This document shows positions 1 through 34,992 of a DNA stretch of 34,992 bases, piece after piece (positions within the stretch are counted from its first letter, which is position 1; each line of letters begins with the position of its first letter). Source of the stretch: Candidatus Woesearchaeota archaeon. GTDB taxonomy: Archaea; Nanobdellota; Nanobdellia; SCGC-AAA011-G17; JACPNG01. The stretch lies in contig JACQNI010000042.1 of the NCBI GenBank assembly GCA_016203135.1, forward strand, positions 1-34,992. The letters run 5' to 3'. The notes under the pieces are model-generated. The model had not been told where the DNA came from and searched no databases. It saw only the letters and a program-made list of their open reading frames with translations. Position numbers and translations under genes: made by a program.

Positions 1-606
1 ATTCATGTCTTTTTTTGCAGCTTTCTTGAATTTATCATAAAAAACTGGGTTAGGACATGATTTGATATTGGAAAATTCCTCTTTGTAATATTCAATCAGA
101 TAATTTTCTAGGCCTTTCTTGATTATTTCTGTATTTGTATATAACTCTTTGGCCAATAAAACAGAATTTTCTCCGAGAACATAGAATAAATCCCTTAATG
201 ATTTTTTATCGTAATTAAGTCTGTTTAGTTTTGAAAACTTTGAAAGGTAAAACCTTTTATAAGAAATTTTTAGCTTTTTATCCAAGCCTTTTTTTCTTTG
301 AATAGTATGAAAGATCTCATGAAGTAATAAGCCTAGCAACGCTTTTTTGTTTTTTAGAAGATATTTTCTGTTTTTTACTTGAATAAAGATATAATGTTTG
401 TCTTTTAGGCTGTAAGAGAATGAGATCTTGTTTGATAGTTGTTGTATATCTTTTTTAATATCTTTAGGGAGAGATTGAATCAAACTAGAATAATTGCCGT
501 TAACAAAGTAGATATGGATATCAGCTGGAATATTTATTAAGCTACTAAGCCTTGAAATGACCGAATTGATATAATTTTTATCTATGTTTGAAATATGAAC
601 TTGCAT
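1..606 (-). CDS. Predicted zinc metalloprotease-like protein, 3' end outside window
   Basis: An open frame starts with ATG at 606 and runs off the left edge without a stop (202 codons seen), so the C-terminus is missing. Residues 96-100 read HEIFH, an HExxH zinc-binding and catalytic motif in a hydrophobic-then-polar helix context (LLLHEIFHTIQ), as in gluzincin-like peptidases. The third zinc ligand cannot be assigned with the end missing. There is no signal peptide, so it is probably cytosolic. It is transcribed away from the P-type ATPase gene; an AT-rich TATA-like element near 629-637 lies about 25 nt from both starts. I do not recognise a named family. The frame is secure; the protease call rests on one motif. 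Confidence 0.7.
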   Translation of the reverse strand, partial: MQVHISNIDKNYINSVISRLSSLINIPADIHIYFVNGNYSSLIQSLPKDIKKDIQQLSNKISFSYSLKDKHYIFIQVKNRKYLLKNKKALLGLLLHEIFHTIQRKKGLDKKLKISYKRFYLSKFSKLNRLNYDKKSLRDLFYVLGENSVLLAKELYTNTEIIKKGLENYLIEYYKEEFSNIKSCPNPVFYDKFKKAAKKDMN

Positions 607-654
607 AATAAGATATATAAATTACTTTATTTAAAATAGTTGTGATTAGAAGAT

Positions 655-3270
655 ATGGAATTTTATAAATTGGATAAAAAAGAGGTTTTAAGCAATTTAA
701 ATAGCGATATTAATGGGTTAACTAATGAAGAAGCAAGAAAAAGACTTGAAAAATATGGGTTAAATGAAATAAAGGAAAAGGAAGGAATAAGCCCATTAAA
801 GATCTATCTAAATCAATATAAGGGTTTTGTTGTTTATATCTTGATTGCAGCTGTTGTCATATCTTTAGCAATAAACGAAATTCTAGATGCAATTGTAATT
901 TTATCAATATTAATTCTTAATTCAATACTTGGCTTTATCCAAGAATACAAGGCTGAAAGAGCAATTAAGGCCTTAAAGAAGTTGAGTGCTTTAAAGGCGT
1001 TGGTAATAAGGAATGGAAAAAAGGCTTATGTTGACGCAAAGTATCTTGTTTTAGGGGATATTGTTGTATTAAATGTTGGAGACAAAGTTCCTGCAGATTT
1101 AAGATTGTTATATGCAAAGGAGTTTAAAACTCAGGAGGCTTCTTTGACCGGAGAATCAAATCCTGTAAAAAAATCTGAAGAGAAAATAATTAAAGATTCA
1201 GAAGTAGCAGACAGATATAATATGGCATATTCAGGGACTGATATTGTATCTGGAAAAGCCATTGGAATTGTTGTTAAAACTGGAGAGGAAACTGAACTTG
1301 GAAACATTGCACATTTAATCAAGGAAGCTAAAGAAGAAAAAACACTGCTCCAGAAAAAGTTAGGTGTTTTGGGAAAATGGCTTGGAATTGCTGTTATTTT
1401 CATAAGCTTGATTGTGTTTTTAGTTGGAGTTTTAAGAGAGGGAAAAGCTGCTGAAATGTTAGTCACTGCAATAAGCTTGGCTGTTGCAGCTATTCCAGAA
1501 GGCTTGCCTGCGGTTGTTACTATTTCTTTGGCTTTTGGGGTTAAAAAAATGATCAAGAAGAATGTTTTGGTAAGAAACCTTCCTTCTGTAGAAACCATAG
1601 GAAGTACTGATGTAATATGCGTTGACAAGACTGGAACATTAACGAAAAACCAGATGACTGTCAAGAAAATATATGCAAATGATAAGGTAATAGATGTAAG
1701 CGGAAGCGGATACATAACAAAGGGAGATTTTTTTTGTGAAAATAAAAAAATAGATCCAAAAGAGCTTGAATTATTACTTACCATAGGAACTTTATGCAAT
1801 GATACTCAAGTAAATCAAGAAATTGTTGGGGATCCTACTGAGGCTGCATTGATTGTAAGCTGTGAAAAGGCTGGATTAAAGAAAGATGACTTAGAAAAGG
1901 AATATGTTAGGATAGATGAAATACCATTCACTTCTGAGAGAAAATTCATGGCTACTTATCATAGTTATAGAAACAGGAAATTTGTTTTTGTAAAAGGAGC
2001 TCCTGAAATTGTCTTAAACAAATCCAGCAAGATATACAAGAATGGATTGATGGTAAACTTGAGGGATAAAGACAGGGAAAAAATATTAGGCATGAATGAG
2101 AAATTTGCTAATAGTGCATTGAGGGTTCTTGCTTTTGCGTTTAAACAAGATAATAATTTTGATGATAAAAACTTGGTGTTTGTTGGATTACAAGCTATGA
2201 TAGATCCACCAAGAGATAATGTCAAGGAGGACATAGAAAAATGCATAAATGCAGGCATAAAAGTTGTAATGATCACTGGAGATCATCCTATAACTGCAAG
2301 AGAGATTGCTAGAGAGATAGGAATCAATGGAAAAGTTTTGACTGGAGATCAACTTGAAAAAATAAATCTTATTGATGTAGTTGAAGAGATAGGAATATAT
2401 GCAAGAGTAAATCCAGAGCATAAATTAAGGATAATAGATGCCTTGCAAAACAAAGGACATGTTGTTGCAATGACTGGAGACGGGGTAAATGACGCCCCAG
2501 CAATTAAGAAGGCAGACATTGGGATAGCAATGGGAATTTCAGGGACTGAGGTTGCTAGGGAAGCTAGCGATATGATATTGACAGATGACAATTTTGGCTC
2601 TATTGTAAATGCTGTTGAAGAGGGCAGAGGAATTTATGACAATATTAAAAAATTTGTTAATTACTTATTGTCTAGTAATTTTGGCGAGGTTTTAGTTTTG
2701 TTTGCAGCAATGCTGATTGGATTTAAATATCAAAATGAGTTTGTTCTGCCTTTAGTTGCCTTGCAAATATTATGGATGAATTTAGTTACAGATGGATTGC
2801 CTGCTTTGGCTTTAGGTGTTGATCCTGCAAGCAAGGATGTAATGTTAAGAAAGCCAAGGAATAAAAATGAAAATATTATAACTAAAAATATGGCAATCAA
2901 TATTGTGTTAATTGGAATTATAATGACTTTGGCTGTTTTATTTTTGTTTGATTTTAGATTACAAGAAAGCGTAATTAAAGCACAAACAATTGCTTTTACT
3001 ACTTTAGTAATGCTTGAGATGATGAGGGTTTACTTGATAAGAAAACAATATAAGATTGGATTATTTGAAAACAAATTTTTATTGCTTGCTGTAATATCTT
3101 CGATATTATTGCAGCTGGCTGTTATTTACACCCCTTTAAGCAGGTATTTTAGGACAACTGGGTTGGATATAATGGACTGGGCTTATATACTTGGGGTTGT
3201 TTTAGCATCATTTGTAATTAGCTACTTGCTTGGAATTTTAGTAAAAAACTTTACTAAAGAAACTGATTGA
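655..3270 (+). CDS. P-type Ca2+-transporting ATPase (P2A, SERCA/PMR1-like)
   Basis: Complete 871-residue cation pump of the plasma membrane that exports Ca2+ (possibly Mn2+) at the cost of ATP. The cation_ATPase_N domain is at about 1-70, the actuator motif TGES at 165-168, the phosphorylated aspartate D324 in DKTGTLT, and the hinge TGDGVNDAPA near 607-616. Ion-site residues of SERCA are present: PEGLP in TM4 (E282), SSNFGE in TM5 (N675, E678) and NLVTDG in TM6 (N709, T712, D713), so both calcium sites could form. The length is normal for the prokaryotic family. The TATA-like element near 632 suggests a leaderless start at 655. The VKOR-like gene follows with its own TATA box. The family is certain; ion specificity is inferred. 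Confidence 0.95.
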   Translation: MEFYKLDKKEVLSNLNSDINGLTNEEARKRLEKYGLNEIKEKEGISPLKIYLNQYKGFVVYILIAAVVISLAINEILDAIVILSILILNSILGFIQEYKAERAIKALKKLSALKALVIRNGKKAYVDAKYLVLGDIVVLNVGDKVPADLRLLYAKEFKTQEASLTGESNPVKKSEEKIIKDSEVADRYNMAYSGTDIVSGKAIGIVVKTGEETELGNIAHLIKEAKEEKTLLQKKLGVLGKWLGIAVIFISLIVFLVGVLREGKAAEMLVTAISLAVAAIPEGLPAVVTISLAFGVKKMIKKNVLVRNLPSVETIGSTDVICVDKTGTLTKNQMTVKKIYANDKVIDVSGSGYITKGDFFCENKKIDPKELELLLTIGTLCNDTQVNQEIVGDPTEAALIVSCEKAGLKKDDLEKEYVRIDEIPFTSERKFMATYHSYRNRKFVFVKGAPEIVLNKSSKIYKNGLMVNLRDKDREKILGMNEKFANSALRVLAFAFKQDNNFDDKNLVFVGLQAMIDPPRDNVKEDIEKCINAGIKVVMITGDHPITAREIAREIGINGKVLTGDQLEKINLIDVVEEIGIYARVNPEHKLRIIDALQNKGHVVAMTGDGVNDAPAIKKADIGIAMGISGTEVAREASDMILTDDNFGSIVNAVEEGRGIYDNIKKFVNYLLSSNFGEVLVLFAAMLIGFKYQNEFVLPLVALQILWMNLVTDGLPALALGVDPASKDVMLRKPRNKNENIITKNMAINIVLIGIIMTLAVLFLFDFRLQESVIKAQTIAFTTLVMLEMMRVYLIRKQYKIGLFENKFLLLAVISSILLQLAVIYTPLSRYFRTTGLDIMDWAYILGVVLASFVISYLLGILVKNFTKETD

Positions 3271-3306
3271 GAAAGGTTTAAATATATTTACATGGGGTTG
3301 GTTAAT

Positions 3307-3783
3307 ATGGACATTAAAAAGCTGGCAAAATATATAAGTATAGTGGCAATATTAGCAATGGTCTTATCTTTATATCTGACTTATTTACATTATTCTATTG
3401 AAGAAGGACCATGCAACATAAATGAGAATTTAAACTGCGATGTTGTAAATAAAAGCCAATGGAGCGAGATGTTTGGGGTTTCAATTTCTTTATTAGGATT
3501 TTTTGTCTTCCTTGTTGTTTTTACTATCAATATGTTTATAATAAGGGATAAAAAAGAGTTTATTGGTTTTGACCTGTCTAAGAAAAAATTGGCTACTTTT
3601 TTATTATTGATAAGCACATGGAATTTTTTATATTCAATTTATCTTCTTGGATATGTTTCTTATTATAAATTACAAGGGGTTTATTGCCCATTTTGTATAG
3701 TAGTTGACATATTAATTTTAGTAATGTTTATATTATCGATTATTATGTTTAAAGTGGTGGAAAATGGTGAAAAAAATACCTAA
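3307..3783 (+). CDS. VKOR-family membrane thiol oxidoreductase
   Basis: Four-helix membrane protein of the vitamin K epoxide reductase family, which passes electrons between quinone and extracytoplasmic thiol-disulfide partners to form disulfides. From the chosen start (158 residues), the loop cysteines are C36 and C44 (in NCDVVNKSQWS) and the active-site CPFC is C127/C130 at the start of a late membrane helix. An upstream ATG at 3292 is also in frame, but the TATA-like element at 3276-3285 lies 27 nt before 3307 and only 12 nt before 3292, which favours 3307. There is no fused thioredoxin domain, so it needs a separate Trx partner. This fits the many secreted cysteine proteins encoded from 8484 to 18022. 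Family assignment is strong. Confidence 0.9.
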   Translation: MDIKKLAKYISIVAILAMVLSLYLTYLHYSIEEGPCNINENLNCDVVNKSQWSEMFGVSISLLGFFVFLVVFTINMFIIRDKKEFIGFDLSKKKLATFLLLISTWNFLYSIYLLGYVSYYKLQGVYCPFCIVVDILILVMFILSIIMFKVVENGEKNT

Positions 3784-3835
3784 GAAGAAGAAAAAAAGGG
3801 TTAAGAAAGTTGGAGAAGTCTGCGAGTTTTGTTAA
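3764..3835 (+). CDS. Possible 23-residue basic peptide ending CEFC
   Basis: A short frame overlaps the last 20 nt of the VKOR gene. It is an ATG followed by a run of lysine and arginine codons and ends in VCEFC and TAA. The terminal CxxC resembles a redox or metal motif, and the position beside VKOR is suggestive. However, the basic run could simply reflect AAA/AAG-rich DNA, and 23 residues is at the limit of what can be judged. It may be a coupled small protein, the remnant of a thioredoxin-like partner, or chance. Confidence 0.25.
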   Translation: MVKKIPKKKKKRVKKVGEVCEFC

Positions 3836-3867
3836 TTGGAATATATGATCTTTTATTATGAATAATT

Positions 3868-4251
3868 TTAATAATCTTCATCTATTTTTTTACCTTTATA
3901 CTCTTGACGCAACGTACCGCACTGTTTAATTCTTTTCTTCAATCCCTCTCTTCTTCCAATTATTTTTTCAGTAAGTGTTTCCAAGTTAATTCCTAAATAT
4001 TCCCTTATAGCCTCAGAATTTAGATTAGAAATTGAACAAATGCTTTCGAAGGAAAATAAATAACCCTGGTTTGTTTTCTTGAACCATAAGAGTGCATTTT
4101 CATAGTTTGATCTAGAATAATTATTAGGTGCATTTTTATTTACAAGATCTGCTAAAGATAGGGTAAAAATACTTACCATCAATTTTTTCAACCCAGCCAG
4201 ATCATCGGGATCATTTGCTTTTTCTAATGTTCTATAGATTACTGTTGCCAT
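3868..4251 (-). CDS. Uncharacterised 127-residue protein, possibly helix-turn-helix-like
   Basis: Soluble protein with no signal peptide or membrane segment. The middle (about 50-90) reads like a small all-helical domain with a spaced pattern ALLWF, FSFESIC, NLNSEAIREYLGI. It resembles short bacterial proteins in which an A-x-x-W helix is followed by FSFxxIC and a helix beginning near an IR or LR pair; those are uncharacterised as far as I know. The C-terminus (95-127) is basic and could bind nucleic acid. It lies downstream of relA/spoT on the same strand, 38 nt from its stop, and could be transcribed separately. The function is unknown. Confidence 0.65.
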   Translation of the reverse strand: MATVIYRTLEKANDPDDLAGLKKLMVSIFTLSLADLVNKNAPNNYSRSNYENALLWFKKTNQGYLFSFESICSISNLNSEAIREYLGINLETLTEKIIGRREGLKKRIKQCGTLRQEYKGKKIDEDY

Positions 4252-4289
4252 TTTTTTTCTATGGTAGAAATATTTATTAATTTAACTGT

Positions 4290-6203
4290 CTAGGAATCAT
4301 CTATGAAAACCTTTCTCACGTTTCTAACTTTTTGAATTCTTGAAATTATATCCTTTATATGATCCAAGTTGTCTACTTTTATATTAAAATTGCATTCAAA
4401 CAAGTCATTTCCTATTGGCTTTGCAACTGCATTATTTATGTTTGTACTTGCTGCAGCAATTGTATTTAAAACATCAGCTAATAATCCGACTCTGTCATTT
4501 GCTATTACTGTTAACTTCAATGGAAGATCTGTGAAATCCTTCCAGTCAGATTTAACTCTGCGTTTTTTTTCTTTTAAATTCAGGGTTTTACATGATATTT
4601 TGTGGATAGAAAATCCTTTTGCTCCTATGAAATATGCAATGATTTTATCCCCAGGAATTGGATTGCAGCATTTTGCCAATTTATAATCTGCATTTTCATA
4701 ACCATTTATTTTTATGGTTGAAAATGAAACATCTTTTTTCAATGGGCTTTTTTGCTTCATAAAAGCTACTGGTATCTTCTCATATGACTTGATGTATTGT
4801 TTTATCTTTGCCTTTGCCTTTACTGTTTTAACTATTTTCAACCAATCTCTTCTAGGCCTAGAATTTTTTGAAGTTAATATACTAACAATATCCCCATTTT
4901 TGAGTTCTTGTCTTAGAGTTGATATTCTTCCATTGATAATAACGCCATGACATTTTTCTCCGACTTGGGAATGTATTTGATATGCAAAGTCTATTGGACA
5001 AGAGCCTTTTGGGAGATTAACTACATCTCCCTTAGGAGTAAACACATAGATTTCATCCCCAAATAGATCTACCTTTAAGGATTCTATAAAATCTTCTGGA
5101 TCGCTTGTTTCTCTTTTCCAGTCAAGAATTTCCTTCATCCAGCTTAATTTTTTATCGAATCTTTTACTGCCGGATATACCTTTATATTTCCAATGGGCAG
5201 CTATTCCTTCTTCTGCAAGCTCATCCATTTCTTTTGTTCTAATTTGAAATTCAACAGGATGGTCATTTACAATAACAGCGGTATGCAGGCTTTGATACAT
5301 ATTTACTTTTGGCATGGCTATATAATCATCAAATTCCCCTGGAATTGGCTTCCACTTATTATGAATTATTCCAAGAATTTCATAACAATTTTTTATATTA
5401 TCTGTTATGATTCTTAAAGCAAGAAGATCATGGATTTCCTCAAACTTCCTGTTTTTGGTTATCATTTTTTTATATATACTATAAAGATGCTTTGGTCTTC
5501 CTAAGACTTTTACTTCTATATTTTTTGATTTTAGGTCTTTTTCTATCTCGTGCTTTAATTTTAAAATTTCTATTTCCCTTTGGACTTTGTTCTTGCCAAA
5601 TTTCATGAATTTATCCATAAACTTTTTGTACATTTCTGGATATAAGACTTCAAAGGCAAGATCTTCAAGTTCTGACTTTACTTTTGCAATGCCTAATCTA
5701 TAAGCTAAAGGTGCATAGATATCAAGAACTCCTTGAGAGATTTCTTTTTGTCTGTTTTCTGGAAGATACTTTATTGTTCTCATGTTATGAAGCTTGTCTG
5801 CTAGCTTGATTAGAATCACTCTTATGTCTTCTGTACTTGCAAGCATCATCTTTCTTATGCTTTCTATATCTTGAATGTCTTTGTATTTGAACTCTTTTAT
5901 TTTTGTAACCCCATCTACAAGATAAGATATCTCTTCTCCAAATTCTTTTTTTATTTCGTTAATTGTTAAATTTGTATCTTCAACAGCATCATGAAGCAGG
6001 GCTGCTGATATTGTTTTTGTATCTAAATTAAGCTCTGCTAGAATATAAGCAACATTTAATGGATGGATTATATATGGCTCGTTAGACAATCTTCTTTGAT
6101 TTTCATGATACCTTCTGCTGAATTCATATGCCTTCTTGATTAATTCTAAGTCTGCTTTAGGATTATTTTGCTTTACTTTTTCAAGTAGGTTTTTAAGCTT
6201 CAT
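4290..6203 (-). CDS. Bifunctional (p)ppGpp synthetase/hydrolase, RelA/SpoT family
   Basis: Long-form Rel protein (637 residues from ATG 6203), which makes and degrades the alarmone (p)ppGpp. The N-terminal HD hydrolase domain carries H47, the HD pair at 71-72 in LLHDAVEDT, and D136 in LADKLHNM. The synthetase domain follows, with R236 in GRPKHLYS, D259 in HDLLALRI and E318 in EFQIRT; all residues expected for both activities are present. Next come TGS (IYVFTPKGDVVNLP), a zinc-finger-like segment with KCCNPIPGD, and a C-terminal ACT domain. An in-frame TTG at 6218 exists, but a TATA-like element about 26 nt before 6203 favours the ATG. Complete long Rel proteins are unusual in archaea, so this is probably of bacterial origin. 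Confidence 0.93.
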   Translation of the reverse strand: MKLKNLLEKVKQNNPKADLELIKKAYEFSRRYHENQRRLSNEPYIIHPLNVAYILAELNLDTKTISAALLHDAVEDTNLTINEIKKEFGEEISYLVDGVTKIKEFKYKDIQDIESIRKMMLASTEDIRVILIKLADKLHNMRTIKYLPENRQKEISQGVLDIYAPLAYRLGIAKVKSELEDLAFEVLYPEMYKKFMDKFMKFGKNKVQREIEILKLKHEIEKDLKSKNIEVKVLGRPKHLYSIYKKMITKNRKFEEIHDLLALRIITDNIKNCYEILGIIHNKWKPIPGEFDDYIAMPKVNMYQSLHTAVIVNDHPVEFQIRTKEMDELAEEGIAAHWKYKGISGSKRFDKKLSWMKEILDWKRETSDPEDFIESLKVDLFGDEIYVFTPKGDVVNLPKGSCPIDFAYQIHSQVGEKCHGVIINGRISTLRQELKNGDIVSILTSKNSRPRRDWLKIVKTVKAKAKIKQYIKSYEKIPVAFMKQKSPLKKDVSFSTIKINGYENADYKLAKCCNPIPGDKIIAYFIGAKGFSIHKISCKTLNLKEKKRRVKSDWKDFTDLPLKLTVIANDRVGLLADVLNTIAAASTNINNAVAKPIGNDLFECNFNIKVDNLDHIKDIISRIQKVRNVRKVFIDDS

Positions 6204-6238
6204 GTTCTTAATAATCAAGCAAAATATAAAAACCTTTG

Positions 6239-7921
6239 TTAGTAAAGATTTTTAGACATATAATGGCTGTCTTTTTTATATCCAAGGTTTGAGAAGTATT
6301 GTTTAACTCCTATTCCAGATAATACTAAGATTTTGGTTTTTCCATTTTCTTTGCATATCTCTTCTGCCTTTTGCATTAACTTTAAGCCAAAACCACGATG
6401 CTGTTGGGATATATCTGTTTTTTTCCCTAAAGACACTTGAGGGGAATAAATGTGTATTTCTCTGACTAAAGCACTATTTGGGGTTATTTCTGACCTTAAA
6501 AACTGATAAGGAAACCTTAATCTGCAGTAGCCAACAAGGACATCATTTTCTAGGTCTTCTGCTGATATGAAAAATTCAGTTCCTTTTTGGGCTTGATATT
6601 TTTCAATATAAATATTAATGTTTGATGCTTTTTTATTTCTTCCGCTTTCCCTACATCGTATGCAATTGCACTTAATTCCTTTTTCCTTTAATTTTTCATA
6701 GACTATTTGTCTTAAGTTTGTTTTATCTACTCCGGCAATGGTTACTTTTGTTGGAATGTCTCTTTGAATTCTAGTAATTCTTAACCATTTTTGAACATAT
6801 CGTTTTGCCTCTGAAATTATTTCTGCTGACTCTTCTGTTGTTAATGGAATATACTCTTGTTTTTTGTATTGCTCATATAAAGGAGTTCCAGGCATTACCA
6901 TGCAAGGATATATCTTCATCCAGTCTGGCTTAAAATCTGGATCAGAAAACATCTGTTTTAATCCTTCAAGGTCCATTTTTTTATTTGTACTTGGCAAGCC
7001 CAGCATGTAATGGGCATTGATCTTAAATCCAAGATCTTTTAAAATTTGCAATGACTCTTTTGTATCGTTTAAATCATGACCTCGATTTGTTAAACGTAAC
7101 GGCTTTTCATAGACTGACTGGACTCCAACTTCTACTTTTGTTGCCCCCAACCTTAACATTTGATTGCCTTGATCTAATTTTCCATAATCTGGTTTGGTTT
7201 CTATTGTCAAGCCAATACATCTTAAATTGCTTGATTCATTTCTTAACTGCTCGTTTTCAAGAATTGAATTATTTTTGAATTTTAACAATTCTAGCTGTAG
7301 TTTTTCTTGAATGTTTAGATCCTTCATATTATGGGGCAGCATGAAAATTTCCTTGAACTTTTTTAAATCAATGTTTTCTTTTATGAAAAGATCAGAAAAA
7401 TCATTTATTGCTTTTAATGCATAGCAAATAAATTCATCTTGATAGTTTATGGGATAGCTTGGAAAAGTGCCGCCCATTATTATCAATTCAATTTTGCTTG
7501 GGATATGGCCTAATAAAATATATTGCTGTAATCTGTTCATTACTTGGAGATACGGATCAAATTTGTTTCTTATTGCCCTCATAGAAGCAGGCTCATTTCC
7601 TGTATAGCTTTTAGGTACATTTCCGAAAAAGCTGTTGACTCCCCCACAACAAAAAGTGCAAGAGCCATGAGGGCACTCCCTTGGATAAGTCATTATTGCA
7701 ACTGGAGAAACACCAGAAATAGTTCTTACTGGCTTTCCTATTAAAAACTTAAAATTCTCTATCTTGTCTTCTGGGATATTTAAAAGAATCTGGATCAGAG
7801 ATGGAAGCTTGTTAGTTGAATATTTTTTAGCCAAAGAATGCCTTAGCTTCAATGCTTCTTCTACATTAGAGATATTCTTGCTTTCTAAGGTTTCAAAAAA
7901 CTCTTGGTATAGTTGTTGCAT
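6239..7921 (-). CDS. elp3: Elp3 tRNA uridine(34) acetyltransferase
   Basis: Complete 560-residue Elp3, which adds carboxymethyl-type groups to C5 of wobble uridine in tRNA using SAM and acetyl-CoA. The radical-SAM core holds cluster cysteines C83, C88 and C91 in CPHGSCTFC, followed by PKSYTGNEPASMRA and IIMGGTF. The C-terminal GNAT domain (about 440-560) has the acetyl-CoA loop QHRGFGLKLM and ends near GVKQYFSNLGYKK. Three more cysteines at CNCIRC link the two domains and may bind zinc, as in other Elp3 proteins. It shares a divergent promoter (TATA-like tttatattaa near 7944-7953) with the GNAT gene at 7977. Archaeal Elp3 works without Elp1/Elp2. Confidence 0.95.
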   Translation of the reverse strand: MQQLYQEFFETLESKNISNVEEALKLRHSLAKKYSTNKLPSLIQILLNIPEDKIENFKFLIGKPVRTISGVSPVAIMTYPRECPHGSCTFCCGGVNSFFGNVPKSYTGNEPASMRAIRNKFDPYLQVMNRLQQYILLGHIPSKIELIIMGGTFPSYPINYQDEFICYALKAINDFSDLFIKENIDLKKFKEIFMLPHNMKDLNIQEKLQLELLKFKNNSILENEQLRNESSNLRCIGLTIETKPDYGKLDQGNQMLRLGATKVEVGVQSVYEKPLRLTNRGHDLNDTKESLQILKDLGFKINAHYMLGLPSTNKKMDLEGLKQMFSDPDFKPDWMKIYPCMVMPGTPLYEQYKKQEYIPLTTEESAEIISEAKRYVQKWLRITRIQRDIPTKVTIAGVDKTNLRQIVYEKLKEKGIKCNCIRCRESGRNKKASNINIYIEKYQAQKGTEFFISAEDLENDVLVGYCRLRFPYQFLRSEITPNSALVREIHIYSPQVSLGKKTDISQQHRGFGLKLMQKAEEICKENGKTKILVLSGIGVKQYFSNLGYKKDSHYMSKNLY

Positions 7922-7976
7922 AAAGATTTATGTATTAGATAGGTTTATATTAATTTCTTAACTTTATTCTTTTATT

Positions 7977-8447
7977 ATGATAAGATTATTTACTTCAGAA
8001 GATGAGGGGGCATGTAAGGATATTGCAAAAAGATGTCTTGAAGAGACAGTTGATTTGGATTATAAAGCTAGACAATACGTCATTAATAAATTTACTAAAG
8101 ATGGATATTGGTTGTTAAAAGCCAACACTTTTCCTTTATATGTTTATGAAAATTCAAGTCAAATAGTTGCTACTGGAGGTTTGAATATAAATGAATTTAA
8201 AAAGATGTATGTTCATCCGGATTGGCAAGGTAAGGGGATAGGAACAGAAATTATAAACCATCTCAAAAATATTGCTAAGAAAAATAATCAACAGGAATTA
8301 TTTCTTTATTCTTGGAAAAGTTCTGTTGGATTTTATAAGAGGGCTGGATTTATTTTTGTTAGAGAATTTATTCATGAAGAACAAGAAATAAAAATGCCTC
8401 TTGTTGAAATGAGATCTTTATTATTAAAAAATAATCTTGTTGTATGA
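7977..8447 (+). CDS. GNAT-family N-acetyltransferase
   Basis: Single-domain, 156-residue acetyltransferase. The acetyl-CoA pyrophosphate-binding loop is QGKGIG at 84-89, preceded by the strand MYVHPDW, and the C-terminal half ends in the typical FYKRAGFIFVREF strand-helix-strand. The substrate cannot be told; candidates are protein N-termini, polyamines or small amines. It is transcribed divergently from elp3, and the shared TATA element is about 29 nt from each start, consistent with leaderless transcripts. The conserved linkage of the two genes is a guess from this one window. Confidence 0.88.
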   Translation: MIRLFTSEDEGACKDIAKRCLEETVDLDYKARQYVINKFTKDGYWLLKANTFPLYVYENSSQIVATGGLNINEFKKMYVHPDWQGKGIGTEIINHLKNIAKKNNQQELFLYSWKSSVGFYKRAGFIFVREFIHEEQEIKMPLVEMRSLLLKNNLVV

Positions 8448-8483
8448 TATTAAAAAAGGGATTAAATTTAAAAGACTATCTGT

Positions 8484-10712
8484 TTATAGCTTATAATTCT
8501 TCATCAACAAAGAATTGCTTACAACGCTTACAGAACTAAAAGCCATTGCTGCCGCGGCTATCATTGGATTTAACAAATATCCTGAAAATGGATATAGAAT
8601 TCCAGCTGCAATTGGGATTCCTAGGACATTATAGAAAAAAGCCCAGAACAAATTTTGCTTTATTTTTCTTAATGTATACTTGCTTAATTTTATTGACTTA
8701 ACAACATCTTTTATGTCATTTTTTACAAGAACTATGCTGCCAGCTTCTAATGCAACATCAGTTCCTGAGCCTATTGCGATTCCTAGATTTGCTTGTGCCA
8801 AGGCTGGGGCATCGTTTATGCCATCACCAACAAAGGCAACAATTCTTCCTTTTGCTTGTAATTTTTTAACTTCAATGGCTTTTTCATGAGGCAAAACATT
8901 AGCAAGAACTTTATTAATTCCAAGCTGTTTTGCAATTGCTTTTCCTGTTCTTTCGTTATCACCAGTTATCATTATGACTTCTTTTTTTAGTAGATGTAAT
9001 TGTTTTATTGCTTCTTTTGAGTTTTCTTTTATTGTGTCTGCAATCGCAATTATACCAACAATTTTTTTATTCACTGCAATTAAAATAGCTGTCTTACCTT
9101 CATCTTCGAATTTTATCAAATGATCTTCATACTTTAAAGTATTTATTTTATAGTCTTTCATTAATCTTCTGTTTCCATTCAAGATTGTTTTATTCCTAAA
9201 TTTAGCTTTTATTCCATGGCCAGGAATGTTTTCAAATTTAGTTGCATTTGGAATCTTTAACTTGAGTTTTTTAGTATAATTAACAATGGCTTCTGCCAAA
9301 GGATGTTCTGAATTTTTTTCTGCAACAGCTGAATAATATAAAACATCTTTTTCTTTAAAGCTGTTAAATGCCAAGACATTAGTTACTTCTGGCTTGCCTT
9401 TTGTTAGAGTTCCTGTTTTATCAAAAATAATTGTGTTGACTTTATGGGCTGTTTCTAGTGCTTCAGCATTTTTGATTAATATTCCAGATTCGGCACCTTT
9501 TCCTGTTCCAACCATTATTGCTGTTGGTGTTGCCAGGCCCATTGCACATGGACAGGCAATGATTAAGACTCCTACGAAATTTAACAATGCAAAATTAAAT
9601 GCTGGTTCTGGTCCTAAGAAATACCATGTTAAAAAGGTTAAAATTGATATTACAACAACAATAGGAACAAAAATACTTGCAATCTTATCAGCAAGTCTTT
9701 GTATTGGGGCTTTAGAGCCTTGAGCTTCTTCAACTAGCTTTATTATCTGAGAAAGCATTGTGTCTTTGCCAATTTTAGTTGCTTTTATTTTTAAAACCCC
9801 GTTTTTATTTATTGTTCCGCCAATCACAATGTCTTTTACTGTTTTTTCAACAGGAATGCTTTCTCCTGTTATCATTGACTCATCTATTGAAGAATATCCA
9901 GAAATAACAATGCCATCTGTAGGAATCTTTTCCCCTGGCTTTATTAATAAAACATCGTTAATCTTAACTTCTTCTATTGGAATTTTGAATTCTTTGTTAT
10001 TTCTAATTACTGTTGCGGTTTTAGCTTGAAGACCAATTAATTTTTTAATTGCTTGAGAGGTTCTTGATCTTGCTTTTGCTTCTAGATATCTTCCTAAGAT
10101 AATCAAAGTGATAATGACTGCAGCAGTGTCGAAGTAAACATCTGCTTTTAATGTTGTTCCTGTGAATAAACCAGGAAAGACAATTACAAATAAACTATAA
10201 ACGAATGCAGCATTAGTTCCTATGCTGACTAGAGAATTCATGTCAAAATTAAAATGCTTTAAATTATTCAAAGCTATTTTATGGAACATAAAACCAGCAT
10301 AGAACTGGACTGGAATTGTTAATAATAAAAGAATGATGAACATTGATTGCTTAGATATAAAATCCAAACCAACATAATCTTGATATGTGCCTATTAAAAT
10401 GAAGACTGATAATATTGCCCCAAGGAAGAATTTGTTTTTTAGGTCTTTGATCTCTTTTTCCTTTAGCATAGCTGCGTGATCATGATGTTCGAACTTTTCT
10501 GTTTGCAACATCACATCATAGCCAGATTTTTGGACTTCTTTTTTAACAAGATTGAAATCTAGATTTTCCTCATGCTCTATTGTGGCCTTTTCTGTTGCAA
10601 GATTTACATTAGCGGTTTTTACATTTTTAACTTTTTTTATTGCCTTTTCTACTGTAAGTACACAGCTTGCACAGTGCATACCCTTGACATTTAAGATAGA
10701 TTTATTTAACAT
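8484..10712 (-). CDS. copA: Copper-exporting P1B-type ATPase (CopA)
   Basis: Complete 742-residue Cu+ pump. One N-terminal heavy-metal-associated domain carries GMHCASC (C14, C17). The transmembrane metal site is CPC (C387, C389), the phosphorylation motif DKTGTLT begins at D431, the HP motif is in SEHPLAEAI, and the hinge [10 protein letters not shown] follows. The last two helices carry [11 protein letters not shown] and [12 protein letters not shown], the N/Y/MxxSS signature of Cu+ (P1B-1) pumps. It is the last gene of a minus-strand operon after SHOCT, DUF5676 and YHS genes; its start overlaps the YHS stop by 11 nt, which suggests translational coupling. The PadR-TRASH gene that diverges from this operon is the likely regulator. 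Confidence 0.96.
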
Positions 10713-10854
10713 ATTTTTCTGGATCTTTGTCGAATGTTTGCTTGCAGTTTAAGGCGCAGAAATAATATGTTTTGCCCTTGTAAACACTTTTATTTGGCAC
10801 ATCCTTGCTTACCTTCATGCCACATATTGGATCTATTACTTTGTTGAAAAACAT
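10702..10854 (-). CDS. YHS-domain metal-binding small protein
   Basis: 50-residue protein made almost entirely of a YHS domain. It starts [14 protein letters not shown] (C11), continues through [11 protein letters not shown] (C33 and C37, a C-x3-C pair) and ends with [13 protein letters not shown] domains bind copper or other soft metals and are common next to CopA pumps; it probably hands Cu+ to the pump or scavenges it in the cytosol. A Shine-Dalgarno-like GGGAGGA lies just before the ATG, inside the last codons of the preceding DUF5676 gene. The 3' end overlaps the copA start by 11 nt. It is easily missed because of its size. Confidence 0.88.
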
Positions 10855-10855
10855 T

Positions 10856-11137
10856 TTAATTTCCTCCCATTACTTTAATAAGTTTGTTGTATAATAAAGC
10901 GAATATTACCCCAACCAAATATGATATTATAAGAATAATGATTAATCCAATAATAACATTCCCTAGGTTTAATGACTTAATGGCTACTGACGTAAGGTCA
11001 ATGCTATGTTCTAGGTAATTGGCAAACCCTATAAGTGTTCTTGGTGATATCCAAGAGATTATTGCACAGATTATGTAAACTATTCCAGAAGTAATGCTTA
11101 ATGCTAAACCTGTTGCATTTACGTTTAATTTATCCAT
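10856..11137 (-). CDS. Small membrane protein, DUF5676-like
   Basis: 93 residues with two membrane helices (about 8-32 and 57-85). The N-terminus KLNVNATGLALSITSGIVY and the end IFALLYNKLIKVMGGN match the pattern of the DUF5676 small membrane family, which often sits beside copper ATPases and SHOCT proteins. It is the second gene of the operon: its start follows the SHOCT stop by one base, and its own last codons (MGG) form the ribosome binding site of the YHS gene. The molecular role is unknown; a part in membrane copper handling is inferred only from context. Confidence 0.75.
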   Translation of the reverse strand: MDKLNVNATGLALSITSGIVYIICAIISWISPRTLIGFANYLEHSIDLTSVAIKSLNLGNVIIGLIIILIISYLVGVIFALLYNKLIKVMGGN

Positions 11138-11138
11138 T

Positions 11139-11693
11139 TTACCTCATCAATTCTTTTTTCATCTCTAGATATTGCTTTCTACTAATTTCACCTTTAGCAT
11201 ATCTTTTTTCTAATATATCTAATGGTGACGATTCTTTGCCTTTAACAAATTGTTGTATAGCCCATACTATAAAGGCTATGATTGCTACCCAGAATATTAT
11301 CATCAATATCCAACCAAACACGCCAAAATTATAACCCATACCATAATTATAACCCATCATATTAAAACCTCCTCTGTTCATCATCATATTCATAGTGCTT
11401 GTCGAAATTGAATTTGCATTGCCGCAATAAAAATTTTTAGCTAGATTAATATGAACCTGCCGTAAGCTTTCTGAACCTTCTCCCCCCATTCTTTCATCCA
11501 TTATTTCATGTAATTTGCCAGGATGCATCTGTTCCATTATATAATCACCAATGGCTTCTAGCTGATCATCAGTTAATCTATCACATGAAGTTTTTTGAGC
11601 TATTAACTCTTTTCCTGTTTCAAGGTCATCAGCAAATGCAAGAGGCAATATTAACATAATTGCCAATAATGCTGATAATATTATCTTTTTCAT
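11139..11693 (-). CDS. Secreted/membrane SHOCT-domain protein with Met/His-rich region
   Basis: 184 residues. A signal peptide (1-21, ending LPLAFA) precedes an extracytoplasmic domain with two cysteines (C38, C89) and the stretch MHPGKLHEIMDERMGGEG, then a Met/Asn/Gly-rich segment (MMMNRGGFNMMGYNYG), one membrane helix (about 125-148) and a C-terminal cytosolic SHOCT helix pair (SPLDILEKRYAKGEISRKQY). Thioether-rich and histidine segments suit extracytoplasmic Cu+ binding. It is the first gene of the copA operon, directly downstream of the palindrome at 11706-11719, so it should be the most strongly controlled by the divergent regulator. The domain calls are good; the function is inferred. 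Confidence 0.8.
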   Translation of the reverse strand: MKKIILSALLAIMLILPLAFADDLETGKELIAQKTSCDRLTDDQLEAIGDYIMEQMHPGKLHEIMDERMGGEGSESLRQVHINLAKNFYCGNANSISTSTMNMMMNRGGFNMMGYNYGMGYNFGVFGWILMIIFWVAIIAFIVWAIQQFVKGKESSPLDILEKRYAKGEISRKQYLEMKKELMR

Positions 11694-11705
11694 ATTATAT
11701 CAGAA

Positions 11706-11719
11706 TTTGATATATCAAA
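11706..11719. promoter_or_regulatory. Perfect 14-bp palindrome, candidate operator of the copA operon
   Basis: The sequence tttgatatatcaaa is identical to its reverse complement. It lies between the divergent SHOCT/copA operon (start 11693) and the PadR-TRASH regulator (start 11753). An AT-rich TATA-like element (ctatataaag, 11722-11731) sits beside it and is about 27 nt from the regulator start and 32 nt from the SHOCT start. A dimeric PadR protein bound here would cover the transcription start region of the copA operon. Confidence 0.6.
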
Positions 11720-11752
11720 AACTATATAAAGTTTTCCATACTTGATAGAAAT

Positions 11753-12151
11753 ATGAAGGTTATAAACTTAGTCAAACTTTATACTTTGCTATTATTGAGC
11801 AAGAAACCGATGCATGGATATGAACTTATTAAGGAGCTTGAAGCGTGTTCTTTTCAAAAGATAAGTGCAAGTCATGTATATCCATTTTTGAAAACTTTAA
11901 AGCAAAACAAGCTAATAAAACTGAAAAATTCTGGAAAGAGGGACAAAAAACAATATGCCCTCACTAGAGACGGAGAAAAGTTCACTAAGGAGATGATGGA
12001 AAAATTTAATATTATGATAGATGCAGCCGTTCAGAAAAAGGTTAAGGAATGTGCTCATTGCAGATGCAAGGTTTATGAAGGCGGCTTTAAAAAGAAAATT
12101 GATGGCAAAGAAAAGTATTTCTGCTGTGTACATTGCGCAAAACATACATAA
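11753..12151 (+). CDS. PadR-type winged-helix regulator fused to a TRASH metal-sensing domain
   Basis: 132-residue one-component regulator. Residues 1-95 form a PadR-like winged helix (MHGYELIKELE recognition region, SHVYPFLKTLKQNKLI, wing KRDKKQYALT). Residues 96-132 form a TRASH-like treble-clef zinc/copper finger: C100-x2-C103, C105, then C124, C125, C128 and H131. In archaea, TRASH domains fused to other DNA-binding domains sense copper (CopR/CopT type); a PadR fusion is a different pairing. It is divergent from the copA operon with a perfect palindrome between them, which supports a metal-released repressor. The start is leaderless, about 27 nt from the TATA box. Confidence 0.88.
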   Translation: MKVINLVKLYTLLLLSKKPMHGYELIKELEACSFQKISASHVYPFLKTLKQNKLIKLKNSGKRDKKQYALTRDGEKFTKEMMEKFNIMIDAAVQKKVKECAHCRCKVYEGGFKKKIDGKEKYFCCVHCAKHT

Positions 12152-12155
12152 ATTG

Positions 12156-12611
12156 CTAAGCGAGCACTTGCCACTCAAATTTCCTTTCAGGGATATCTGG
12201 AATATCCTTTATTTTAATCATAATCTTTTTTGGAAGATTGTCTATCTTGAATGTGAGAATACCAGAGTTATGGTGCCCAGAAAGAGTTGGAGCTGACACT
12301 GGATTAACATATTTGCCGTTTAATTCTAAAGTTACTGATTTCTTAAGATCAAAAGGACTTAAGTCTATTGTATGAGTATTAACTCCGATATCCAAATAAA
12401 AATTATTACCATCAAACTCTTTTGGGGTTAAATCTATTGTAACAGAACTTGAGCTTGTTTTTGTTTCTAGATTCAGGCTTGAATGTTCTTTTATTGTATT
12501 TTGAGAATCTATTCCAAAATAAAACCTCTCAAGACCAACAAAGAGCAATGTTATAACTAAAAAAATAGTTATTGTTGCGATTATTGTTGTTTTTAATGTT
12601 TGTTTTTGCAT
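12156..12611 (-). CDS. Membrane-anchored secreted protein with NTHTIDL/SGHHNSG domain
   Basis: 151 residues. One N-terminal membrane anchor (about 9-27), then a beta-rich extracytoplasmic domain marked by NTHTIDL (78-84), an LxLNGKYVNP strand and SGHHNSG (111-117). I have a recollection of uncharacterised bacterial secreted proteins sharing the combination of N-T-H-x-x-D-L with a later GHHxSGxL; the paired histidines could bind metal. It is the last gene of the eight-gene cysteine-rich operon. The ribosome binding site GGAGGTT is formed by the last codons of the previous gene. No function can be assigned. Confidence 0.7.
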   Translation of the reverse strand: MQKQTLKTTIIATITIFLVITLLFVGLERFYFGIDSQNTIKEHSSLNLETKTSSSSVTIDLTPKEFDGNNFYLDIGVNTHTIDLSPFDLKKSVTLELNGKYVNPVSAPTLSGHHNSGILTFKIDNLPKKIMIKIKDIPDIPERKFEWQVLA

Positions 12612-12612
12612 C

Positions 12613-13122
12613 TTAACCTCCTACCAGTTTTCTTAATATTCCTTTATCTTTTCTGTATAAATTATGTTTTTGAATATTCCTCAATGTCCAACTTATGCCA
12701 ATGAAGTTTGAAAGTATACCTATAATTATGAAAAGTAATTGGTATTTATCAAGAAAAACTGCAAAAACACTTAAGCCCATTATTGGAAGGATATCTGAAA
12801 GGTGATGGGCACAACAAGCTACCATTGAACCAGTTGAAATGCCGCTTGAAGCCACTATATTTCCTGTTCCGATTTTATTTTTTATTTTAATGAACTCTTT
12901 TGTATAGACATATAAGGAAACTTGGAAGCCGAAACCAATGACTAACAGCGATATCCAGTACCACATTTTTACAAACTCTTCAATGAAATGCTGAAATGAA
13001 TTGGCTAATGTCAATATCAAGAAATATAACATAAACAAAGCAAAGCCTGCCAATACTCCAATCAGCAAGGGCTTTCTAACTAAATTTTTCTTATATGTTT
13101 TGCTATGAATCAAATCTTTCAT
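12613..13122 (-). CDS. Four-helix membrane protein with CCAHH motif
   Basis: 169 residues from ATG 13122, with four predicted membrane helices (about 20-42, 53-75, 92-122, 126-148). The motif ACCAHHLSD (C103, C104, H106, H107) lies in the third helix region and is followed by ILPIMGLS. Pairs of Cys and His inside a membrane suggest transition-metal binding or transport. A GTG at 13137 is also in frame, but the ATG begins 2 nt after the stop of the upstream 51-residue gene, which is the simpler arrangement. The gene ends in LVGG, whose codons supply the next ribosome binding site. I do not know a characterised homologue. Confidence 0.75.
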   Translation of the reverse strand: MKDLIHSKTYKKNLVRKPLLIGVLAGFALFMLYFLILTLANSFQHFIEEFVKMWYWISLLVIGFGFQVSLYVYTKEFIKIKNKIGTGNIVASSGISTGSMVACCAHHLSDILPIMGLSVFAVFLDKYQLLFIIIGILSNFIGISWTLRNIQKHNLYRKDKGILRKLVGG

Positions 13123-13124
13123 GT

Positions 13125-13280
13125 TTAATGGCAGCACCCATGTTTTTTTCTTGATCTTTCTATTTCTTTTTCATAATCATCTAAACATTTTTCAGAGCAA
13201 AACCACTTACTATGCTTTTCGATACCATCTTTCTCCTGTTTTTTTCCGCACACCGGATCTTTTTTCTTAATCCACATCAT
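13125..13280 (-). CDS. 51-residue TRASH/YHS-like zinc-finger protein
   Basis: Small cytosolic metal-binding protein. The finger has DPVCGKKQ (C11) and KWFCSEKCLDDYE (C28 and C32, C-x3-C), the TRASH/YHS pattern, and the C-terminus adds HGCCH (C49, C50). A GGAG-like ribosome binding site precedes the paired ATG codons. It sits in the middle of the cysteine-rich operon, immediately before the CCAHH membrane protein, and may deliver metal to it, much as the YHS protein precedes CopA in the neighbouring operon. It is too short for most gene finders. Sequence support is good; the role is inferred. Confidence 0.8.
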   Translation of the reverse strand: MMWIKKKDPVCGKKQEKDGIEKHSKWFCSEKCLDDYEKEIERSRKKHGCCH

Positions 13281-13281
13281 T

Positions 13282-13731
13282 TTACACTCTCCTGCAACAT
13301 TCTATAATTTTTTTTATGAGTAACTTTAGATTTTGATTTGAACGATAAAAATATAAAATAAAAAAGATTAGCCATACTGTAAATAACAAAATTATTGTTT
13401 TTATTATATCGTCTGGAGTGGTTAATGATAAATAACCAATTATGATTAATGTTAATATGAATGGCAATCTGAATATCTTCATTTCTTTATTTACTTTTTT
13501 TTCTACGAGATAAAAAACTCCGAGAATTGTTTGCCCCATAAGCAAAGCCAGGATAATTTTATCTTGAAATAAATCAAACCAATATAGGAATAACAAGGAA
13601 AGCCAGGTTAATGTTACTGACAAACAAATAACACAAAATTTTTCTTTAGACTTGTAAATGAATTCTTTTATAATAAGCAGCATGAAAAAAAGTACTATTA
13701 TAATGATTAATACATTAAAGATGCCTGTCAT
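13282..13731 (-). CDS. Multi-helix membrane protein with CVIC motif
   Basis: 149 residues with about four to five membrane helices and little else. A CxxC (C33, C36 in KFCVICLSV) lies at the start of the second helix, and a terminal CC pair (145-146) is cytosolic or membrane-adjacent. The helix-associated CxxC recalls quinone-linked thiol oxidoreductases, and the layout is loosely reminiscent of the VKOR fold, but the second cysteine pair and the serine loop of VKOR are not evident. The start overlaps the stop of the upstream gene by 4 nt. The function is unknown; thiol-disulfide or metal chemistry is suggested by the operon. Confidence 0.65.
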   Translation of the reverse strand: MTGIFNVLIIIIVLFFMLLIIKEFIYKSKEKFCVICLSVTLTWLSLLFLYWFDLFQDKIILALLMGQTILGVFYLVEKKVNKEMKIFRLPFILTLIIIGYLSLTTPDDIIKTIILLFTVWLIFFILYFYRSNQNLKLLIKKIIECCRRV

Positions 13732-14255
13732 GTTATTGCCTCAATTATTATGCTAGTCATTATTAGCAATGACAATGTTAGTGCTGTTGTTTGGAATGGA
13801 AGTGTTTTATTTTTTCTTAATCTGGTTATGAAATTGCTTAAATATGGGGATATAGAAACAATTATGGCGCCAATTAAACTTCCAGTAAGGAATGCATTTA
13901 TTAAGTATGTTCTGTTTAGTAATGAACCATAACTTCCTACAATAGAGATATAAGCTGGATAAAAACCCTCCATTACATTTAGCAAAGGAACTATTGTTGT
14001 TATGAATGACAAAAGTATGATTATGGTTTTTTGGAATGGGATATAGGTCTTTTTGATCATTCTAGAAATCCAGTATCCCATTGAAACTGCTAGAGCTCCG
14101 GTAAACAATCCTATTATTATTTGACTTACTCCAAGCCAGGCTGCTCCACCTGCAGCTGCTGCGATACCAACAGTACATAAAGGACAATGTGCAGACGCTT
14201 TATTGGCTAGTAAAAACAAAAAAAGCAGTACTGGAAATATTTTTTTGGAGCTCAC
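13728..14255 (-). CDS. Membrane protein with N-terminal HCPLC motif
   Basis: About 175 residues from a GTG at 14255. It begins SSKKIFPVLLFLFLL with a signal-like helix ending NKASA, immediately followed by HCPLC (C24, C27), which would be placed outside the membrane, and then four to five further helices. The frame stays open upstream to 14384, but that part overlaps the DUF411 gene. The GTG 4 nt after the DUF411 stop gives a clean signal sequence, so I chose it. CxxC beside His at a mature N-terminus suggests redox or metal binding. There is a tight operon arrangement on both sides. No family name is recognised. Confidence 0.7.
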   Translation of the reverse strand: MSSKKIFPVLLFLFLLANKASAHCPLCTVGIAAAAGGAAWLGVSQIIIGLFTGALAVSMGYWISRMIKKTYIPFQKTIIILLSFITTIVPLLNVMEGFYPAYISIVGSYGSLLNRTYLINAFLTGSLIGAIIVSISPYLSNFITRLRKNKTLPFQTTALTLSLLIMTSIIIEAIT

Positions 14256-14259
14256 GTTA

Positions 14260-14727
14260 CTAGAACTCCATAAATATTTCCTGATTACCATCTTTTTTGA
14301 CAGCAAAGATAGTAAACTTTTGAGTTTTTGCTCCTGGCATTCCTGGGGAACCAGAAGGCATTCCTGGCATTGCAATTCCAGCAATATCTGGCTTTTCTGT
14401 TAATAATTTATCAATTGCTTCAAGAGGAATATGACCTTCAATGAAATAATCTCCTATTATTGTTGTATGGCAACTTTCAAGGAATTCTGGAATCTTATAT
14501 TGCCTTTTTATTGAGCTTATATCAGCTACATTTATTACATTTACGTCGACTTTTCCCTTGCTTTTAAGGTAATTTGAATAGAGGTCGCAACATCCACAAC
14601 CTCCTGATGAATAGACTGTTATTTCATCATTTATATTTTTAATAGCGCTATTTGTTGAATTTTTAGTACAGCTTGTTATGATTAATAATGAAAGCAATAA
14701 AAAAAATAAAAAAAATTTCTTTTTCAC
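14260..14727 (-). CDS. DUF411 metal-binding lipoprotein-like protein
   Basis: 155 residues from GTG 14727. The N-terminus is a lipoprotein-like signal (KKKFFLFFLL to ITSC, C20). The DUF411 domain follows: VYSSGGCGCC (C44, C46, C47), a thioredoxin-like beta-alpha start, then ESCHTTIIGDYFIEGHIP (C86, H87), and IAMPGMPSGSPGM. DUF411 proteins are secreted and linked with copper (CopG-like). An ATG at 14742 is in frame, but it lies inside the previous gene; a GGAGGT 7 nt before the GTG supports 14727. It is the third gene of the operon. It most likely binds or delivers copper outside the membrane. Confidence 0.88.
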   Translation of the reverse strand: MKKKFFLFFLLLSLLIITSCTKNSTNSAIKNINDEITVYSSGGCGCCDLYSNYLKSKGKVDVNVINVADISSIKRQYKIPEFLESCHTTIIGDYFIEGHIPLEAIDKLLTEKPDIAGIAMPGMPSGSPGMPGAKTQKFTIFAVKKDGNQEIFMEF

Positions 14728-14728
14728 T

Positions 14729-14926
14729 TTAGCAACCTCCAACCATTGCTGGAGCTTGTTGTGTTTTAGGGCTTATAGTATTTTGAGCAGTAACTTTTGT
14801 ATAGCTGTTACTTATACTATCTTCATTGCCTAAAGAGTTTTTTATATCATTAATCTGATATGCTTGAACCCCAACAAGAGCTACTAAAGCTATTACCATT
14901 ATCAGTATAATTACTTGTTTTTCCAT
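14729..14926 (-). CDS. Small single-helix protein with C-terminal MVGGC
   Basis: 65 residues: one membrane helix or signal anchor (about 4-22), a polar Ser/Thr/Gln-rich segment, and the C-terminus PAMVGGC. The same five residues end the protein encoded just upstream. A GGAGGT 7 nt before the ATG lies inside the last codons of that upstream gene. The only cysteine is the last residue, so it could be a metal ligand or disulfide partner outside the cell, or the sequence may be kept mainly because the GGAGGT in its codons is the ribosome binding site for DUF411. No known family recognised. Confidence 0.7.
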   Translation of the reverse strand: MEKQVIILIMVIALVALVGVQAYQINDIKNSLGNEDSISNSYTKVTAQNTISPKTQQAPAMVGGC

Positions 14927-14927
14927 T

Positions 14928-15680
14928 TTAGCAACCTCCTACCATACCAGAACCTGCTGTTGCTCCTTGTTCGATGCCCCTATATCTATTGCTAGCTAGA
15001 TTTACATAGCTAAATTCTATGTTTTTTTCTTTAAGCACAGCAGCTTTACTGGTTAATTGTCCTGGAAAGAACAATGTCTTCCATTTTGCTAATTCTTCTA
15101 GTATCTCTTCATCGGTAAATTCATCATTATGTTCGGTAATCAGATACTTAGCTAGGCCTCTCATTGCATAAGAATGAGCACAACCACAAGCTGGATCGCC
15201 TGCATTTTGTCTATATTTTTCAGCTTGTTCTTTTGAAATAGCTCCAGAAGCAATAGCAGCTTCTATTTTTTTATCCATTGCATCTACATCTTCTTTTCTA
15301 ACTATGATAGATGAAGCTCCACAGCAATATTCACAGCTCATTTCTGAAGTGATATCAATGTATCTGTCTAGGTTTGCCCCTGTTAATGTTATTGTTTTGT
15401 CTAAATTGGCTAATACCTCAATTGTTTGGTCAGCTAATTCTGGATTGTTTGGGTTAATATCATCATAACTTATCCCAAGTTCTTTTCCATAGATCTTAGG
15501 GGTTCCTGTTGGGATTATAGATGCTTCAGCAAAAGCCACACCAGTTGGTATAATATTATTTCCTGATCTCATTGACATCAACTGGAATTGATTAAAAATA
15601 GATATTACTAAAGCCAAAATAAGAAATGTAATAACTATCTTATTATAGCTTAATAATTTTTCATTTTCGTTGTTTTTCAC
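14928..15680 (-). CDS. Secreted Cys-rich protein with CEYCCG and CGCAHS motifs
   Basis: 250 residues from GTG 15680, which has GGAGGT 8 nt upstream; an in-frame TTG at 15695 overlaps that site. A membrane anchor lies at about 14-30. The extracytoplasmic part has SEMSCEYCCGASS (C116, C119, C120), an acidic helical stretch, and DPACGCAHSYAMRG (C165, C167, H169) followed by KYLITEHNDEF, and it ends GSGMVGGC (C250). The CxxCC and CxC-x-H groupings are plausible soft-metal ligands; the pattern recalls the PCYCGC-motif proteins of bacteria, but I cannot claim homology. It is the first gene of the eight-gene operon and its main signature protein. Confidence 0.75.
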   Translation of the reverse strand: MKNNENEKLLSYNKIVITFLILALVISIFNQFQLMSMRSGNNIIPTGVAFAEASIIPTGTPKIYGKELGISYDDINPNNPELADQTIEVLANLDKTITLTGANLDRYIDITSEMSCEYCCGASSIIVRKEDVDAMDKKIEAAIASGAISKEQAEKYRQNAGDPACGCAHSYAMRGLAKYLITEHNDEFTDEEILEELAKWKTLFFPGQLTSKAAVLKEKNIEFSYVNLASNRYRGIEQGATAGSGMVGGC

Positions 15681-15743
15681 GGTTTTAACCTCCAAGTTAT
15701 CTAGGTTGAGAAATATACAACCAAATATAACTTACCCATGAAA

Positions 15744-15764
15744 CTGAACCTTGTTATTGTTCAG
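15744..15764. promoter_or_regulatory. Inverted repeat CTGAAC-N9-GTTCAG, candidate operator
   Basis: Two perfect 6-bp arms 9 nt apart lie between the eight-gene operon (start 15680) and the 3' end of the membrane regulator gene (15792). Further GAAC and GTTC half-sites occur at 15764-15767, 15780-15783 and 15790-15793. A TATA-like run near 15726-15733 stands between the repeat and the operon start. The site could serve the adjacent winged-helix regulator, but no binding rule for it is known. Confidence 0.35.
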
Positions 15765-15791
15765 AACTTAAGAAAACTCGTTCCAAATTGT

Positions 15792-16334
15792 TCAAAAAGG
15801 GTTTTTAAGGTAGATTTTGTTCTTTTTACCAGATGGAATCTTTCTAATTAGATTCTTTTTCTCTAATTCTGAAAGGATAACGCTTAATTTTGTCTTGCTT
15901 AGATCGGTTCTAATCCTTAGGGTTGCCTGTTCTATTCCATCTTGTTCCTTTACTGCGAGTATAACTTTTTTTTCATCTTCATTTAAAGCCTTTAAGAAAA
16001 ATTCAAATTTCTCATCTTTGTCTTGTTCTTTTTTTGTATCTTTTAGTGAATCTACAATCTCTCTATGAATCTTTTCTACTTTTTGTTCAACTTTTTCAAA
16101 GAGGATAAGATAAACTCCTAAGGCTAGAGTCATGAAAGTAAGGGCTACTCCAAGATATACAGGAAGGTTGCTTTGCTCATGCAGACATTTGCCTTCTACA
16201 ATACAACTACCCCCTGTTTCTATCATTAACTCTTCTGTAAGTTTATTTACTTGATATTTGAAAATTAATATAGAAACAATAAAAAAAATAGAAATTCCAA
16301 TTAAAATAAAGCCAAGCAATTTATTTTTAATCAT
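15792..16334 (-). CDS. Membrane-anchored winged-helix regulator with extracytoplasmic C-x5-C loop
   Basis: 180 residues. Two membrane helices (6-26 and 59-79) flank a short loop with C44 and C50 (GGSCIVEGKC). A charged linker leads to a C-terminal winged-helix domain (about 112-180: ATLRIRTDLSKTKLSVILSELEKK, then a basic wing near the end). This architecture allows a signal outside the membrane, plausibly metal or redox state at the two cysteines, to act directly on DNA-bound transcription. It lies between the two thiol/copper operons. The start is near a shared divergent promoter. Domain order is clear; the sensing role is inference. Confidence 0.8.
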   Translation of the reverse strand: MIKNKLLGFILIGISIFFIVSILIFKYQVNKLTEELMIETGGSCIVEGKCLHEQSNLPVYLGVALTFMTLALGVYLILFEKVEQKVEKIHREIVDSLKDTKKEQDKDEKFEFFLKALNEDEKKVILAVKEQDGIEQATLRIRTDLSKTKLSVILSELEKKNLIRKIPSGKKNKIYLKNPF

Positions 16335-16345
16335 ATATGCATATA

Positions 16346-16364
16346 TTTAAACAATATGTTTAAA
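16346..16364. promoter_or_regulatory. Inverted repeat TTTAAACA-N3-TGTTTAAA in a divergent promoter
   Basis: Perfect 8-bp arms (16346-16353 and 16357-16364) contain TATA-like TTTAAA on both strands, between the membrane regulator (start 16334) and the Gly/Met-rich membrane protein (start 16389). A second perfect palindrome, atatatgcatatat, lies at 16333-16346. The site is probably a two-way promoter and possibly an autoregulatory operator. Confidence 0.45.
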
Positions 16365-16388
16365 TACTTAATTATTTTACTGGAAAAA

Positions 16389-17123
16389 ATGGAGCATATA
16401 AACAAAGAAGATCAATGCGATGAATGCAATACAAGCACAGATTATAATATTTCTGATGTTTTATTAATATTTGAAAAATCGCTGATTAAAACAGCCATTT
16501 ATACTCTAATGTTTTTAACATTAATTGAGGTAATAAGCTATTATGGATTTTTTAGAAATGTTCCAGATTTCTTCTCGAGATATGGATATTACTTAATTTT
16601 TTTAATAATAAGCATTGTAATCAATTCAGTTGCTGTATGGCATGTTAAGGCTTATAGGCATAGTTTTTCTCATATGTCTGGAATGATGATTGGAATGACT
16701 ATTGGAATGAGCTCTGGATTTAGCGTCGGATTGATAATTGGGGCTACAAATGGAATGTTTATTGGAAGCTTGGCTGGCTTAATTATAGGAATGATTATTG
16801 GTGGATATGTTGGGAATTGCTGCGGGATAATGGGTGTTATGGAGGGGATGATGGCTGGATTGATGGGTGGAATAATGGGAGCTATGACTTCTGTGATGAC
16901 ATTGAATGATAACTTAAAGGCTTTTGTACCTATTTTAACAATAAGCATATCAATTATTATGTTTGGGCTGATTGTTATGATCTATCAAGAAGAAATCGCT
17001 AAGAAAAAAGACATAGATTATAAAGGATTTGATTTTTTGCCTTTCATAACAGTAAACTTTATAATCACTATAGCATTAACATTTTTAATGGTCTATGGAC
17101 CTAGATCATTTTTATTTGGCTAA
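16389..17123 (+). CDS. Gly/Met-rich multi-helix membrane protein
   Basis: 244 residues. A short cytosolic N-terminus has CDEC (C10, C13); about six membrane segments follow. The central part (roughly 95-170) is a run of short Gly/Met-rich helices with NCCGIMGVMEGMMAG and MGGIMGAMTSVM, matching an uncharacterised membrane family that I associate with cupredoxin-domain genes. Met and Cys in the membrane suit Cu+ binding. An ATG at 16356 is in frame but falls inside the promoter repeat; 16389 is about 27 nt after TATA-like tttaaata. The cupredoxin gene follows after one base. Function is unproven; a copper channel, sensor or store is possible. Confidence 0.75.
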   Translation: MEHINKEDQCDECNTSTDYNISDVLLIFEKSLIKTAIYTLMFLTLIEVISYYGFFRNVPDFFSRYGYYLIFLIISIVINSVAVWHVKAYRHSFSHMSGMMIGMTIGMSSGFSVGLIIGATNGMFIGSLAGLIIGMIIGGYVGNCCGIMGVMEGMMAGLMGGIMGAMTSVMTLNDNLKAFVPILTISISIIMFGLIVMIYQEEIAKKKDIDYKGFDFLPFITVNFIITIALTFLMVYGPRSFLFG

Positions 17124-17124
17124 A

Positions 17125-17535
17125 ATGAAAATAGAACTTGGGATAGGAAAATTACTTGGAATCTTTGGAGTAATACTGATAGCTATATTCTTGATATTTG
17201 CTGTAAAAAATTCCTTCTCTAAGGGAGATAATGTTAATGGAAGTATTGTAAATGACAATATTGTTAATGGAGAAGGGCAAGTTGTTGATTTAACTGTTAA
17301 GGATTATAATTATTATCCTAATACAATAAACTTAGCTTATAATGTTCCTGCAAAGATTGTTGTTGATACAGATAAAGTAAAAGGATGTTTTCAAAATATA
17401 GCAATACCAGAATTTAATATAAGAAAGTTAGTTAGACAAGGAGATAATGTAATAAGTTTTATTCCTAATAAAAAAGGAACTTTCAGCTTTTCTTGCTCTA
17501 TGGGCATGGGCTTTGGAAAAATAGTTGTAAGCTAA
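17125..17535 (+). CDS. Membrane-anchored cupredoxin-like protein
   Basis: 136 residues from ATG 17125, one base after the preceding stop. One membrane anchor (10-27), a linker, then a cupredoxin-like beta domain (about 52-136). Candidate copper ligands are C88 (KGCFQNIAIPEF), C124 and M126/M128 (FSCSMGMGFGKI). The pattern GCFxxIxIP plus CSMGMG is that of a cupredoxin subfamily in which cysteines replace the usual histidines. It acts outside the membrane and may pass copper to or from the Gly/Met-rich membrane protein encoded before it. The frame is open further upstream, but that part is inside the previous gene. Confidence 0.85.
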   Translation: MKIELGIGKLLGIFGVILIAIFLIFAVKNSFSKGDNVNGSIVNDNIVNGEGQVVDLTVKDYNYYPNTINLAYNVPAKIVVDTDKVKGCFQNIAIPEFNIRKLVRQGDNVISFIPNKKGTFSFSCSMGMGFGKIVVS

Positions 17536-17536
17536 A

Positions 17537-18022
17537 ATGAGAATTAAAAAGATTAAGAATTTATTGAAGTTAAAAAATTATTTTTTATTGGTTTTTCTTT
17601 CATCTTTATTTTATATAATCTTATCTGCTATATTAGTTTATTATTTTTTTAATGGGTTTTACTTGTTTTTTAATTATAGCTTAGGGTATTATCCTTGGAT
17701 TAACATAATATTTGCTTTAATTTTATCTGTTTTATTTGGATTAAACATAGGATTGCTTATATATCGATTTAATGAGGTTAAAAAATATACAAATGAATCA
17801 GGAACTGGAATATTCACTAGCATATTAGGCATATTTTCTGCTGGATGTCCAATATGTTCCTTGACGATAATTGGCTTTATTGTTCCTGGATTAAGTGCAG
17901 CTTACAGCCTAGCAATACTTCCTTTTAAGGGATTAGAGATACAGTTATTTGGAATTTTAGTTTTAATAATAAGCATATTAATTCTAACTAAGGATGAGGC
18001 ATGCGAAACACTTTTAAAGTAA
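17537..18022 (+). CDS. Membrane protein with SAGCPICS motif
   Basis: 161 residues, four membrane helices (about 15-38, 55-77, 95-120, 130-153). SAGCPICSLT (C104, C107) lies at the start of the third helix and is followed by a proline/glycine break (VPGLSAAYSL). Small membrane proteins with a GCPxC at this position are known next to redox and metal genes, but I cannot name a characterised family. It starts 1 nt after the cupredoxin stop, so it is probably co-translated. It may exchange electrons or metal with the cupredoxin. Mostly Phe/Leu/Ile-rich, as expected for a membrane protein. Confidence 0.7.
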   Translation: MRIKKIKNLLKLKNYFLLVFLSSLFYIILSAILVYYFFNGFYLFFNYSLGYYPWINIIFALILSVLFGLNIGLLIYRFNEVKKYTNESGTGIFTSILGIFSAGCPICSLTIIGFIVPGLSAAYSLAILPFKGLEIQLFGILVLIISILILTKDEACETLLK

Positions 18023-18029
18023 GACAATT

Positions 18030-18482
18030 ATGAAATTAAAAATGAGGGAAAGTTTTTATGCAGTTTCTTTTTGGAGAAGGCTAATTGCATACCTAGTTGA
18101 TTTAGTTGTGATAAACCTCGTTGTAGTCTTGCCATTTAATCTTCTATTCAAGGAAAAAATAGCGATCAATGACTTGGGCTTTTTGATAAACAGCAATCCT
18201 GAGAAATTATTTAGTATAGTCTTTACTGGAATAATAATAGCTATATTATCTGTTGCTTATTGGGCCTTGTTTGAGTATTTTTTGTCTCAAAGTCTGGGAA
18301 AGATGTTATTCGGAATAAAAGTAATATCCTTAAGGGGAAGCTTAAAGTTTTCGCAATGTTTATTAAGAAACATCACAAAATTTTCATCATTGCTTTTGCT
18401 TTTTGATTGCATTTATATGATAAATGGCAATGGCATGAGATATTTTGACAAACTAAGCAAGACAAAAGTTGTTGGAACATGA
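18030..18482 (+). CDS. RDD-family membrane protein
   Basis: 150 residues with the RDD signature: an N-terminal SFWRRLIAYLVDLVVINLVV segment with Arg and Asp in the first helix, a second helix near 62-84, SQSLGKMLFGIKVIS, and a final helix. RDD proteins are small membrane proteins of varied or unknown role; some act in Na+/H+ exchange. It begins 7 nt after the CPIC protein gene, and its stop overlaps the SppA start (ATGA), so it belongs to the same transcript. An alternative start at 18042 is possible. Confidence 0.85.
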   Translation: MKLKMRESFYAVSFWRRLIAYLVDLVVINLVVVLPFNLLFKEKIAINDLGFLINSNPEKLFSIVFTGIIIAILSVAYWALFEYFLSQSLGKMLFGIKVISLRGSLKFSQCLLRNITKFSSLLLLFDCIYMINGNGMRYFDKLSKTKVVGT

Positions 18483-19381
18483 CAAAGAAAATATTGATTG
18501 CGGTTTTAATTTTAATAGGACTATTTGTAGTCAGCTATGCATCTTCTAAATTGGTAAATATAAGCGATAATAGGGATAAGATAGCTGTAATACCAATAAC
18601 AGGGGTTATAACTATAGATGGAGGGGGAATTGGATTTGAAAGTCAAGGAGCTAGTTCAACTGATATAGTTCAATATATTCAAGAAGCAAATAAAAATTCA
18701 AATGTTAAAGGAATATTATTAGAGATAAATTCTCCTGGGGGGAGCGCTGTAGCAAGCAAGGAGATTGCAGATGCTGTTAAAAATTCTAAAAAGCCAGTTG
18801 TTTCTTGGATCAGAGAAGTTGGGGCTAGCGGGGCTTATTGGATTTCTAGTTCATCTAAGCTGATAGTTGCAGATCCTTTGTCTATAACTGGTAGCATAGG
18901 GGTTACTGGAAGCTATCTTGAATTTTCTGATCTATTTGAAAAATATGGGGTTACTTATGAAAGACTTGTTTCTGGAAAGTATAAAGATACTGGAAGCCCT
19001 TACAAGGAATTAAATGACGATGAAAAAAGATTATTGCAAGATAAAATAAACCAGATACATGAAGTTTTTGTTGATCAAGTTGCAGGAAATAGAAAATTAA
19101 ACAGGAATGAGGTTGAAAAATTAGCTACAGGAGAATTTTACCTTGGAAAGGAAGCTTATGATCTTGGATTAGTAGATTATCTTGGAGGCAAGGATCTAGC
19201 TTTAAATTTAACTAAACAGTTGGCTGGAATAAAAGAAGCTGAATTGATAAGATATGAGAAGAAAAGGGGAATTTTTGACATTGTTGGTGGATTAACTGCT
19301 AAGAATTTTTATTACATGGGAAAAGGAATTGGAAGCGAGATTAAGACAAGCAGTTATGAGATACCTGTAAGACTGGAATAA
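18479..19381 (+). CDS. sppA: Signal peptide peptidase SppA (S49 serine protease)
   Basis: 300-residue single-domain SppA that degrades cleaved signal peptides in the membrane. An N-terminal anchor lies at 4-22, VIPITGVIT starts the catalytic domain, and INSPGGSAVAS is at about 83-93. The nucleophile is S117 in GASGAYW, and the general-base lysine is in SGKYKD (K169 by spacing to the Bacillus-type enzyme, or K167). The end has the usual GEFYLGKEAYDLGLVD. The length matches bacterial and archaeal short SppA. It is the last gene of the plus-strand operon; overlap with the RDD gene implies coupling. It could also act on membrane proteins of the island. Confidence 0.95.
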   Translation: MTKKILIAVLILIGLFVVSYASSKLVNISDNRDKIAVIPITGVITIDGGGIGFESQGASSTDIVQYIQEANKNSNVKGILLEINSPGGSAVASKEIADAVKNSKKPVVSWIREVGASGAYWISSSSKLIVADPLSITGSIGVTGSYLEFSDLFEKYGVTYERLVSGKYKDTGSPYKELNDDEKRLLQDKINQIHEVFVDQVAGNRKLNRNEVEKLATGEFYLGKEAYDLGLVDYLGGKDLALNLTKQLAGIKEAELIRYEKKRGIFDIVGGLTAKNFYYMGKGIGSEIKTSSYEIPVRLE

Positions 19382-19515
19382 AATTCTTTTGATCGTTATT
19401 AGTCTTAATTGCTTGATGGCGCACTTATCTCACTAAATTGAAGAGAGGGTACGGATACGACGAATAGCCAAATTTTACAAAGCTTTTTAAATAAGTTTTA
19501 TTTTAATTATATAAC

Positions 19516-19992
19516 ATGAATCAATTACATCCTGGAGCACGATGGCAATTTCGTATTACCGGATATTTTTTGTTTGGAATTCCTGGATTCTTTTTAAGTC
19601 TATGGATAATTCCTTTTGCTATACTATTATTTAATTCATCAATTGCAGGAATTATTCTTATTTCATATATAGTCTTCGTTATTATCGCAAGCGAGATATA
19701 CGCTAGATTGTCTTACAATCGTTGGTTTTATGAATTTACAGACGAAGGATTAAGATTGGAAAGAGGAATAATCTGGAAGAGATATAGCAATGTTCCTTAT
19801 GAAAGAATACAAAATATCGATGTGTACAGGGGAATAATAGCTAGAATGTTTGGATTTTCTAGTGTTCTAATTCAAACAGCAGGATATTCTGGACAAATCA
19901 ATGCAGAAGGCTCTATTCCTGCTGTTGACATAAATCAAGCTGAAAAGATTAGAATATTTATAATGAAGAAAATTACAAACATGAGAAAATAA
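19516..19992 (+). CDS. Membrane protein with bacterial-type PH domain (first of tandem pair)
   Basis: 158 residues: starts NQLHPGARW, two membrane helices (about 15-35 and 42-62), then a PH-like beta domain (about 65-158) typical of YdbS/YdbT proteins, with TDEGLRLERGIIWKR, VPYERIQNIDVYRGI and FGFSSVLIQTAG. Such proteins are peripheral membrane scaffolds of unknown ligand. The TATA-like element 19484-19493 is 27 nt upstream, so the mRNA is probably leaderless. Its paralogue follows 1 nt after the stop, starting with the same first ten residues. Confidence 0.85.
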   Translation: MNQLHPGARWQFRITGYFLFGIPGFFLSLWIIPFAILLFNSSIAGIILISYIVFVIIASEIYARLSYNRWFYEFTDEGLRLERGIIWKRYSNVPYERIQNIDVYRGIIARMFGFSSVLIQTAGYSGQINAEGSIPAVDINQAEKIRIFIMKKITNMRK

Positions 19993-19993
19993 T

Positions 19994-20593
19994 ATGAATC
20001 AATTGCATCCCGGAGCAAGATGGATTTTTCGATTTAATTCTTATTCACGTTTTGGATTTATTTTTTTTATCTTAATTTATTTTTTGATAATTCCTTCTTT
20101 AATTACTAATCTGTATTTTTTTTCTTTAGTACCTGGCTTAGAAGATTTTGGGCTTAGGATATTTTTTGGAGATTCTGTATTAATTAGGTTAATCGAATTA
20201 TTAATCCCATTTATTTTTATTCTTATAATTGGCGAAATTTATGCTCGGATGGGATACAATAGATGGCTTTATGAAATTACTAACGATGGCATAAAAATTG
20301 AACATGGAATAATCTGGAAAAAATACACTTCTATACCTTATGAAAAAGTTCAGAATGTTGATATTAAACGGGGAATAATTGCTCGTATGATTGGCTTTTC
20401 AAGTGTGGAAATTGAAACTGCTGGACAATCTGGTTTTGGTGGAAGATATGAATTTAGATTCTGGGGAAGAGAACAGAGGCGATACCACAGTGAGGGTTAT
20501 TTACCCGCTATAGATGTCAATGGTGCAGAAAAAATTAGAGAATTTATAATGAAGAAGATTAAACAAACCCATAGAGGCGAACAAGGACTTTAA
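19994..20593 (+). CDS. Membrane protein with bacterial-type PH domain (second of tandem pair)
   Basis: 199 residues, paralogous to the preceding gene: it begins NQLHPGARW, carries two longer membrane helices (about 20-42 and 68-90) and the same PH-like core (TNDGIKIEHGIIWKKY, IPYEKVQNVDIKRGI, GFSSVEIETAG). It differs by an insertion of about 20 residues rich in Arg/Phe/Gly (GRYEFRFWGREQRR) before the last strand, and a longer membrane part. Probably formed by tandem duplication; both products could assemble as a hetero-oligomer, as proposed for YdbS and YdbT. Ligand unknown. Confidence 0.83.
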   Translation: MNQLHPGARWIFRFNSYSRFGFIFFILIYFLIIPSLITNLYFFSLVPGLEDFGLRIFFGDSVLIRLIELLIPFIFILIIGEIYARMGYNRWLYEITNDGIKIEHGIIWKKYTSIPYEKVQNVDIKRGIIARMIGFSSVEIETAGQSGFGGRYEFRFWGREQRRYHSEGYLPAIDVNGAEKIREFIMKKIKQTHRGEQGL

Positions 20594-20855
20594 TACGTCT
20601 GTGCTCTATTTTATTAAAATTCCAACCAAAACTTCGTCAGTCTTTCAACTTAAAATTACGTAATAATTTTACTATGTCTTACGGACTATCTGCTTTGTAT
20701 TTTGGCTGATAATAGCGATTATTTGGTTCAGACCTGTAATCTTCGCCCAAATTTGACTTTGTCAAACTTTAGATAAATGTATATATTAGATTCAATAATT
20801 TTTTTAACTGATTTATAATCAAAATATTTATATCTTTTATTATTCTATAAATTGT
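20594..20855. other. Intergenic stretch without a recognisable gene
   Basis: 262 nt with no open frame of note on either strand. It contains a perfect small inverted repeat tttgac-ttt-gtcaaa at 20752-20766, a looser AAAATTA/TAATTTT repeat near 20653-20671, and a TATA-like atttatat at 20826-20833, 26 nt before the PLD-like start. Slightly richer in G+C in its middle than other spacers. I saw no clear C/D-box pair or tRNA-like fold. Confidence 0.5.
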
Positions 20856-21299
20856 ATGAATTTAGAAGATGGAATAAAATATACCTCTTTACTTATTGAA
20901 AGAGCGAAGAATAAAATATTGATCTACGATGGACATTTTGATCCTAGATTATATCAAAATGAACAAGTTGTCAGAACTATTAAGTATGCTATAAGTAGAG
21001 GAGTTAAGGTTCAAGTAGTTTGTGATGAAAATGCTGAGATTTGTAATGATGAATTAGATAGCATGATAAAAAATAAGGCTATAGATGTTTTTAGAAAAAA
21101 TTTGGATTACGGGCTTTTAAGCAGGGTATTTTCAAGCCATCATAGGGATAAAGGACATTTTATGGTAGTAGATTCTATGCATACTAGAGAAGAAGAACCC
21201 CATAAAATTGAATCTCGTAATAGAAAGGCCAATATAATATACTTTTCAGAAGATGCAGTAAATCTGGTAAATAAGTTTTATAGGTTAAGAGATTTTTAG
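20856..21299 (+). CDS. PLD-like domain protein with degenerate HKD motif
   Basis: 147 residues shaped like one phospholipase D-type half: IERAKNKILIYDGHFDP strand, TIKYAISRGVKVQVVCDENAE, then KGHFMVVDS at about 100-108 where an HKD motif (HxKxxxxD) is expected. The H and the later D are present, but the lysine is replaced by Met, so catalysis is doubtful. PLD-like proteins act on phosphodiesters of lipids or DNA; a pseudo-enzyme or nucleic-acid binder is possible here. The start is 26 nt after a TATA-like element. No neighbour suggests a pathway. Confidence 0.7.
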   Translation: MNLEDGIKYTSLLIERAKNKILIYDGHFDPRLYQNEQVVRTIKYAISRGVKVQVVCDENAEICNDELDSMIKNKAIDVFRKNLDYGLLSRVFSSHHRDKGHFMVVDSMHTREEEPHKIESRNRKANIIYFSEDAVNLVNKFYRLRDF

Positions 21300-21420
21300 A
21301 ATATCTCTAGAGATTATTCTTAGAATTTAGTTCTCGTTCTAAATTTATCGTAAGATTTACGGATTTTTACAAGAAAAGTTTAAAAAGATTAAAAATAAAA
21401 CTAAGTAAAGGTGCTTTAAA

Positions 21421-21702
21421 TTGAAGGATATAGGCAAAACATTATCTATTATTGCTCAAATAATAGCATATATTTTAGCAATCATTATTATAATTCAACT
21501 ATTGAAGTCTATTTATGGAGGAACTTGGCAAGTAGAGAATGTAATTTTGGCTATCCTTGTATTTAACTTTACTATTAGCGTTACTATTGTTGGTTATTTA
21601 TTCCACTTAAATAATAATATATTGCATATAAACAACAGAATTTCTGAAGTTGATAAAACAATTCATGGCCATCTTGAGTGGCATAAGGCTAAAAATAATT
21701 AA
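21421..21702 (+). CDS. Small two-helix membrane protein (TTG start)
   Basis: 93 residues: two membrane helices (about 8-28 and 40-62) and a cytosolic helical tail rich in Asn/His (NNNILHINNRISEVDKTIHGHLEWHK) that may form a short coiled coil. The start is TTG, with a weak GGTG 8-12 nt upstream; no ATG is available near the N-terminus. Upstream there is an AATTTAG/CTAAATT inverted repeat near 21327-21348. No family recognised; function unknown. Confidence 0.6.
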   Translation: MKDIGKTLSIIAQIIAYILAIIIIIQLLKSIYGGTWQVENVILAILVFNFTISVTIVGYLFHLNNNILHINNRISEVDKTIHGHLEWHKAKNN

Positions 21703-21777
21703 AGAAATTTTTATTTGAATAAAACTTTCTTAGCAGATGTTATGCCTAATCCCAGTTAAAGATAGAAACAGAGAGAT

Positions 21778-22080
21778 TTATTTTAATTTTACTTTACTTG
21801 GTTTGTAGTAATATTTTTCCATGAACATTCCAGTTCCTTTCATTGCAATATATCCTAACCCTAAAATTCCTGCAGTCTCTACTAATGGAATGCCAATTTG
21901 TCCCGTCAAATATCCGGCATAACCAACAATATTTCTTATTTGTGGTTCATATTTATGTACATAATTTTCTAATCTTATAGTATTATCTATAGCTTCATTT
22001 AAAAGAGCAATACCAACAGTACCCTGCAATAAATATTTCATTGGTTTTTTTTTAACTTGCGATATTAAATTGTCTGCCAT
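21778..22080 (-). CDS. Small uncharacterised membrane-associated protein
   Basis: 100 residues with two moderately hydrophobic Gly-rich segments (about 17-30 and 50-82) and basic termini. A good ribosome binding site (AAGGAG, 5 nt before the ATG) and TATA-like sequence near 22110 support expression. No motif with known function. It lies between the convergent two-helix protein and the XPD helicase gene and may share the helicase promoter region. Confidence 0.6.
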   Translation of the reverse strand: MADNLISQVKKKPMKYLLQGTVGIALLNEAIDNTIRLENYVHKYEPQIRNIVGYAGYLTGQIGIPLVETAGILGLGYIAMKGTGMFMEKYYYKPSKVKLK

Positions 22081-22121
22081 TTTATCTCCTTGAGTTTAGT
22101 AAGGATAATATATTTATAAAT

Positions 22122-23993
22122 TTATTCTTTATTATTTTCAAATAATTCTTTTATCAATGGTATTGGATTTACTGTTGTCTTGAATTCCCAGTCCTTTGGA
22201 AAACATCTTGAATAATTTTTCCATTTGTATCTTTCGTCTAAAAAAATTATAACGCCTTTATCGTCTTTGGATCTTATGCATCTACCTGCGGACTGGATGC
22301 ATTTTATCATTGCAGGAAACAAGTAGCCATAATCCCAGCCCTTGTTGAATCTTGCATCATAATACTTTATCAGCTCTTTTGTTTCTAGATCTTGCTTAGC
22401 CAAAGGCAAACCAACAATTATAACTGCTTTTAAAAAATCTCCAGGAAGATCTATGCCTTCACCAAAACTGCCAGAAGTTGCTGCCAATAAAACAGCTCCA
22501 GAATCTTTATAACTTTTAAAATTTTCAAGAATATTTTCTCTTTCTAACTTGCTTAAGCCTTGCTGCTCAAGGAAAGTTGTTTTTTCACATAAATTTTGAA
22601 AGTAGAAGTTTACTTTGTCTCTTAAATGATAGCTTGGGAAAAATACTGCTGAGTTTCCATCGATGTTGTTTACTAAAGAGCTTGTGACAACGGCTATTTT
22701 GTTATACATATCTTCGTCTCTAAAAGTGAACTTAGTTGTTGTCTTAGGAATTATCAAATTCAAACGATTGTGTTTTGGAAATGGATCATTATAAACCTTT
22801 AATTCTGCTTGAATTCCAAGTAAATCTCGATGCATCTCTAGTGGATTTAATGTGCCGCTCATGCCTATTACTAGTGCTTGTTCAGCTATTTCTTTCATTA
22901 TAAAACTTGGATCTAGGCATCTATAGGACAAATTTATGCTTGTATATCCTTTTTTATCTAAGCCTTTAGTCAAGATTCTTGCAAAACCTTCATCTTGGCC
23001 GAGCCATTCTTTTAAGAAATTGGATAAGCTCTTGCAGAAACTTCTTCTTTTATTTTCAAGTATCTGCTTTCCGACAAACCTTAGATTTTCTATTAATTCT
23101 TCATAATCAACAATATCAATTACTTTTTTTATGAATTCATTTTTATTTATCAAGACTTCGTTTTCTCCATCAGGAAATTTTTTTGTTAAACTTTCTAGTA
23201 TTTGAGATAATGAGTCAATGTCTTCTGCTATTTCTTTAAATCCAAGGGATACAGCTTCTCTTTTTGCACCACTGATTGCAAACGTTGAAAGATTTATAGT
23301 CATTAAATCTCTTATTCTTGAAGCTAGATTATGGGCTTCGTCAAATATCAAGATACAATTGCTAAGATCCTTAAATATTTTTTTAAACAAATGCTCTCTT
23401 ATGCTAGGACTTAAGATATGATGATAATCAGCTATGATAACCTTTGATTTTTGTGCATGGATTGCATTTATTTCATAAGGACAAACAGAATTTTCTGAAC
23501 ATACATCAATCACTTGGTTTACATTTAAAGTTCCTTCTTCAATTTTTTCTAGGGTTATTCTTGTGTTTAAAGAAAGTTTTTCATTTTCTTTGAGATTATT
23601 GTAATACATACAGGCATTTTTATCTACAATTTCCTTGCAAAATTCGTAAAATTCTCCGGAACTAAGATCTTGGACATTGGGTTGTAAGCACATCCATTTT
23701 TTTCCTATGAAATCTGCTACTTTAAAGTCTAAATTATATTTTTTCTTTATCAAACTTATTGTTTCCATTGCAATCTTATGTTGGGTATGCTTTGAGGTTA
23801 GAAAGAAAATTGTTTTTTCCTTGTCTTTTTCCAAGACATAAGATAAAGTCGCTGTTAAAACACTTGCAGTTTTTCCTAATCCAGTCGGGGCATGGATTAG
23901 AATATGGTTTTTATTTTCCAGGGCTTCAATTATATCCTGGATTATTACTTCCTGGACTTCTCTGACTTGTTCATGCGGGAAAAGAAGATTCAT
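22122..23993 (-). CDS. xpd: XPD/Rad3-type iron-sulfur DNA helicase
   Basis: 623-residue superfamily 2, 5'-3' helicase of the XPD family, used in DNA repair. Walker A is APTGLGKT (K41), the DEAH box is at 218-221 (IFDEAHNL), and the 4Fe-4S domain has C102, C119, C128 and C171 (CPYE), with C165 nearby. The C-terminal helicase half ends with SAGRCIRS, motif VI. Length fits archaeal XPD. All catalytic and cluster ligands are present. It is monocistronic as far as can be seen, with a promoter shared with the divergent gene at 24086. Confidence 0.95.
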   Translation of the reverse strand: MNLLFPHEQVREVQEVIIQDIIEALENKNHILIHAPTGLGKTASVLTATLSYVLEKDKEKTIFFLTSKHTQHKIAMETISLIKKKYNLDFKVADFIGKKWMCLQPNVQDLSSGEFYEFCKEIVDKNACMYYNNLKENEKLSLNTRITLEKIEEGTLNVNQVIDVCSENSVCPYEINAIHAQKSKVIIADYHHILSPSIREHLFKKIFKDLSNCILIFDEAHNLASRIRDLMTINLSTFAISGAKREAVSLGFKEIAEDIDSLSQILESLTKKFPDGENEVLINKNEFIKKVIDIVDYEELIENLRFVGKQILENKRRSFCKSLSNFLKEWLGQDEGFARILTKGLDKKGYTSINLSYRCLDPSFIMKEIAEQALVIGMSGTLNPLEMHRDLLGIQAELKVYNDPFPKHNRLNLIIPKTTTKFTFRDEDMYNKIAVVTSSLVNNIDGNSAVFFPSYHLRDKVNFYFQNLCEKTTFLEQQGLSKLERENILENFKSYKDSGAVLLAATSGSFGEGIDLPGDFLKAVIIVGLPLAKQDLETKELIKYYDARFNKGWDYGYLFPAMIKCIQSAGRCIRSKDDKGVIIFLDERYKWKNYSRCFPKDWEFKTTVNPIPLIKELFENNKE

Positions 23994-24085
23994 ATAGCTG
24001 GATATTTGTTAAATTTATAAAACAATCGTTTATATCTTATAAAAACATAGAAAGTTATAATAAGAAGTTATTTCTATGAATTTGC

Positions 24086-24385
24086 ATGGATCTAGAAATA
24101 AGATTGGCACAACTTATGGGGGATAGGGAAATAGCTAGCAAGACATGTGAAGCTTTAATATCAAGATCACATAGCTTATTTGAGAGAGCAAGAATAGAGA
24201 ATAGTTATTTAAAAAGAAAGTTTTATTTTTATTTAGCCTTGGAGATTCAAAGATTTGGGATTAGATATTCAAACAAGGGTTCTAAATACCTTGATGAATA
24301 TATAAGACTTAGGGATAATACTTTAAAAGATATTAAAGGAAATGCTAAGGCACTTGGATATAAAGTTGAATTAGAACCATTGTAA
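24086..24385 (+). CDS. Uncharacterised 99-residue helical protein
   Basis: All-helical, charged, soluble protein (MDLEIRLAQLMGDREIASK, later RKFYFYLALEIQRFGIRYSNK). No membrane segment or cysteine cluster; one Cys at 21. It is similar in build to small DPANN proteins of unknown role. The pattern of spaced leucines and charged residues would allow a helical bundle or dimer. It is divergent from xpd, with TATA-like sequence near 24036-24045, and convergent with the AspRS gene. No function can be assigned. Confidence 0.6.
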   Translation: MDLEIRLAQLMGDREIASKTCEALISRSHSLFERARIENSYLKRKFYFYLALEIQRFGIRYSNKGSKYLDEYIRLRDNTLKDIKGNAKALGYKVELEPL

Positions 24386-24397
24386 AAATATTTGTAA

Positions 24398-25765
24398 TTA
24401 TTTTGCTTTTCTTAAGTCAATTCCTAATTCTTTTAATTGTTTTTCTTCAACGTCAGAAGGGGCATCTGTCAATAGATCTTTTGCTGCCTTGTTCTTAGGA
24501 AAAGCGATTACATCTCTTATTGATTCATTATTAGTCATTATTGCAGCAATCCTGTCTAAGCCTAGGGCTATACCTCCATGAGGCGGGGCATATTTTAATG
24601 CTTCTAATAAAAAACCAAATCTCTTATCTGCTTCTTTTTTTTCTATCTTTAACAATTCGAATATTCTGTTCTGAGTTTTTTGTTCATGAATCCTTATTGA
24701 ACCCCCGCCTATTTCAGTGCCGTTTAAAACTAGATCATAAGCCCTAGCCATTACATTTCCTGGATTTTTATCTAGGTTTTTCAAGTCTTCTGGTTTTGGA
24801 CTTGTAAATGGATGATGCATTGGATCATACCTGTTTTCATCTTGATTCCATTCAAACAATGGGAAATCAACAACCCAGCAAAAAGCAAACTTTTCTTTTT
24901 CTGTTCTTAAATCTGGCTTATCACTTTTATATTTTTTCATGGCTTCATTGTAAATAATTCTTGGAAAAGGAGTTTTTAATTTAATATTTAATTTTTTTTC
25001 AAATAGGTCTTTCATAAGACCTTCAATTAATTCTTGAATGTCTTCTTCATTAATAAAAGACATTTCTATATCTAATTGAGTGAATTCTGGCTGGCGATCT
25101 GCTCTTAGATCTTCATCTCTAAAACATCTTGCTATTTGATAATACTTGTCAAAACCTGAAATCATCAATAACTGCTTGAAAATTTGAGGACTTTGAGGCA
25201 AGGCATAGAATTTTCCTTTGTTAACCCTGCTAGGAACTAGATAGTCTCGAGCTCCTTCAGGAGTGCTTTTTGTCAATATTGGGGTTTCAATATCAATAAA
25301 ACCATTTTCATTCATGTAGTTTCTTATTATTGCAAATATTTCATGCCTATCTATTATTGGCTTCATTGAACTTGTTTTTCTAAGATCTAAATAACGATAT
25401 TTTAATTTTAAATCCTCGCTTACTTCTTTGTCTTTATTTACTTCAAATGGCAAAAAACTACATTTTTGCAAAATCTCAAGTTTTTTTACTTTAACTTCTA
25501 TCTTGCCAGTAGGAATCTTGTCATTTACAGTTCCTTTGGGCCTTGAAGAAACCTCGCCTTCTATTGATATAATGTCTTCATCATTTAGATTTTCTTGTAT
25601 TGACTCTTTATTTATAACTAATTGAGTTAGTCCATACCTGTCTCTTAAATCTATAAATCTTATTTTTCCATGATCTCTAACAGAATTAATCCAACCAGAA
25701 AGCTTTACTTTTTTGTTCAAGTGCTTTTCTGTTAGTTCCCCACAAGTATTTGTTCTATAATCCAT
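24398..25765 (-). CDS. aspS: Bacterial-type aspartyl-tRNA synthetase lacking the GAD domain
   Basis: 455-residue class II AspRS, which charges tRNA-Asp (perhaps also tRNA-Asn). An OB-fold anticodon domain lies at 1-105 (SGWINSVRDHGKIRFIDLRD). Motif 2 is RCFRDEDLRADRQPEFTQ at 213-230, and motif 3 is GGIALGLDRIA near 397-407. ARAYDLVLNGTEIGGGSIR and the C-terminal LLTDAPSDVEEKQLKELGI are hallmarks of the bacterial, not archaeal, enzyme. In bacteria a GAD domain of about 130 residues lies between SDKPDLR (here 281-287) and WVVDFPLFEW (here 297-306); only about nine residues remain. It suggests gene transfer from bacteria followed by loss of that insertion. Confidence 0.95.
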   Translation of the reverse strand: MDYRTNTCGELTEKHLNKKVKLSGWINSVRDHGKIRFIDLRDRYGLTQLVINKESIQENLNDEDIISIEGEVSSRPKGTVNDKIPTGKIEVKVKKLEILQKCSFLPFEVNKDKEVSEDLKLKYRYLDLRKTSSMKPIIDRHEIFAIIRNYMNENGFIDIETPILTKSTPEGARDYLVPSRVNKGKFYALPQSPQIFKQLLMISGFDKYYQIARCFRDEDLRADRQPEFTQLDIEMSFINEEDIQELIEGLMKDLFEKKLNIKLKTPFPRIIYNEAMKKYKSDKPDLRTEKEKFAFCWVVDFPLFEWNQDENRYDPMHHPFTSPKPEDLKNLDKNPGNVMARAYDLVLNGTEIGGGSIRIHEQKTQNRIFELLKIEKKEADKRFGFLLEALKYAPPHGGIALGLDRIAAIMTNNESIRDVIAFPKNKAAKDLLTDAPSDVEEKQLKELGIDLRKAK

Positions 25766-25828
25766 GGTAAATTTGAATATCCTGGATTTAAATAACTTAT
25801 TGTGAAGGAGGAGAATAATGGAAAGGCT

Positions 25829-26518
25829 TTACTTTGAATTATCTTGAATTACCTTCATGATTAAACCAGAAGGAATCATTTTTATGAACTTTAATGTCAA
25901 AGACTCCGGGTATATTTTTATTTGTCCATTTTTATAGCCCTCTAATAGGAATAATGGTGATTTAATTTCTGCTATTCTTGATATTGATGATAAGAATATA
26001 TCTGCTCGTATGTCATACGGAGTTTTTTCTTGATGGTTTATCTTTGAATAGAAATCTTCTAGATATTGATCTAATGTTAATATCTGCATTGCTTCTGAAT
26101 TTGAAAGGTTAGAATCTCCTAAATAAATATAATCCAATTCATTTTCTATCAAATCTTTTTTGATTAGAAACATGAAAGATTTATTATAAAGGATTTTATC
26201 TAATTCATTATTTTGATAATATCCAGAAAACATATCAATCTCTTCTTGACTGATATAACTTATTCTTGGATCTACTGGCTTTACCAAATTAACTCCAGTG
26301 TATACTTTTGACTCATCAACCAATAAAATTAGCTTTTCTCCGTTTTCAAAACCTTTTTTAAAACTAGTAAAGTCTTTATACAATATAAAGCCAAAAACTA
26401 AAGCTAAAATTGTTGTTATCAAGAAAAACAATGAGATTGCAACCAATATCTTTTTTGTTATTTTTAATATTATGAAAAAAACTATTATTGAGATAATTAG
26501 AATGAAAATCCAGTTCAT
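25829..26518 (-). CDS. Uncharacterised membrane-anchored protein
   Basis: 229 residues: two N-terminal membrane helices (about 3-20 and 26-48), then a mixed alpha/beta soluble domain (50-229) with no cysteine. Features include KLILLVDESKVYTGVNLVKP, ISYISQEEIDMFSGYY and LDQYLEDFYSKI. No recognised motif. It is 33 nt downstream of the kae1 stop and has its own TATA-like sequence at 26541-26548, 26 nt before the start. The second part is probably extracytoplasmic or cytosolic depending on the helix hairpin; unknown function, probably lineage-specific. Confidence 0.65.
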   Translation of the reverse strand: MNWIFILIISIIVFFIILKITKKILVAISLFFLITTILALVFGFILYKDFTSFKKGFENGEKLILLVDESKVYTGVNLVKPVDPRISYISQEEIDMFSGYYQNNELDKILYNKSFMFLIKKDLIENELDYIYLGDSNLSNSEAMQILTLDQYLEDFYSKINHQEKTPYDIRADIFLSSISRIAEIKSPLFLLEGYKNGQIKIYPESLTLKFIKMIPSGLIMKVIQDNSK

Positions 26519-26551
26519 TAATTATAAATTAAAGTGAGATGTTTATATAGT

Positions 26552-27559
26552 TTACTGAATCCAATTTACATTAACTTGATCTATTCTTAATCTTGGAGAA
26601 ATGTCTATTTCATTTATTTTTTGTTTTCTTTCATTGATGTATTCTAAAATTCCCTGCCAAGCAATTTGAACTCCGTTGTCTCCAGAGTATTTTAATGGCA
26701 CATAAGAAAATTTACAATTTCTGTCTTTGCACATTATTGCAAGCATTTCTACTAGTCTTTGGTTTGCCGCAACGCCCCCAATCAACAATGCAGAATTTTT
26801 TTCTGTAAAAGCCAAGGCTCTTTCTGTAATTTCTGTAAGCATGGAAAAAAATGTTTCTTGCAAGGAAAAACATAGATCTTCTATTTTAACATTTTTTTTG
26901 TAATGGTTTAATGCAGAGGTTATTATTCCTGAAAATGCAAGATCCATTCCTTTAACTGTATATGGCAGTTCTATGTATTTTCCTTTTTTTGCAAGTTGCT
27001 CGATCTTTGGGCCTGCAGGAAAACCCAAGTTAATTTCCCTGCCAAATTTATCTAGGGCATTTCCTAGGCCTATGTCTAAACTTTCTCCAAGAACTCTATA
27101 ACTTAGTCCTTCATAGCTTATTATTTGGGTATTTGCTCCTGAAACAAAAATAAAAATAGGATTTTTTGTTTTCGTTAATAATTCTCCCAGGGTTAAATGA
27201 CTTGATACATGATTTACTCCTAGTAAAGGTTTCTTGTTTTTTATTGCTAAGTCTTTTGCTATGTGCATTGTTGATAATAAACAAGGAGCCAAGCCAGGGG
27301 AATTTGAGAATGAGATTAGATCTATGTTTTTTATTTTTAGTTTTGCATCTTTTAGTGCTTGATCTATGATTTTATTTCCAATTCTTTTATGATGCTCAGC
27401 TAATTCACTTGGGATTAAACCACCTTTATTTGTTGTATACATGTCTCTGACATCACTTAAGATTTTTCCTCTTGATGTTACAACTGAGGCTCCGAAGGTA
27501 TCTCTGCCTTATTTGATGAGTGCAGTTCCCTCGATGCCTAAACAGATTATTTCTTTCAT
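26552..27559 (-). CDS. kae1: Kae1/TsaD t6A synthase, split by an 18-nt BHB intron with in-frame stop
   Basis: KEOPS catalytic subunit, which makes t6A at A37 of tRNAs reading ANN codons. Exon 1 is 27559-27520 and exon 2 is 27501-26552. Read straight through, the gene stops at TAA after 16 codons; an internal Met at 27442 would give 296 residues lacking the nucleotide-binding strand. Removing 27502-27519 joins codons to restore KEIICLGIEGTAHTFGASVV, the family N-terminus, giving 329 residues. Metal ligands are intact: H111 and H115 (GVNHVSSH) and D288 (YSGDNG). Both the reading frame and a canonical bulge-helix-bulge fold give the same boundaries. A stop-containing essential gene that is otherwise perfect argues against decay. 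Confidence 0.92.
27502..27519 (-). other. Predicted 18-nt BHB intron in kae1 mRNA
   Basis: Intron RNA: UCAUCAAAUAAGGCAGAG. The central 4-bp helix is CUGC (exon 1) with GCAG (intron). The 5' bulge is AC^U and the 3' bulge AG^A, each cut after its second base, as the archaeal splicing endonuclease requires. The outer exon-exon helix is GAGGGAA with UACCUUC, six of seven positions paired (one A-A mismatch). The join gives GCA CAU ACC (A-H-T). The inner helix is minimal, perhaps one pair. The position and the length were fixed independently by protein conservation and by RNA folding. Confidence 0.88.
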
Positions 27560-27564
27560 ACAGA

Positions 27565-27598
27565 ATTTAAATAATAGCAATATTTAAATAATAGCAAT
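27565..27598. repeat. Perfect tandem 17-bp duplication in a divergent promoter
   Basis: The unit atttaaataatagcaat occurs twice without a gap, between kae1 (start 27559) and the secreted protein gene (start 27621). Each copy contains the TATA-like tttaaata, so the duplication gives the intergenic region two TATA elements, one about 33 nt from the plus-strand start. It may be a recent slippage or a functional doubling of the promoter. Confidence 0.8.
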
Positions 27599-27620
27599 AT
27601 AAAGAAGATAGAAGGTTATT

Positions 27621-29315
27621 ATGTTGAAAAGAGGTTATAAATTATTAGGAATGTTATTATTGGTTTCTTTAGTATTTACTGTTTCTAGTTTTGTTGTCAA
27701 TGCCCAGAAACAAGGATCTTGTATAAATCCTCTTGGTAAAACTTTTTGTGATAATTATAACCCAACTGATCAATGCTATTGTGATAGTAAATGCGAAGAA
27801 TATAAGGATTGCTGCAGTGATTATCAAAATGTTTGTAAAGGTGGGTCAACTGGGGGCGGTGGAGGAGGAAGTGGAGGAGGAACGTTAGTTTGTGGGAATG
27901 GGATAAGGGAAGGAAATGAGGTTTGTGATGGAAGTGATTTAGGAGGCAATACTTGTACAAGTTTAGGTTATTTACAGGGGCAACTTAAATGTCAGTCTAA
28001 TTGTGTGGCATTTGATACTTCTGGATGTGTGAAAAAAGATGTTCCTACAGATGTTAGTGGAAATATAACAGAAGCAGTAACTTGTGTGTTTGAGGGATCA
28101 AGTAAACAAGAATATTGTACAAAAGCAGACAGTGGCTTTGGCCAACTTGTAGAATGTGAAGGGGTAGGTTATTGTAGTGTTAAAGTTTCTGGGAAAAAAG
28201 GAGAGCAAGTTACATGGAAAAGTTCTTGTGGTGGTTATGCATATACAACAATGGATGGTGTTGATGAAAAAATTGCATTTAATTGCGGACAAAAAACAGA
28301 AGTAGTTGGATTTTATAGAAACGCTGAATGGGTTTGTTATGATGGCTCTAAAAGTTTAGAAGGTGGTCCAACATCTTGTAAATCAAAGGAAGTATGGAAT
28401 CAATACGCTAATGATTTTTGTAATGGGAGATGTAATAATGATAAAACTAAATGTGGAGTTAATAGTTTTTCAACCAGTAATTCGTGTTCAAATACCACTA
28501 CAGGACCAATACCTAAATGCGTAGATACAGATAATGGAGTAAATGAATTTGAAGCTGGGAAAACTTATATGAGTGATAATGAAAATAGTGTTCATTATGA
28601 TACCTGCCTTTATGACCAATCTAATTCTTTAATTGAGTATAGTTGTTTTAATAATGTAATACAAAAAACACAAATACAATGTAAAAATGGTTGCAAAGAA
28701 GGAGCTTGCTTAAAACAGGTATCAACATGTTTGCCTCAAGCCCCAATAGGGTGCCCAAATGTTGAATGCTTGCCAGGATATACTAGTGTTCAAAATCCAC
28801 AAACTTGCTGTTATAAATGTGTTACACAAGGATCATCAAACCTTAAAGCTTATACAAACAAACCATATACAACAAATAATCCATTCTTTTTATCAGCTTC
28901 AGGATTTAGTGAGAATAGCATAATAACATCTGTTAACTGGAATCATGGTCCAAAAGATAACCCATGTAAGTTTACTACTAAACAAGATAAGGGATTAAAA
29001 GTATCATCTAGTGTATATTCTGAAATTGAAGTTGCCTGTAATACTCCAGGGGTTAAGAGTTTTATTGTTACATTTACTGACGATAAAGGAAATAAGGCAG
29101 ATGATTTAGTTAGTGTTTATGTCAATGAAGGAAAGAAAATATATCAACAGGCTACTACGCCTACAACTACAGCAAAAATTCAACAGTCTAAATCAAATTC
29201 AAATTCATGCCAAAATAGATGCGGCTTTTATGATCCTAAAGAAAGCTGCCAATGCGATGATGTCTGCAAGGATTATGGAGACTGTTGTTTAGATAAAGCA
29301 CAGACATGCGGATAA
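27621..29315 (+). CDS. Secreted Cys-rich protein with two somatomedin-B-like domains
   Basis: 564 residues, exported by a signal peptide (about 1-28). Residues 34-72 carry eight cysteines in somatomedin-B spacing (C34, C43, C52, C54, C58, C64, C65, C72; [15 protein letters not shown]). After a Gly-rich linker, [15 protein letters not shown] starts a DUF4215/Myxococcus-type Cys-rich repeat. Unassigned Cys modules and a PKD-like beta domain (about 415-505) follow, and a second somatomedin-B-like domain ends the protein ([14 protein letters not shown]). It must be stabilised by disulfides; VKOR from 3307 could supply these. It is likely a cell-surface adhesion or interaction protein. Confidence 0.85.
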
Positions 29316-29352
29316 GGAAAAATATATAAGCAGTCAGTTTTTTAGATTATTT

Positions 29353-29856
29353 ATGTTACAGCCAAGAGAACAAAGAGTTGGAGTATTTGTAGACGTTCAA
29401 AATCTTTATTATTCTGCAAGGCATTTGTACAACAGCAAGATAAACTTCCAAGAGGTTTTAAAACAGGCTGTTGGCAGCAGAAAATTAATAAGAGCTATAG
29501 CCTATGCTGTAAAAGCAGAGATGCCGGAAGAGGAATATTTCTACAAGGCTTTAAATGAGATAGGATATGAAGTAAAATTAAAAGAATTGCAGATATATGG
29601 CAATTTCAAGAAAGCTGACTGGGATGTCGGCTTGGCAATAGATGCAATAGAGCTTGGAAATAAATTAGATACTGTTGTTTTAATAAGCGGTGATGGGGAT
29701 TATGTTCCTTTGGTTGAACATTTAAAAAGGGCTGTTGGCTGCAGAGTAGAAGTGATAGCTTTTGGAAAATCAACAAACAGAAAATTAATAGAAGCAGCAG
29801 ATTCATTTTTTGATTTAGACATAAACAAGAAATTCTTGATAAAAAGCCACAAATAA
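29353..29856 (+). CDS. NYN/PIN-like ribonuclease (LabA/DUF88 family)
   Basis: 167-residue single-domain NYN protein. The acidic metal-site residues expected of PIN-like RNases are present: FVDVQNLYYSAR near the N-terminus (D14, N17), KKADWDVGLAIDAIEL in the middle (about D96) and VLISGDGDYVPL (about D112/D114). It probably cleaves RNA in the cytosol. A TATA-like aaatatataag at 29318-29328 lies 29 nt upstream, suggesting a leaderless transcript separate from the secreted protein gene. Convergent with the YchF-like GTPase: stop codons are adjacent. Confidence 0.9.
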   Translation: MLQPREQRVGVFVDVQNLYYSARHLYNSKINFQEVLKQAVGSRKLIRAIAYAVKAEMPEEEYFYKALNEIGYEVKLKELQIYGNFKKADWDVGLAIDAIELGNKLDTVVLISGDGDYVPLVEHLKRAVGCRVEVIAFGKSTNRKLIEAADSFFDLDINKKFLIKSHK

Positions 29857-31038
29857 TTATTTTTTTGTAATTATTTCTATTACATCCCTGTTTTTTAAGA
29901 CATAATCTTTGCCAACTGCCTTTTTTGTTTTAACATCAATGGCTTTTATGAATTTATCTCCTAGATCTTGATGGATCTTGTATGCAAAGTCTAAAGCTGT
30001 TGAATTTTTAGGCATTAAAAAGCAGTCGGGGAGACATCTACCTTTTGAATCTTCTAGATTATTAACGCCTCCCGGAAATACCACTATGTATTTTAGCAAA
30101 TCAAAAACAGCATAGTTCAAGACATCTTGAATTCCTGTAGAGCTATACTTTGAAAGAACTTTATCTTTGATTAAATTCAATGCAGATTTTTGGTTTTCAT
30201 TTAGATTTCCTTTTATTTTAAAACCTGAATCTCCTGGAATGTATTCAATTAAATCATGCTTAGCAGCTTCTTTCAAAGCAAGCTCAGATTCTGCTGAGCA
30301 AGGAATTATTTTATATTCTTTGATTTCTTTTTGCAGCTTTTCAAGGTTTTCATTGCTAAGATCTATTTTATTAGCTGCTATGACCATTGGCTTTGATAAT
30401 TTTCTAAGTTCAGATGCAAGCCTTAACAAGTCTTGATCAGACCATGATAAAAAATTTGGAAGATTTAATTTTTCTAGGGATATTTCTATCATTTCTTCTG
30501 TTACTTTTAAGCCTGATAATTGCTTTGACAATGCCTTTTTTATCTCTTCATTTTCCTGCTGCATTTTCCTGGAAAATTTATCCCAGCCTTTTTTAATAAT
30601 CCTGAAATACCACATGTCTAATTCTAGCTCTAGAAATTCAATATCCTTTATTGGGTCGTATACACCTATGTTTACTTGATTTCCTTCTGCGTTTGTAGAA
30701 CCAGATATATCTACTATATGAATTAGGACATCAGCCTCATTTAAATCATCTAAAAATTTGCTTCCCATCCCTTTACCAAGATGGGCATCTTTAATTAATC
30801 CTGGGACATCCATTAATTTTATTGGAATAAATCTATTTCCATTTAAGCAATAACCATATGATGGATTACATTTAACATTAAACTCCTTATCAACGCAATT
30901 TACTTTTACATAAGATACTCCTTCTGTAGATTTTATCGTAGTAAAAGGCCTAGAGGAGATTTCTACATCTGCTAGTGTTGATGCTTTGAAAAATGTACTT
31001 TTTCCAGATGAAGGCTTTCCCAACAAACCGATTAACAT
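29857..31038 (-). CDS. Archaeal YchF/OLA1-like GTP-binding protein with TGS domain
   Basis: 393-residue Obg-family P-loop protein. G1 is GKPSSGKST (7-15), G2 lies in SRPFTTIKSTEG, G3 is DVPGL near 78-82, and G4 is NKID near 220. A helical insert follows G3/before G4 (MQQENEEIKKALSKQL), and a C-terminal TGS-type domain (about 335-393: DCFLMPKNSTALDFAYKIHQDLGDKF) completes it. The G4 NKxD is kept, so GTP is the likely ligand, unlike the ATP-specific bacterial YchF (NxxE). It probably acts on ribosomes or tRNA. Its length is typical of the archaeal family. Confidence 0.93.
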   Translation of the reverse strand: MLIGLLGKPSSGKSTFFKASTLADVEISSRPFTTIKSTEGVSYVKVNCVDKEFNVKCNPSYGYCLNGNRFIPIKLMDVPGLIKDAHLGKGMGSKFLDDLNEADVLIHIVDISGSTNAEGNQVNIGVYDPIKDIEFLELELDMWYFRIIKKGWDKFSRKMQQENEEIKKALSKQLSGLKVTEEMIEISLEKLNLPNFLSWSDQDLLRLASELRKLSKPMVIAANKIDLSNENLEKLQKEIKEYKIIPCSAESELALKEAAKHDLIEYIPGDSGFKIKGNLNENQKSALNLIKDKVLSKYSSTGIQDVLNYAVFDLLKYIVVFPGGVNNLEDSKGRCLPDCFLMPKNSTALDFAYKIHQDLGDKFIKAIDVKTKKAVGKDYVLKNRDVIEIITKK

Positions 31039-31187
31039 AGATTTAGATTTTTTATAGCTCTTTTAAAGGTTTTGAAAAGTTTTCGCTTTATGTTGGAAGG
31101 TTTCCGGAATTTCTTTGTTAAGTAATATTAAGACAATTTTATTTTAATTTAGAAAGGAAGGTTTATATATATCATGATGATACATAT

Positions 31188-31508
31188 ATGGAAGAAGTTA
31201 TAATACCAGAGGATTTGGAGATAACAGAATATGGAGACTTAATAGTAAAGTCTGCGTTTAAAGTTTTAAAAAGCAAACATTATCCAGATGGGATAAAATA
31301 TTCATTTCAATTAATACGAAATGGCAAAAGGGTAGCTGGTTATGACAACGCATATCCTGAGGGACATCACAGGCATTTTTTACAATTGAAAGATAAGTAT
31401 GAGTTTATAAGTGTTGGAGAAACCACTAAGAAATTTTATTTAGATGTGGAGAAGTTTGAAAAATTAATTTATGGCAATGAAACTGAAAAAAATGAAAATA
31501 AGAATTGA
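31188..31508 (+). CDS. TumE-like toxin of a toxin-antitoxin pair (DUF6516)
   Basis: 106-residue protein of the DUF6516/TumE type: EITEYGDLIVKSAFKVLKSK, then YSFQLIRNGKRVAGYDNAYP and GHHRHFLQLKDKYEF, the His-rich stretch being the family hallmark. These small proteins are toxins paired with a winged-helix antitoxin encoded directly downstream. The start is 22 nt after TATA-like tttatata (31161-31168); an 8-bp palindrome atcatgat at 31172-31179 may be the autoregulatory site. It overlaps the next gene by 17 nt. The biochemical target is not known to me. Confidence 0.8.
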   Translation: MEEVIIPEDLEITEYGDLIVKSAFKVLKSKHYPDGIKYSFQLIRNGKRVAGYDNAYPEGHHRHFLQLKDKYEFISVGETTKKFYLDVEKFEKLIYGNETEKNENKN

Positions 31509-31857
31509 GTCTAAAGAAGATTATTGGAAAAGGGCAACAAAAGAAGCCAGAGAAATAGATAATGGCAAGAGGCAAAGTTTTGAAAGCTCTCTTTCTTTTA
31601 TTTCCTTGAAACAATTTAGAAATTTTATGACGCCAGGAAGACTGGAAATACTTAAAGTAATTAAGAAGAGAAAACCAAAGTCAATCTATGAACTAGCTAA
31701 AATGTTAGATAGAGATGTGGATAATGTTAATAGAGAGGTAAAATTACTGGCCTTGTATAAACTTTTAATTCTTAAAAATGGAAATGGAAAAAGAAAAACA
31801 GTTATTCCAAGAGTTGACTTTGATGAGATAAGAATAAATATACCGATTCTTAAATAA
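31492..31857 (+). CDS. Winged-helix antitoxin-like regulator (TumA/HVO_A0114 type)
   Basis: About 121 residues from ATG 31492 (KIRIESKEDYWKRATKEARE). Upstream in-frame ATGs at 31471 and 31477 lie deeper inside the toxin gene and are less likely. A MarR-like winged helix spans about 50-105: TPGRLEILKVIKKRKPKSIY, ELAKMLDRDVDNVNREVKLL. This is the DNA-binding partner typical of TumE toxins; it should neutralise the toxin and repress the shared promoter. The order toxin-then-antitoxin with a short overlap is usual for this family. Confidence 0.82.
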   Translation: MKIRIESKEDYWKRATKEAREIDNGKRQSFESSLSFISLKQFRNFMTPGRLEILKVIKKRKPKSIYELAKMLDRDVDNVNREVKLLALYKLLILKNGNGKRKTVIPRVDFDEIRINIPILK

Positions 31858-31862
31858 AAACC

Positions 31863-31870
31863 TTTAAATA
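31863..31870 (+). promoter_or_regulatory. TATA box of the tRNA-Ile gene
   Basis: The element tttaaata lies 27-34 nt before the first base of the mature tRNA (31897), the normal archaeal spacing, and right after the stop of the antitoxin gene. Confidence 0.6.
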
Positions 31871-31935
31871 AGATTTCTAAGATATTTATTACTATTGAGC
31901 CCGTAGCTCAGCTTGGCTAGAGCACTGGTCTTATA

Positions 31936-31960
31936 TGACCGCCTTTGGTATATCTAAGAG
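31936..31960 (+). other. Canonical tRNA intron at position 37/38 (25 nt)
   Basis: BHB: exon bases C32-A35 (CUUA) pair with UAAG at the 3' side of the intron. The 5' bulge is U36-A37^U and the 3' bulge AG^A38. The outer helix is the anticodon stem. An inner pairing GA/UC or ACC/GGU closes the intron. This is the standard archaeal tRNA intron site. Confidence 0.88.
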
Positions 31961-31976
31961 AGCCAGGGGTCCTGAG

Positions 31977-31994
31977 AGGGGTTTACCCCAGGAA
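31977..31994 (+). other. Non-canonical tRNA intron in the T arm, 53/54 (18 nt)
   Basis: The intron is AGGGGUUUACCCCAGGAA. The central helix is CCUG (31971-31974) with CAGG (31989-31992). The 5' bulge is AG^A and the 3' bulge AA^U, each cut after the second base; the inner helix is GGG/CCC with a GUUUA loop. The outer helix is poor, so it is a relaxed HBh type. Removal gives T stem CUGAG/CUCAG and loop UUCAAAU. Confidence 0.87.
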
Positions 31995-32021
31995 TTCAAA
32001 TCTCAGCGGGCTCATTTCTAA

Positions 32022-32045
32022 TTTTTTCAAATTTTTTGGGTTTTT
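32022..32045 (+). terminator. Oligo-T terminator after tRNA-Ile
   Basis: Three T runs (32022-32027, 32032-32037, 32041-32045) begin 8 nt after the tRNA end. Runs of T are the usual archaeal intrinsic termination signal. Confidence 0.55.
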
Positions 32046-32259
32046 AAATCCAATAAACTTTAGATATTTTCCAACCCTTTCGTAACCATTTATATAGATA
32101 AAATGTTTTATGTAAGATTTATTGAATCTTTTATCTGGTTTAGATACATAAAGTTGAATGTTATTTTTTATACCTAGATAATTTAGCATCTTATGTATAT
32201 CTTTTACTAAAAATGGACTAGCAAAGCCTGCCATCAACACCAGATATAAAGGTTTATTT

Positions 32260-32280
32260 CCACTAGTCTTTGACTAGTGG
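32260..32280. repeat. Perfect hairpin, 9-bp arms with TTT loop
   Basis: ccactagtc (32260-32268) and gactagtgg (32272-32280) are exact inverted copies. It lies inside the decayed endonuclease, at the break between its two fragments. The core actagtc occurs again at 32361-32367. It may be an insertion scar, an excision junction or an RNA hairpin; nothing decides between these. Confidence 0.6.
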
Positions 32281-32464
32281 CTTAACCAAAAGCTATTTCT
32301 TGTCAAGTCAATTAAAATTTTCCACGTTTATTTTTAAAACTAAAATAAAAATCTGTATCAACTAGTCCCCTAATACATGGACCAATTATTTTTTTATCAT
32401 ATTCTTTTAACTTAAATAGTTTTTTATTTTAGCTACATTACCAACTACTTAATCAAAAGCAAGT

Positions 32465-32472
32465 TTTATAAA
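32465..32472 (+). promoter_or_regulatory. TATA box of the 5S rRNA gene
   Basis: The element tttataaa lies 23-30 nt before the first base of the 5S rRNA (32495). This shows that the 5S gene has its own promoter, away from any 16S or 23S genes in this window. Confidence 0.55.
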
Positions 32473-32530
32473 TCTATTTTATTATATATTTTTAGGACGG
32501 CCATAGCTGCCTGGTTCCACCCGATCCCAT

Positions 32531-32549
32531 TTTTCTTAGGAAAGGGAAT
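32531..32549 (+). other. Predicted BHB intron 1 of 5S rRNA (19 nt)
   Basis: Intron UUUUCUUAGGAAAGGGAAU. The central helix is UCCC (exon 1) with GGGA (intron). The 5' bulge is AU^U and the 3' bulge AU^C. The inner helix is UUUC/GAAA with a UUAG loop, and the outer helix is CGA/UCG between exons. This is a complete hBHBh' fold with cuts after the second base of each bulge. Confidence 0.87.
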
Positions 32550-32561
32550 CTCGAACTCGGA

Positions 32562-32591
32562 TTGGTTATTAGGTCTCTAAAGCCACGGGAG
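32562..32591 (+). other. Predicted BHB intron 2 of 5S rRNA (30 nt)
   Basis: The central helix is CUCG (32556-32559) with CGGG (32586-32589), one U-G pair. The 5' bulge is GA^U and the 3' bulge AG^A. The inner helix is UGGUU/AGCCA, extended past one unpaired A by UUAG/CUAA around a GUCU loop. Joining the exons gives CUCGGA-AGUUAAGC, the expected 5S sequence. Confidence 0.87.
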
Positions 32592-32682
32592 AGTTAAGCA
32601 GGCATACGTTCCAGGTTATACTGCAGTAATGCGGGAAGCCTGGATAGCTGTCCACCTTTATTAAAAATCAAATATAATTAAA

Positions 32683-33030
32683 ATGTACATAACAAAATAT
32701 ATTGGTAAAAGCCTTCCTGGAGAAGAGCTTGAAAAAATTTTAATAAAAGCTGCAGAGGAAGTCGGACTAAAGGCTACCCCTATCAATAGATATTCGACAG
32801 AATACGGAGAACAAGTATACCTAAGTACAACAATAAGATTAAGCAGAAAGATTCTTCCATTTGCTGAAATATCTGGAATAAAAAGAGGAAGAGAAAGGCT
32901 TTGGTTTGAAGTTAAAACAGGGTTTGATGCTTTTATACCCTATTTTGGATTTGGTTCCAAAAAACAAGTTGAAGGATATTTAAATGTTGTTTATAGATAC
33001 ATTAATCAGTCACAAAAAACCAGTAATTAA
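32683..33030 (+). CDS. Uncharacterised 115-residue basic protein
   Basis: Small alpha/beta protein, basic, no cysteine, no membrane segment: YITKYIGKSLPGEELEKILI, KAAEEVGLKATPINRYS, YLSTTIRLSRKILPFAEI, and GRERLWFEVKTGFDAF, then GFGSKKQVEGYLNVVYRYI. It may be a small RNA- or ribosome-associated protein, because it sits between 5S rRNA and the RNase P subunit gene, which starts right at its stop. It starts 29 nt after the 5S rRNA end and could be read through from that promoter. No family recognised. Confidence 0.65.
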   Translation: MYITKYIGKSLPGEELEKILIKAAEEVGLKATPINRYSTEYGEQVYLSTTIRLSRKILPFAEISGIKRGRERLWFEVKTGFDAFIPYFGFGSKKQVEGYLNVVYRYINQSQKTSN

Positions 33031-33351
33031 ATGAAATCAAAACAAGAAATAGAAAAACTAGCTTTAGAAAGAATCGATAAGCTTTTTTCAGAAGCTGAAA
33101 AAAGCAAAGATCTTGGATCAAGATATGTTTTTCTTGCAAGAAAAATAGCAATGAAGGCAAGAATATCTATTCCAAGGATTTACAAGAGAAAATTCTGCAA
33201 ATATTGCTATAATTATTTTACCTCAAAAAACCTAAGAGTCAGAACAAAAAATAACAAAGTTGTCTATTATTGCTTAAATTGTAAAAAATACACAAGATAC
33301 CCATTCATAAAGGAAAGGAAAGAAAGATTAATAAAGAAAAACAAGAAATAA
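33031..33351 (+). CDS. rnp4: RNase P protein component 4 (Rpp21/Rpr2)
   Basis: 106-residue zinc-ribbon protein of archaeal RNase P, which trims tRNA 5' ends. The two N-terminal helices (1-45: QEIEKLALERIDKLFSEAEK, YVFLARKIAMKARI) bind Rpp29. The zinc ribbon has C56-x2-C59 (FCKYC) and C81-x2-C84 (YYCLNC), followed by RYPFIKERKER. All four ligands are present and the length is normal. It starts directly at the stop of the preceding gene, so the two are co-transcribed. Its place next to a tRNA and 5S rRNA is consistent with RNA processing. Confidence 0.95.
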   Translation: MKSKQEIEKLALERIDKLFSEAEKSKDLGSRYVFLARKIAMKARISIPRIYKRKFCKYCYNYFTSKNLRVRTKNNKVVYYCLNCKKYTRYPFIKERKERLIKKNKK

Positions 33352-33356
33352 AACCC

Positions 33357-33836
33357 ATGAAAAAAGGGCAAATTTTAGGAATGCCATTTGTTTACATTCT
33401 TGCATTGATTGTCGGGGCTCTAATATTGATTTTTGGTGTAAAATGGATATTTCAGCTTCAAGAAACAGCTTCTTCTGTTCAATTAAACAAGTTTGTAGAT
33501 GATCTCAGAGTAGAAACAGAAAAATATTATTCTTTGGATCCTGGAAGCAAAAAACAGATAAAACTAAACCTTCCAAATAAAGTAAAACAGCTCTGCTTTA
33601 AAGGTACAGAATTAGATCAAAATACTTTATTACCACAAGAAAAAAACTTGATTCAACTTGAGTCAAGAAATAATGTTTTCTTCATACCTTTAGATTCATA
33701 TAAAAATACAAAATTTTACATTAATGAAATAATAAATCCTGATATATCTAATAAAGATAAGATTCTTTGCATAAAAAACCCAGGTCAATTCTACTTAGAA
33801 ACAGAAAAAGACTTTGTAAATATTAAGCTTTCTTAA
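33357..33836 (+). CDS. Pilin-like membrane-anchored protein (KKGQ N-terminus)
   Basis: 159 residues. It begins KKGQILGMPFVYILALIVGA, a short basic leader with GQ followed by one long hydrophobic helix, which resembles archaeal class III (type IV pilin-like) signal sequences common in DPANN. The rest is a soluble beta-rich domain with two cysteines (C79 and C141 or close), likely outside the membrane. The stop is 4 nt inside the convergent protease gene. It may be a minor pilin or simply a membrane-anchored protein; whether it is cleaved cannot be seen here. Confidence 0.75.
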   Translation: MKKGQILGMPFVYILALIVGALILIFGVKWIFQLQETASSVQLNKFVDDLRVETEKYYSLDPGSKKQIKLNLPNKVKQLCFKGTELDQNTLLPQEKNLIQLESRNNVFFIPLDSYKNTKFYINEIINPDISNKDKILCIKNPGQFYLETEKDFVNIKLS

Positions 33837-34231
33837 TTATTGTTAAAAATATTTATCCATTCGTTTCTAAAGAATTGTTTTTCCTTTCTTAGTAAATGTC
33901 CAAAGCCCCTTCTTACCAATTCTTTATCAACTATATTGCCTTTATGCGGATGTTTAAACATTTTTTCATGCGGCGAGTTAAAGCCATGCATATAATGTAC
34001 TAATTCATGAGCTATAGTTAAATCTATTATATATTCAGGAACTTTTATGTCTTTAAACATTGAATTTATTATTATTTCAGTATCATTGTTTTTAAGTTTC
34101 TTTATATGCCCAAACTTATTCTTCCATCTACCTTTAAACCTTATAACAACATTGTTTTTCCTCTCAACTTCAGGAAATAACAACATCCAGATCTGGTTTA
34201 ATCTTTCAGCAAGCCAGTAATCATTTCTCAT
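33833..34231 (-). CDS. SprT-like zinc metallopeptidase
   Basis: 132 residues of SprT/WSS type. The zinc motif is AHELVHYMHGFNSPHEKMF: H75, E76, H79, and H88 as the probable third ligand. The N-terminal half has IWMLLFPEVERKNNVVI and a basic KGRWKNKFGHIKK strand, as in SprT-like domains that act on DNA-protein crosslinks. It lacks a C-terminal zinc ribbon. It is encoded just downstream of rpoN on the same strand (24 nt gap), suggesting a shared transcript with the polymerase subunit. Confidence 0.88.
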   Translation of the reverse strand: MRNDYWLAERLNQIWMLLFPEVERKNNVVIRFKGRWKNKFGHIKKLKNNDTEIIINSMFKDIKVPEYIIDLTIAHELVHYMHGFNSPHEKMFKHPHKGNIVDKELVRRGFGHLLRKEKQFFRNEWINIFNNN

Positions 34232-34255
34232 AGAAAAAAGAAATAAAACTAATAT

Positions 34256-34462
34256 TTAACTCTTCTTAAATTGCATTATCATATCAATTAATTCAATATG
34301 ACTCATCATTGCTGATCTGCAGCAATATCTTTCCAGGCCAAGATCATCCAAAACCTTTTTTACTTCTTCGCCTTTAGAAACTTTTTCTTTGTATTGCTCA
34401 AATAAATGTGCAATTGGCTTACCACACGAAAAACATCTAATAGGACACAACGTTTTAATCAC
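34256..34462 (-). CDS. rpoN: DNA-directed RNA polymerase subunit N (Rpb10)
   Basis: 68-residue archaeal RNA polymerase assembly subunit. The zinc site is C10-x2-C13 (RCFSCGK) with C47-C48 (RYCCRS), and the family sequence LDDLGLERYCC is intact. It starts with GTG at 34462, overlapping the TGA stop of the upstream LAGLIDADG gene by 2-3 nt; a TTG at 34450 is a possible alternative because most RpoN proteins begin only a few residues before RCFxCG. Coupling of an essential polymerase subunit to a LAGLIDADG gene is odd. Confidence 0.96.
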   Translation of the reverse strand: MIKTLCPIRCFSCGKPIAHLFEQYKEKVSKGEEVKKVLDDLGLERYCCRSAMMSHIELIDMIMQFKKS

Positions 34463-34992
34463 TCCTTAATCCAGTTAATCCCTTTTTTTGTAACAAAGTA
34501 TTTAAATGTTTCGTCAACTCTTTTTCTATTTCTCAATAAAAATTCAGCATTTGTTAGCGCTGTTAATTGGCCGTAATTCTTTTTCCTATGAATTACATTC
34601 GAAATACCATAAGTATCTATTCCAGGACTTTCCTTTACTATTTTGATTAGTTCTTTATACTCGTCCCTTACAAAGTTTCCGTTAAGCAATTCCATAGCTT
34701 CCCTTTTTTTAGCTGGATGCTTCATATATGGTAACACTCGATTTTTAAACAATTCAAAATCTTTCTTTCTAAATTTCTCTTTATATCCAATAATAAGATT
34801 AGATAAATCATATCTAACATTATAACCTTCAATTTGTAATAAATTTATCATAAAATCCACTTTAGTCTTAATTTTTTGACTGAATCTGAGATTTTTATCT
34901 AATTTATTGACGTTCCCTTCAGCATCAAACATACCAGCTAAAAAGGCTCCTTTTTGTTTATAATTTAATTTTTTAAAAAAAGAATAAAAATC
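34459..34992 (-). CDS. LAGLIDADG-domain protein, 5' end outside window
   Basis: The frame is open to the right edge, so the N-terminus is missing; 177 codons are seen. The motif GAFLAGMFDAEGNV (spanning the internal Met at 34932) is a good LAGLIDADG helix with the acidic catalytic residue. The rest of the domain follows (RFSQKIKTKVDFMINLL), and a C-terminal part (about GIDTYGISNVIHRKKNYGQL) looks like a winged helix. It could be a homing endonuclease, an intron-encoded protein or a domesticated DNA-binding factor. Its stop overlaps the rpoN start. Whether it sits inside an intron cannot be seen. Confidence 0.8.
   Translation of the reverse strand, partial: DFYSFFKKLNYKQKGAFLAGMFDAEGNVNKLDKNLRFSQKIKTKVDFMINLLQIEGYNVRYDLSNLIIGYKEKFRKKDFELFKNRVLPYMKHPAKKREAMELLNGNFVRDEYKELIKIVKESPGIDTYGISNVIHRKKNYGQLTALTNAEFLLRNRKRVDETFKYFVTKKGINWIKE

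Follow-up and report, generated by a model that had tools for sequence, protein, structure and literature searches.

Little is known of how archaea handle copper outside the membrane, and for most proteins that DPANN archaea export no function has been assigned. The genes between positions 8484 and 18022 of a 34,992-nucleotide stretch from a Candidatus Woesearchaeota archaeon (contig JACQNI010000042.1; the window hereafter means this whole stretch) raise the question of whether a run of products bearing Cys and Met motifs constitutes a copper system and, if so, how such a system could operate. The initial annotation had described about 15 genes in three operons under at least two regulators. 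All of the Cys/Met motifs that it named are present where it placed them and the island is real, but the genes number 17, a second YHS-like gene not having been separately placed. They form three tightly packed units: SHOCT-DUF5676-YHS-CopA on the minus strand, eight genes from CEYCCG to HHsec on the minus strand with gaps of at most 4 nt or small overlaps, and GlyMet-cupredoxin-GCPIC on the plus strand. Two regulator genes, one PadR-type and one membrane-anchored MarR-type, complete the set, in agreement with the proposed operons and regulators. The features are as follows.

8484 to 10712, minus strand: CopA, a P1B-1 Cu(I)-exporting ATPase of 742 aa (TIGR01511 and motifs).
10705 to 10854, minus strand: YHS-domain protein of 50 aa with an invariant Cys (PF04945, 63.4 bits, cut-off 30.3).
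10856 to 11137, minus strand: DUF5676 two-TM protein of 93 aa (PF18926, 63 bits), C24 and H44 in 29/29.
11139 to 11693, minus strand: Met/His/Cys-rich SHOCT protein of 184 aa, one TM and a C-terminal SHOCT domain (PF09851), probably extracytoplasmic.
11706 to 11719, unstranded: perfect 14-bp palindrome TTTGATATATCAAA, a candidate operator in the gap that separates SHOCT from the divergent PadR gene.
11753 to 12151, plus strand: PadR-type regulator (PF03551) with a C-terminal TRASH-like tail, divergent from SHOCT.
12156 to 12611, minus strand: HHsec, 151 aa, a beta-sandwich anchored by a TM, its TH and GHH motifs invariant (alignment, AlphaFold).
12613 to 13137, minus strand: CCAHH, a multi-TM protein with an MxxCCxH motif (family alignment).
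13125 to 13280, minus strand: second YHS-like mini-protein of 51 aa, GCCH at the C-terminus (family Cys conservation).
13282 to 13731, minus strand: TM4, 149 aa, multi-TM, with invariant C33xxC36 (CVIC), both Cys 100% in 24 homologues.
13728 to 14255, minus strand: HCPLC, a signal-peptide-like segment, then invariant H-C-x-x-C, then hydrophobic segments (alignment).
14260 to 14742, minus strand: DUF411/CopG-type copper protein of 160 aa (PF04214; PDB 6wis).
14729 to 14926, minus strand: GGC65, a 65-aa single-span membrane peptide ending MVGGC (87 homologues).
14928 to 15695, minus strand: CEYCCG, 255 aa, an N-terminal TM and a helical domain in which CxxCC...CxCxH is invariant, with MVGGC at the C-terminus (family alignment, AlphaFold).
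15792 to 16334, minus strand: membrane-anchored MarR-type regulator (PF24034, 41.4 bits), two TM by eye, a loop with C44/C50 and a winged helix.
16386 to 17123, plus strand: GlyMet, a membrane protein rich in Gly and Met, in which GMMxGMTIGM and CCGxM are invariant across the family (16 homologues).
17125 to 17535, plus strand: TM-anchored CupA-like cupredoxin (PF13473; CupA, PDB 2mry/4f2e, E 4.6e-10).
17537 to 18022, plus strand: GCPIC, multi-TM, with invariant C104xxC107, both Cys 100% in 29 homologues.

CxnC motifs (n = 0-3) were found in 11/17 island proteins versus 6/25 flanking proteins (Fisher p = 0.012). Total Cys is not raised (17.1 per 1000 in the island, 16.3 in the flanks), whereas Met is (31.6 versus 20.8). 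Far stronger evidence against chance than the CxnC enrichment is the family-wide conservation of Cys, His and Met residues, which are 75-100% conserved in the island families (8-93 homologues per family). The families recur at 120 loci around CEYCCG homologues in DPANN archaea, each at 7-39 of 40 loci in a first set and 5-80 of 80 in a second, which bears out the neighbourhood conservation proposed as a check in the initial annotation. The flanking genes are essentially absent from these loci, with RDD, SppA, GNAT, ELP3 and RelA found in none of the 40 and 80. Genome-level co-occurrence with CEYCCG, mostly within 10 kb, was strong for HCPLC (p 5e-25), HHsec (p 9e-23) and DUF411 (p 6e-21). The possible role suggested for disulfides made by VKOR did not survive the comparison. 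The gene for VKOR, at 3292-3783, is separated from the island by 4.7 kb, and its membership is ruled out by a homologue in only 0/40 and 1/80 related loci.

CopA scored 628.6 bits against TIGR01511 (cut-off 397), which places it among P1B-1 ATPases, and carries the HMA motif GMHCASC at residue 11, CPC at 387, N..YN at 687 and MxxSSxxVxxN at 723; the closest solved structure is CopA 3j09 (E 9.7e-212), and CopA was found in 39/80 related loci. The DUF411 protein belongs to PF04214 (87.7 bits, cut-off 27) and matched CopG (6wis) with E 3.7e-20. It contains CGCC, SCHT, EGH and MPGMPSGSPGM, and the CxCC, SCH, second His and Met residues are kept across 42 homologues. C88, C124, M126 and M128 of the cupredoxin align with all four Cu(I) ligands of CupA (C74, C111, M113 and M115). 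One N-terminal hydrophobic segment was recognized by eye; CupA of pneumococcus works on the cytoplasmic side, so the island cupredoxin may face either side of the membrane. The second YHS-like protein gave no Pfam match at 1e-3 and has the invariant C11/C28/C32 of its family.

By sequence, then, CopA, CopG, the CupA-like cupredoxin and the YHS protein are members of copper families. With the TRASH-like regulator and the CsoR-family regulators of bacterial copies, they make copper the metal with the best support, and the copper link drawn by the initial annotation is well supported. We assign a probability of roughly 0.7 to the locus being a DPANN-archaeal copper-detoxification island that combines Cu(I) export with an extracytoplasmic thiol/thioether relay. 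The compact 17-gene set of this tiny uncultured archaeon most likely serves to trap copper at the cell surface and export it. Like bacterial CopA/CopG efflux clusters (copA-linked copG, Rhodobacter cutFOG), it joins a P1B-1 CopA to DUF411/CopG in a metal-regulated cluster; unlike them, it has neither CusCBA nor a multicopper oxidase, adds eight membrane or anchored families without a Pfam or NCBIfam entry, and is set in an archaeal, single-membrane cell. With the pneumococcal copY-cupA-copA operon it shares CopA and a membrane-anchored Cu(I) cupredoxin having the four CupA ligands, although PadR/TRASH-like and membrane MarR-type regulators take the place of CopY and the cupredoxin lies in a separate unit with the Gly/Met-rich membrane protein.

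Six core families (CEYCCG, its small neighbour GGC65, HCPLC, CCAHH, HHsec and TM4) had no match in Pfam or NCBIfam, and a literature search found no relevant paper on MVGGC or the copper island, consistent with the earlier description of the island as undescribed. PDB sequence searches with CEYCCG, HHsec and CCAHH returned nothing convincing, and no plasmid homologues of CCAHH, HCPLC or CEYCCG were found. Gene position links some six unnamed families, several of which have invariant Cys, His or Met, to copper proteins, which makes their function testable with small soluble domains. The signal-peptide-like segment of HCPLC ends AxA/VxA, a signal-peptidase-like context (Ala at -1 in 68/69 members; V/A/I/S at -3 in 67/69), directly before H23, C24 and C27, which are 100% conserved. 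His23 is the predicted mature N-terminus, and the longer ORF start is probably unused. HHsec contains no Cys but invariant His; its AlphaFold model (mean pLDDT 90.8) gave generic beta-sandwich matches only (E 0.03 or worse), none specific. Conserved residues of the SHOCT protein are C37, M53, M56, H57, H62, M65, M69, H81, C90 and M101. CCAHH, which had no family match above cut-off, has invariant M105, C108, C109 and H111; it is listed with a GTG start but could instead begin at the ATG of codon 6. In 12 loci the cupredoxin gene comes next after GlyMet.

CEYCCG was found in 66/237 genomes of the phylum, with its five Cys and the His in 83/83 members and MVGGC in 73/83. The AlphaFold model (pLDDT 90.6) had no relative in a fold search of the PDB (best E 1.3). 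Proteins with the PCYCGC motif (PF13798) are likewise exported Cys-cluster proteins and sometimes occur in the same loci, but CEYCCG has another order of cysteines and the MVGGC tail, and PF13798 was absent from the matches of all 83 members at E 0.1. CEYCCG and the adjoining GGC65, in which M61-C65 are 95-99% conserved, both terminate in Met-Val-Gly-Gly-Cys followed by a stop, a shared tail that the initial annotation had missed. Across the 237 genomes 148 C-terminal MVGGC sites were located, 145 of them no more than 1.5 kb from a CEYCCG gene, and all 64 genomes holding such sites also have CEYCCG. Synonymous sites vary freely, with 15 of 16 synonymous Gly-Gly combinations seen; therefore selection acts on the peptide. 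An origin as a by-product of the next gene's embedded Shine-Dalgarno sequence was ruled out, GGAGGT being present in only 22/148 sites, as was a genome-wide sorting tag, since the genome itself has only two sites and 145/148 in the phylum adjoin CEYCCG. A short C-terminal sequence kept phylum-wide on two neighbouring protein types and near-absent elsewhere in those genomes is unusual and is probably a functional arm. Tentatively, at somewhat less than even odds, CEYCCG and GGC65 may constitute a new extracytoplasmic carrier pair in which the same five-residue Met/Cys arm on two different membrane-anchored proteins is a portable Cu(I)/thiol shuttle, serving two systems throughout the DPANN archaea, copper export and reduction by CcdA/thioredoxin.

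The pair also occurs in a second context (type B), likewise overlooked in the initial annotation, where it adjoins tandem thioredoxins (21/24) and CcdA (20/24) and most copper genes are absent; its basic function may therefore be thiol redox, with copper as one use. This context favours the strongest of the other explanations, an Scs-like extracytoplasmic thiol-redox system against copper damage in which CEYCCG and MVGGC would be dithiol/disulfide shuttles keeping exported proteins reduced and copper binding would be incidental. Flexible C-terminal arms in some reductases are a parallel for MVGGC tails as such shuttles. DsbA-like and rhodanese genes recur in related loci, and in bacteria ScsC couples disulfide exchange to Cu(I) binding and copper tolerance (PMC8900818, PMC5524982). 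However, the copper-type CEYCCG proteins, among them the closest relatives of the window's, form a clade (support 100/98) in a tree that took in only five type-B rows and did not resolve type B as one group, and their neighbourhoods are poor in thioredoxin (9%) and CcdA (13%) and enriched in HCPLC, DUF411, CopA and CCAHH. A CopA gene lies no farther than 6.5 kb from just 37% of copper-type CEYCCG genes, a figure depressed by contig ends. The relatives of the pair resemble Scs (suppressor of copper sensitivity) in adjoining CcdA (DsbD-like) and thioredoxins, whereas the window's island has no thioredoxin or CcdA gene and the CEYCCG model no thioredoxin-fold match. A thiol-redox system with incidental copper binding is unlikely for this island. 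The two genomic contexts suggest that copper and thiol redox are directly connected at the surface of archaeal cells, much as with the Scs proteins in bacteria.

Still less probable is that the island serves not detoxification but the supply of copper to a cuproenzyme outside the cytoplasm, such as a nitrite reductase or a NosZ-like protein. CuA-bearing NosZ-like proteins have been reported for DPANN genomes (PMC10936187), and a few related loci (L038, L039, L070) encode multicopper oxidases, but one is near only 4% of copper-type CEYCCG genes. Neither a multicopper oxidase (PF07732, Cu-oxidase_3) nor a COX2 match was found in the host genome, a provisional absence at 93% completeness that favours detoxification over cuproenzyme assembly and also separates the island from Pco/Cue-type resistance; CopA with metal-type regulators is, moreover, an efflux pattern. 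That the island confers resistance to soft metals in general (silver, mercury, gold), copper not being the physiological substrate, is highly improbable: binding of Ag(I) by P1B-1 ATPases and Cys/Met sites and of Hg(II) by thiol-rich proteins is general background, the window ORFs include no mercuric reductase or lyase gene, CopG and the CupA-like cupredoxin are tied to copper in the literature, and two relatives have CsoR-family regulators.

For copper detoxification, the following mechanism is proposed. In the cytoplasm, YHS and HMA sites would bind Cu(I) for export by CopA, roles already established for these protein families. On the outer side, Cu(I) that has been exported or is arriving would be held and handed on by membrane-anchored thiol/thioether proteins: the SHOCT protein, the CopG-type DUF411 protein, HCPLC, whose N-terminal His-Cys is predicted to be free, HHsec and the CEYCCG domain. 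The MVGGC tails may be flexible Met/Cys arms that ferry Cu(I) between sites or keep the CEYCCG thiols reduced, and CCAHH, TM4, GCPIC and GlyMet could supply Cys/His/Met sites inside the membrane. We infer copper as the substrate of the new families, their topology, the relay with its direction and order, and what the regulators sense. That the capture, relay and export system is 'complete', as the initial annotation had it, is likewise inferred; as a whole that interpretation is partly supported, and the observation of the island is confirmed.

The PadR-type protein is a candidate cytoplasmic copper sensor controlling the CopA unit. Six Cys of its tail (C100, C103, C105, C124, C125 and C128) are 95-100% conserved, the match to Pfam TRASH models is below cut-off (PF24273, 18.4 bits, cut-off 27), and the divergent PadR/SHOCT pair occurs in 10 loci. 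The palindrome TTTGATATATCAAA has a single exact copy in the window, and matches with at most two mismatches are no commoner than chance. The MarR-type protein may read the outside metal or thiol state via its two Cys (C44 84% and C50 83% in 93 homologues) and control the CEYCCG unit; in 34 loci its gene and CEYCCG share a strand, with the MarR-type gene upstream. There is a weak hairpin (z -1.9) ahead of CEYCCG. Two genomes labelled as bacterial have copies of the cassette with a PF02583 (CsoR-family) metal-repressor gene, and the repressor of locus L174 has, as judged by eye, C-H-C spacing.

Seventeen genes were located within window positions 8484-18022 of the contig, the source genome of which is 912 kb and 93% complete. 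The initial annotation had described an island of about 15 genes with Cys and Met motifs in three operons. The island, every one of the motifs and three units were recovered, while the count rose to 17 with one gene, YHS2, not previously placed separately. The layout is as follows, several handles naming a motif of the product.

Unit 1, minus strand: SHOCT (a Met/His/Cys-rich protein) - DUF5676 - YHS - CopA; the unit has a divergent PadR-type neighbour
Unit 2, minus strand: CEYCCG - GGC65 (a 65-aa single-span membrane peptide) - DUF411 (CopG-type) - HCPLC - TM4 - YHS2 - CCAHH - HHsec
YHS2, 13125-13280, within unit 2: second YHS-like gene
Unit 3, plus strand: GlyMet - cupredoxin - GCPIC

Unit 2 is compact throughout, with gaps of at most 4 nt or small overlaps, and a gene for a membrane-anchored MarR-type regulator precedes CEYCCG. 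An inverted repeat, CTGAAC-N9-GTTCAG, lies upstream of CEYCCG in window 15696-15791 and is a possible operator of this regulator, with weak statistics (z -1.9). Genes for an RDD protein and an SppA-type S49 peptidase (window 18030-19381, plus strand) start 7 nt after GCPIC and may be co-transcribed with it.

Several products belong to copper families. CopA scored 628.6 bits against a cut-off of 397 for the copper P1B model, contains the CPC, YN and MxxSSxxVxxN motifs, and has the CopA of entry 3j09 as its nearest solved relative. The DUF411 protein aligned over its full length with CopG 6wis (E 3.7e-20), retaining the CGCC, SCHT, GH and Met residues; CopG proteins are thioredoxin-like, bind a tetranuclear copper cluster and are tied to copA and anaerobic copper resistance (PMC7558416). 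The only good solved relatives of the cupredoxin are pneumococcal CupA and a related domain of an E1-E2 ATPase, and residues C88, C124, M126 and M128 align with C74, C111, M113 and M115, the Cu(I) ligands of CupA (PMC5646241). The Cys-rich tail of the PadR protein is similar to TRASH domains but scores below the Pfam cut-off, and all six of its Cys are 95-100% conserved. In two loci labelled bacterial (L174 and L176) the cassette CEYCCG-HCPLC-DUF411-CCAHH-HHsec bears a PF02583 (CsoR/RcnR-type) regulator. Since no multicopper oxidase or COX2 match was found in the 93% complete host genome, efflux with sequestration is more likely than cuproenzyme assembly.

The remaining core is largely unnamed: CEYCCG, GGC65, HCPLC, TM4, CCAHH, HHsec, GCPIC and GlyMet had no Pfam or NCBIfam match over curated cut-offs, a search extended to the whole families for CEYCCG and CCAHH. 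In CEYCCG, residues C121, C124, C125, C170, C172 and H174 were invariant in 83 of 83 homologues; AlphaFold confidently predicts a helical domain (mean pLDDT 90.6), for which the PDB gave no fold match (best E 1.3). HHsec is a membrane-anchored beta-sandwich (AlphaFold pLDDT 90.8) with invariant TH and GHH, CCAHH has invariant M105, C108, C109 and H111, a group of Met, His and Cys residues is conserved in the SHOCT protein, and in GlyMet family-invariant Met and CC lie inside Gly-rich helices. Among 71 HCPLC homologues an H-C-x-x-C motif follows a hydrophobic N-terminus and is preceded by Ala at -1 in 68/69 and by V, A, I or S at -3 in 67/69, a pattern typical of signal peptidase I sites; cleavage at this point would leave a mature protein beginning with His-Cys, a metal-binding N-terminus.

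The initial annotation had overlooked that CEYCCG and GGC65 share the C-terminus Met-Val-Gly-Gly-Cys. Across 237 genomes, MVGGC directly before a stop occurred at 148 sites in 64 genomes versus 2 for the reversed control pattern. The linkage with CEYCCG is exclusive at the genome level (64/64, with 66 genomes carrying CEYCCG in total; p 3e-56), and 145/148 sites lie <1.5 kb from a CEYCCG gene. In genes spaced this closely the tail could have been a ribosome-site artefact, given that GGAGGT is a Shine-Dalgarno sequence; this was ruled out since 15 of 16 Gly-Gly codon pairs are in use and GGAGGT accounts for 22/148 sites, and conservation therefore acts on the peptide. In some lineages the tail is missing from CEYCCG yet kept on the small peptide, and QVGSC is a rare variant. 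Small peptides were bare (45) or carried a WxxxEKMxYExHG-like segment (30) or MMxRMHPxQ (12), with CC ahead of the transmembrane segment in 14/87. The tails may be flexible Met/Cys arms, and this phylum-wide C-terminus common to two proteins is the single surprising element. A third CEYCCG-like form, CDYCCGS (~400 aa), is without its own MVGGC, although an MVGGC peptide comes after it; this form lies at the positions listed here.

L043: 15007-16245
L052: 352-1560
L068: 16481-17470
L069: 9989-11311
L112: 3-800

Recurrence was evaluated with profiles made from the window proteins in 40 loci around CEYCCG homologues of the same phylum and in 80 named loci from GTDB genomes, many on short contigs, the two sets overlapping partly in genomes. 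Island families matched in 7-39 of the 40 and 5-80 of the 80 loci, and the flanking RDD, SppA, GNAT, ELP3 and RelA genes in none of either set. Locus L103 has the gene order of the window from the membrane MarR to HHsec without YHS2, and the order is nearly identical in many further loci. At this locus, most of the closest named relatives belong to Candidatus Woesearchaeota, with ~60% identity for CEYCCG. CEYCCG was present in 66 of the 237 genomes, including 41/44 with HCPLC, 37/39 with HHsec and 36/39 with DUF411 (Fisher p 5e-25 to 6e-21), the genes mostly <10 kb apart. These results bear out the proposal that the genes belong together and exclude that they do not co-occur elsewhere. The suggested participation of VKOR did not hold, with a homologue in 0/40 and 1/80 loci; a VKOR gene follows that of a calcium-type P-type ATPase at window 655-3783 (plus strand), outside the island. 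A small protein family absent from the window (L046:10661-11182, minus strand; EEH...EGEVWCISKHLLGASMRL, C-terminal CC) has homologues in 16/40 loci, and 52% of copper-type CEYCCG genes have a member nearby.

By C-terminal motif, 82 of 129 distinct CEYCCG genes were of copper type and 24 of a second type, while 23 stayed unassigned. The copper type forms one clade (support 100/98), with HCPLC (78%), membrane MarR (82%), DUF411 (46%), CCAHH (38%) and CopA (37%) nearby. Near the second type are tandem-thioredoxin proteins (88%), CcdA (83%) and always an MVGGC peptide. The pair of CEYCCG and MVGGC peptide thus occurs in copper and thioredoxin/CcdA contexts and is a portable thiol unit. The bacterial Scs system is a precedent for coupling thiol exchange with copper tolerance: a sub-picomolar affinity for Cu(I) is reported for ScsC (PMC8900818), as is a contribution to copper resistance (PMC5524982).

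As judged from sequence, the island is probably a system of copper efflux and extracytoplasmic sequestration, known in kind, with a parts list that is largely new. Cu(I) would exit the cell via CopA and be taken up outside by Cys/Met/His sites of DUF411, HCPLC, CEYCCG and the SHOCT protein, among which the MVGGC arms may shuttle Cu(I), or else maintain thiols reduced. The PadR protein would be the intracellular copper sensor, and the membrane MarR may read the external metal or thiol state by C44/C50.

Genomes labelled bacterial also carry the cassette (L174, Nealsonbacteria; L176; and L107, Bacteroidetes). At L176 its neighbours resemble, by eye, typical bacterial genes which, together with the PF02583 repressor, suggests that the cassette has moved between DPANN archaea and bacteria of the CPR type; the L107 gene lies at a contig end and may reflect an assembly or binning error. 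Elsewhere in the window, the Cys-rich product of positions 27621-29315 (plus strand; 564 aa) contains two somatomedin-B domains (PF01033, E 6e-10), which is uncommon for an archaeon. Two adjoining related genes at 19516-20593 (plus strand), the second with a bPH_2 domain, share the N-terminus MNQLHPGARW and look like a tandem duplication.
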